Assembly (NCBI GenBank): GCA_007134215.1 | Contig: SLLG01000018.1 | Location: forward strand, 1-47,503 | Direction: 5' to 3' | Origin: Opitutales bacterium | GTDB lineage: Bacteria; Verrucomicrobiota; Verrucomicrobiia; Opitutales; Oceanipulchritudinaceae | DNA length: 47,503 nucleotides | Shown here: positions 1-47,503 of the stretch, piece after piece | Layout: every line of letters starts with the position of its first letter | How positions within the stretch are numbered: position 1 is the first letter of the stretch | Position numbers and translations under genes: made by a program | Notes under the pieces: generated by a model | Databases searched by the model: none | Seen by the model: the letters and a program-made list of their open reading frames with translations, nothing else | Told to the model about the DNA's origin: nothing

Positions 1-766
1 CTCTTGGCACGGAGGGTTGGTTGACGGAAGGCAGCGGCGCGCGGGCAATGGGAAACCTGAAGAAGCCGCCCGGATCCGCGCCGGTTGAGATGGTCACGGG
101 CTTGCCGTTGGCGGTGGCGAATACCCGTGCGGCGTGTCGCGTCGAACTGCCGTAGGCACAGCCGGATTCCATTGAGCGGGGTTCAACGGAGCGGACATTG
201 GTGTGAGTCGTGCGCCATCGCGGGCTTGCGCGAGCGAATTTCCAGGACGGCCCGCCGTGCGGGCGGTGTTCGGAAAAGGGATGGACTGGATATTGGTGCG
301 GTAGGACGGGAAGGCTTCGGACGAGCGGTTGGCGATTTGGAGCCGGAGTGATCATTCCAAGTTATTCCGTCCACGGCGCATACAGTGGCCTTGGTATGCG
401 GCCAGATGCGGAATCCCAATGCCCTTGTCGGTGGTTCGTGGCATGGCGAGCCGCGTGCCGTCGTCCATGGCGGGCTGGCTTTTGTTTGTGCCGCCGCGGG
501 TTTCCTTCTCCGGTGTCGGCGTGAAAAGCCACACCGCACGGGAACCGGGCCTGTCGGCGCCTGCCTTTTGAAGATTTCAATGCCGCCGGTGTGGCCACTC
601 TCCATTCTTTGAGGTGAATGATAAAGGGCTTCATCAATTGATTCAGTATTAATATCTTTTTCGATCTTATTCCAATATCTGTATTTCTCGGAGATATAAC
701 ATGCTTGACAGAGTGGCGGATTTGCGGTGGACAGCGGAGTGGGTTGGCATTGACTGGGAGGAGTTT
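1..766. other. No convincing gene; AT-rich leader of purK at its right end
   Basis: Open frames exist on both strands here, but none shows a recognisable domain, and the longest is simply the antisense of purK extended leftwards. Two minus-strand stretches (about 352-534 and 1-170) have a mixed, protein-like residue composition but are broken by stops and lie in different frames, so at most they are remnants. From about 612 to 700 the base composition turns clearly AT-rich, which fits a promoter or leader for purK. I cannot pick convincing -35 and -10 boxes there. Confidence 0.5.
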
Positions 767-1924
767 ATGAGCAAATCCGGTGTTATATCTCCTGGAGCGT
801 GCATCGGCATGCTGGGCGGCGGGCAGCTGGGCCGCATGTCGATCCTCGCCGGGCGGCGGCTCGGCTACCGGTTCCGTGTGTATGATCCTTCGCCGGGCGG
901 ACCGGCGGCGATGGTGGCGGATGGGGAGGTGAACGGTGCTTTCGACGACGTGGAGGCGCTCGGGGCTTTCGCGACGGGGCTGGATGTGGCCACGCTTGAG
1001 TTTGAGAACGTCTCGAAAGCGGCGGTGGAGGCGGTGTCGGCGCATGCGCCGGTGCATCCGTGCGCGGAACTCCTGGCTATTTGCCAGAACCGTCGGCGGG
1101 AGAAGACGTTCTTCCGGGACAACGGATTTCCTTGCGTGGATTTCCGTATCGCGGATTCGGCGGAGAGCTTCCGCGCCGCAGTGGAGGCGGTCGGTTTCCC
1201 GTGCGTAGCGAAGACAACTTCTTTCGGTTACGACGGGAAGGGGCAGCGCAAACTCGATTCGGCGGACGATATCGACGGGGCATGGGCCTCCTTCGGCGGG
1301 GCGGAGGTGATTGTAGAGGCATGGGCGGATTTCGAGGGAGAGTTTTCGGTTATTTGCTCGCGCAACGGGCGGGGGGAGACCTCGGTGTTTCCGGTCGCGG
1401 AAAACGTCCACCGCAACCACATTCTCCACACGACCGTGGTTCCCGCGCGGGTGCCGGAGCGGGCGGTCGCGGAAGCGGTGGACCTTGCCCGCGCTATCGC
1501 GGAGCGGTCCGGACTGGTGGGTCTGCTGGCGGTCGAGCTGTTCCGCACGGCGCGGGGTTGGCTCGTCAACGAACTTGCGCCCCGGCCGCACAACTCGGGG
1601 CATTACAGTCTCGATGCCTGCCTGACCAATCAGTTTGAGCAGCACATCCGCGCGGTCTGCGGTCTTCCGCCCGGCGACACCCGGCTTCTTTCGCCCGTTG
1701 CCATGGTGAATCTGCTCGGCGACCTGTGGGCTGACGGCGAACCGGACTGGGTGCGCGTCCTGCGCAACCCGCGCGCAAAGCTTCATTTATACGGTAAGGC
1801 CAGGGCGCGTCCGGGGCGAAAGATGGGTCACGTCTGCGTTCTCGGTGATTCCGCGGAAGGCGCGCTTGCCGAGGCCGTCGCCATCGAAGCGGCACTCCGG
1901 GGGGAAACCGGGGTCTGCGCCTAG
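767..1924 (+). CDS. purK: N5-carboxyaminoimidazole ribonucleotide synthase PurK
   Basis: ATP-dependent carboxylation of aminoimidazole ribonucleotide with bicarbonate, giving the N5-carboxy intermediate that PurE rearranges in purine synthesis; cytoplasmic. The N-terminus has the family motif GMLGGGQLGRM, followed by an ATP-grasp core with CVAKTTSFGYDGKGQ, the acidic VEAWADFEGEFSVI segment and NELAPRPHNSGHYSLDAC, which matches the end of the PurK active site. The length, 385 residues, is normal. The frame is open from 701, but the ATG at 767 is preferred because GGGAGGAG lies just upstream (756-763) and the motif begins near this start. No purE is adjacent, so PurE must be encoded elsewhere. 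It converges with the sensor kinase to its right. Confidence 0.93.
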   Translation: MSKSGVISPGACIGMLGGGQLGRMSILAGRRLGYRFRVYDPSPGGPAAMVADGEVNGAFDDVEALGAFATGLDVATLEFENVSKAAVEAVSAHAPVHPCAELLAICQNRRREKTFFRDNGFPCVDFRIADSAESFRAAVEAVGFPCVAKTTSFGYDGKGQRKLDSADDIDGAWASFGGAEVIVEAWADFEGEFSVICSRNGRGETSVFPVAENVHRNHILHTTVVPARVPERAVAEAVDLARAIAERSGLVGLLAVELFRTARGWLVNELAPRPHNSGHYSLDACLTNQFEQHIRAVCGLPPGDTRLLSPVAMVNLLGDLWADGEPDWVRVLRNPRAKLHLYGKARARPGRKMGHVCVLGDSAEGALAEAVAIEAALRGETGVCA

Positions 1925-2110
1925 GTGCATCCAGGGCGCGTGCGGGTTGCCGTGACGCAGAAAACGGTGGAACCTCCGACAACGCTGGTCGTCGTTTGCC
2001 ATGCCATGCCGGGATAGGGTTGATGACGGCGGCGCGGGCGCGGCGCAAGAAATTTCCGGTTTCTCGGTGCTCGCGAATAAAAGGGTCCTCAATTGCTCTC
2101 GGAGTGCGCC

Positions 2111-6031
<3,921 letters not shown>

Positions 6032-6252
6032 CGGCTTTCTGTCGGTTTGCCGTCGGCGAGGGGGCGTGGCCGGCTCTGCCTCCGCCCGCGCGGGAGGGCA
6101 TGTACGGCCGCTTGGCGCGGGACATCGCGTCCACGCCGAGGTTTGAGGTAGATTAAAAAACCCATTTTTTCAGAAAATAGACCCTATCTTTGGAGATCAA
6201 CCTAAATTTTCCGTTGCCGCCATACAGCAAACGATCATAGACGAAGGTGCGA

Positions 6253-6276
6253 GGGGGGCTATCGAAATAGCGCCTC
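6253..6276. other. Stem-loop with CGAA/TTCG tetraloop
   Basis: GCTAT, CGAA loop, ATAGC forms five perfect pairs. After one G-G mismatch the stem goes on with G-rich against CCTCC pairing. Read on the minus strand the loop is TTCG. It lies about 220 bp upstream of the kinase start and about 110 bp upstream of the candidate promoter of the DUF1302 operon. No U-run follows on either strand, so a terminator role is not clear. Confidence 0.4.
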
Positions 6277-6343
6277 CTGGGGATACGAAGGGGCGTGCTC
6301 GGCGAACCGTAAAGCCGGGCTCACTTTACCAAAAAGAATTTCT

Positions 6344-6363
6344 AATAGACGTGGTAGTCTATT
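6344..6363. promoter_or_regulatory. Operator-like inverted repeat overlapping a -35 box
   Basis: AATAGAC, six bases, GTCTATT: perfect 7-bp arms. The right arm overlaps the first two bases of a TTGACA hexamer, where a bound dimeric repressor would block RNA polymerase. The regulator is unknown; the adjacent sensor kinase has no encoded partner in this window. Confidence 0.45.
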
Positions 6364-6391
6364 GACAAAAGGGATCGCGTCCCGTTCGAAT
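6362..6391 (+). promoter_or_regulatory. Candidate sigma-70 promoter of the DUF1302 operon
   Basis: A perfect -35 hexamer TTGACA (6362-6367), then 18 bases, then TCGAAT (6386-6391), which matches TATAAT at four of six positions. It points towards the DUF1302 gene and lies in an AT-rich stretch. The -10 is imperfect, so this is a candidate only. Confidence 0.4.
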
Positions 6392-6412
6392 TAGAAGTGC
6401 TAAACGAGACCT

Positions 6413-6444
6413 TTACCGAGCGTGAAACTTACCGAGCGTGAAAC
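6413..6444. repeat. Tandem duplication of a 16-bp unit
   Basis: TTACCGAGCGTGAAAC occurs twice in a row with no mismatch. It lies about 20 bp after the candidate -10 box, inside the presumed leader. It could be a pair of protein-binding sites or a recent slippage duplication. Confidence 0.85.
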
Positions 6445-6633
6445 GCGCAGGCCTCATACTCCGGCATTCGCCGGTAACAACCCCGGTGTTCTTCACCCTC
6501 CGGTCTGTATTCACGGTGTCGAACGAACGGCGGGCGGGGGGCCGTGCCGCCCCGTGACGCCAGTTGCGGTCCGGTCGCGCGTTGACCGCCTTCGCCTGCC
6601 GCCCGGGCCTTTCACTCCGATCCCAAACCACCC

Positions 6634-8604
6634 ATGAAATCACACCATCCCCATTTGATCCCGCCGTGTACCGCTTTGCGGATACTCGCCGTTGCGGTTT
6701 GCGCCGCCGGCCCCGCGTCCGCCTTTGATTTTCAGATCGGCGATGTCGATGCCCGGCTTGACCTGACGGTGTCCGTCGGCGGGATGTACCGTGTCAAAAG
6801 CGCGCAGCCGGACCTCATCGGCCTCGCGGCCGGCGGCGCGCAGTTCTCGGTGAACGCCGACGACGGCAACCTGAATTACTCCAAGGGATGGGTGTCCGCC
6901 CCCGTCCTCGCCACGGCTGACCTTGATCTGCGTTACCAGCGCTCCGGTGCGTTCTTCCGGGCGAGTGCCTTCTACGACTACATCAACGAGGAGCGCGACC
7001 GCGAGCGCACGCCGCTCTCGCCGGAGGCGCTCGACCGTGTCGGCAGTCGCTTCGACATGCTCGACGCCTACGTGTGGCACAACTTCCGCGTCGGCGGTGC
7101 GCCTGTGAACCTTCGGCTGGGACGCCAGGTCATCAACTGGGGCGAGAGCACATTCATTCCGAACGGGATCAATGTCGTTAATCCGGTCGACGTCTCCATG
7201 CTGCGCCAACCGGGGTCCGAACTGCGCAATGCCTTTTTGCCGGTGTGGCTGGCGAGCGTATCCGCGGGGGTCACGGATAACGTGACTGTCGAGGCGTTCT
7301 ATCAATTCCGTTGGAAGGAGATCATCATCGATCCGCCGGGGACGTATTTCAGCACGAATGATTTTGTCGGGCGCGGAGGCGACCGGGTATTTCTCGGATT
7401 CGGCTCGCTGCCGGACGACGGCGACCTCGGGGCCATCCCGCGCGGGGAGGACCGCCGCCCCACCCATGCGGGGCAGTTCGGGCTCGCCGCCCGGATCTAT
7501 GCGCCGGAACTCAACGGAACGGAGTTCGGCTTGTATTTTGTGCACTACCACAGCCGCGTGCCAGTGCTCAGCGCACGCACGCCGACCTCTGCCATCGATC
7601 CCGCTGTCGTCCAGGCGACGGCCGGCAACCTTGCCCAGGCCAATCTTGCCCCGGCGATGATCGCGCAGGGGATTGCACCCGAGACGGTGTCGGCCGTCCT
7701 GCCGCAGCTCGTGGGCGCGGCCCTCATGGAGGTTCCGGTGGAAGGCCTCCCGCCGGAGCTGGCTTCCTTTGCCCCCTTCTATCCCGGCGCGCTGCAGATC
7801 GCGTCCGGCGCGCGTCAGGTTGGCTTTCTCACCGCCGCCGCCACAGGGCGCTACCTCGTGGAGTATCCCGAGAGCATCAAACTCCTCGGCGCCAGTTTCA
7901 ACACCGACGTCGGCACCACCGGCATCTCTCTCCAGGGCGAGTTGTCCTACCGCTGGGACCAGCCCCTCCAGATCGACGACGTTGAACTGCTCTTCGCCGC
8001 GCTCTCGTCGATCAACCCCGGCTTTGCCGCCGTCAACCAATTGGGCGATTTCAGCGGACAGCTGGACACCTATGTGCGCGGATGGTCGCGCGAATCCGTC
8101 TGGCAGGCGCAGATGACGGCGACGAAGGTCTTCGGGCCCATGCTCGGGTCGAATCAGGCGGTATTCCTTGTCGAGGCCGGGGCCAACTACGTGCCGGGCC
8201 TGCCCGGCAAAGACGAGCTGCGCTTCGAGGCGCCGGGCACCTTCCTCGGCGGGAGTGAAATCGCAACACAGGCGGGACTCCAGCCCGCCACCGAGCCCCG
8301 CGACCATTTTGCGGATCGTTTCTCATGGGGATACCGCGCGGTCGGGAGGCTGGACTACGACAACCTTCTTTTCAGCACGAATGTGTCGCCCATGATCCAG
8401 TTTGCCCACGACGTGGCCGGGACGACACCGCAGCCGATCGGCAATTTCGTCGAGCACCGTAAGTCCGTGACCCTCGGCGCGCAGGCAACCTATCAGCTCT
8501 CATGGACGGCGGATATCAACTACACTAAGTTCTTCGGGGCCGGGCGCCGGAACCTGATCCGCGACCGCGATTTTGTCACCGCCACGGTAAAGTATTCATT
8601 CTAA
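6634..8604 (+). CDS. DUF1302 family outer-membrane protein
   Basis: 656 residues with a cleavable signal peptide (about 1-30, ending PASA before FDFQIGDVD). The mature N-terminus, with GDVDARLDLTVSVGGMYRVK, is typical of DUF1302 proteins. So are LRLGRQVINWGESTF near residue 160, the alternating aromatic and polar strands and a terminal phenylalanine (VKYSF), as in outer-membrane beta-barrels. DUF1302 proteins are usually encoded beside a DUF1329 protein and an MMPL/RND transporter, exactly as here, and are thought to form the outer-membrane part of a hydrophobic-compound or lipid transport system. The substrate is not known from sequence. No clear ribosome site precedes the ATG, unlike the next gene. 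Confidence 0.88.
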   Translation: MKSHHPHLIPPCTALRILAVAVCAAGPASAFDFQIGDVDARLDLTVSVGGMYRVKSAQPDLIGLAAGGAQFSVNADDGNLNYSKGWVSAPVLATADLDLRYQRSGAFFRASAFYDYINEERDRERTPLSPEALDRVGSRFDMLDAYVWHNFRVGGAPVNLRLGRQVINWGESTFIPNGINVVNPVDVSMLRQPGSELRNAFLPVWLASVSAGVTDNVTVEAFYQFRWKEIIIDPPGTYFSTNDFVGRGGDRVFLGFGSLPDDGDLGAIPRGEDRRPTHAGQFGLAARIYAPELNGTEFGLYFVHYHSRVPVLSARTPTSAIDPAVVQATAGNLAQANLAPAMIAQGIAPETVSAVLPQLVGAALMEVPVEGLPPELASFAPFYPGALQIASGARQVGFLTAAATGRYLVEYPESIKLLGASFNTDVGTTGISLQGELSYRWDQPLQIDDVELLFAALSSINPGFAAVNQLGDFSGQLDTYVRGWSRESVWQAQMTATKVFGPMLGSNQAVFLVEAGANYVPGLPGKDELRFEAPGTFLGGSEIATQAGLQPATEPRDHFADRFSWGYRAVGRLDYDNLLFSTNVSPMIQFAHDVAGTTPQPIGNFVEHRKSVTLGAQATYQLSWTADINYTKFFGAGRRNLIRDRDFVTATVKYSF

Positions 8605-8622
8605 CCCTACACAGGAGGCGTC

Positions 8623-9987
8623 ATGTCCAACCTAATCATCACAAAGCCCTTCCTTTTTCTTTCGCTGCTTGGAGCTGCGTCCATTGTTCAAGCTCAGGTT
8701 TCTTCGTCGGAGGCGGAACGCCTCGGGCGCGACCTGACGCCCGTCGGCGCTGAGCGCGCGGGCAGTGCCGACGGTGTCATTCCCGCATGGGACGGCGGCA
8801 TCAAGGAATGGCCCGGCGGATACCGTCCGGGCATGCACCACCCCGATCCCTTCGCGGACGACGGACGCCTGTTCGTAATTACCGCGGAAAACATGGATGA
8901 GCACGCCGATTACCTCACGGACGGTCACAAAGCCATGCTGCGCGCGTATCCGGAGACGTACACCATCCCCGTCTATCCCACGCGCCGCTCCGCTTCTTAT
9001 CCCGAGGAAGTGTATGAGGCGACCAAGCGCAATGCCGTCAACGCAAGACTCGTCGGCGACGGCGACGGCGTGGCGGGAACGCGCTTCGGCTTTCCCTTTC
9101 CCATTCCTTCCCGCGGAGAAGAGGTGATGTGGAACCACCTCATGCGCTATCGCGGTGAGGGAGCGACGCGCACCATCACGCAGGCCTCGCCGAACCGGCG
9201 CGGTGACTACACGCTTGTTGAGTTCCACGACGAGTTTCTCTTCAACTACGGCGGCGGTGAAGCCATGGATGGTGTCTCCGAAAATATCCTGCTTTTCCTC
9301 AAGCAGACGGTCGTCGCGCCGGCGCGCCTTGCCGGCTCTATCCTTCTTGTGCACGAGACCCTCGACCAAGTGCGTGAGCCGCGCCGCGCGTGGACCTACA
9401 ACGTCGGCCAGCGCCGCGTGCGGCGCGCACCCAACGTCGCCTATGACAATCCGGGGACCGCCTCCGACGGCATGCGCACGAGCGACCAATTCGATATGTT
9501 CAATGGCGCCCTCGACCGCTACAACTGGGAGATCCTCGGTAAGCGTGAGATTATCGTACCCTATAATAATTACAAGCTGCACAGCGACTCGGTCCGCGTG
9601 CGGGATATTCTCCGGCCCCTTCACATCAATCAGGACCTCACGCGCTACGAACGGCACCGCGTCTGGGTTGTCGAGGCGACCCTCCGCGAGGGCACCCGCC
9701 ATATCTACCCCCGGCGCGTGTTCTACGTCGACGAAGACAGTTGGCAAATTCTTGTCGTCGAACAATATGACGGGCGCGGCCAGCTGTGGCGGGTGTCCGA
9801 AGGGTTCGCCATCAACTACTACGAGGTTCCCTGCCTGTGGACGACGCTTGAGGTGCATACCGACTTGCAGGCCGGGCGCTACCTTGCTATCGGCATGGAC
9901 AACGAGCTGCGGCCCTACGATTTCTCGCAGAAGCCGTCGCCCGCGGATTTTACACCCGCCAATCTCCGCCGCGAAGGCGTGCGTTGA
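8623..9987 (+). CDS. DUF1329 family periplasmic/outer-membrane-associated protein
   Basis: 454 residues with a signal peptide ending near SIVQAQ. The segment LGRDLTPVGAERAGSADG with IPAWDGG just after it, and the later DGHKAMLRAYPETY, are hallmarks of DUF1329. Members are predicted to have a LolA/LolB-like lipid-binding fold and to work with the neighbouring DUF1302 barrel. A strong ribosome site, AGGAGG, lies six bases before the ATG, and the gene starts 18 bp after DUF1302, so the two are co-transcribed. The C-terminus carries aromatic and proline-rich strands. The function in transport is inferred from family context. Confidence 0.9.
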   Translation: MSNLIITKPFLFLSLLGAASIVQAQVSSSEAERLGRDLTPVGAERAGSADGVIPAWDGGIKEWPGGYRPGMHHPDPFADDGRLFVITAENMDEHADYLTDGHKAMLRAYPETYTIPVYPTRRSASYPEEVYEATKRNAVNARLVGDGDGVAGTRFGFPFPIPSRGEEVMWNHLMRYRGEGATRTITQASPNRRGDYTLVEFHDEFLFNYGGGEAMDGVSENILLFLKQTVVAPARLAGSILLVHETLDQVREPRRAWTYNVGQRRVRRAPNVAYDNPGTASDGMRTSDQFDMFNGALDRYNWEILGKREIIVPYNNYKLHSDSVRVRDILRPLHINQDLTRYERHRVWVVEATLREGTRHIYPRRVFYVDEDSWQILVVEQYDGRGQLWRVSEGFAINYYEVPCLWTTLEVHTDLQAGRYLAIGMDNELRPYDFSQKPSPADFTPANLRREGVR

Positions 9988-10001
9988 TACGGAGCATGCG
10001 G

Positions 10002-11027
10002 ATGGTTCCGGTCTTCTCCAGCGGGCCGACCGCTAAAGCGCTGCGCTACATGCGCGGTGCGGCGGGATTGCGGTCATCCATTCTCTCCTTTGTTGTCTGT
10101 CTCATCTTCTCCCTCCCCAATCCCGTTGCCGCCCGTGTGGAAATCGCCGCGGAGATCATGCCACTGGCGGAGCGGTCGGTTCTCCTCGATGTCACGCTGG
10201 CGGGGGACCGTCTCGTGGCGGTAGGAGAGCGTGGCCACGTTCTCCTCTCCGATGATTTCGGTGAGACATGGAAGCAAACCGCCGTTTCGACGCGGTCTAC
10301 GTTGACGGCGGTTTTCTTTGCGGATGCGCAGCGGGGATGGGCCGTGGGCCACGACAACGTTATTCTCGCGACGGCTGACGGCGGCGTGTCATGGAGTCAT
10401 CAATACGCGGAAGGCGGTATCGAAAACCGCTTTCTCGACGTATACTTTCTCGATGACGGACGCGGTTTTGCCGTCGGAGCTTACGGACTTTTCGTGGAAA
10501 CCGTTGACGGTGGCGCGAGATGGACTTCGCGCGAGATCTATTGGGAAGAGCTTCACTTCAACCGGATTTCCATGGCGGCGGACGGTCGTCTCTTCATCGC
10601 CATGGAAACGGGCGAACTGCTGCAATCCGTCGACGACGGCGGGACATGGGAAGAAATGGATTCGCCGTACGACGGTTCACTCTTCGGTGTCCTGTCCCTC
10701 GGCGCGCGGACGCTCGTTGCCTACGGTCTGCGGGGCAACGTTTTCCGTTCGAGCGACGGTGGCGAGTCGTGGGTTGTTGTGGAGACGCCGGCGCCGCTCC
10801 TCGTCACCCACGGTATCCGCCTCGCCGGCGGAGAGGTGGTCCTCGCCGCGCAGAACGGTCGGTTTTTTCTCAGCCGCGACGGCGGGCGCTCTTTCACGGT
10901 GTGGCAAGTGCCCGTGCAGGGCGCGGCCGCACTGACCGAGGCGCCCGATGGGTCGGTTGTCGCCGTGGGGTTGAACGGTGTCTGGCGGCTGCAGGTTCCG
11001 CGGAGAGAGGGGCGGCGCGAAGGGTGA
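10002..11027 (+). CDS. YCF48/BNR-repeat secreted protein of the DUF1302-MMPL operon
   Basis: 341 residues. A signal peptide (cleavage near VAARVEIAA) is followed by a beta-propeller built from repeats of the form LLSDDFGETWKQ, ILATADGGVSWSH, LFVETVDGGARWTS, VFRSSDGGESWVV and FFLSRDGGRSFTV. The frame opens at a TTG that overlaps the DUF1329 stop, but the ATG at 10002 sits seven bases after GGAG (9991-9994) and is the better start. YCF48-like propellers act as assembly factors in photosystem II. In operons like this one they are taken to be periplasmic adaptors of the transporter; that is inference. Its end overlaps the start of the MMPL gene by four bases, implying translational coupling. Confidence 0.85.
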   Translation: MVPVFSSGPTAKALRYMRGAAGLRSSILSFVVCLIFSLPNPVAARVEIAAEIMPLAERSVLLDVTLAGDRLVAVGERGHVLLSDDFGETWKQTAVSTRSTLTAVFFADAQRGWAVGHDNVILATADGGVSWSHQYAEGGIENRFLDVYFLDDGRGFAVGAYGLFVETVDGGARWTSREIYWEELHFNRISMAADGRLFIAMETGELLQSVDDGGTWEEMDSPYDGSLFGVLSLGARTLVAYGLRGNVFRSSDGGESWVVVETPAPLLVTHGIRLAGGEVVLAAQNGRFFLSRDGGRSFTVWQVPVQGAAALTEAPDGSVVAVGLNGVWRLQVPRREGRREG

Positions 11028-13384
11028 AAACCGGGCTGCGTACAACGCCCGGAGGCGAGAGGCTAGAGCGGGCTGCCGAGGTCCTCTTCCGCTTTCGCGC
11101 GGTGGTGCTTGTCCTGTTTGTGGCGGCGACGGCCTTTCTCGTGTGGTCAGCTCTGCAGTTGCGTGTCGACGCCGGTTTCACGAAGCAATTGCCGCTCAGC
11201 CATGAATACATCCAAACCTTTCTCGAGTATCAGGATGAATTCGGCGGGGCGAACCGCGTGCTGATTGCTTTCACGGTGGATGAGGGCGATATTTTCAATC
11301 CCCTCTTTTTCGACCTCCTGCGCGAGGCGACGGACGAGGCGTATTTCATCCCGGGGGTTGACCGGGCTCAGGTGACTTCGATCTGGACGCCGAATGTCCG
11401 TTTCATCGAAATTGTGGAAGACGGTTTTGCCGGCGGTAATGTGGTGCCCGCCGATTTTCAGGGAACGGAGGAGGATCTCCGGGTTGTGCGCGAAAACATC
11501 GTTAAATCCGGACGGCTCGGCCAGTTGGTGGCCAACGACTTCACGGGTGCGATCATCTCCGCCCAGCTCCTTGAGGTCGATCCGGCGACCGGCGAACGCC
11601 TCGACTACATCAAAGTGGCGAATCACCTCGAAGAGCGTTTCCGGGATCCGTTTGAGCGCCGCGGACACTCTTTCGGGCTCAATGTCCACATCATCGGATT
11701 TGCAAAGGTGATCGGTGACGTGCGCGACGGGGCGGCGAATGTCATTCTCTTCTTTTTTATATCTCTGCTGATCACGACGGTGTTCGTCTTCTATTACGCG
11801 CAGTCCGCGAGGCTTGCCGGGCTCACCGTTCTGACGGCGGTGACGGCCGTTGTCTGGCAGCTCGGGCTCTTGCGCCTTCTCGGCTTCGGGATCGATCCGA
11901 TGTCGATTCTTGTGCCGTTCCTCGTCCTCGCCATCGGAGTGAGTCACGGGGTGCAGATGGTGCGGTCCTTCCGGAGCGGCTTCTTTGACGGCAAATCGAG
12001 CCTTCATGCCGCCCGCGACAGCTTCGTCCAGTTGCTCGTGCCGGGGTCGACGGCGCTCGCGACCGACCTGATCGGATTTATCACGATCCTCGCCATCCGT
12101 ATTCCGATCATCCAGGAACTGGCCGTTACGGCGAGCCTCGGCATCTTCACGCTCTTTTTCACCAATCTGCTGCTCCTGCCGGTCCTTTTGTCCTATGTGC
12201 GGCTCGATCCCGCGCTGCGCCGGCGCATTCAGCACCGCCGCGACAAGACCGACCGGTTCTGGAGGCGGGTGGCTCTGGTGGCGCAACCGGGATGGTCGCT
12301 CACCATGATCGCGCTCGCCGTCGTCCTCGCCGCCGGGGGCTTTCACTATGCCGCGCAAGTGCGCATCGGTGACCTGAGCCACGGCGTGCCCGAACTGCGG
12401 CCCGGGTCGCAATACAACCGCGATAGCGCCGTGATCACCGAACGCTTCGATGTCGGCGTCAATGTTATCACCGTTATCTGTGAAACGATTCCCAACGGGT
12501 GCGTGGATTACCGCATCATGGAGAAGATTGACCGGCTTTCGTGGCACGCACGCAACGCGCAGGGCGTGCAGTCGGTATCTTCGCTTCCAGTCGTTGCAAA
12601 GACGGTCAATCAAGGATGGAACGAGGGAAATCCGAAGTGGCACATCCTGCCGCGCCATCCCGCCGTGCTCGGGCAGGCGATCGCCCCGGTCGACACGGCC
12701 ACCGGTCTCCTCAATGCCGACGGCAGTGTCATGCCCGTCTACATTTTCCTCCGCGACCACAAGGCGGAAACCATCGAGGGCGTGATCGCTACGGTGAAGG
12801 CATTCCGCGACGCGGAGAACGCGGACAATGTCGCCTTCCGGCTCGCGACCGGCAATGTGGGTGTCATGGGGGCGACCAACGAGGTGGTGGCGGCCGCACA
12901 GTTTCCCATGCTGCTCTATGTTTTCAGCGCCGTCATCCTCCTCTGCCTCATCGCCTTCCGTTCGTGGCGGGCGGCTTTTTGCATTGTCGCACCGCTTGCG
13001 GTTGTATCCATTCTTGCGTACGCGCTCATGTATTCGATGGAGATCGGCCTCAAAGTCTCCACGCTTCCCGTCGTGGCGCTCGGGGTGGGGGTGGGGGTCG
13101 ATTACGGGATCTACCTCTTCTTCAAGTTGCGCGAGTTTATGCGCGCTGGCCTGCTCTTCGAGGAATCCCTCGTCGAAGCGCTGCGGCAGACGGGGAGCGC
13201 TGTCGTCTTTACGGGACTCACCCTCGCGGTGGGTGTGAGCACGTGGATTTTCTCGGCCCTGCAGTTCCAGGCGGACATGGGGATTCTTCTCACGTTTATG
13301 TTTCTCTTCAACATGCTGGGGGCCATTCTCTTGCTGCCCGCCATTGCCCGCTGGCTCATGCCCCACCACCACTGGCGTCGGTGA
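11024..13384 (+). CDS. MMPL/RND family transporter
   Basis: 786 residues from a GTG that overlaps the previous stop (GTGA) with GAAGG just upstream. The frame runs open far to the left, but that part is a shadow of the YCF48 gene. Topology is that of a 12-helix RND protein: helix 1 (26-46), a large extracytoplasmic loop, five helices at about 238-400, helix 7 (about 422-442), a second loop, and five helices at about 625-780. GVGVDYGIYLFFKL in the second half matches the conserved charged helix of MMPL proteins. MMPL transporters move lipids and other hydrophobic compounds using proton motive force. With DUF1302 and DUF1329 partners it probably moves a hydrophobic substrate across the envelope. 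Confidence 0.9.
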   Translation: MKTGLRTTPGGERLERAAEVLFRFRAVVLVLFVAATAFLVWSALQLRVDAGFTKQLPLSHEYIQTFLEYQDEFGGANRVLIAFTVDEGDIFNPLFFDLLREATDEAYFIPGVDRAQVTSIWTPNVRFIEIVEDGFAGGNVVPADFQGTEEDLRVVRENIVKSGRLGQLVANDFTGAIISAQLLEVDPATGERLDYIKVANHLEERFRDPFERRGHSFGLNVHIIGFAKVIGDVRDGAANVILFFFISLLITTVFVFYYAQSARLAGLTVLTAVTAVVWQLGLLRLLGFGIDPMSILVPFLVLAIGVSHGVQMVRSFRSGFFDGKSSLHAARDSFVQLLVPGSTALATDLIGFITILAIRIPIIQELAVTASLGIFTLFFTNLLLLPVLLSYVRLDPALRRRIQHRRDKTDRFWRRVALVAQPGWSLTMIALAVVLAAGGFHYAAQVRIGDLSHGVPELRPGSQYNRDSAVITERFDVGVNVITVICETIPNGCVDYRIMEKIDRLSWHARNAQGVQSVSSLPVVAKTVNQGWNEGNPKWHILPRHPAVLGQAIAPVDTATGLLNADGSVMPVYIFLRDHKAETIEGVIATVKAFRDAENADNVAFRLATGNVGVMGATNEVVAAAQFPMLLYVFSAVILLCLIAFRSWRAAFCIVAPLAVVSILAYALMYSMEIGLKVSTLPVVALGVGVGVDYGIYLFFKLREFMRAGLLFEESLVEALRQTGSAVVFTGLTLAVGVSTWIFSALQFQADMGILLTFMFLFNMLGAILLLPAIARWLMPHHHWRR

Positions 13385-13468
13385 TCTCTCGTCGTGACGG
13401 GACCGCGGAGCGAAGAAAAACCCGTTCCATCCTTGCACGGCGGGCGCGCATGGCGTAGGGCTTGAAAT

Positions 13469-13516
13469 GTCGTGTTGTGCCGGTCTTCCGGGCCGGGTTT
13501 TTACGAATTACACGAC
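13469..13516 (+). terminator. Possible terminator structure after the MMPL operon
   Basis: A 7-bp inverted repeat, GTCGTGT and ACACGAC, encloses a CCGG-TCTT-CCGG hairpin, a further CCGG and a run of five T. It lies about 85 bp after the MMPL stop and before the GTPase gene. The stem is short, so termination may be weak. Confidence 0.35.
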
Positions 13517-13596
13517 GGGGCGGTGGCCGCCGTTCTGGCACCGATCCTGCGGCAACCGTCATAGAGAACTCCCGATAAAGGCAAACACCTCAATAC

Positions 13597-15933
13597 ATGT
13601 TAAAAGAAACCATACACGTCGACCTCACCGAATTCTGCCAGAGTTTCTCCGGCACGCTCGAGCCCTTCGCCGAAGCGCTCGAAGAAGCGATCCAAACGAT
13701 CCGGCGCGTGCCGGACGAGCCCTCCCTCAACGCCGTGTCGAGCGCGCTCCTCGACAACCAACACCGCCTGAAAATCCTGCGGGACAAGGCGGCGCAGCAA
13801 AATACCTACCTTGTCATTTTCGGCCCGTTGAAGAGCGGCAAGTCCACGCTCATGAACGCGATCAGCGGCTCCTACGTGAGCGAGGTGTCCAGTCTGCCCG
13901 CGTATCCCTGCCTAGTGTATGTGCACGAAGGCGAGGAGCGCGAGTTCTCCCTCACGCGCTTCAACGGAGAGCGGACGACGTTTCACTCGGGCGCGGAACT
14001 CCAGGAGACTGTCGAAGAGGCGCACCAGCTTCTCGCCCATGAGATCCGCAAGGCCGACGAGGAGGGGCGCGTCTTCAGTCCCGCGCAGGATTATGATGAG
14101 GCCGTGCGGCGCATCGACTTCACGCTCCCGGCCCCGTCGCTCCGCGAGTCGGGCACGATCCTCGTCGATACGCCCGGGCTCTACACCAAGATGAAATACG
14201 ACTACGGGCAGCTCACGCGGGATTTCCGGGATACCGCCGCGTGCGCCGTGTTTGTCGTCAAGACCGACAATCTTTTCTTCGAGCAGGTGTTTACGGAATT
14301 CGCGGACCTGCTGAATGTGTTTTCACGGGTTTTCCTCGTCGTCAACATCGACTCATCCAAAAAGGATCTCAGCCCGTCGGGAGAACTCGAGCCGGCCCTC
14401 GAGACGAAGGATCCGCGGAAGATTGTGGAGGCGTTTGAGACGTTCACCGTGAGCGCGCAGATCCGTTCCGCCATCGAGAGCGGGCGGCTGCGGATTTACC
14501 TGATCGATCTCCTGCGCACCGCCGAGAGGCGTTTGCAGGAGTCAAAGGAAGGCGGCGTCCCGGCCGATACCGCAACCCATGGCCCGGACGAGGCGGAAGG
14601 GGCTGACGCCGCTCCGGGGGCACGCGCGGAAGATGAGGCGGAGACGGAGGCCGGCGTCGAGGTTGCGGAGGATGGTGACGCGGCGGAACATTCTACGGCG
14701 GGCGGCGAAGGGGTGACCGCCGGTGAGATTGTCCGCCCGGAGACGGAGGTGCAACTGGGCTTCGATGCCTTCGTCGACGACCTCACTGAATACCTCAACA
14801 GCAGCGACTATATTATTGAGTTTATGTCCGACAGTCTCCGGCAGGCGCGTTCCGTGCTCGACGAAACGGATGAACAGGCGGGTTCGCAGGCGGTGTCGGA
14901 TTTGCGCGCCCGCATCAAGGATTTGAAGAAGGCGTCGGACGAAAAGGAGGGCCAGCTCCACGCCGTGCGCTTCCTTGGCGAGGACAAGTGGGACCACCCG
15001 CTGGAGGAAATGCTCGGCGGCCTGCGCGAACGCGTGAAGGAACAGGCGTTGTCCGTCCTCCCCGGGCTCAAGGCGAGCCTACGCGGCGAGGTCGACAATT
15101 GGTATGAGTCGGATGAAAGCCTTGGCAATTTGCTCGCGGAGCGCAGCCGCTCCCGCATCGCCGAGGCGTGCTCCGGCGCGCGCGGCAAGGGCGCGCGGTT
15201 GATCGATGAGAGCGCGCGGGAGAAAGATGCCGGGCTGCGCTTGAACTCGGAGATCCTCCATTGCCTCCGCGACCTCGGTCTGTCGCTCGACGATATCTAC
15301 CCCGCCTTCGAACCCGAGGCGAAGCAGCGGCTCGGGAAACCTCCCGAGCTACCTGATCCGGGCGCGGTGGAGGCGGAACTGCCTGTGCGGCGCACGTTTC
15401 TCGACTGGGTTCTCTTCCGCTCGCCCGCCGCTGTGCGGCGCCGCCTCCTCGGCGAGTCGTCGCCCTCAGACCAGCCCATTTCCGCAGGTGTCAAAGCCAA
15501 GCGGCTGGGGGAGACCGGACGCGACTACCTTGCCGCATCCATCGAGAGTTATGCTGCGGAAGCGTTCGAAAACAGCGTCGTGAAGGAACTCGAGAGCGTG
15601 TTGGACGCCTACGCCGCTTTCTTCAAAAAGCGCCTCGCCGAGCGCCTCGACCGCAAATCCACCGAATTGCAGAAGATCTCGTCCGACCTGCGGCGGCGCT
15701 ACCAGGCGCAGCGGTCCGCGCTCGACGCGCTCGACGGTCTCGGCTCCGCGGCGGAGAGGCTCCGCGGCGAGGTGAACGGACTGCACGAGCGCTTTGTGGG
15801 CGACAAACGAAGTCTCGACTCCGCCGTGGAAGGCGCGGATGATGCCGAGAATGCGGAAGATCAGGACGATGGCGACGACAGCGAGGCGCGGGAGCCCGGC
15901 ACGGAACCGCCGGTTGACGACCGCACTGCCTGA
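13597..15933 (+). CDS. Dynamin-like GTPase with acidic insert and acidic tail
   Basis: 778 residues. The GTPase domain shows a P-loop GPLKSGKST (76-84), the switch segment SSLPAYPCLV (98-107), DTPG (191-194) and VNIDSSKKDL (249-258) in the G4 position; the order and spacing match the dynamin_N family. Residues about 318-383 form an Ala/Glu/Asp/Gly-rich low-complexity insert between GTPase and helical parts. The C-terminal half is long alpha-helix with probable coiled coils (EKEGQLHAV region and 690-735), and the last 40 residues are again strongly acidic. No transmembrane helix is obvious. Bacterial dynamin-like proteins remodel or fuse membranes and some act in phage defence. The next gene, 90 bp on in the same direction, is a membrane-anchored ATPase and a likely partner. 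Confidence 0.82.
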   Translation: MLKETIHVDLTEFCQSFSGTLEPFAEALEEAIQTIRRVPDEPSLNAVSSALLDNQHRLKILRDKAAQQNTYLVIFGPLKSGKSTLMNAISGSYVSEVSSLPAYPCLVYVHEGEEREFSLTRFNGERTTFHSGAELQETVEEAHQLLAHEIRKADEEGRVFSPAQDYDEAVRRIDFTLPAPSLRESGTILVDTPGLYTKMKYDYGQLTRDFRDTAACAVFVVKTDNLFFEQVFTEFADLLNVFSRVFLVVNIDSSKKDLSPSGELEPALETKDPRKIVEAFETFTVSAQIRSAIESGRLRIYLIDLLRTAERRLQESKEGGVPADTATHGPDEAEGADAAPGARAEDEAETEAGVEVAEDGDAAEHSTAGGEGVTAGEIVRPETEVQLGFDAFVDDLTEYLNSSDYIIEFMSDSLRQARSVLDETDEQAGSQAVSDLRARIKDLKKASDEKEGQLHAVRFLGEDKWDHPLEEMLGGLRERVKEQALSVLPGLKASLRGEVDNWYESDESLGNLLAERSRSRIAEACSGARGKGARLIDESAREKDAGLRLNSEILHCLRDLGLSLDDIYPAFEPEAKQRLGKPPELPDPGAVEAELPVRRTFLDWVLFRSPAAVRRRLLGESSPSDQPISAGVKAKRLGETGRDYLAASIESYAAEAFENSVVKELESVLDAYAAFFKKRLAERLDRKSTELQKISSDLRRRYQAQRSALDALDGLGSAAERLRGEVNGLHERFVGDKRSLDSAVEGADDAENAEDQDDGDDSEAREPGTEPPVDDRTA

Positions 15934-16023
15934 GGACTGGCAGCGCCCGCCCGGGTGGGCGGTCGTGGCAACCGCTTCCATTCGTCCGGCCCGCCGAGCG
16001 GGGCGGCGTAGCTCCCAGCCATT

Positions 16024-17550
16024 ATGGATCTAAAAGACTTCTTCGCACACTGGCACCTGAGTGAAAACCCCTTTCTCGCTGAGGAGGCAAGAAACGACGC
16101 GGTCTACGCGCGGACATTGGCGGCGACGGTCACCCACCCGGACTTTCAGAAGATCGAAGGGTCGCCGCGCAATCCGAGCACCTCCATCGTTTTCGGGGAG
16201 AAGGGCAGCGGTAAAACTGCGATGCGCCTGATGATCGAGCAGCGGTTGCGCGCCTTCAACAAGGAGCATTCCACCGGGCGGGCGTGGATCGTGCGCTACG
16301 ACGACCTCAACCCTGTGCTCGACCGGCTCTCGCACAACCTCTCCCTCAAAGATCCCGCCGAATGTCTCGACCACATCACCCTTTCCGATCACCAGGATGC
16401 CATCCTCAGCCTCGCCGTCACGGACCTCCTCGACTGGATCCTCGGTGAGGACAACAACGACGCGGAGGACAAACGCCGCCGGAAGGCCGACCGCAAAGCG
16501 CTCCGGAAAATGAGCCGCGAAAAGCGCCTCGACCTCGCGCTCTTCGCCCTGCTCTACGATCAGCCTGCCCACGGTGACGACGGCACCCGGTGGTCCCGCA
16601 TCCTGCGGCTACTCCGCGTGCGGCCCCTGCTCGACCGCACCGGGCTCGGTGTCGCCGCGCTCCTTTTCGGGCTCGCGGGGCTGGCCGGGGCGGGGGTGTG
16701 GCGCTTCACCGAGTCCGCCGCCTTCGAATGGAAGGTGACCGCCGTTGCGGGAACGCTCGGCTTCGTCCTCCTCGGATCGGCATGGGTGTCCGGCAGCCTC
16801 CGCCGCTGGTTCCGCGCGGGCCGCGTGCGGGAAGCTGTCCGCACCGTCAGCCACTCCCGCAAGGGGCTCTCCCGCGCGTTTTGGAACCTCCCGGAGAATC
16901 CCGGCACGCTCGCTCTGCTCCCCGACAAAGAAGACCAGGACAAGCGTTACGAGGCGACACAACGGCTGCTCCGCATCCTCGGTGCCATCGGCTACGACTC
17001 GCTTGTCGTCCTTGTCGACCGCGTCGACGAGCCCGTCCTCATCAACAGCGATGTCGAGCGCATGCGCAAACTCGTCTGGCCGCTCCTCAACAACAAATTC
17101 CTCCAGCAGGAGCGCGTCGCTGTGAAGTTGCTCCTGCCCATCGAACTCGGGCACCAGGTCGAGCGCGAGGACACCGCCTTCCAGCGGCAAGCGCGCCTCG
17201 ACAAGCAGAACCTCGTCAACCCACTCCGCTGGACCGGCGCCACCCTCTACGACCTCTGCAGCCGCCGCTTCCGCCATTGCCAGACCGAGGGCGGCTCCGG
17301 CGCCCCCGTCGAGGAGTTGAAAGACATCTTTGCCGACGATGTCGACCACCACGACCTCGTGGAGGCGCTCGACCAGATGCACCAACCGCGCGACGCTTTC
17401 AAATTCCTCTACGCCGTCATCCGCCGCCACTGCGAAAACACCCCCGGCGACACCGCCGAATACAAAATTCCCCGGCTCACCCTCGAACAGGTGCGCCGCG
17501 AACAAAGTGAACGCGTCATGAATCTCTACCGCGGCATCAGCGCCCACTGA
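16024..17550 (+). CDS. Membrane-inserted P-loop ATPase, KAP-like layout, partner of the dynamin-like GTPase
   Basis: 508 residues. Walker A is GEKGSGKT (58-65). Two hydrophobic helices (about 206-226 and 236-256), joined by a short loop, lie between Walker A and a Walker B-like VVLVDRVDEP (328-337). This arrangement, membrane helices inside a P-loop domain, is the mark of KAP NTPases, though the overall sequence is not one I recognise with certainty; an AAA/STAND-type ATPase is the alternative. The C-terminal part is helical and charged (LRWTGATLYDLCSRRF, near 401-416, resembles a winged-helix lid). The N-terminus, with HWHLSENPF, resembles AAA ATPases of the ExeA/TniB kind. It follows the GTPase by 90 bp with no other gene between, and probably forms a two-gene unit with it. 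The role is unknown. Confidence 0.7.
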   Translation: MDLKDFFAHWHLSENPFLAEEARNDAVYARTLAATVTHPDFQKIEGSPRNPSTSIVFGEKGSGKTAMRLMIEQRLRAFNKEHSTGRAWIVRYDDLNPVLDRLSHNLSLKDPAECLDHITLSDHQDAILSLAVTDLLDWILGEDNNDAEDKRRRKADRKALRKMSREKRLDLALFALLYDQPAHGDDGTRWSRILRLLRVRPLLDRTGLGVAALLFGLAGLAGAGVWRFTESAAFEWKVTAVAGTLGFVLLGSAWVSGSLRRWFRAGRVREAVRTVSHSRKGLSRAFWNLPENPGTLALLPDKEDQDKRYEATQRLLRILGAIGYDSLVVLVDRVDEPVLINSDVERMRKLVWPLLNNKFLQQERVAVKLLLPIELGHQVEREDTAFQRQARLDKQNLVNPLRWTGATLYDLCSRRFRHCQTEGGSGAPVEELKDIFADDVDHHDLVEALDQMHQPRDAFKFLYAVIRRHCENTPGDTAEYKIPRLTLEQVRREQSERVMNLYRGISAH

Positions 17551-17958
17551 TTCCCGACCGCGCCCGCAGATAGCCCTCCTGCTCCCTTCCGGTCCGTCGG
17601 CGGACCGTCATCTTCACTTCGCTCTCCGCTGAGCACCGTCGCAACGCCCGGTCGACGAATCCCCCCAAGATCGTCTCAGCCCGCGAAGCCCCGCTGGAAC
17701 GGCCGTCGTGCGTACTCAAATCCGCCCTCGCTCTCCCCCGGAAACCCCCGCCGCGCACTCACTTTCTGAGCAACCCGCAACCGCAAACAATGATAGATGC
17801 CTTTGACTCATAAAAACATCGAAAATTTCCCCGTGATTGAAATTACGGTGCTTATGTGAAGGATCTGTTTTATCTCTGAGAAACTACATTCAACGTCAAA
17901 CCGGTTACCGGCACCGAAGTGGCGGGATTCGGGATCCCTCTCTTTCGGTCCGAGTGGA
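17551..17958. other. Convergent intergenic region without a gene
   Basis: About 400 bp between the ATPase stop and the stop of the aldehyde dehydrogenase, which come together tail to tail. The left 200 bp is C-rich, with no frame worth calling. From about 17790 it is AT-rich and holds the near-palindrome at 17831-17848. No RNA gene was recognised. Confidence 0.5.
17831..17848 (-). terminator. Candidate terminator of the lysine operon
   Basis: CCGTGATT-GA-AATTACGG pairs over almost its whole length (one G-T). Read on the minus strand it is followed by an A/T-rich stretch ending in TTTTT. It lies about 110 bp after the aldehyde dehydrogenase stop. The tight loop and the distance make this a modest candidate. 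Confidence 0.35.
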
Positions 17959-19464
17959 TCAGCCGAAGCGGATGCCTTGAGCGAGGGCGGGGGGTTGGCG
18001 GCCGTAGTAGGTGGTGGAGGTTTGGCGGCGCATGTACTGTTTCCAGCTGTCGGATCCGGACTCGCGTCCGCCACCGGTTTCTTTTTCGCCGCCGAAGGCA
18101 CCGCCGATTTCCGCGCCGCTGGTGCCGATGTTGACGTTGGCGATGCCGCAGACGGCGTTTTGGCGAAAGACTTCGGCCTCGCGCAGGTCAGTGGTGAAGA
18201 TGGCGCCGGAGAGGCCCTGGGGCACGGCGTTGTGGAGGGCGACGGCATCATCGAGCCCGCGGCAGGGCATGGCGTAGAGGATTGGCGCGAAGGTCTCGGC
18301 GCGGACGACGGGGATCGGTTCCCGTAGGCAGACGAGGGCGGGTTCGACGTAGAAGGCCTCCGGATACCGTTCGGCGAGGAGGCGTCCGCCGCCGTGGACG
18401 GCCGCGCCCGCAGCGCGGGCGGTCTCAAGGGCGGCTTGCATGGCGTCGAAGGCGCGGCGGTCGATGAGGGGGCCGACAAGGGTGCCGTCGGCGAGGGGAT
18501 CGCCGATGCGTCCGCGGAGGGAGGTGAAGGTTGTTTCGAGGCGGGCGACGAGTTCGTCATAGACGGATTCGTGCGCGATGAGGCGGCGGGTGGAGGTACA
18601 GCGTTGCCCGGCGGTCCCGACCGCGCCGAAGACGATGGAGGGCAGGGCGACGGCGGGGTCGTATGAGGGCATGACAATGACGGCGTTGTTGCCGCCGAGT
18701 TCGAGGAGGCACCGGCCCATGCGGTCGGCGACGTCCCGGCCCACGGCTTTGCCCATGGGCACGCTGCCGGTGGCGCTGACGAGGGCGGCTCGGGGATCGC
18801 GCGCGAGGGCTTGCCCGGCCTCATGTCCGCCGATAACAACTTGGGAGAGGTGGGGCGGTATGTCGTCGATACCGGATTCAGCGACTGTCTTCTCAAAGAG
18901 GGTCTGGCAGGCGAGGGCGGTGAGCGGCGCCTTCTCGGAGGGTTTCCAGACGACGGTGTCGCCGCAGACGAGGGCGACGGCGGAGTTCCACGACCAGACG
19001 GCGACGGGAAAATTAAATGCGCTGATGACGCCGACGACGCCGAGCGGATGCCAGTTTTCGTGCATGACGTGGGCGGGGCGTTCGGAGGGGAGGGTGAGCC
19101 CGCCGAGTGTGCGAGAGAGACCGACGGCGAAGTCGCAGATGTCGATCATCTCCTGCACCTCACCGAGGCCCTCCTCGCGGATCTTGCCGCACTCGATGGC
19201 GACGAGTTCGCCGAGGGCTTCTTTGTGTGCGCGCAGGGTATCGCCGAAGCGGCGGATGAGTTCGCCGCGCACGGGTGCGGGCACCGACCGCCAGGTCTCG
19301 AAGGCTTGTGCCGCGCGCGCTACGGCGGCACCGACGTCGTCCGGACCGGACTGTGGAAGGCGGGCGATTTCACCGCCGTCGACCGGTGAGCGGACGGACA
19401 GGCTGCCGCCCCGGAGCGCGTCGGGGCGGAGGTGCAGTTTGGTGAGGAGCGGATCGATGTTCAT
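17959..19464 (-). CDS. ALDH7-family aldehyde dehydrogenase, probable L-aminoadipate-semialdehyde dehydrogenase
   Basis: 501 residues. It oxidises 2-aminoadipate 6-semialdehyde (allysine) to 2-aminoadipate with NAD(P)+. ALDH7/antiquitin signatures are visible: SAFNFPVAVWSWNSAVAL, the cofactor segment ATGSVPMGKAVG, general base Glu255 in LELGGNNAVIV and nucleophile Cys289 in GTAGQRCTSTRRL. The GGNN and RCTSTRRL forms separate ALDH7 from other aldehyde dehydrogenases. The frame continues far upstream, but that part is a shadow of the dehydrogenase gene; the ATG at 19464 overlaps that gene's stop by four bases, so the two are translationally coupled. It is the last gene of the hglS operon and supplies the step after the dehydrogenase. 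Confidence 0.88.
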   Translation of the reverse strand: MNIDPLLTKLHLRPDALRGGSLSVRSPVDGGEIARLPQSGPDDVGAAVARAAQAFETWRSVPAPVRGELIRRFGDTLRAHKEALGELVAIECGKIREEGLGEVQEMIDICDFAVGLSRTLGGLTLPSERPAHVMHENWHPLGVVGVISAFNFPVAVWSWNSAVALVCGDTVVWKPSEKAPLTALACQTLFEKTVAESGIDDIPPHLSQVVIGGHEAGQALARDPRAALVSATGSVPMGKAVGRDVADRMGRCLLELGGNNAVIVMPSYDPAVALPSIVFGAVGTAGQRCTSTRRLIAHESVYDELVARLETTFTSLRGRIGDPLADGTLVGPLIDRRAFDAMQAALETARAAGAAVHGGGRLLAERYPEAFYVEPALVCLREPIPVVRAETFAPILYAMPCRGLDDAVALHNAVPQGLSGAIFTTDLREAEVFRQNAVCGIANVNIGTSGAEIGGAFGGEKETGGGRESGSDSWKQYMRRQTSTTYYGRQPPALAQGIRFG

Positions 19465-20561
19465 GTTACGGCCGGGTGGTGGTTGCCGCCGGGCTGGAAG
19501 TGGCGGCCGTTGCGGGTTTTGAGAAAATCGGCGAGGGAGACTTCCTCCTGCTTGAGAAAGCCTGTCTTGTGCGGAAGCCGGCCTGCGAAGAGCATTTCGA
19601 TGACAGCGCAGGCGGAGCAGGCTGTGGTCCACGATATGGCGCGCCATGTGTCTCCGGTCATCCGGCGGGGGAGGTAGGCGTGCACGAATTCGTCGAGCAT
19701 GTGCTCGCGCCGGCCGGAGACGGTCTTCCATCCGTCCACGGCGGCGTAGACGTAGACGACGTCTTTGCTTACGGGGGGTAGGGCGTTGACGAGGATTTCG
19801 CCCGCGAGCGGACGGTTGTTTTTCATGAGGATTTCGTGGAAGTAGAAACGCATGAGGTCGAGGTGGCCGGGGTAGCGAATCGTTTTGTAGTTGAGATCCG
19901 ATACGCTTCCTTCGAAGGTTTCGCACATCGTGCCGAGCCCGCCGGAGGTGGTGAACGCCTCGAGCTTGTGCCCCTCGATGACAAGCGTCTCGCGGTTCTG
20001 CATGGCGGGGACGGTTTTTCGCTCCCCGCCATGGATGACCTCGCAGTCGTTGAGGTATTGGTTGACGACGCCTTCGGGCGACCAGTTGAAGGCGTAGCCG
20101 AGCATGCCGCGCGGCGATTGCGGCAGCGCGCCGACGCGGAGCCGGATGGACCGGATTTCGTCGAAGGCTTTGGCGAGGTTCGCGCCGACGATGGAGATGA
20201 AGCCCGGCGCGAGTCCGCACTGGGGCGCGAGCACGCAATCGGCGGAGGCGGAAAGCGCTTTGATGTGGCGCGCGGCCGCGACGTCCTCGGTGAGGTCGAA
20301 GTAATGGACGCCGGACGCGACGGCGGCTTCGACGACTGTCTTGTTGAGATCGTAGGGCAGGCAGGACACGACGGCGTCGTACCCGGCAATCTGTTTGCCG
20401 AGGGCTTTGCCGTCACGCACGTCGCCGCGGAAGACGGGGAAGGGAAAGTCGTCGCGCTCTTCGCTGTCGATCGCGCCGACTTCGAAGCCAGTGTCTTTGA
20501 GCAGCCGGCCCACGAGGGAGCCGACCTTGCCGAGGCCGAGAACGAGGACTTTATGGGGCAT
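19461..20561 (-). CDS. Saccharopine dehydrogenase-like enzyme, probable L-lysine 6-dehydrogenase
   Basis: 366 residues. A Rossmann fold opens with VLVLGLGKVGSLVG; VVSCLPYDLNKTVVEAAV, GVHYFDLTED and APQCGLAPGFISIVG are typical of the saccharopine dehydrogenase family. The length fits single-domain lysine 6-dehydrogenases (about 370-385 residues), which turn lysine directly into allysine; a saccharopine dehydrogenase that needs a separate lysine-ketoglutarate reductase is the alternative. No such reductase is encoded nearby, which favours the first reading. It lies between hglS and an allysine dehydrogenase, so allysine is the shared intermediate. The exact substrate is inferred from context. 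Confidence 0.78.
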   Translation of the reverse strand: MPHKVLVLGLGKVGSLVGRLLKDTGFEVGAIDSEERDDFPFPVFRGDVRDGKALGKQIAGYDAVVSCLPYDLNKTVVEAAVASGVHYFDLTEDVAAARHIKALSASADCVLAPQCGLAPGFISIVGANLAKAFDEIRSIRLRVGALPQSPRGMLGYAFNWSPEGVVNQYLNDCEVIHGGERKTVPAMQNRETLVIEGHKLEAFTTSGGLGTMCETFEGSVSDLNYKTIRYPGHLDLMRFYFHEILMKNNRPLAGEILVNALPPVSKDVVYVYAAVDGWKTVSGRREHMLDEFVHAYLPRRMTGDTWRAISWTTACSACAVIEMLFAGRLPHKTGFLKQEEVSLADFLKTRNGRHFQPGGNHHPAVT

Positions 20562-20666
20562 GGACGGTTGGGTACGAGGTGGGAGTCGTTCGCTGAAGCT
20601 TCGCGCTACGGCGGTGCGGGGTGTGGGCTGAGATTTCAGCTATGCAAGCGACTGTCCCGGCGACCT

Positions 20667-22025
20667 TCATGGAAATGCGGTGCGCCCGTCGCTGTCGATG
20701 ACTTCGCGCAGAGAGGCGTTCTCTTCGGCGGCGTAAAGGCTGTAGGCTTCGGTGATATTGGTTTCGAGGTAGCCCTCGAGCCGTTCCTTGGTGTAGCTCA
20801 CGGTCTCGGTGGTTTCGCGGCGGGTGCCGTATTGGCCGAGGTTGGAGGCGAAAATGCCCGCGGCACTGACGGGGAGGAAATCCTCGTAGCGTATCGGATG
20901 GGCTACGACGGTCCCGGCGGCGAGGGCGTCGGGAAGCGATTCGGCGGGGACGTATGCACGCGCCGCGTGCGCGGCGCGGGAGTAGCGGAAGTAGGCGAGG
21001 CGCTCGCGGCGGAGGGCTTCGAAGTCGTCGGGGATGCGGGCGAAGGCGCTTTTCCGGTCGGCGGCGGATTCGGCGTCCGCAAGGGCTTCGTCGTAGAGAC
21101 GGCGGCCGGCGGGCGTCATAGCCGCGCCGCGTTGTTCGATCTCGCCGAAGCGCGCGCGGTGGGTCGCCTCGACGCGGGCACCGTCGGTTTTGGTGAAGAC
21201 GACGTCTTCATCGAGGGCGTTGTAGGCGGTTTGGCGGAGGAGTATCGGGGCGGCGCGGCGGGGCGGGCCTTCGATGGAATCCTTCATGCCGCGGTGGGGC
21301 AGGTGCGCGTAGGGGCCTTGCAGACGCCGCGTCATTTCGGCGTAGAGTTCGTCGATATCGAGTGAGTTGGGGGTGAGGTGGTTGAGGTGCGGGTTGGGAA
21401 AACAGGCGATGTCCGCAGCGATGTTGAAGCGCTCGTCGACAAGGGCGCGGTAGAGACTTTGGTCGCGCGCCGTGCCGCGCCATGCGAAGAGTGCCGTGGC
21501 CTCGGCGACGAAGGTCTCGGCGTCTCCGCCGGCGAGTCCGCCTGCCGTTTCTGATTTTTCGATGAGCCGGAGGAGTGTGTCGCTGAAGATGCGCCGCTCG
21601 CGCAGGGCACTTTCCACCCGCCTCCGCATCGCCGGGGCGAAGGCATCGGTCATGAGGAGCGAGCAAAAGACACGGTGGTCGGCATCGAGCAGGGGACGGA
21701 ACGCGGTCGAGATGACAGGCTGGCTTTTCGCGCCCGCTTCGGCAAGGTTGTAGAAGTCGACCGGCATCATGTCGAGGCAGGCGAAGAAGCGCGCCATGTC
21801 GCGGATTTCCTCGGGTTTACCGAGGCGGATGGCCCCGTGTCGTTCGGCGCTGATGTCGTCGACGGTCCGCCCCGGTGGCAGGCGCGCGGGGTCGCGCGCG
21901 GCGATCCTTCCGTTTACGTCGCGCACGGTTTCGAGGAGCTTGTCGTAGAGAGGCACTTCCCGCGCGTAGAGGGCGGAGAGGGCGGCGAAGAGGCTTTTGC
22001 GCAGAGCGGTTTTGGGGTTCGTCAT
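20667..22025 (-). CDS. hglS: 2-oxoadipate dioxygenase/decarboxylase HglS (DUF1338)
   Basis: 452 residues of the DUF1338/YdcJ family. HglS uses Fe(II) and O2 to convert 2-oxoadipate to D-2-hydroxyglutarate in lysine catabolism. The N-terminal ISAERHGAIRLG gives His63 and, four residues on, Arg67; this is the same spacing as the metal His and substrate-binding Arg I recall for the Pseudomonas putida enzyme. NHLTPNSLDID supplies His216 and GEIEQRG supplies Glu295 or Glu297 as the other likely ligands. It is the first gene of the operon, 105 bp upstream of the dehydrogenase. The 2-aminoadipate aminotransferase and D-2-hydroxyglutarate dehydrogenase needed on either side are not in the window. Confidence 0.87.
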   Translation of the reverse strand: MTNPKTALRKSLFAALSALYAREVPLYDKLLETVRDVNGRIAARDPARLPPGRTVDDISAERHGAIRLGKPEEIRDMARFFACLDMMPVDFYNLAEAGAKSQPVISTAFRPLLDADHRVFCSLLMTDAFAPAMRRRVESALRERRIFSDTLLRLIEKSETAGGLAGGDAETFVAEATALFAWRGTARDQSLYRALVDERFNIAADIACFPNPHLNHLTPNSLDIDELYAEMTRRLQGPYAHLPHRGMKDSIEGPPRRAAPILLRQTAYNALDEDVVFTKTDGARVEATHRARFGEIEQRGAAMTPAGRRLYDEALADAESAADRKSAFARIPDDFEALRRERLAYFRYSRAAHAARAYVPAESLPDALAAGTVVAHPIRYEDFLPVSAAGIFASNLGQYGTRRETTETVSYTKERLEGYLETNITEAYSLYAAEENASLREVIDSDGRTAFP

Positions 22026-22217
22026 GGCAGACGGTTGGGTTACGGCGGGAAGCGTTATCCAGCGTCGGGTTGAAGCTTAGCGTGCGTGCGGAGGATAGCG
22101 AGCGGATTCGGCGGATCCGGGACGGGCTATGGGATTGTATGCATTGAAAAAGGTTGCGGATTCGGCGCGGTGCGGGCGAGCTTGGCGCTTTCCCCGACGA
22201 CAATCCCTGCAATCATT

Positions 22218-23468
22218 ATGAAGACATCCGATTCTCCCGAAACCGGAATTCCCGCGCGCGTGCTCCGGTACGAAACGATGGCCTACGGTCTTTTCCTGCA
22301 CTGGGGTCTTTACTCCGTGCAAGCCGAGGGCGAGTGGTACCGCCACCACCACCGGATTCCGCAGGAGGCATACGCGAAGCTGATGGACCGCTTCACGGCG
22401 GAGGCGTTTGACGCCGTGGCACTGGCGGATTTCGCCGTGTCCGCCGGGTTCCGCTACATTTGCCTGACGACGCGCCACCACGATGGATTTTCCCTCTATG
22501 ACACGAGGGGGCTCAACGATTACGATGCACCGCACTCGCCCGCCGGGCGCGACTTGGTGGCCGAGTTTGTCGAAGCCTGCGGCGCGCGGGGTCTGGGGAT
22601 TTTCTTTTACCACACGACGCTCGACTGGTGGGACCCGCGCTTCGACGCGGACTGGGACGCATACCAGCAATACCTCCGTGACTCCGTGCGTATCCTCTGC
22701 ACGGAATACGGGAAGGTCGACGGCCTTTGGTTTGACGGCAACTGGGCCCGCCGCGACCGCGACTGGCAGGAGGACGCTCTCTACGGAATGATCCGCGAGT
22801 TGCAGCCGGATGCTGTCCTCATCAACAACTCCAGTATCGGCAACCTCGGAGCGGTGGGACACCCCATGCTGGACGCGGTGACTTTCGAGCAGGGTCTGCC
22901 CGCCCGCAAAGCGCCGGGCGGGCGCTATGTTGCGAAGGAGATGTGCGAGACCTTCAACAGCCACTGGGGCGTCGCCGCGAAGGATTATTCGCTCAAGGGG
23001 CCGCCGCAGCTCATTGAGACACTCGCCTCCTGCCGCGGCGCGGGGGCGAATTTACTGCTCAACGTCGGCCCGCTGGCGGACGGATCGCTGTCGGCTTATG
23101 AGCGCGCCGCGCTCCAGGTCGTGGGAGAGTGGATACAACGGTGCGCGCCGTGCCTCTATGAGGGCCGTCCCGTCGATGCCGTGTGCCGCGGGCGCGACTT
23201 TGTCCTCGACGACGGGGAACACCTCTACGCCTTTGTCCATAACGTGCCCATCCGCAAAAACATGCACTTGAGCGGGGCGGAACGGGGCGATGGTTTGCAG
23301 ACCGTGGAGGGCACGCTGCCGGAGATCCGGCGCGTGTCGTGGGTCGACAACGACGAGACGCTCGACCATTGGCAGGACCCGGCCAAGGCGATGCTCGTCT
23401 TCCGCGCCACGCCCAACCCCTACGGCTCGCAACGGGTCGTGCGCGTAGCCCGTATGGAGCGGGGTTAG
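22218..23468 (+). CDS. Alpha-L-fucosidase, glycoside hydrolase family 29
   Basis: 416 residues. MAYGLFLHWGLYSVQAEGEW and YICLTTRHHDGFSLYDT are classic GH29 N-terminal motifs; the nucleophile is Asp173 in VDGLWFDGNW. GANLLLNVGPLADGSLS closes the barrel. The start at 22218 is chosen because similarity begins just after it; the frame is open back to 22086. No signal peptide is present, so it should act in the cytoplasm on imported fucosides, whereas many GH29 enzymes are exported. It stands alone, diverging from hglS, with no sulfatase, transporter or fucose pathway gene beside it. The C-terminal region after about 340 is a short beta domain. Confidence 0.88.
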   Translation: MKTSDSPETGIPARVLRYETMAYGLFLHWGLYSVQAEGEWYRHHHRIPQEAYAKLMDRFTAEAFDAVALADFAVSAGFRYICLTTRHHDGFSLYDTRGLNDYDAPHSPAGRDLVAEFVEACGARGLGIFFYHTTLDWWDPRFDADWDAYQQYLRDSVRILCTEYGKVDGLWFDGNWARRDRDWQEDALYGMIRELQPDAVLINNSSIGNLGAVGHPMLDAVTFEQGLPARKAPGGRYVAKEMCETFNSHWGVAAKDYSLKGPPQLIETLASCRGAGANLLLNVGPLADGSLSAYERAALQVVGEWIQRCAPCLYEGRPVDAVCRGRDFVLDDGEHLYAFVHNVPIRKNMHLSGAERGDGLQTVEGTLPEIRRVSWVDNDETLDHWQDPAKAMLVFRATPNPYGSQRVVRVARMERG

Positions 23469-24364
23469 AGCACCCGGAGGGCCCTGCGGCGCCGGGCGGC
23501 GGCGAAAAGGTATTGCTGCGCGAGACCGGCGTGCGGGCCGAAGTGGACTTCACCGAAGCGGCGCAGCTGCGGCAGCGGCCAGTCCGCGAGGTGGTATTCG
23601 GTGCGCAGGACGTTGGCGATCCATGTGTCGACGGGGAACGCGCCGAGGTGTCCGCCCGCGAAGAGGAGCACACAGTCGGCGATCTTGCCGCCGACGCCGG
23701 GAAGGTCCGTGAGCATGGCGCGGGCCTCGGGGTAGGGCAGTGACCGGATGCGCAGAGGAAGGTCCGGCCAGTCCGCGAGGCGGCGCGCCACGGCGGCGAT
23801 GTAGCGGGCGCGGTAACCGGTCTTGTGGCGTCGCAGTTCGTCCTCCGGCACGGCGGCGAGGGTCTCCCACGAGGGGAGGGCATGGGTCGCGCCGTGCAGG
23901 TGTTTGCCGAAGTGCCGTGCGAAGAGGCGTAGGATCTCCTTGATCTGCACAATTTGCTTCGTGGAACTGCACAGGAAACCGAGCAGCGCTTCGGCGGGAT
24001 CCTGCCGAAGGATGCGCAGGCCGGGCCATTGGCGGACGGCTTTCGCGAGGACGGGGTCGCTGCGCCACGGCAGAGCGTCGGTCAACGCGGCGAAGTCGGT
24101 GTCGAGCGCAAAGTAGTCGGTGAGCAGGATCGGATCGCCGCCGGTGGGGCTGCGGGCGAGGACGGTGCCGTCGGCGGAGAGGCCGATTTCCCATGCGTGG
24201 CCGCGCGCCGCGCCGCCGTAGGTCGTTGTGCCGGTGGCGTCCCACGCGAAGGTTTGGCCGCCGTCGAGGATTTCGGCGAGTACCGCCGGGCTGAGGCGGA
24301 AATCGAGGTCGACGGGTGTCCAGCCCGTGCCGTTCACGGCATTTCCCACAGGAAGCTGCTCCAT
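23465..24364 (-). CDS. OGG1-like 8-oxoguanine DNA glycosylase/lyase
   Basis: 299 residues. The N-terminal OGG domain has LDGGQTFAW; the helix-hairpin-helix GPD part has LPGVGGKIADCVLLF with catalytic Lys227 and, 19 residues on, Asp246 in FPVD, the same spacing as Lys249 and Asp268 of human OGG1. HFGPHAGLAQQYLF matches the C-terminal OGG1 helix. It removes oxidised guanine and can cleave the abasic site. The ATG at 24364 overlaps the previous gene by 31 bp; a GTG at 24337 forms a GTGA overlap with that gene's stop and may be the true start. It is downstream of a UvrD-type helicase, giving a repair-related cluster. Its stop overlaps the fucosidase stop from the other strand. Confidence 0.87.
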   Translation of the reverse strand: MEQLPVGNAVNGTGWTPVDLDFRLSPAVLAEILDGGQTFAWDATGTTTYGGAARGHAWEIGLSADGTVLARSPTGGDPILLTDYFALDTDFAALTDALPWRSDPVLAKAVRQWPGLRILRQDPAEALLGFLCSSTKQIVQIKEILRLFARHFGKHLHGATHALPSWETLAAVPEDELRRHKTGYRARYIAAVARRLADWPDLPLRIRSLPYPEARAMLTDLPGVGGKIADCVLLFAGGHLGAFPVDTWIANVLRTEYHLADWPLPQLRRFGEVHFGPHAGLAQQYLFAAARRRRALRVL

Positions 24365-24849
24365 GTGTCCACGGGATCACCGGCGGCATCGAGGAGGCGG
24401 AGACGCCAGGCGACCGGGCGAAGGCGTTCGTCGGTCTCCGGCCAGTCCGCCCCGGTGAGGCCGAGGTAAATGATGCGTGCGCGGACGGGTGCCGTCGGGA
24501 GCGGGAATTCGTGGACGTGGATTTCGTTGGCGTCCGAGCGGATCAACTCCAGCTTGATGGAGGCGCCGGGGGCGATGTCGCGCAGGCGGGGCTGTAGCTC
24601 TGCAATGACGTAGAGGCCGGTGCGTTCCGCCGGGTCGGTGCGCAGGAGGACTCGGTTGTCGACGGCCTCGTCCCCCGTGAAGAATTCGCTGAGGTATTGG
24701 AATTGTCCTGTCTCCATGGGGCGGGTGTAGACGCTCTTGAAGACGGTCGCGGCGGCGGGGCGCGGGAATACCGCCGCGGCGAGAAGGAGGCACACCACGG
24801 CGAAGACGGTGGGCGTGAGCGTTCGATGGAGTCGGTGGATCGGGCGCAT
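24334..24849 (-). CDS. Small secreted protein of unknown function
   Basis: 171 residues from the ATG at 24849; the frame is open further upstream, but that would overlap pcrA. A signal peptide is clear: basic start, hydrophobic VFAVVCLLLAAAVF, likely cleavage after PAAA. The mature part (TVFKSVYTRPMETGQFQYLS onward) looks like a compact beta-sandwich with a terminal WSSFLWEMP. I do not recognise the family. It begins 22 bp after pcrA and overlaps the glycosylase start, so it is probably co-transcribed with both. A secreted protein between two DNA repair genes may be coincidental. Confidence 0.68.
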   Translation of the reverse strand: MRPIHRLHRTLTPTVFAVVCLLLAAAVFPRPAAATVFKSVYTRPMETGQFQYLSEFFTGDEAVDNRVLLRTDPAERTGLYVIAELQPRLRDIAPGASIKLELIRSDANEIHVHEFPLPTAPVRARIIYLGLTGADWPETDERLRPVAWRLRLLDAAGDPVDTWSSFLWEMP

Positions 24850-24871
24850 GGGATCGGCAGGTGGGCGGTGG

Positions 24872-26932
24872 TCAATAGCGGACGGGGCGGAAACCGACTT
24901 TTTCGTAGCACTCCTGTGGCAACTCGGTGAGAAAACGGCTCGGCTCCGCGCGTATGGCACCGCCGCGTGTCTTGTTCATCATGGGAAAGCAGAGGTAGAG
25001 TTGGTCCATCGCACGGGTGACGGCAACATAGAAGAGCCGCCGCTCTTCGTCGACCGCCCCCGACTCCACCGCCCGCTTAAGGGGAAAGAGATCCTCCGCG
25101 CAGCCGAGGACGAAGACGACGGGGTACTCGAGGCCTTTTGCCTGGTGGACGGTGGTCATCCGCACGGTGTCCTCGTCCGGGTCGACGGAGCGGTTTGAGG
25201 TCTCCGAGTTGAGGAGGACTACTTGGGAGAGGAATTCCGAGAGGGTCTCGAACTTCTCGGCGAAACTAAGGAGGCCCTCGAGGTCTTCGCGCCGTTCCTC
25301 GCCGTTGGAGTAGGCCGTGAGGATGTAATCACCGTACCATCCGTCGATGCCGCGCTGCACGAGGCGCGCCGCCGAGGTCCCGCGTTCAGCGTCTTCGAAG
25401 AGTTCGTTCAGCTCGCAGAGCGTCTGCGCGAGTTGCTTGAAGTCGGCCTTCGCGTCCGCCGGGACCTTGGCGACAACCGACGGCTTGAGAAGGGCGCTGA
25501 AGATGTCGCCGGGCGCGGACGGTGCGGTGTCGAAGAGCGTGGCTTCGGCGGAGACATTGGCGCGTCGCGCTTTTTCGCGCTCGAGGTCGGCGGCCTTTAG
25601 GATTTTCAACACCGTGGCGGGGCCAACGCGGGGAAGGAGCCCGAGGAGCCGCTCGAAGGCGGGTTTGTCCGCCGGGTTGTTGATGACGCGCAGCTGCGCG
25701 ATAAAGTCGCGGATGTGCGCCTGCTCGAAAAACCGTACCCCGCTCGTTATGACGAAGGGAACGCCCGCGCGCGTCAGCTCCAGCTGCGCGTCGACGGCCT
25801 GGTAGTGGGCGCGGTAGAGCACGGCGATGTCCTTGAGCGCGTAGCCCTCGTCGTAGAGCCCTTGGATACGCTGGGCGAGGAACTGGCCCTGCTGCACGCT
25901 GTCGAGAAGCGGCACGACATAGGGAGTGAGGTTGTCCTCTCTGGCCGCAATGAGTTCTTTGAAGTACCCGGCCGTCGCCGGTTGTGCTTCGAGAACCTTG
26001 TTGGCGAGGGAGAGAATCTGCGGCGAGCTGCGGTAGTTGCGCACGATCTTGTAGATGCGTGTGCCGGGATGGCGGTCCGGGAAGGCGCGGATGTTCTCGA
26101 AGACCGCCCCGCGCCACGTGTAGATGCACTGCGCGTCGTCGCCCACCGCCATGATATTGTGGTGGTGCCCGATGAGATCGATGATCTCGCTCTGCATGAT
26201 GTTCGTGTCCTGGTACTCGTCGACGAGCACGTACTGGAACTTCTCCTGCAGGTAGGTCCGCGTCTCCTTGTCCTCCTTCAGGAGCTTCAGCCAGTAGTAG
26301 AGCAGGTCGTCATAGTCAGCAACCTGGAGCTGGAGCTTCCGCTCCCGGTAGACCTTCGCGAATTTCTCGAAGCGGCCCGTGAGCGCGGCGTCGCCCCAGG
26401 GATAGCGCTGGCGCACGACCTCGCGCAGCGAGGTGTCGGTGTTGATCGAGTAGCTGATGATGCTGGAGACGACGTTGGGCTTCGGGTTGTCCTTGTTCTT
26501 CAGGTAACCGGGGTCCAGCTCCTTGATGATGCTCGACATGAGCGCCTCGGCGTCGCCCTGGTCGAGGATGTTGTAGTTGGGTTCGATGCCCACGGAGCGC
26601 CCGAAGCGGCGCAGAAGGCGCCCGCCGATGGAGTGGAAGGTGCCCCCGTAGCTCGGCGGGTACTGCGCCCCCGTAAGCTCCATGACCCGCTGGATCATCT
26701 CGCGGGCGGCTTTGTTCGTAAACGTAAGCAGGAGGATATTCTGCGGGGAGACTCGCTTCTCCAGCATGAGATAGGCGACGCGGTAGGTGAGCGTGCGCGT
26801 CTTGCCCGACCCCGCGCCCGCAAGCACCAGCGCCGGGCCCGGCGGCGCCGTCACCGCCGCAAACTGCTCCTCGTTCAGTTCGGCCTCGAAATCAATGGGA
26901 GAAAACTCCAGCATTTCCACAGCCTGCCGCAT
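24872..26932 (-). CDS. pcrA: UvrD/PcrA/Rep-type ATP-dependent DNA helicase
   Basis: 686 residues of superfamily 1A helicase. Motif Q in LNEEQFAAV, Walker A GAGSGKT (39-45), motif Ia LLTFTNKAAREM, Walker B DEYQDTN (238-244), motif III VGDDAQCIYTWRGA, motif IV VRNYRSS and motif V TVHQAKGLEYPVVFV, with VAVTRAMDQLYL (motif VI) near the end. It unwinds DNA 3'-to-5' in repair and replication restart. PcrA/UvrD are usually about 720 residues or longer; the shorter C-terminus lacks the usual RNA polymerase-binding tail, so a Rep-like role is possible. GGGAGG abuts the first ATG, leaving the start uncertain by a few codons (second ATG at 26914). Confidence 0.9.
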   Translation of the reverse strand: MRQAVEMLEFSPIDFEAELNEEQFAAVTAPPGPALVLAGAGSGKTRTLTYRVAYLMLEKRVSPQNILLLTFTNKAAREMIQRVMELTGAQYPPSYGGTFHSIGGRLLRRFGRSVGIEPNYNILDQGDAEALMSSIIKELDPGYLKNKDNPKPNVVSSIISYSINTDTSLREVVRQRYPWGDAALTGRFEKFAKVYRERKLQLQVADYDDLLYYWLKLLKEDKETRTYLQEKFQYVLVDEYQDTNIMQSEIIDLIGHHHNIMAVGDDAQCIYTWRGAVFENIRAFPDRHPGTRIYKIVRNYRSSPQILSLANKVLEAQPATAGYFKELIAAREDNLTPYVVPLLDSVQQGQFLAQRIQGLYDEGYALKDIAVLYRAHYQAVDAQLELTRAGVPFVITSGVRFFEQAHIRDFIAQLRVINNPADKPAFERLLGLLPRVGPATVLKILKAADLEREKARRANVSAEATLFDTAPSAPGDIFSALLKPSVVAKVPADAKADFKQLAQTLCELNELFEDAERGTSAARLVQRGIDGWYGDYILTAYSNGEERREDLEGLLSFAEKFETLSEFLSQVVLLNSETSNRSVDPDEDTVRMTTVHQAKGLEYPVVFVLGCAEDLFPLKRAVESGAVDEERRLFYVAVTRAMDQLYLCFPMMNKTRGGAIRAEPSRFLTELPQECYEKVGFRPVRY

Positions 26933-27000
26933 CCTCCCAACCGGCTCTAGGAAAAAAACTTCTTGTAATTTCCCGAAGATATATATGAAGATCAGAATCC

Positions 27001-27007
27001 AAGGAGG
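27001..27007 (+). promoter_or_regulatory. Strong Shine-Dalgarno site of the RAYT transposase
   Basis: AAGGAGG five bases before the ATG. Most genes in this window have weak or no such site, so this transposase carries an unusually strong one. The preceding 60 bp are AT-rich. Confidence 0.8.
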
Positions 27008-27012
27008 TTTTT

Positions 27013-28020
27013 ATGGGAGAAATAAGAATAAAGGCAGAGAAGTGCGGTGTTTATCATGTAACATCACGTATCATTCACCGGCGTCGGTTGTTGGGGGACG
27101 TGGAGCGGGAGGTGTGGGTGAGCGCGCTGCGGCGGGTGGCGGACTTCAGCGGGGTGGAGGTGATCACGTATTGTATTTTGCAGAACCACTTCCACGTGCT
27201 GGTGCGGGTGGATGAAGGGGCGAAGGTGTGTGGCGACGCGGAGTTGGTGCGGCGCTACCGGGCGCTCTACGGGGCGGCGCGGGCGATGTGGAGCGGGCTG
27301 GACGCGGATGAGCTGGCGCACGCGCTGGAGCGGGGGTCAGCGGAGACGGCGGAGGCGCTGCGCGTGCGCCTGCGGGCGCGGATGGGGGATATTTCGGAGT
27401 TCATGCGGACGCTCCGGCAGCGCTACACGAAGTGGTACAACCGGACGCACGAGACGGTGGGAACACTGTGGTCGGAGCGCTTCGGAAGCGTGCTGGTGGA
27501 GGATACGCCATGGGTGGTGGGTCTGGTGGCGGCGTATATTGACTTGAACGCGGTGCGGGCGGGGCTGGCGAAGCTGCCGGAGGATTACAGGTGGACGGGC
27601 TATGCGGCGGCGCTTGCAGGGGATGTTCCGTTGCGGCGAGCGCTGGCGCGGTGTTTTGCGGCGGAGAAGGGCGGTGAAGCGTGTGCGCTCGCGCGCTACC
27701 GCGTGCTCCTACTGGGGAAGGGAGCGGGCTCGCGGCGCGGCGGCGGCGGCGGGCGTGTGGATTTGGAAGATTACATGGCGGCGGTGCGCGCGGGCGGGGA
27801 GCTGCGTCCGCACGAGTTGCTGCGGTTGAAGGCGCGGTTTTTCTCGCGTTCGCGGGCGCTGGGCAGCCGCGCCTGGCTGGAGCGGGGCGAGGGTGCGCGG
27901 GCGCTGGAGGCGGCGGGCAAGCCGGGCGGTGCGGTGCCGCTGGAGGTGGTGAAGGACGGCGATCTGGCGGTGGGGTCCCGCCGGATGCGGCGGGGTGGTT
28001 TGTCGCGCCCGGATGAGTGA
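27013..28020 (+). CDS. REP-associated tyrosine transposase (RAYT, Y1 family)
   Basis: 335 residues. The N-terminal YHVTSRIIHRR, the HUH motif NHFHVLV (His59, His61) and Tyr138 in RQRYTKWYNR match Y1/TnpA_REP single-strand transposases; ERFGSVLVEDTPWVVGLVAA followed by YIDLNAVRAGL is the usual central signature. The C-terminal third is rich in Arg, Gly and Glu. RAYTs are thought to act on short palindromic REP elements rather than move themselves. The gene is complete. A clear paralogue is present at the right edge of the window. Tyr138 is the best candidate catalytic tyrosine, because it is kept in both copies while Tyr142 is Phe in the other. No insertion-sequence ends flank it. Confidence 0.87.
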   Translation: MGEIRIKAEKCGVYHVTSRIIHRRRLLGDVEREVWVSALRRVADFSGVEVITYCILQNHFHVLVRVDEGAKVCGDAELVRRYRALYGAARAMWSGLDADELAHALERGSAETAEALRVRLRARMGDISEFMRTLRQRYTKWYNRTHETVGTLWSERFGSVLVEDTPWVVGLVAAYIDLNAVRAGLAKLPEDYRWTGYAAALAGDVPLRRALARCFAAEKGGEACALARYRVLLLGKGAGSRRGGGGGRVDLEDYMAAVRAGGELRPHELLRLKARFFSRSRALGSRAWLERGEGARALEAAGKPGGAVPLEVVKDGDLAVGSRRMRRGGLSRPDE

Positions 28021-28096
28021 GGTCTCCAAAGACCCGCGGTGTTTCAATGCAAAAGATATTCCCTGCAAGCCGAAACAATGGTGACGGAAGGCCGGT

Positions 28097-28110
28097 CGCC
28101 CCAACGGGCG
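28097..28110 (-). terminator. Hairpin just after the SDR gene
   Basis: CGCCC-CAAC-GGGCG, five perfect G-C pairs with three further wobble pairs possible outside. It begins three bases after the SDR stop on the minus strand and has no U-run, so it is at best a weak terminator. It could also be a REP-like hairpin, as the RAYT gene ends 77 bp away. Confidence 0.35.
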
Positions 28111-28112
28111 GT

Positions 28113-28796
28113 TCAGGGTGTAGAGACCGACCTGCCGTTGTGCTCTGGCGTGAGGGAGAGGATGTAGGCTGCCGCTGCTTGTGCCCACAGCCGCGGGTTG
28201 CGGTAGTTGCCGGCGGTCGTTCCGTAGCAGAAGCGCAGCATGTCGGTGTCGACCATACCTGGGCTCAACGGGACGATGCCGATGCCCTTGGGCAATTCCT
28301 CGGCGACGGACTTGGAGAGTCCTTCGATGGCCCACTTGGTCGAGGCGTAGGCCGCGAGACCGCCGATGCCGGAGCGTCCGGCGCCGGAGCTGAGGTTTAC
28401 GATCATGCCCGTGCCCCGCTGGATCATGCCGGGCAGGAAGGCCTTGAGCACGCGGCTTGTTCCGAGCACGTTGACATGGAACAGCTTGTCGATCTCTTCC
28501 TGCGGTGTTTCCCAGAAAGGCGCGGGCCGGTGGACGACCGCCGCGTTGTTCACGAGAAAGTCGGGGCTACCGGCGGCATCGATGACGGCTTCCGACCAAT
28601 TTTTGACCTGAGCTTCGTCCGCGATATCGACGGCGGAGATCCGGTGGCGGTCGCCGACCTGCGCACGCAACGCCTCTACCTTTTCGGCATTCCTTCCGCA
28701 GCCGAAGACCGTGTGGCCCATGGAATCCCAAGCGTGGAGCAAGGCGCGTCCGAGGCCCCGTGTGCATCCGGTCAAAACGATGGTCTTGTGGCTCAT
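28113..28796 (-). CDS. Short-chain dehydrogenase/reductase
   Basis: 227 residues from the ATG at 28796 (the frame is open 14 codons further, but without similarity). The cofactor motif TGCTRGLG (10-17), NNAA (83-86), Ser136 or Ser137, Tyr150 and Lys154 in YASTK show an intact classical SDR active site; NVLGTSRVLKAFLPGM is the usual helix E region. FGCGRNAEKV after the second strand, with Arg35, favours NADPH over NADH. The substrate cannot be told. It converges with the RAYT transposase and diverges from the MBL-fold gene. Confidence 0.87.
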   Translation of the reverse strand: MSHKTIVLTGCTRGLGRALLHAWDSMGHTVFGCGRNAEKVEALRAQVGDRHRISAVDIADEAQVKNWSEAVIDAAGSPDFLVNNAAVVHRPAPFWETPQEEIDKLFHVNVLGTSRVLKAFLPGMIQRGTGMIVNLSSGAGRSGIGGLAAYASTKWAIEGLSKSVAEELPKGIGIVPLSPGMVDTDMLRFCYGTTAGNYRNPRLWAQAAAAYILSLTPEHNGRSVSTP

Positions 28797-28954
28797 GGAG
28801 TGGCTTCGGCTCGATCTGCGCAAGAAGGGAGCATGCACTTTGGTGAGGCGGGTGGGTATTGGCCAGAAAATGTGCGCGGGCAGCTTAGGATTTTTGCGCC
28901 GGACCGGATTTCCGGCTTTGCCTCGGTGCCTTGGCTTCCCTTTCCTCGCACCTT

Positions 28955-29734
28955 ATGGAATTGGTTTTCCTCGGAACCGGAACATCCCAAGGGGTTCCCA
29001 TGATCGCCCATGAGGACGCGGATCTCGATCTCGCCGATTCGCGCAACTGGCGCACCCGGGCGAGTGTCCATGTGGTCGTGGGTGGACACCGCGTGCAGGT
29101 GGACGCCGCCCCGGAACTACGCCTCCAGTGTGTGTGGAATCGTATTCCCGCTGTCGATACATTCATCCTCACCCACGCCCATGCCGATCACATCCTCGGC
29201 ATGGACGACCTGCGCCGCTTCATCGATCTGCGCGAAGGCGAGGCGCTCCCCGTCTACAGCACGGAGGACGGACTGCGGCGGGTGCGCGAAATCTATCCCT
29301 ACGCCATCCGCGACCGTCCTGAGTTCAAGGGATATCCCGCCTTTCGCCCGCTACCCATGCCCGTCGTCCTTGAACTGCCGGAGGGCCGGGTTTTTTCGAC
29401 ATTGCTTCCCCACGGTCGCGTGCAGGTCCTCGGTCTCGTCTTCGAAGAGACGTCCTCAGGGAAGAAGCTCGCTTATTTCACGGATTGCAAGGAGGTCACC
29501 GAGGAGGCCGCTGCGCTTGCCGAAGGCGCGGATGTTGTTGTTCTCGACGCCCTGCGTCCGGTCCCGCACCCCACCCACATGTCCATCAGCGAGGCTCTTG
29601 ACGCGGCGGAGCGGCTGCGGGCGCCGCGCACCTACTTCACGCACATGACGTTCATGGTCGACCACGGGCGGGACGGCGCGCGGCTGCCGGCGGGTGTGGA
29701 GTTCGCCTACGACGGTCTCCGCGTGGACATCTAA
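28955..29734 (+). CDS. MBL-fold metallo-hydrolase, PhnP-like
   Basis: 259 residues. MELVFLGTGTSQGVP at the N-terminus, then THAHADHILGMDDLR with metal ligands His74, His76, Asp78 and His79, DCKEVTEEA carrying the bridging Asp, and a late FTHMTF histidine. This pattern matches the PhnP/RNase Z-like group of metallo-beta-lactamase fold phosphodiesterases. Starts from 28931 (TTG) are less likely, since the motif begins at this ATG. The likely activity is phosphodiester hydrolysis of a small substrate; nothing nearby tells which. It converges with accA, 16 bp apart. Confidence 0.84.
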   Translation: MELVFLGTGTSQGVPMIAHEDADLDLADSRNWRTRASVHVVVGGHRVQVDAAPELRLQCVWNRIPAVDTFILTHAHADHILGMDDLRRFIDLREGEALPVYSTEDGLRRVREIYPYAIRDRPEFKGYPAFRPLPMPVVLELPEGRVFSTLLPHGRVQVLGLVFEETSSGKKLAYFTDCKEVTEEAAALAEGADVVVLDALRPVPHPTHMSISEALDAAERLRAPRTYFTHMTFMVDHGRDGARLPAGVEFAYDGLRVDI

Positions 29735-29750
29735 GGACGGTGTGCCCGCC

Positions 29751-30770
29751 TCACTTGCCGGAGGCGGCTTTGCCGGAATCCGTCTCCACGGTGACCGCGG
29801 TGCCGGTTGATTCGAGATACACGCCCATGTTGCGGTATTTGCTGTAGCGCGCGTCGAGGCGTTCCTCCGGGTCCAGCGATTCCAGTTCGCGGAGGTTCTT
29901 GCGCAGGGCTTCGCGAAGGAAGTTCGTCGCCGCGTCGAAATCCGCGTGGGCGCCTCCCATCGGTTCGGGGATGACTTCGTCGGCGATGCCCTGTTCGCGG
30001 AGCTCGCGCGCCCCGAGCCGCAGGGCGTTGGCCGCTGCCTCCGAAAACCGTCGGTCGCGCCAGAGGATGGCGGCGCAGCCTTCCGGCGGAATCACCGAAT
30101 AGTAGGCGTACTCCTGCACGAGCAGACGGTCCACCACGGCGATACCGAGTGCGCCGCCGCTTCCGCCCTCGCCGAGAATGACGCCGAGTATCGGGGAGTT
30201 GAGAACGGCCATTTCGCGGAGATTGCGCGCGATCGCTTCGGACACGTGGCGCTCCTCCGAGCCGATGCCGGCGTAGGCGGCTTTCGTGTCGATGAAGCTG
30301 ATCACCGGGAGCCCGAATTTCTCGGCCGTCTTCATCAGGCGCAGGGCCTTGCGGTAGCCCTCGGGGTGGGGCATGCCGAAATTACGTTTCAGGTTTTCCT
30401 TCACGTCGCGCCCCTTTTGCTGCGCGATGATCATCACGGGGCGTCCGTCGAACCAGGCGATCCCGCCGATCAGGGCCTGGTCGTCACCGAACGCGCGGTC
30501 GCCGTGCATCTCCTGGAAACCCTCGAAGATGCGCGCGATGTAATCGAGGCTGTAGGGTCGTTTCGGGTGGCGGGCGAGCTGCACCCGCTGCCACGGAGTG
30601 AGATTGCTGTAGATGCGCCGCTTCGTCTCCTCGATCCGTTTCTCGATGGCCGCGACCTCCGTCGAGACGTCAAAGTCCTGTTCCGCCGAGGCACTCTGCA
30701 ACTCAGCCAAGCGGCGCTGCAACTCGCGGAGAGGTTTTTCAAATTCCAGGCTGAAATCGGCTTTGTCCAT
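29751..30770 (-). CDS. accA: Acetyl-CoA carboxylase carboxyltransferase subunit alpha
   Basis: 339 residues. With AccD it forms the carboxyltransferase that makes malonyl-CoA for fatty acid synthesis. Family motifs are plain: PWQRVQLARHPKRPYSLDYI, KRNFGMPHPEGYRKALRLM, GEGGSGGALGIAV and VIPPEGCAAILWR. The N-terminal helical segment with ELQRRLAEL is typical. One conserved segment is altered: where most AccA proteins read DTPGAYPGIG, this one reads DTKAAYAGIG (Lys163, Ala164, Ala167). A low-complexity tail follows residue 320. The gene is preceded by its own candidate promoter and separated by 145 bp from the receptor gene upstream, so it is probably transcribed alone. Confidence 0.94.
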   Translation of the reverse strand: MDKADFSLEFEKPLRELQRRLAELQSASAEQDFDVSTEVAAIEKRIEETKRRIYSNLTPWQRVQLARHPKRPYSLDYIARIFEGFQEMHGDRAFGDDQALIGGIAWFDGRPVMIIAQQKGRDVKENLKRNFGMPHPEGYRKALRLMKTAEKFGLPVISFIDTKAAYAGIGSEERHVSEAIARNLREMAVLNSPILGVILGEGGSGGALGIAVVDRLLVQEYAYYSVIPPEGCAAILWRDRRFSEAAANALRLGARELREQGIADEVIPEPMGGAHADFDAATNFLREALRKNLRELESLDPEERLDARYSKYRNMGVYLESTGTAVTVETDSGKAASGK

Positions 30771-30782
30771 GAAAGAGAGGTG

Positions 30783-30812
30783 GTTCTACCTGCTCCGCCC
30801 CCGTTGTGTCAA
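30783..30812 (-). promoter_or_regulatory. Candidate promoter of accA
   Basis: On the minus strand, TTGACA (30807-30812), 18 bases, TAGAAC (30783-30788, four of six matches to TATAAT), ending 12 bases before the accA ATG. If used, the leader would be only a few bases long, which fits the absence of a ribosome site. Confidence 0.35.
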
Positions 30813-30915
30813 CGCCCGCCCTCTCCGCCGCGGACGCCGCAAGTGATTTATTTTCCGAACAAAAATGTGTCTTTTTTTGACTCTGAGAAATTAAAGGGCG
30901 GGCTGTTCGGAGGCG

Positions 30916-33105
30916 TCAGAAGATCCACTCGATGCCGGCGCGCAGGCTGCGGCCGGGAAGGGGGGCGATGTCCTTGAGGAAGGAGGGGTGGTGGCGTGCT
31001 TCGTGGTCGAGGAGGTTTTCGCCGCGGAGGATGAGGCGCAGGTCTTGGTCGCCCGCCTTTAGGGAGATACGGAGCCCGGCGTTGAGAAAGGTGTAGGCGG
31101 GTGTTGGGGCCTGGTAGGCGAGGGTGCCGAAGACGGAATCGGGCACGCGGTTTTGCGCGAAGGCGCGGCGTGTCTCGATGAAGGCCGCGGTTCGTCCGGC
31201 TTCGGCGGCGAGGCGGAGGGCCGCGCGCGCCGGCGGGATGCGGGGCAGGGGCTGTTCGCGTCCGCGGTCCTGTCCGCGCAGGAAGTCGGCGTCGATTTGC
31301 AGGTAGAGGCGGCGCTCTTCATTGGTCCAGAGGGTGAGGCGGGCGGTGCCTTCGAGGCCGTGGAAACGGGCGGGGCTCTGCACGTGGCGGTAGGCGACGA
31401 GTCCCTCGATCTCGAAGCCTTGGTTGCGCAGGAAAATGAAGCCGTCGAAGTCACGGATGAAGGCGTTGGCCTGAAGGAGAAGGCGATCCCCGCGGTAGAG
31501 GGCGACGACCTCGGCGCTGCGCACGCGTTCGCGGCGCAGGGCCGGATCGGGGATGCGGTAGATCCCGGTGGCTTCGTGGGGGGCTTCGATGAAGAGTTCT
31601 TCGCTGGCTGGCCCGCGGCGCCCTTCGGCGAAATGCACACCGATTTCGAGGGCGGTTGTGAGGTGGAAGCGGAGTCCCGCCGCCGTCGACAGCGTGGCGA
31701 AGCGCCGCGAGCGGAACGCCTCGGGAAACCCCTCGGGCGGGTCGCGCCGCGCGGCGTGGCGGAAGCCCAGGTGGGCGCCGGCTTCGACGGTCCAGCGCTC
31801 CGCGAAGGGCTGCTCGGCGAGGGCGAAGACCGCCCCGCCGTGGTCGCGGCTCGAGAGGACGTCTACGACGGGGGGACCGAGGAAGTAGCTTGTGTTGCGG
31901 TTGCGGTAGTCGGCGCGGAAAGCGGAGAGGCCGCCGGAGAGAAGACCGCCCGCCTGCGTCGAGTGGAGGGCTTCGCCCCTTGCCTCCGTCTCGGTGCGCC
32001 GGAAGGCGTTGGTGGGAAACGACCCCTCCCGCTCGTTCTGGCGGAAGCGTGAGAAGCGCCCGCGGGCGTCGAGCGTCGGTGCGCCGCCTTGTGCCGGACG
32101 CCGGGCAATGGCGAGGACCCGCATGTTCTGAAGGTCGATGCGCACGGGATCGAAGGCGCTGGGGGCGGTGACGCCGGGCTCGGAGAAGGGGTTTCCGTGG
32201 CTGTGCCCGTCGGTCGGCACCCCGTACTCGGTGAAGTAGCCGTTCACGGCGGCGCCCACTTCCCACCCGCCCGCGGCAGCGAGGGTGCCGAGCCCGGCGG
32301 AGCGGGCGCGCAGACCGGTGTTGGGCACGCGGCCTTCCGGATTGGGTGCGGGGGCGGGGACGGTCGGGGGCAGGCGGACACGGTTGGCTTCGTCGTAGGC
32401 TTCCGTGCGGGCGCGGCCGGGAATCCTGTAGTCACCGGATTCGCGGTAGAGGGCCTGCCCGCGCACGAGGACGCGGCCTGCCCCGGCGGTGTGTTCGATG
32501 GCGGCGAGCCGCCCGTCGTTGACCGTTTCGGCCTGTGCGAGGAGGCGGGTGCGCTGTGGCTCTTCCGGCTGCGGAATCCATCCGCCGTCGATGTCGACGG
32601 CCCCGCCGATGGCCGCCCCGCCGAAGCGCAGGGCGGGGGTGCCTTTATAGACGGTGACCCGCCGCATGAAGGCGGGGTCCATGGCGACGGCGTGGTCGGG
32701 ACTGGTGTCGGAGACGTCGCCGGTGCCGAGGCGGTTTTCGAAGACACCCACGCGGTAGCCGTCGAGCCCGCGGATGACGGGCCGGTTGGCGGCGGGCGAG
32801 TAAAAGCTGGCGGTCACGCCCGGCTCCCATGCGAGGATATCGGCGAGCGTGCCGGCGAGACGGTCGGTGAGGTCGTCGGCCTCGATATCGCGGGTGAGGC
32901 CAAGGGCGAGAGCGGGGCGCGGGGCTGGTTCGGCGCGGGCGCGGGTTTCGAGGGGATCCAGCTCGTGGAAGTCGTCCCCTGGTCCGGCCGCGGCACCGGC
33001 AAGGCACAGGCATAGGCCGAGCCCGCCGCCGAGCCCGTAAATCAGGGCCTTCAGGCGGTTGCGGCGGTGAGCGGGTGCGGTTGTTTTAATGCAAATCACT
33101 TGCAA
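30916..33105 (-). CDS. TonB-dependent outer-membrane receptor, ZnuD-like
   Basis: 729 residues. A signal peptide (YGLGGGLGLCLCLAGAAAG) precedes a plug domain with RPVIRGLDGYRVGVFENRL and VTVYKGTPALRFGGAAIGG, then a beta-barrel that ends in a terminal phenylalanine (GIEWIF). The last 30 residues, with HHPSFLKDIAPLPGRSLRAG, match the ZnuD group of zinc and heme receptors as I know it, and a His-bearing loop (GVPTDGHSHGNPF) is also seen in that group. The plug lacks Cys. The start is a TTG inside a palindrome; a GTG two codons later is equally possible, and no ribosome site is seen. Divergent transcription from a choice-of-anchor-M gene supports metal uptake. The substrate, probably zinc, is inferred. 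Confidence 0.82.
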   Translation of the reverse strand: MQVICIKTTAPAHRRNRLKALIYGLGGGLGLCLCLAGAAAGPGDDFHELDPLETRARAEPAPRPALALGLTRDIEADDLTDRLAGTLADILAWEPGVTASFYSPAANRPVIRGLDGYRVGVFENRLGTGDVSDTSPDHAVAMDPAFMRRVTVYKGTPALRFGGAAIGGAVDIDGGWIPQPEEPQRTRLLAQAETVNDGRLAAIEHTAGAGRVLVRGQALYRESGDYRIPGRARTEAYDEANRVRLPPTVPAPAPNPEGRVPNTGLRARSAGLGTLAAAGGWEVGAAVNGYFTEYGVPTDGHSHGNPFSEPGVTAPSAFDPVRIDLQNMRVLAIARRPAQGGAPTLDARGRFSRFRQNEREGSFPTNAFRRTETEARGEALHSTQAGGLLSGGLSAFRADYRNRNTSYFLGPPVVDVLSSRDHGGAVFALAEQPFAERWTVEAGAHLGFRHAARRDPPEGFPEAFRSRRFATLSTAAGLRFHLTTALEIGVHFAEGRRGPASEELFIEAPHEATGIYRIPDPALRRERVRSAEVVALYRGDRLLLQANAFIRDFDGFIFLRNQGFEIEGLVAYRHVQSPARFHGLEGTARLTLWTNEERRLYLQIDADFLRGQDRGREQPLPRIPPARAALRLAAEAGRTAAFIETRRAFAQNRVPDSVFGTLAYQAPTPAYTFLNAGLRISLKAGDQDLRLILRGENLLDHEARHHPSFLKDIAPLPGRSLRAGIEWIF
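33090..33104. promoter_or_regulatory. Inverted repeat at the start of the divergent zinc locus
   Basis: TGCAA-ATCAC-TTGCA. It covers the first codons of the receptor gene and lies 32 bases before the ATG of the divergent gene, so one bound dimer could repress both. A Zur- or Fur-type metalloregulator is the natural guess from the gene content; the sequence is not a Zur box I can name. Confidence 0.45.
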
Positions 33106-33135
33106 AAGAGGCGAAGCGGCCCAAGCTCGTTTCCG

Positions 33136-34137
33136 ATGTCTTGGGTGTCAACGCAGCATTTGCTCCGGGCGGTGGCGGTCGTTTCCGCGCTGGCAGGCGC
33201 GGTTTCCGTTTCCGGCTACACAGTGCTCCGGGCGGGGCATTACGACCTCGGCGCGCACTATGATCCGGCCACGGGCTGGCATGACTATGTGTGGGACTTC
33301 GACGCGCGGCGTGGAATGAATTCGCAACGCACGGTTGTATGGGTGGGGCCGGAATACCGCCGCGAGGTGCCGGGCGCGGGTTTTGAGCGGCTGGCCGATC
33401 CCGGCAGCACCGTGTGGCTTCTGCCTGAGGTAATGCCGCCCGAATTCACGCCGGATAATTTTCTCTGGCTCGGCCTCGGGACGCAGCAGCAGGCGCCGGG
33501 CGTCTTCCGGGGCGGCGCGGGCAGCCGCGGCGAAAAGGCGATGCGGCTTGTCTCCGTGGAAGGCCCGGGAGTGGAGCGTGGCGGGCATTTTGGAATGTGG
33601 TTTTTCGAACTGACCGACCGACCGGAGTGGATTTTCACGACCCGCGACGGGATCGGCGACGACGACCGTTTCGAGCAGTTGCGGGCGGGCTTTCACGGGC
33701 ACTACAACACCGCCTTCACGCAGCCCGGCCGCTACGAGGTGACAGTCGAATTCTACGGCGATCTGCGCGAAGCGCACGGCGGCGGCTCAACGGCGCATGA
33801 GGTTACATGGACATTCTATGTGAGTGACGGGCGGATGGATTGGGCGGAGGCTGTCGAGGCGGGCGACGGCTGGTATAACTCGCCGGTTTTCGGTTGGTTG
33901 TATCCGGTGAATGACGCCTGGGTACACAGCGCCGAACACGGATTCTGGTATGTCCGTCCGGACGGCAGCGGCGGCGCCTATGTCTTCGACCCGCAGTGGG
34001 ACTCATGGGTGTACCACTCCGCCGACCTCTATCCGTTGGCCTACGATGCCGGGACCGGATGGGTGGCCGAAGCGGGTAAGGAAGGCCGCTGGCAGTTCGC
34101 CGTGGGCAACGGCTGGCGCTTCCATGAGCGCCCGTGA
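33136..34137 (+). CDS. Secreted choice-of-anchor-M domain protein with aromatic C-terminal module
   Basis: 333 residues from the ATG at 33136; the frame is open to 33067 but would then run through the palindrome. A signal peptide ([19 protein letters not shown]) is followed by a domain running from [19 protein letters not shown] through [23 protein letters not shown] and [19 protein letters not shown]. This is the choice-of-anchor-M/actinobacterial surface domain pattern, which in actinobacteria accompanies zinc or manganese ABC transporters. Residues about 245-333 form a Trp/Tyr-rich module ([35 protein letters not shown]), a form I associate with Opitutae surface proteins. It diverges from a ZnuD-like receptor. 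A role in metal binding at the cell surface is inferred. Confidence 0.75.
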
Positions 34138-34236
34138 GTTCTTGCGGTTCACGGCTGCATCCGGGGCCTTTGCGCGGAAAGATAAGCGCACTTGGCGCTT
34201 GAAACAGCGGGGGAAACGAATCTTCTCTTCAACTCC

Positions 34237-35383
34237 ATGGCAGTCGAACCTGAAACCCGAAACCAAATCGAAGAAATCGCGAAGCGCGCCGGATACCTCT
34301 GGAGGTATCTTTGACGTCCCGGCCAAGCAGAAGGAAATCGCCGCGTTCGAGGAGCGCATGGGCACGCCCGGATTTTGGGACAAACCGGACGCCGCGCAGG
34401 CCACGGCCACGAAACTGAGCCAGCTCAAAGGCATCGTCGGCCCGGTCGTCGAGTTCAACGCCAAGCTGGACGACGTAAAGACGCTCCTCGAACTCGTTGA
34501 CGACGCGGATGAGGACGAAGCCGAAGCCTATGCCGCGGAGATCATCACCGCGGCCAAGGACCTGCAAGCGCGCCTCGACAAGCTGGAGCTGCAGAGTTTT
34601 CTCAGCGGCGAGATGGACCGCAACAACGCCATCCTCAGCATCAACGCCGGGGCGGGCGGCACGGAGTCGTGCGACTGGGCGGACATGCTCCTGCGCATGT
34701 ACACGCGCTGGGCGGAGTCCAACGGCTTCGAGGTCGAGGTGCAGGACATTGCCCCCGGCGACGAGGCGGGCATCTCCAGCGCGACCCTCCGCATCATCGG
34801 CCCCAACGCCTACGGATATGCCAAGGCGGAGCGCGGCGTGCACCGGCTCGTGCGGATCAGCCCGTTTGATTCCAACGCGCGGCGCCACACCTCGTTCTGC
34901 GCCGTCGATGTCATCGCCGAGGTCGACGACGACGTCGATGTCGAGATCAATGAAAAGGACCTGCGCGTCGACACCTACCGCTCCTCCGGCAAGGGCGGGC
35001 AGCACGTCAACAAGACCGACTCCGCCGTCCGCCTCACGCACTTGCCCACAGGTATCGTCGTGGCGTGCCAGAAAGAGCGCTCCCAGCACAAAAACCGCGC
35101 CGAGGCGATGCGCGTCCTCAAGAGCCGCATCTACGAGAAGAAAGAAGACGAGAAGCGCGCCGAAATGGAACGCTTCTACGGCGAGAAAGGCGAGATCGGC
35201 TGGGGCAACCAGATCCGCTCCTACGTCTTCCAGCCCTACCAGATGGTCAAGGACCTGCGCACGGGTGTGGACACCGGCAACGTCCAGGCCGTCATGGACG
35301 GCGACCTCGACCGCTTCATCCACGCATGGCTGCGCGCGGGATGCCCGCGCACCCGAAACAAAGACATCAAAATGGATGACTGA
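34237..35383 (+). CDS. prfB: Peptide chain release factor 2, programmed +1 frameshift
   Basis: RF2 reads UGA and UAA and releases the peptide. The gene starts at 34237; 25 codons on, an in-frame TGA (34312-34314) interrupts it, and the rest is read one base later from GAC at 34313, giving 381 residues. The tripeptide SPF ([12 protein letters not shown]), specific for RF2, and [17 protein letters not shown] with catalytic Gln255 are intact. Reading the downstream frame from its own upstream starts (open from 33911) is wrong, as that part is a shadow of the preceding gene. Its last eight bases overlap the next gene. The frameshift lets low RF2 activity raise its own synthesis. Confidence 0.95.
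34301..34315 (+). promoter_or_regulatory. prfB programmed frameshift site
   Basis: GGAGG, then TAT, then CTT TGA C. This matches the classic release factor 2 recoding site: an internal Shine-Dalgarno three bases before the CTT slip codon, an in-frame TGA, and C after it. The ribosome slips forward one base when RF2 is scarce. Confidence 0.95.
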
Positions 35384-36803
35384 CGCCTGCGCCGAGTCCA
35401 CCGCCCCGGAGCTGAGTCTCGAAGCGTTGCGCGAGGCCTTCGACCACCAGGCCTTGTTTGAAAACAAGACATGGCGCCTGTCGCCGGAGGCATGGCCGCT
35501 GACCGACGACGAGGTGGAGACCGTCCGCGACATAGGGCGGGCCTGTCTCGAGTTCCACCGTGCAATGGAACTGCTCTACACCCGCTCGCGCGAGGGCCGC
35601 AACCTCCTGCGCAACCGCAATCTCGAGGCACCGTGGGTCGCGGAATACCTCGACCGCGGCAAGCCGGAGGGCCTCCGCCGCCACGCTGCCGCCAAGGCCG
35701 TGCGCGGCAGCCACCCCGTCGTCATCCGGCCCGACCTCCTCGTCACGGAGCAGGGCTTCGCGCTTACCGAGATCGACTCCGTGCCCGGCGGCATCGGGCT
35801 CACCGCCTACCTCAACCGCCTCTACGGCGGGCAGGCGGGGATCGTGGGCGCGGGCGACCGCATGATCGAGCGCTTTGGAGCTGGCCTCGCCGCCCTGCGT
35901 CCGGACAAGCCGGACCCTTCCATCGGCATCGCCGTGTCGCAGGAAGCCGCCACCTACCGCCCGGAAATGCAGTGGATGGCGGAGGAACTCGCCGCGCGCG
36001 GGCACCGCGCCTACTGCCTTGATCCCGACGAGCTGATGACACTCGGCGATTCGCTTTGCGCCGATGTCAAAGGCAACCCCGAGGAGATCGACGTGCTCTA
36101 CCGCTTCTGGGAACTCTTCGACCACCCGAACCTCTCCGTCGCGCCCCACCTCATGGAGTTGCTGGAGGGCGGGGCGCCGTTTGCCGTCACCCCGCCGATG
36201 CGGCATTTCCAGGAAGAGAAGCTCGCCCTCGCGCTCTTCCACCACCACCTCCTCGGCGATTTCTGGCGCGAAAACCTGAGCAAGCGTTCCCTCCGCCTCC
36301 TCAAGCGCATCGTGCCGCGCGGGTGGATCATGGATCCCGTTTCCCTCCCGCCCAATGCCGTCCTCGACGCGCCCCACGTGGGCGGCCAGCCGATCTGGCG
36401 CTGGGAGCAGCTCATCGACGCCTCGCAGCGCGAGAGAAACCTCATTCTCAAGCTCTCCGGATTTCACGAAAACGCGTGGGGCGCGCGCAGCGTCCTCCTC
36501 GGCAGCGACGCCTCCCGCGACGAGTGGGCCGACGGCATCGCCGAAGCCATCGAAAGCGCCCCGGACAACCTCTACATCCTCCAGGAATACCGCAAGCCGC
36601 GCCGCCTGCGCCACCCCGTCTACGACGAGGATGGCGGCCTGCGGCCCATGGAAGGGCGCCTGCGGCTCTGCCCCTACTACTTCGTCGAGGGTGACGAGGT
36701 GGACCTCGGCGGCATCCTCGCGACCTTCTGTCCGGCCGACAAGAAGATCATCCACGGCATGCGCGACGCCGCCCTCCTGCCCTGCCGCCTAAGCGGGGCG
36801 TGA
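35376..36803 (+). CDS. Uncharacterised ATP-grasp-like protein, translationally coupled to prfB
   Basis: 475 residues. The ATG at 35376 lies inside the end of prfB (eight-base overlap); the longer open frame upstream is a shadow of prf[21 protein letters not shown] (115-134), then SVPGGIGLT (135-143), resembles the circularly permuted ATP-grasp group (DUF407-like), and a later [18 protein letters not shown] with [14 protein letters not shown] would supply the ATP-binding lysine and the following strand. No signal peptide or membrane helix. I cannot assign a reaction; amide or peptide ligation is the usual chemistry of the fold. The coupling to prfB suggests co-expression but not a shared role. 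A hairpin follows the stop. Confidence 0.6.
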
Positions 36804-36804
36804 G

Positions 36805-36826
36805 GGGCAGGGCGTCGTCCCTGCCC
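36805..36826. terminator. Perfect 8-bp stem-loop after the ATP-grasp-like gene
   Basis: GGGCAGGG, six-base loop CGTCGT, CCCTGCCC, starting two bases after the stop. The stem is strong, but no U-run follows, so it may end transcription only weakly or protect the 3' end. Confidence 0.5.
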
Positions 36827-36835
36827 GGTTCCACC

Positions 36836-36985
36836 CCGCTGATCGGTGATCTGATCGACACCGGCGTGGACATCCTCAATCCGATGCAGCCCGAGTGCGT
36901 GGATCTTGAAATGATCGTGAGTGAATACAGTGACCGGGTCGCGTTTTCGGGGATGATCGGCACGCAGAGCACGCTTTCCTTCGGA
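36836..36985 (+). pseudogene. Remnant of a uroporphyrinogen decarboxylase (UroD/MtaA)-family gene
   Basis: Read from 36836, 50 codons give PLIGDLIDTGVDILNPMQPE, then CVDLEMIVSEYSDRVAF and SGMIGTQSTLSFG. This matches a conserved segment of UroD-family proteins of the DILNPVQPE type, which lies in the second half of a protein of about 350 residues. Nothing before or after fits the family: the frame has no proper start and runs into unrelated sequence after STLSFG. The reading frame is undisturbed over 50 codons, so the decay is by truncation on both sides. It lies between the ATP-grasp-like gene and ribH. Confidence 0.7.
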
Positions 36986-37093
36986 TCGGCGGCTTCTTCC
37001 CCGGAGCCATCCCATTCGTTTGCGGGCACCGCGCGGTGTCGCCGGCATCCTTGACTTGCCCGGAGCGTAGGCGCATGGTGGCGGTTTTTCCTC

Positions 37094-37672
37094 ATGAGTG
37101 AAGACCTTCCGCAACCCACCGATTTCGAGGGCGACGGCTACCGTTTCGGGATCGTTGCCTCGCGCTTCAACCAACGGTTGGTCGACGACCTGCTGGAGCG
37201 CTGCCTGCGCACGCTTGACGAGGCGGGCGTGCACGAGGAGGACATCGAAACCGTGCGCGTGCCCGGTGCGCACGAGGTTCCCTATGTCGCCGCCATGCTG
37301 GCGAAAGGCTGGGAGTTCGACGCCGTCATCGCACTGGGCGTGGTCGTCGGCGGCGACACGAGCCACCACGAGGTGATCGCCGAGAGCACGAGCGCGGCCC
37401 TGCAGCGGGTGGCTATCGACACGGAGATTCCGGTCATCAACGGCATCATCACGACGGCGACGCGGGAACAGGCCGAGGCGCGGTGCTCGGGTAAGCACAG
37501 CCGGGGGCGTGAGTTTGCCCTCAGCGCGCTCGAGATGGCGGAGATCAAGCGCCGGCTCATCCAGCGACTCGACGAGATCGAGGCCATGAACGCCGAGTCG
37601 AAAAACGACGAGGATGACGACTGGACGGGACTTTCCGGCGACGATCCGGGAAAGAACCCATGGAAACTTTGA
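37094..37672 (+). CDS. ribH: 6,7-dimethyl-8-ribityllumazine synthase
   Basis: Condenses 5-amino-6-ribitylaminouracil with 3,4-dihydroxybutanone phosphate, the penultimate step of riboflavin synthesis. Motifs: IVASRFNQRLVDDLL, VPGAHEVPYVA, ALGVVVGGDTSHHEVI with the catalytic His at about 91, and NGIITTATREQAEAR followed by SRGREFA. The core is about 160 residues as usual; a further 30 residues at the C-terminus are strongly acidic (ESKNDEDDDWTGLSGDDPG), which is not typical. No FMN riboswitch precedes it. nusB follows after one base, so the two are co-transcribed, a pairing common in bacteria. Confidence 0.94.
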   Translation: MSEDLPQPTDFEGDGYRFGIVASRFNQRLVDDLLERCLRTLDEAGVHEEDIETVRVPGAHEVPYVAAMLAKGWEFDAVIALGVVVGGDTSHHEVIAESTSAALQRVAIDTEIPVINGIITTATREQAEARCSGKHSRGREFALSALEMAEIKRRLIQRLDEIEAMNAESKNDEDDDWTGLSGDDPGKNPWKL

Positions 37673-37673
37673 G

Positions 37674-38108
37674 ATGAGCCAGCGACGCGACAACCGGATC
37701 GCCGCGATGCAGTACCTGTATCAGTGGTCGATCAACCGTCCCGAAGACCTGCGCGCCGACCTGCGGGATTTTTTTGCCAACAAGGAACACCCGCGCGATC
37801 ACTATTCCTTTGCCGAGGAACTGATTTTCGGTGCCCTTGAAAAAGTGGAGGAAGTCGATGCGGTGATCCGCCGCTACACGCAGAACTGGGATTTCCAGCG
37901 CGTGGCGCGTATCGACCTTGCCATCCTGCGGCTCGCCATCTACGAGATGCTCTTCCGGCGGGACATCCCGCCCATCGTCTCCATCAACGAGGCGATCGAC
38001 CTCTCCAAAGAGTATTCCAATCCCGACGCCAAGCGCTTCATCAACGGAATCCTCGACCAGTTCAAACTGACTCTCGACCGTCCGTTGCGGTCGGCGGGAA
38101 CACTCTGA
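37674..38108 (+). CDS. nusB: Transcription antitermination factor NusB
   Basis: 144 residues, normal length. NusB binds boxA RNA with NusE to prevent early termination of rRNA transcripts. MSQRRDNRIAAMQYLYQWS is the typical first helix, DLAILRLAIYEMLFRRDIPP is the family hallmark and INEAIDLSKEYSNPDAKRFI is the matching C-terminal helix pair, closing with GILDQF. Earlier starts are excluded by ribH. ftsY follows after seven bases. Confidence 0.94.
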   Translation: MSQRRDNRIAAMQYLYQWSINRPEDLRADLRDFFANKEHPRDHYSFAEELIFGALEKVEEVDAVIRRYTQNWDFQRVARIDLAILRLAIYEMLFRRDIPPIVSINEAIDLSKEYSNPDAKRFINGILDQFKLTLDRPLRSAGTL

Positions 38109-38115
38109 GTAAGGC

Positions 38116-39069
38116 ATGCGGTCGTTTTTCGCGAAATTCAAGGAGGGCCTGAAGCGCACGACGCCGACCTTCCAGAAGATCTTCGGCAAGGTCGGCGGAC
38201 TCTTCGGCAGCCGCACGCTCGATGCCGGCTCCATCGACGAACTGGAGGAAGCGCTCTACGGGGCCGACTTCGGCGTCGAGACGGCCGACGAAATCATCGG
38301 CGAAATCCGCGCGGCCTTCAAGGAACGCAAGGAGTTGCGCGGCCTCGAGGCCGCACAGATCGGCGCGCGGGTGCTGAAGAACGTTCTCGACGGCGCCGAG
38401 GGGCGCATCGATTCCTTCGCGCACAAACCGGAGGTCATCGTCCTCGTCGGTGTCAATGGTAGCGGAAAAACCACGACAGCGGCCAAGCTGGCCAAACTTT
38501 ACACCGACGCCGGCCACCGCGCCATCGTGGGCGCCTGCGACACTTTCCGCGCGGCCGCGAACGAGCAGATCAAAATCTGGTGCGACCGGCTGGGTGTCTC
38601 GCTCGTCGCCAGCCAGCACGGCGCCGACTCCGCCGCCGTGGCCTTCGACGCTTACGCCGCTGCCGCCCGGCGCGGCGCGGATGTTCTCCTTCTCGACACG
38701 GCGGGGCGCCTGCACAACAAAGAGGGGCTCATGCGCGAGCTGCAGAAGATCCGCCGCGTGCTGCAAAAGCACGACGCCGCGAGCCCGCACCACGCTTGGC
38801 TTGTCGTCGACGGGAGCATCGGTAGCAACTCCATCGAGCAGGCGCGTGTCTTTCACCGCGAGTTCGGGCTCACCGGCGTGATCGTGACCAAACTCGACGG
38901 CTCGAGCCGGGGCGGGGCGCTCGTGGGCATTTTCCGCGAGATTGGGCTTCCCGTTTATTTCGTCGGCCTCGGCGAGAAAGTGGAAGACCTTCAGCCCTTC
39001 AGCGTGAGTCACTACGCCGATGCCGTCTTCGGCCTCGAGACCAGTGAAGCGGAGGCACAGGCACAATGA
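38116..39069 (+). CDS. ftsY: Signal recognition particle receptor FtsY
   Basis: 317 residues. FtsY is the membrane-associated GTPase that receives ribosomes carrying SRP. The N-terminal helical part is short with a basic, amphipathic start (MRSFFAKFKEGLKRTTPTF) and no long acidic A domain. The GTPase has GVNGSGKTTT (P-loop), CDTFRAAANEQ, LLDTAGRLHNKEG, TKLDGSSRGGA and GLGEKVEDLQPF. One element differs from the norm: VDGSIGSNSIEQA where most have DATTGQN. It overlaps aroB by four bases (ATGA). Confidence 0.93.
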   Translation: MRSFFAKFKEGLKRTTPTFQKIFGKVGGLFGSRTLDAGSIDELEEALYGADFGVETADEIIGEIRAAFKERKELRGLEAAQIGARVLKNVLDGAEGRIDSFAHKPEVIVLVGVNGSGKTTTAAKLAKLYTDAGHRAIVGACDTFRAAANEQIKIWCDRLGVSLVASQHGADSAAVAFDAYAAAARRGADVLLLDTAGRLHNKEGLMRELQKIRRVLQKHDAASPHHAWLVVDGSIGSNSIEQARVFHREFGLTGVIVTKLDGSSRGGALVGIFREIGLPVYFVGLGEKVEDLQPFSVSHYADAVFGLETSEAEAQAQ

Positions 39070-40172
39070 GTGGGGCCGGAGACGCCGGTTCGCTGCGGGT
39101 GGAGCTGGGCGCGCGCGCCTATCCAATCCATTTCGGGCCGCTTGAAGGCGGCGCGCTGGCCGCCGATGTCGCGCGCCGCACGGAGGCGGGCCGCCGCGAT
39201 GCCGTTGTGCTCGACGCCGCCGTGGCGGGCGCGCACGGGGACATGCTCGAGCGCGTTTTCCAAGGGCTTCCCGTCCTTGAAGTGCTCGGCGGCGAGCCGT
39301 CGAAGGATTTCGCCACTTTCGAAGCGGTGTGCGACTATCTCGCGACGGAGCGGGTAGACCGTTCCGGCGCGCTCTACGCCGTGGGCGGGGGGGTCATCGG
39401 AGACCTCGCCGGTTTCGCCGCTGCCGCCTACCTGCGCGGCGTTCGGTTGTATCAGGTTCCCACGACACTCCTCGCCATGGTCGACAGCTCCGTTGGTGGC
39501 AAAACGGGCATCAACCTCCGGTCGGGCAAGAACCTTGTCGGCGCCTTCCACCAGCCATCGGCGGTGTATGTAGACACCGGCTTCCTCCGTTCGCTGCCGG
39601 AGCGCGAGTTCCGCGCGGGCATGGCGGAGGTTGTGAAATACGGCATGCTCGGCGACGCCGCGCTCTTTGACGAACTGGAGGCGATCGGCGGCGGTCTCGG
39701 CCCGGAGCATCCCGCCCTGGCGTCGATTATCCGGCGCAACTGCGCGCTCAAGGCGGAAATCGTCCGCGCCGATGAAACGGAGCAGGCCGCCTCGGGCGGG
39801 CGCGCCCTCCTCAACCTCGGCCACACTTTCGGGCACGCCATCGAGGCGGTGGCGGGCTACGGCAGCTACCTGCACGGTGAAGCGGTCGCGGTCGGCCTCG
39901 TGCTCGCCACGGAGCTATCGGTGCGGCTCGGATTGATCGAGGCCGCCTATGCGGAACGCGTCGAAGCCGTGCTGGGCACAATTGGCCTGCCCACCCGCCT
40001 CACCAAGCCGCTCGCCGCCGAGGCGCTTCTCGAGGCCATGCGCAGCGACAAAAAGAACCGCGACGGCCGCCTCACCTTTATCGTGCTCGAAGTCCCCGGC
40101 CGCGCCGTCACCCGCTCCGGAATCGAAGAGTCCGTCATCCGCGACCTCTGGCTCGCCCGCGGCGCGCGGTGA
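39066..40172 (+). CDS. aroB: 3-dehydroquinate synthase
   Basis: 368 residues, normal length. It turns DAHP into 3-dehydroquinate, the second step of the shikimate pathway, with NAD+ and a divalent metal. Motifs: GGGVIGDLAGFAAAAYLRGV (glycine-rich NAD site), PTTLLAMVDSSVGGKTGIN (catalytic Lys), KNLVGAFHQPSAVYVDT, LNLGHTFGHAIEA (metal His residues) and HGEAVAVGL. Its ATG overlaps the ftsY stop, and a strong hairpin lies eight bases after its stop. trpE, another aromatic gene, is 1.5 kb on but on the other strand. Confidence 0.95.
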   Translation: MSGAGDAGSLRVELGARAYPIHFGPLEGGALAADVARRTEAGRRDAVVLDAAVAGAHGDMLERVFQGLPVLEVLGGEPSKDFATFEAVCDYLATERVDRSGALYAVGGGVIGDLAGFAAAAYLRGVRLYQVPTTLLAMVDSSVGGKTGINLRSGKNLVGAFHQPSAVYVDTGFLRSLPEREFRAGMAEVVKYGMLGDAALFDELEAIGGGLGPEHPALASIIRRNCALKAEIVRADETEQAASGGRALLNLGHTFGHAIEAVAGYGSYLHGEAVAVGLVLATELSVRLGLIEAAYAERVEAVLGTIGLPTRLTKPLAAEALLEAMRSDKKNRDGRLTFIVLEVPGRAVTRSGIEESVIRDLWLARGAR

Positions 40173-40179
40173 AACGCAA

Positions 40180-40207
40180 GAGCCCGCCGGCTCTCGCCGA
40201 CGGGCTC
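40180..40207. terminator. Stem-loop between the convergent aroB and sigma factor genes
   Basis: GAGCCCG, one mismatch, CGGC, loop TCTC, GCCG, CGGGCTC: eleven pairs in a 28-base structure that works on both strands. No U-run on either side. Its place between two convergent stops fits a shared terminator. Confidence 0.6.
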
Positions 40208-40246
40208 CGCTACTGCTTGCTATGCTGTGCTTGCTGCCAGGGAAAT

Positions 40247-41272
40247 TCAGTTGGCCGCTTTGGCGGCGGCTACGTTGGATTCGTAGAATTCGCGCATGAC
40301 GGCCATGCGTTCCTGTTGGATCCGCTCTTCGCGGATTTCGTCCTTGGACCGCTGGCGCTCCTTTTCGAGGAGGGCGCGGCGCATGCGGGTGAGGGCGATA
40401 TTCTGCAACTGGCGGACGCGTTCGCGGGTGACGCCGAACATTTCACCGACTTCCTCGAGGGTCTTCGGTGTGTGGCCGTTGAGCCCGAAGCGCAGGCGGA
40501 TGATTTCTGCCTCCCGCGGGTCGAGTTGATCGAGCATGCGGTTGAGTTCGTTGAGGAGATTTTTGTCCTGCAACGAGTCGAAAGGCGAGACGCTGTTTTC
40601 GTCTCCGATGAGGTCGCCGAAGTGGGTCGACTCGTCCTCGCCGACGGGGGCGTCAAGGCTCGTCGGACGGACGGACACCGACTTGAGGTGGGCGATCTTG
40701 TTGACGGACATCCCGAGGACATGCGCCAGTTCGTCGTCCGAGGGGGCGCGTCCCAGTTCCTCTTCCAGTTCATTGGCCGTGCGACGGATGCGCGCGATCT
40801 TGTCGACCATGTGGACGGGTAGGCGGATCGTTTTGCTCTGGTTGGCGAGCGCGCGCTTGATCGACTGCTTGATCCACCACGCTGCGTATGTGGACAGCTT
40901 GCCGCCCTTTTTCGGATCGAAACGTTCGACGGCCTTGATGAGGCCGATGTTCCCTTCGCTAATGAGGTCGAGGAGAGGGAGACCGAAGTTGGCGTAGTCG
41001 TGCGCGATCTTCACGACGAGGCGGAGGTTCGCCTTGATCATTTTCTCCCGCGCCCGGCGGTCGCCGCTCTGGATGAGGGCGGCGAGTTCGACTTCCTCGG
41101 AGGGTTTGAGGAGCGGCGTTTTGCCGATTTCCTGCAGGTAGATCTTGATGGCGCTCTTTTCCGAGGCCGGAAGATTGCGGACGTCTTCCACGGTTTCGTC
41201 GAAAGACGGTGCGGTTCCGCGGTTCACGCGGATGTCTGCATGGTGGTTTCGTGTGGCGGTGACGGTACTCAT
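40247..41272 (-). CDS. RNA polymerase sigma-70 family factor (RpoD/RpoS-like)
   Basis: 341 residues. Region 1.2 (IKIYLQEIGKTPLLKPSEEV), region 2 (LRLVVKIAHDYANFGLPLLD, then LISEGNIGLIKAVERFDPKK, then GGKLSTYAAWWIKQSIKRAL), region 3 (IRLPVHMVDKIARI) and region 4 (MLDQLDPREAEIIRLRFGL and VTRERVRQLQNIALTRMRRA) are all complete, so it recognises -10 and -35 boxes. There is no region 1.1 or long non-conserved insert, so it is either the short primary factor of this lineage or an RpoS-like group 2 factor. A basic-acidic helical tail of about 40 residues follows region 4. Confidence 0.9.
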   Translation of the reverse strand: MSTVTATRNHHADIRVNRGTAPSFDETVEDVRNLPASEKSAIKIYLQEIGKTPLLKPSEEVELAALIQSGDRRAREKMIKANLRLVVKIAHDYANFGLPLLDLISEGNIGLIKAVERFDPKKGGKLSTYAAWWIKQSIKRALANQSKTIRLPVHMVDKIARIRRTANELEEELGRAPSDDELAHVLGMSVNKIAHLKSVSVRPTSLDAPVGEDESTHFGDLIGDENSVSPFDSLQDKNLLNELNRMLDQLDPREAEIIRLRFGLNGHTPKTLEEVGEMFGVTRERVRQLQNIALTRMRRALLEKERQRSKDEIREERIQQERMAVMREFYESNVAAAKAAN

Positions 41273-41644
41273 AGAAAGTCTTTTGTATTGGATGGTGATG
41301 CGGAAGCGTTCGTTCAGTTTCGGCGCAAGCTTACGAAAGGGGGATGGCTACAGGCGACAGAAGTTGGGCCGGTCTCGGTTCGGATAGGTTGGACGGTTCT
41401 CCGGAGCGGTGGACGGTATTCGCGGGCAACGGTGCGTCGCCCGCCGCGGCGGGCGTGTCAAAGGTGTTCTGCACCTGCGGGATGCGTTGGTACTGATGGT
41501 TTGCGCTTCGCACGCTGGTTAAGAGCGATCCGGAATTAGAATTATTCCAATTCTTGGGACAAAACCGGGCGGTTGCGCTCGGCTGATGTCAGTACCCCGT
41601 GCGGTGCGCGGGTGTATTCCCCTATGGTGCCGGAGGGTCTGCCC
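41273..41644. other. Leader region upstream of the sigma factor gene
   Basis: 372 bp between the trpE stop and the sigma factor start, both on the minus strand, with no credible gene. It holds an 18-bp perfect palindrome (41438-41455), listed separately, and an AT-rich patch around 41530-41560 that may carry the sigma gene promoter. The long leader would be 200-250 bases. Confidence 0.5.
41438..41455. other. Perfect 18-bp GC palindrome in the sigma factor leader
   Basis: CGCCCGCCGCGGCGGGCG reads the same on both strands. It lies about 165 bp upstream of the sigma gene ATG. It may fold as a stem in the leader, be the trpE terminator (no U-run), or be a binding site. Confidence 0.55.
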
Positions 41645-43156
41645 TCAGCCCGGAAGACTGTGGGCGGGCATGGCTTCGGCTAGGGCAACGGCCTTGAACA
41701 TGGCGCGCGCTTTGTTGACGGTCTCGAGGTATTCGCTGGCGGGCACGGAGTCGGCCACGAGACCGGCCCCGCTCTGGATGTAGATGCGCCCGTCTTTGAG
41801 GAGGGCGGTGCGGATGGCGATGCAGCTGTCGACATTGCCATCGTAGCTGAAATAGCAGAGCGCCCCGGCGTAGGGGCCGCGCTGTTCGCGCTCCTGTTCG
41901 GCAATGATCTGCATGGCCCGGATCTTGGGGGCGCCGCTCACCGTGCCGGCGGGAAAGGTGGCGCGCATGAGGTCGTAGGCGCTGCGCTCCGGGTCGATGC
42001 GCCCTTCGACCTGCGAGACGATGTGCATGACGTGGGAGTAGCGCTCCACGATCATGTATTCGGGCACGGTGACGCTGCCGTAGCGGCAGACGCGCCCGAG
42101 GTCGTTGCGGGCGAGGTCAACGAGCATGAGGTGTTCGGCGCGTTCCTTTTCGTCGGCGAGGAGGTCTTTTTCGTGCGCGAGGTCTTCCGTGGCGGTCGCC
42201 CCGCGGGGACGGGTGCCGGCGATGGGGCGCATTTCCGCAAGCCCGTCGGTGAGGCGCACGTGCACCTCGGGCGAGGCACCGACGAGGGCGAACGGCCCCG
42301 GATCGTAGAGAAACATGTAGGGCGAGGGATTGACGACGCGGAGGGCGCGGTAGAGGTCGAGCGGAGAGCGCGAGAAGTCCTTCTCGAAGCGCTGGCTGCC
42401 CACGACTTGGATGACATCACCGGCGCGGATATATTCTTTGCATCGGTCCACCATAGCCTCGAAGTCGGGCTGGGTGAAATTGCCGCCCGGCGGATCGATG
42501 GGCGGGGCGTTTTCGACGGGGATGGTGGCGACTTCGCGTCCTTTGGCGAGGGAGGCGGCGAGGCCGCGCAGGGCGCCGAGGGCGGTTTCGTAGGCCGCGT
42601 CCGCCTTCGCCGGGTCGTCGACACGGGCGTTGACGAGGAGGCGGAGGGTCTGGCGGGCGCGGTCGAAGATGACGAGGGTGTCGGAGATGACAAAATGGAG
42701 GGTGGGCATGCCGAGGACGTCGCGCTCGGCGAGGGGGACGGTGGGCTCGACGCAGTGGATGTAGTCGTAGCCGAGAAAGCCGACAGCGCCGCCGATGAAG
42801 CGGGGCATGTCGGGCAGGTGCACGGGTCGGAAGGGTGCCATCTCGCGCTCGACGAGGGTAAGCGGATCGGGCGGGGTGGAGAGGGTTTCGCAGCTGCCGT
42901 CGCGGCGCGTGACGGTCGTTTCGCCGCCGGTGCGCGCTTCGATGGTCGCACGCGGGTTGCAGCCGATGAAGGAGTAGCGGTTTACATGGGCGCCGCCCTC
43001 GATGGATTCGAGGAGGAAAGCCGGCCCCGTTGCCTTGAGCTTGGAATAGACGGAGACGGGCGTCTCAAAGTCCGCCATGAGGTCGGTCGTCACGGGGATG
43101 AGATTCCCCTCGCGGGCAAGGCCGCGGAAGGCTTCTTTGGACGGCGAAAATCGCAT
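41645..43156 (-). CDS. trpE: Anthranilate synthase component I
   Basis: 503 residues from the ATG at 43156; the frame is open to 43261. It converts chorismate and ammonia to anthranilate, the first step to tryptophan. The N-terminal LLESIEGG is the tryptophan feedback site. The chorismate-binding domain shows AGDVIQVVGSQRFEKDF, PIAGTRPRGAT, DLLADEKERAEHLMLVDLAR, FPAGTVSGAPKIRAM and IQSGAGLVADSVPASEY. No trpG or other trp gene is adjacent, and no tryptophan-rich leader peptide is seen upstream. It diverges from a small basic gene. Confidence 0.94.
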   Translation of the reverse strand: MRFSPSKEAFRGLAREGNLIPVTTDLMADFETPVSVYSKLKATGPAFLLESIEGGAHVNRYSFIGCNPRATIEARTGGETTVTRRDGSCETLSTPPDPLTLVEREMAPFRPVHLPDMPRFIGGAVGFLGYDYIHCVEPTVPLAERDVLGMPTLHFVISDTLVIFDRARQTLRLLVNARVDDPAKADAAYETALGALRGLAASLAKGREVATIPVENAPPIDPPGGNFTQPDFEAMVDRCKEYIRAGDVIQVVGSQRFEKDFSRSPLDLYRALRVVNPSPYMFLYDPGPFALVGASPEVHVRLTDGLAEMRPIAGTRPRGATATEDLAHEKDLLADEKERAEHLMLVDLARNDLGRVCRYGSVTVPEYMIVERYSHVMHIVSQVEGRIDPERSAYDLMRATFPAGTVSGAPKIRAMQIIAEQEREQRGPYAGALCYFSYDGNVDSCIAIRTALLKDGRIYIQSGAGLVADSVPASEYLETVNKARAMFKAVALAEAMPAHSLPG

Positions 43157-43287
43157 GGGCGGGAGCGTGCGCATCGCCCGCAGGCGCGCAACGCCAAAAC
43201 TTCGGGCTGTCGGCCGGTCTTTTTTTCTCGCCACGGGCGGGACGCGGCAGGCAGTCTCCACGGTTTTTATCCAAACGATTCAGCACC

Positions 43288-43461
43288 ATGTCCGGACGCA
43301 TCCAACCTCTCCACGGCAAACGCCGCGCCAAGACGAAAAAGGCTGGCGCCAAGCCAAACCCCCGCCGCCAGCGGCAGCTCGCGCAGCGCCGCAAGAAATA
43401 CCTCTCCAGCGGCCTCCATGCCCGGCGCGAGGAGCGCAAGGCGGAGTCCGCCGAAGCGTAG
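43288..43461 (+). CDS. Small highly basic protein
   Basis: 57 codons plus stop. The product begins MSGRIQPLHGKRRAKTKKAG and has about one Arg or Lys in three residues, ending in a short charged helix (ARREERKAESAEA). Third codon positions are almost all G or C, as in real genes here. It diverges from trpE with 131 bp between starts. The composition suggests an RNA-binding or ribosome-associated protein, but I do not recognise it; no ribosome site is seen. Confidence 0.6.
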   Translation: MSGRIQPLHGKRRAKTKKAGAKPNPRRQRQLAQRRKKYLSSGLHARREERKAESAEA

Positions 43462-43750
43462 CCCCGGGGCCCCCGCCCCACCCCCGGCGCCGTTAGCGCC
43501 CTGTAGCGCGACTGGCCCGCGGAAACGCGGTTACCTCCCGCGCGCAGTCCAGCTGCGCTCCGGATTTCGGCCCGTTCAGGGCGCGCTGGCTCTGCCCTGC
43601 CGACTTTTTCCCGGTCGCCGCACCCCGCTCAATTGCGGTAGTCGGCTGCCATCTTGGCGATCGGGCCGGGATGCGCGACGGTCCCCGCGAACCAACGATC
43701 CACCGCTTTTACCGCACCATTCGTTCGGGTGGCGCGGCGCGGGGCGCCTG
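43462..43750. other. Non-coding stretch, nothing recognised
   Basis: About 290 GC-rich bases between the small basic gene and the stop of the aldolase-like gene. A short inverted repeat, GGCGC-CGTTA-GCGCC, sits near 43488. The open frames in it are short and lack similarity. Confidence 0.4.
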
Positions 43751-44794
43751 TCAACCGTAGCTCAGGAGATTGTCCGTGAGGTTGAGGTCGGAGCGGAGGG
43801 GACGGATCGGTTTGATTCCCTCGCGCTGGAGGATGTCGTGGTAGGCTTTGACGGCTTCCTTGGGGCTGATCTGCCCTTCGACGATGCGCCGCAGCATTTC
43901 GATGAAGGCTAGGGGATGCTCCGAGAGGTTGATCTTGCGGCCGTAGAGGGCGACGCGCGCGCCATATTTTTTCGCGTCGTGGATGAGTTGGAAGGCGTCG
44001 AGGGTCGTGCCGGCGCTGCCCCCGAGAATGCCGATGATCAGTTGCGTGTCGTAGGCGGCCAGCTCTTCGAGGGGGCCCGGGCCGTTGTAAGGAATTTTCA
44101 GGAAAACGGGCCGGCCCCGCGAGGTAATGCCCGCGAGGGTGCGGATGATGTGGTCGTTGAGGAAACCGCCGGTTTTGCGCCGGTCGAAACCGGGATCGAC
44201 GTTCGGGTTGAAGCATTCGAGGAAATGGCGGAAGCCCTTGCGCTCGGCCTCAATGCGGAAGTCGTGGTATTCCTGCAGGATTTTCCAGTCGGCGTCGAGG
44301 TCGTTGGAGAAGGTCACGGAGTAGAGGCCGAGGTCCGCGCCGGTCGCCGGCTGCGAATGGTCTTCCGTGATGCGTCCGTATTTGATGTGGTCGAGCGTGG
44401 CGCTGCGGAAGGGCCGCGAGGGCAGGCGGGTGTAGCGGCCGCCGCGCACGATCCAGATATCCGAAGTGTCGTTGGCGCGGGCCGCCGGCGTGATCGGGGA
44501 GCCCTCGAAGAGGCGTTCCTCGATGGACAGTTTCTCGAGGTTCGAGGCCGAGAGCAGGACGATGTCGACGATGCCTTGGGCGATGACCTCGCGGATCTGG
44601 CGGCGGTAGTCTTCGAGGGTCTTGTAGCAGCCTTCCGACCTGTCGTAGCCGTGGGGGCAGGCGTCCCGCTGGGGGCCCGGCGCGGCGATGCCGAACCCCA
44701 TGTCGGCGTCCTTGGCGTCGGCGATGATGAATTCGCCGCAGCCGTGCGGGTCGGCGTGGATGGTCGCCAGTTTGCGGTCGAGTGACTTTTCCAT
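43751..44794 (-). CDS. Class I aldolase-like TIM-barrel protein
   Basis: 347 residues. The C-terminal half reads as a DeoC/FbaB/LacD-type barrel: RPVFLKIPYNGPGPLEEL with Lys233 as the likely Schiff-base lysine, IGILGGSAGTTLDAF and ARVALYGRKIN as phosphate-binding loops. The N-terminal half (HADPHGCGEFIIADAKDADM) is less typical and has several Cys and His. I do not know a characterised close relative. It is 72 bp downstream of a D-lyxose isomerase on the same strand, so its substrate may be a ketose phosphate derived from that sugar or a relative. The activity is inferred. Confidence 0.65.
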   Translation of the reverse strand: MEKSLDRKLATIHADPHGCGEFIIADAKDADMGFGIAAPGPQRDACPHGYDRSEGCYKTLEDYRRQIREVIAQGIVDIVLLSASNLEKLSIEERLFEGSPITPAARANDTSDIWIVRGGRYTRLPSRPFRSATLDHIKYGRITEDHSQPATGADLGLYSVTFSNDLDADWKILQEYHDFRIEAERKGFRHFLECFNPNVDPGFDRRKTGGFLNDHIIRTLAGITSRGRPVFLKIPYNGPGPLEELAAYDTQLIIGILGGSAGTTLDAFQLIHDAKKYGARVALYGRKINLSEHPLAFIEMLRRIVEGQISPKEAVKAYHDILQREGIKPIRPLRSDLNLTDNLLSYG

Positions 44795-44866
44795 GTCTTT
44801 TGCGGTGGGTTCGCCTTGAGGGCGGGAAAGGGCGGTGCGGTCGTGTGGCGGGCGGTCTGCGCGGGA

Positions 44867-45439
44867 TCAATTCTCGCTCACGAGGCGGACGAGCGCCGGT
44901 TCGTCTTCCTCGATCCCCGGAAAACGTCCGATGTCGGGGTCGACGAAAAAGTTGTCGTGCAAGTCGTCGTTGGCCGTCGACACCTCGCCGATCACGCAGG
45001 TGTCCGTCTCCGCCCAGAACGCGTGGTAGACGCCCGGCTCGAGGGTCACGCGTTCGCCCGCTTCGAGGCGCAGGATGTCGCCCGAGGCCACTTCGACGGG
45101 CTCGCCATTGCGCTTCATTGTGAAGCGCGCTCCCTTTTCCGTCTTCTCCGGGTGGCCGGCCCAGACTTCGCAGGCGAGTTTGCCCGCCCGGCAGATGATG
45201 TCTTCTTTCTTTTTGCGGTGGCAGTGCATCGGGGTGACCTGATCACGGCACGAGAGCATCAGCTTTTCGCAATACTCCGGCTCTTCCGCGAGATTGATGA
45301 GGACAAGACCCGACTCGTTGAAGCGTCCGAGACCGAGGTCGGTGACGTCCCAGCGGGGATTCGGGGGAAGCGCCCAGCCGTGGCGGGCGAAGGTTTCTTG
45401 GGCGAGGCGGATAGCCGCGTTGATTTCCGAGCGTTTCAT
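44867..45439 (-). CDS. D-lyxose ketol-isomerase family protein
   Basis: 190 residues of cupin fold. RDQVTPMHCHRKKKEDIICR supplies the metal ligands (two His and a Glu), with a fourth His in EPGVYHAFWAETDT. D-lyxose isomerases interconvert D-lyxose and D-xylulose, and often D-mannose and D-fructose. The family length is about 180-230. The gene starts only 15 bp from the divergent psd, so the two leaders must be very short or overlap. It is probably co-transcribed with the aldolase-like gene. Confidence 0.83.
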   Translation of the reverse strand: MKRSEINAAIRLAQETFARHGWALPPNPRWDVTDLGLGRFNESGLVLINLAEEPEYCEKLMLSCRDQVTPMHCHRKKKEDIICRAGKLACEVWAGHPEKTEKGARFTMKRNGEPVEVASGDILRLEAGERVTLEPGVYHAFWAETDTCVIGEVSTANDDLHDNFFVDPDIGRFPGIEEDEPALVRLVSEN

Positions 45440-45454
45440 GGATTCTGTTAGGGG

Positions 45455-46399
45455 ATGGATACGGGGAAAAGCAGACCGTGTGAAAGCGCTCCGCCAAGGT
45501 CAAGCCGCGAGCCGATCATCGTCTTCAACCGCGAGACCGGGCAATACGAAACAGAGGCCGTCTACGGCGAGAAGTGGCTGCGCCGTGCCTACGGCAATCC
45601 ACTTGGGCGGCTCTGTGTGTGGGCCATTGCCAAGCGCGCGTGGTTTTCCCGTTGGTACGGCCGGCGCATGTCCACCCCGCGGTCCCGCCGGCGGATCGCG
45701 CCCTTCATCGAGCACTACGGGGTCGACGCCTCCGAGTTCGCCACGCCGCCGGGCGGCTTCGCGAGTTTCAACGATTTCTTTACCCGCGCGCTTAGGCCGG
45801 ACTGCCGTCCCGTCGATCCGGACCCCCGCGCCGTAATTTTTCCCGCCGACGCACGCCACCTTGGATTTCAGGATGTCGAGGCCGTCGGAGGCGTCTACGC
45901 CAAGGGGCAGCGCCTGGACATCGCCGCCCTCCTGCGCGCGACTTCCGGCGAGGCCCCGCGACGGGCCTCTGTCGTCATCTCGCGCCTCTGCCCCGTCGAC
46001 TACCACCGCTTCCACTTTGCCGTCGGCGGTCTTGCCGGCGAGGCGCGCCTCATCCCCGGAGACCTCTTCAGCGTCAGCCCGATCGCACTTCGGCGCAGCC
46101 TCGACTACCTCATCAACAACAAGCGTGTGGTCACCGAAATCGTCCATCCCGCGCTCGGGCGGCACTGGCAGATCGAAATCGGCGCGACCAACGTCGGTAG
46201 CATTATGCAGACCTATATCCCGGGTAACGACGCCGCGAAAGGTGCGGAAAAGGGGTATTTCGCTTTCGGCGGTTCCTGTGTCGTCACCGTCCTCCCCGCC
46301 GACCGCGTCGCCCTCGCCCCCGACCTCCTCCGGCACTCCGCCGAGGGTACCGAACTCTACGCCCGCATGGGCACACCCATGGCGGAACTTCTGCCCTGA
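45455..46399 (+). CDS. psd: Phosphatidylserine decarboxylase
   Basis: 314 residues. It makes phosphatidylethanolamine from phosphatidylserine at the inner membrane. FIEHYGVDASEF, FASFNDFFTRALRPDCRPVD, VISRLCPVDYHRFHF and the cleavage region FAFGGSCVVTV are those of the family. Self-cleavage before Ser274 should create the pyruvoyl group; most members have Thr, not Cys, after this Ser (GST). The N-terminal 20 residues show no similarity, so a later start is possible. It stands alone, with no pssA nearby. Confidence 0.92.
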   Translation: MDTGKSRPCESAPPRSSREPIIVFNRETGQYETEAVYGEKWLRRAYGNPLGRLCVWAIAKRAWFSRWYGRRMSTPRSRRRIAPFIEHYGVDASEFATPPGGFASFNDFFTRALRPDCRPVDPDPRAVIFPADARHLGFQDVEAVGGVYAKGQRLDIAALLRATSGEAPRRASVVISRLCPVDYHRFHFAVGGLAGEARLIPGDLFSVSPIALRRSLDYLINNKRVVTEIVHPALGRHWQIEIGATNVGSIMQTYIPGNDAAKGAEKGYFAFGGSCVVTVLPADRVALAPDLLRHSAEGTELYARMGTPMAELLP

Positions 46400-46574
46400 A
46401 GGGCGGCTGGCGCCCGCTGCCGGGGCACTGTTGGAAGATACTTTGATGGAGCAAGTCTGGCCGCCGCAGCCGGGTAAGCGTGGCGTCCGGGCTTGCGCGG
46501 GCCTGCGGCAAATAAGCACGGTGGCCGGTGGATCTTTGGGTAGGGGGCGCAGGCGAGCCCGAACTCCGCGGATT

Positions 46575-47503
46575 TCACCCCCGTGGGTCTTCGACGGCCC
46601 GGTAGCGCGCACGCGAGCGTGCCACCGCCAGGTCGGCGTTGTCCAGCAGTTCGACGGGCCGGCTCGGTGGCGGGCGGTTCAGCCGCGCGAGGACGCGAGC
46701 GCCTCCACCGCGCTCCAGCCAGTCCCGCGATCCCAGCGCCCGCCCCTCCGTGAAATACCGCACGCGCAGCCGCAGCAGCTCGTGCGGCTCCAGCTCGCCG
46801 CCGTTCCTCACCGCTTCCAGCAGCGCCGCGGGGTCGATGCGCGCACCCGTGCCGTCGCCTTTCGCCCCCGCTCCCTTCCCGAGCATCAGCAGACGGTAGC
46901 ACGCGAGCGCTTCTTTTGTGCCCTTCGCCGCTGGGAAGCAGGCGGCCAGCGAACCGCAGAGGGTCTCGTTCCCCGCGAGCGCCTCCGTGTAGCCGCACCA
47001 GCGGTAGTTCTCCGGTAAATCGGTCAAGCCCGCGCGCACCGCGTTCAGGTCGATGTAGGCTGCGATCAGGCCGACGAGCCACGGGGTGTCCTGCACGATC
47101 ACGCTGCCGAAGCGCTCCGCCCAAAGCGTGCCCGCCGTCTCGTGCGCGCGGTTGAACCAGCGCGTGTAGCGTTGGCGCAGCGTGCGCATGAACTCCGAGA
47201 TGTCGCCCATGCGCCGGCGCAGCCGCGCGCGCAGACGCTCCGCCGCCTCCGGCGGCCCCTTCGCCAGTGCGTGCGCCAGCTCATCCGCATTGAGCCCGCT
47301 CCACTGCGCGCGCGCTTCGCCGTAGAGGGCGCGGTAGCGCCGCACGAGCGTGGCGTCGTCGCACAACCGCGCCGCCGGATCTATGCGCACGAGGATGTGA
47401 AAGTGCGTCTCCAGCACACAGTAAGTGATCACCTCCACGCCGCTGAACGCCGCCGCACGGTGCAGCGCCGCGACCCACACCTCCCGTTGACCCTCCGCCA
47501 GCA
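46575..47503 (-). CDS. REP-associated tyrosine transposase, partial (5' end beyond the window)
   Basis: The frame runs off the right edge; about 309 residues are visible and roughly 30 are missing from the N-terminus by comparison with the copy at 27013. The HUH motif is THFHILV and the tyrosine segment RQRYTRWFNR; the remaining sequence, from GDISEFMRTLRQRY through AAYIDLNAVRAGL, is nearly identical to the first copy, and the C-terminal third is more divergent but alignable. Both active-site elements are intact. It converges with psd, 175 bp away. The real start is outside the window. Confidence 0.85.
   Translation of the reverse strand, partial: LAEGQREVWVAALHRAAAFSGVEVITYCVLETHFHILVRIDPAARLCDDATLVRRYRALYGEARAQWSGLNADELAHALAKGPPEAAERLRARLRRRMGDISEFMRTLRQRYTRWFNRAHETAGTLWAERFGSVIVQDTPWLVGLIAAYIDLNAVRAGLTDLPENYRWCGYTEALAGNETLCGSLAACFPAAKGTKEALACYRLLMLGKGAGAKGDGTGARIDPAALLEAVRNGGELEPHELLRLRVRYFTEGRALGSRDWLERGGGARVLARLNRPPPSRPVELLDNADLAVARSRARYRAVEDPRG

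Follow-up and report, generated by a model that had tools for sequence, protein, structure and literature searches.

Two neighbouring genes of the window (47.5 kb from a draft genome of 4.4 Mb) are considered here: A, for a soluble dynamin-like GTPase, and B, for a P-loop ATPase that is AAA+-like and predicted to carry two membrane helices. This A-B pair is real but restricted in its distribution: the two genes are adjacent, in the same order and on the same strand, in seven of the eight genomes found to possess both. The reading tentatively preferred here, with a probability of about 45%, is that the two genes together make up a chromosomal unit for remodelling membranes, probably for their maintenance, in which B would be the anchor or regulator of A. 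The pair would offer a compact test system of two proteins for the way bacteria direct such remodelling.

As originally noted, the two open reading frames lie next to each other on the + strand, 90 nt apart. Both are considered real genes, since their proteins are conserved in other genomes (87-37% identity for A and 93-38% for B). The layout of the locus is as follows:

13480..13496, + strand, terminator-like hairpin in the interval that separates A from the MMPL gene upstream (weak: 4 such sites vs. 4.1 expected)
13597..15933, + strand, gene A, soluble dynamin-like GTPase, 778 aa (Dynamin_N match)
15934..16023, + strand, A-B intergenic gap, 90 nt
16024..17550, + strand, gene B, AAA+-like P-loop ATPase with two predicted membrane helices, 508 aa (NF053860 and NF047389 matches, both below cut-off; AF2 model)

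Neither a terminator-like nor a promoter-like site was found in the + strand scan of the A-B gap. The weak hairpin upstream of A would, if real, set A-B apart as a unit separate from the MMPL gene.

Concerning gene A, its assignment to the dynamin family was borne out by a Dynamin_N match of 44.5 bits (Pfam cut-off of 27) and by the P-loop and DTPG motifs, which are kept in all 22 relatives examined. The following features were delimited:

13810..14346, + strand, GTPase domain, residues 72-250 (Pfam, motif conservation)
13822-13845, + strand, P-loop, GPLKSGKS
14167-14178, + strand, DTPG motif
14530..14757, + strand, acidic linker between the GTPase domain and the helical stalk, residues ~312-387 (pLDDT <50; near-zero conservation)
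15388..15453, + strand, basic-aromatic conserved motif, residues 598-619, RRTFLDWVLFRSPAAVRRRLLG (conservation)

The acidic, unconserved linker is probably disordered. Outside the GTPase domain, the best conserved stretches among the 22 relatives are a block at residues 401-420 and the basic-aromatic motif, conservation reaching 0.68 in residues 601-620 vs. ~0.37 across most of the stalk; this motif is a candidate membrane-binding tip. The AlphaFold2 (AF2) model of A, built from six sequences, has a mean pLDDT of 62 and a weak GTPase domain (pLDDT <50), but its neck and trunk helices (403-735) mostly reach pLDDT values of 80-95, and its top VIA matches are mitofusin 1 and BDLP (Z 12.5). With the GTPase domain poorly modelled, it is the helices that carry the fold match and the sequence that carries the family assignment. 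No 19-residue stretch exceeds a hydropathy of 1.52 in any of the 22 relatives; A, a GTPase of the mitofusin/BDLP type, is thus devoid of a hydrophobic helix of its own, and the basic-aromatic motif is a candidate for the membrane-binding paddle of bacterial dynamins. Two other Dynamin_N matches in the same genome, C191 and C332, are short P-loop matches in frames of 435 and 476 aa; they were discarded as probably other GTPases.

In gene B, two membrane helices had been noted between Walker A and Walker B, and both the hydropathy peaks (202-220 and 238-256) and the AF2 helices are located there:

16195..16218, + strand, Walker A, GEKGSGKT, residues 58-65
16636..16791, + strand, predicted membrane hairpin, helices ~205-228 and 234-256 (hydropathy, AF2 helices)
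17005..17031, + strand, Walker B, VVLVDRVDE, residues 328-336

Walker A is conserved as GEKG[STA]GKT across 48 B relatives, most of which display two hydrophobic peaks between the Walker motifs, some having one above threshold, and the DRxDEP of Walker B is invariant in 28 relatives. In the AF2 model of B (28 sequences; pLDDT 85), helices 205-228 and 234-271 coincide with the hydrophobic stretches. VIA placed archaeal ORC2/Cdc6 first (1w5s, Z 12.8, 259 aligned, rmsd 6.2), followed by RdrA of RADAR (Z 11.4) and TnsC (Z ~10), and Foldseek returned weak AAA+ matches (best E 2.6e-3). An ordinary AAA protein with no membrane insertion, the outcome held up in advance against the prediction, was thus found in one half only: the fold looks AAA+ (Orc/Cdc6-like), but a membrane hairpin is predicted.

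At the family level, all 28 B members match two NCBIfam models: NF053860 (DS41_1 anti-phage protein), at 105.5 bits (3e-30) for the window protein and under the 370-bit equivalog cut-off, the similarity being strongest over residues 299-474; and NF047389 (P-loop ATPase, Sll1717 family), at 59.9 bits and under the cut-off of 75. B forms a conserved, unnamed branch of its own, near the Sll1717-family P-loop ATPases and DS41_1. A literature search for Sll1717 retrieved no paper. A phmmer match between B and an O-methyltransferase, and profile matches to RetS, prefoldin and others, were taken as chance.

B had also been called KAP-like. The KAP NTPases (PF07693; PifA) characteristically have their membrane helices between the two Walker motifs, and this likeness in helix position stood; membership of the family did not. 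PF07693 gave no match at E up to 1 to B, to the 28 B members or to the whole genome, while the same search detects KAPs in 19 of 115 genomes of the phylum. When B was aligned to ten Verrucomicrobiota KAPs with hhalign, the probability was 14%, over 97 columns around Walker B only, and B as a KAP NTPase was ruled out on these two results. Furthermore, KAPs have D[DE][LI]D where B has DRxDEP, and strong hydropathy peaks are absent from most of the KAPs compared here. Most likely, then, B is an AAA+-like ATPase carrying a membrane hairpin, and this topology is all that it shares with the KAPs.

As for the distribution of the pair, 50 B-encoding loci were found in the searched genome contigs, with A directly upstream in five (L005, L006, L007, L009 and L011); at these loci the A-B gap ranges from 36 to 90 nt. 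Among the 273 genomes of the window's order, A was present in 17, B in five and both in four, the two genes being adjacent in all four, and a phylum set of 289 genomes gave B in 11 and A in seven. In G349, from another family of the phylum, the pair is adjacent with 2 nt between the genes; in G330 both are present and unlinked. The eight genomes with both genes are those of the window, G001, G002, G016, G274, G276, G349 and G330. The flanks vary from MMPL/DUF1329 genes in the window's genus to ABC transporter genes (L007) and a translational GTPase gene (L009), and since they differ between lineages, the pair, not the region, is what is kept. In the A tree, the six B-paired proteins of the window and the five loci above form one clade (100/100). 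G349 joins this clade at 84/73 with a long branch, which makes its position unsure.

Each gene also occurs without the other. About 40 of the 50 B loci belong to Phycisphaerae and other Planctomycetota, whose genomes lack A, and from this solo occurrence B must have an independent function. At locus L008, B falls in the paired clade, yet the genome has no A, which was probably lost. Neither gene depends on the other's presence. Rare adjacency in other genomes, named beforehand as an argument against the pairing, was observed in part: most B genomes (Phycisphaerae) are without A and most A genomes of the order without B, but genomes with both have them side by side in seven of eight cases. The idea of a two-component unit is supported at the level of the genes by the conserved order and strand, by A-B gaps between 2 and 90 nt and by varying flanks, in seven genomes of several lineages; its joint membrane function is putative.

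These figures bear on the view that A and B are two unconnected housekeeping genes, adjacent because a chance arrangement was inherited. That most genomes with A or B have only one of them, and that L008 and G330 show a reduced and a split pair, respectively, would be expected under it; it is nevertheless considered unlikely, as the adjacency outlasts changes of flanks and divergence to ~42-45% identity, with gaps down to 2 nt, and as we estimate, from ~4000 genes per genome, a same-order chance adjacency of ~1 in 4000 per independent event.

Solo B genes have settings of their own. In Phycisphaerae, B mostly lies 3' of a phosphoglucomutase-type gene, with a DinG-type helicase gene further upstream (names from sequence), and L028 and ~30 other loci share this steady neighbourhood. 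In family f44 (L141, L140, L132 and L136), B is head to head with an apparent recN-type DNA repair gene. A seeming fusion of B to an upstream domain in G448 (open frame of 1121 aa) was rejected: its extra 600 residues resemble a recN-type gene in antisense, and such a gene adjoins B in relatives.

In other relatives, the place next to A is taken by a different protein. At four loci (L086, L089, L090 and L091), A is directly followed by a 450-453 aa protein with a Dynamin_N match of 63 bits and two C-terminal hydrophobic helices, the L091 copy being cut off by the contig end:

L086, 8057-9415, alternative GTPase
L089, 8606-9964, alternative GTPase
L090, 4590-5939, alternative GTPase

Within the order, this GTPase was detected in nine of the 17 genomes with A vs. 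none of the 256 others, adjoining A in four of the nine and being unlinked in five; the co-occurrence is confounded by phylogeny, most of these genomes coming from family f24, with others in f1 and f22, and hypergeometric values, which take no account of phylogeny, serve as description only. Of the B genomes tested for this GTPase, whether from the order or from elsewhere, none had it; the order-wide search that finds it served as positive control. A without B or the alternative GTPase is found in four genomes of the order. The alternative GTPase appears to fill the partner place in related lineages, a role we infer from co-occurrence. A bolder proposal, which we regard as rather doubtful, is a partner swap: the soluble dynamin A would keep a two-helix P-loop membrane partner, either a dynamin-like GTPase or a non-homologous AAA+-type ATPase, and in the latter case an ATP-driven machine would directly control a GTP-driven membrane polymer. 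If true, conservation would concern the function of anchoring and control, not the family to which the partner belongs.

Few functions are so far known for the dynamins of bacteria, which are taken to partner with other dynamins. Titles and abstracts on dynamin in Verrucomicrobiota and Planctomycetota contained nothing about the A-B pair. Bacterial dynamin-like proteins are mostly encoded as side-by-side pairs in operons; the Campylobacter pair forms a membrane-tethering hetero-tetramer (PMC6104087) and LeoA is thought to act together with LeoBC (PMC4159319). A and B resemble Cj-DLP1/2, LeoABC and Streptomyces DynA/DynB in that a large BDLP/mitofusin-type GTPase lies beside a partner gene (PMC6104087, PMC4159319). 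In those pairs the partner is a second dynamin, whereas B is an ATPase of another family; a second dynamin is found next to A only in the relatives at L086, L089, L090 and L091, family f24 having such a partner. What is new here may thus be a bacterial dynamin pair with an ATPase replacing the second dynamin.

Under the preferred reading of a membrane-remodelling unit, B would sit in the inner membrane through its predicted two-helix hairpin and recruit A to it. B might then spend ATP to load, time or dismantle the GTP-driven polymer of A, which could tether, bend or reseal the membrane. In related lineages, where co-occurrence with A is observed, the small membrane-anchored dynamin-like GTPase would take the place of B. 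Counted in favour of this unit were the seven-genome adjacency, the changing flanks, and an A without membrane helix as against a two-helix alternative partner; counted against it were B alone in Phycisphaerae, the unlinked genes of G330, the A-less B of L008 and the many A genomes without B. Membrane maintenance agrees with the pair's stable place on the chromosome, its metabolic neighbours and its absence from plasmids: a plasmid search for A and B yielded none, save one weak GTPase match to A.

A role in membrane maintenance under envelope stress seems likelier than dedicated phage defence. In the latter case, B would detect infection and then set off A, whose action would be to disrupt the membrane or to seal it. 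DS-41, including DS41_1, is an anti-phage system validated in DefensePredictor and said to reach Halobacteria (PMC13092281), and through the clear DS41_1 profile similarity of all 28 B members a dynamin is linked to the vicinity of a family of anti-phage ATPases. The resemblance of the B model to RdrA, and a weak match of A to the PADLOC LeoBC model (2.5e-8), point the same way. However, the DS41_1 match of B is far under its cut-off (105 vs. 370 bits) and covers DS41_1 alone, and PADLOC gave no match for B. The pair is flanked by metabolic genes, with no defence system recognised nearby, a UvrD-type helicase (24875-26932) matching the GajB models only as a helicase. B copies were not found on plasmids, and in Phycisphaerae B keeps its steady housekeeping neighbourhood, unlike a mobile defence gene. 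Defence is possible but improbable for A-B, and the genomic context offers nothing in its favour.

That B is a membrane-bound general unfoldase or chaperone, with A merely one of its substrates in these lineages, is very unlikely: B does occur solo in Phycisphaerae, and the Foldseek and VIA matches of its model include p97, NVL and Vps4-type AAA+ ATPases, but the best VIA matches are of the Orc/Cdc6 type (Z 11-12.8), not unfoldases.

As regards the surroundings of the pair, a row of DUF1302, DUF1329, Ycf48-like BNR and MMPL/RND transporter genes (6634-13384) lies upstream of A; its DUF1329 and MMPL genes are also kept in L006, and it is probably an export cluster unrelated to A-B. The listed start of the MMPL frame (10520-13384) is likely ~170 codons too early: similarity to TIGR00921 sets in at residue 191, and the start of the relative in L006 is later by a corresponding distance. 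Downstream, convergent with B on the - strand (17962-22025), are genes for an aldehyde dehydrogenase, a saccharopine dehydrogenase and a 2-oxoadipate dioxygenase (HGLS), likely a lysine degradation cluster. Further on, at 27013-28017, the window holds a gene for an IS200-like (Y1_Tnp) protein.
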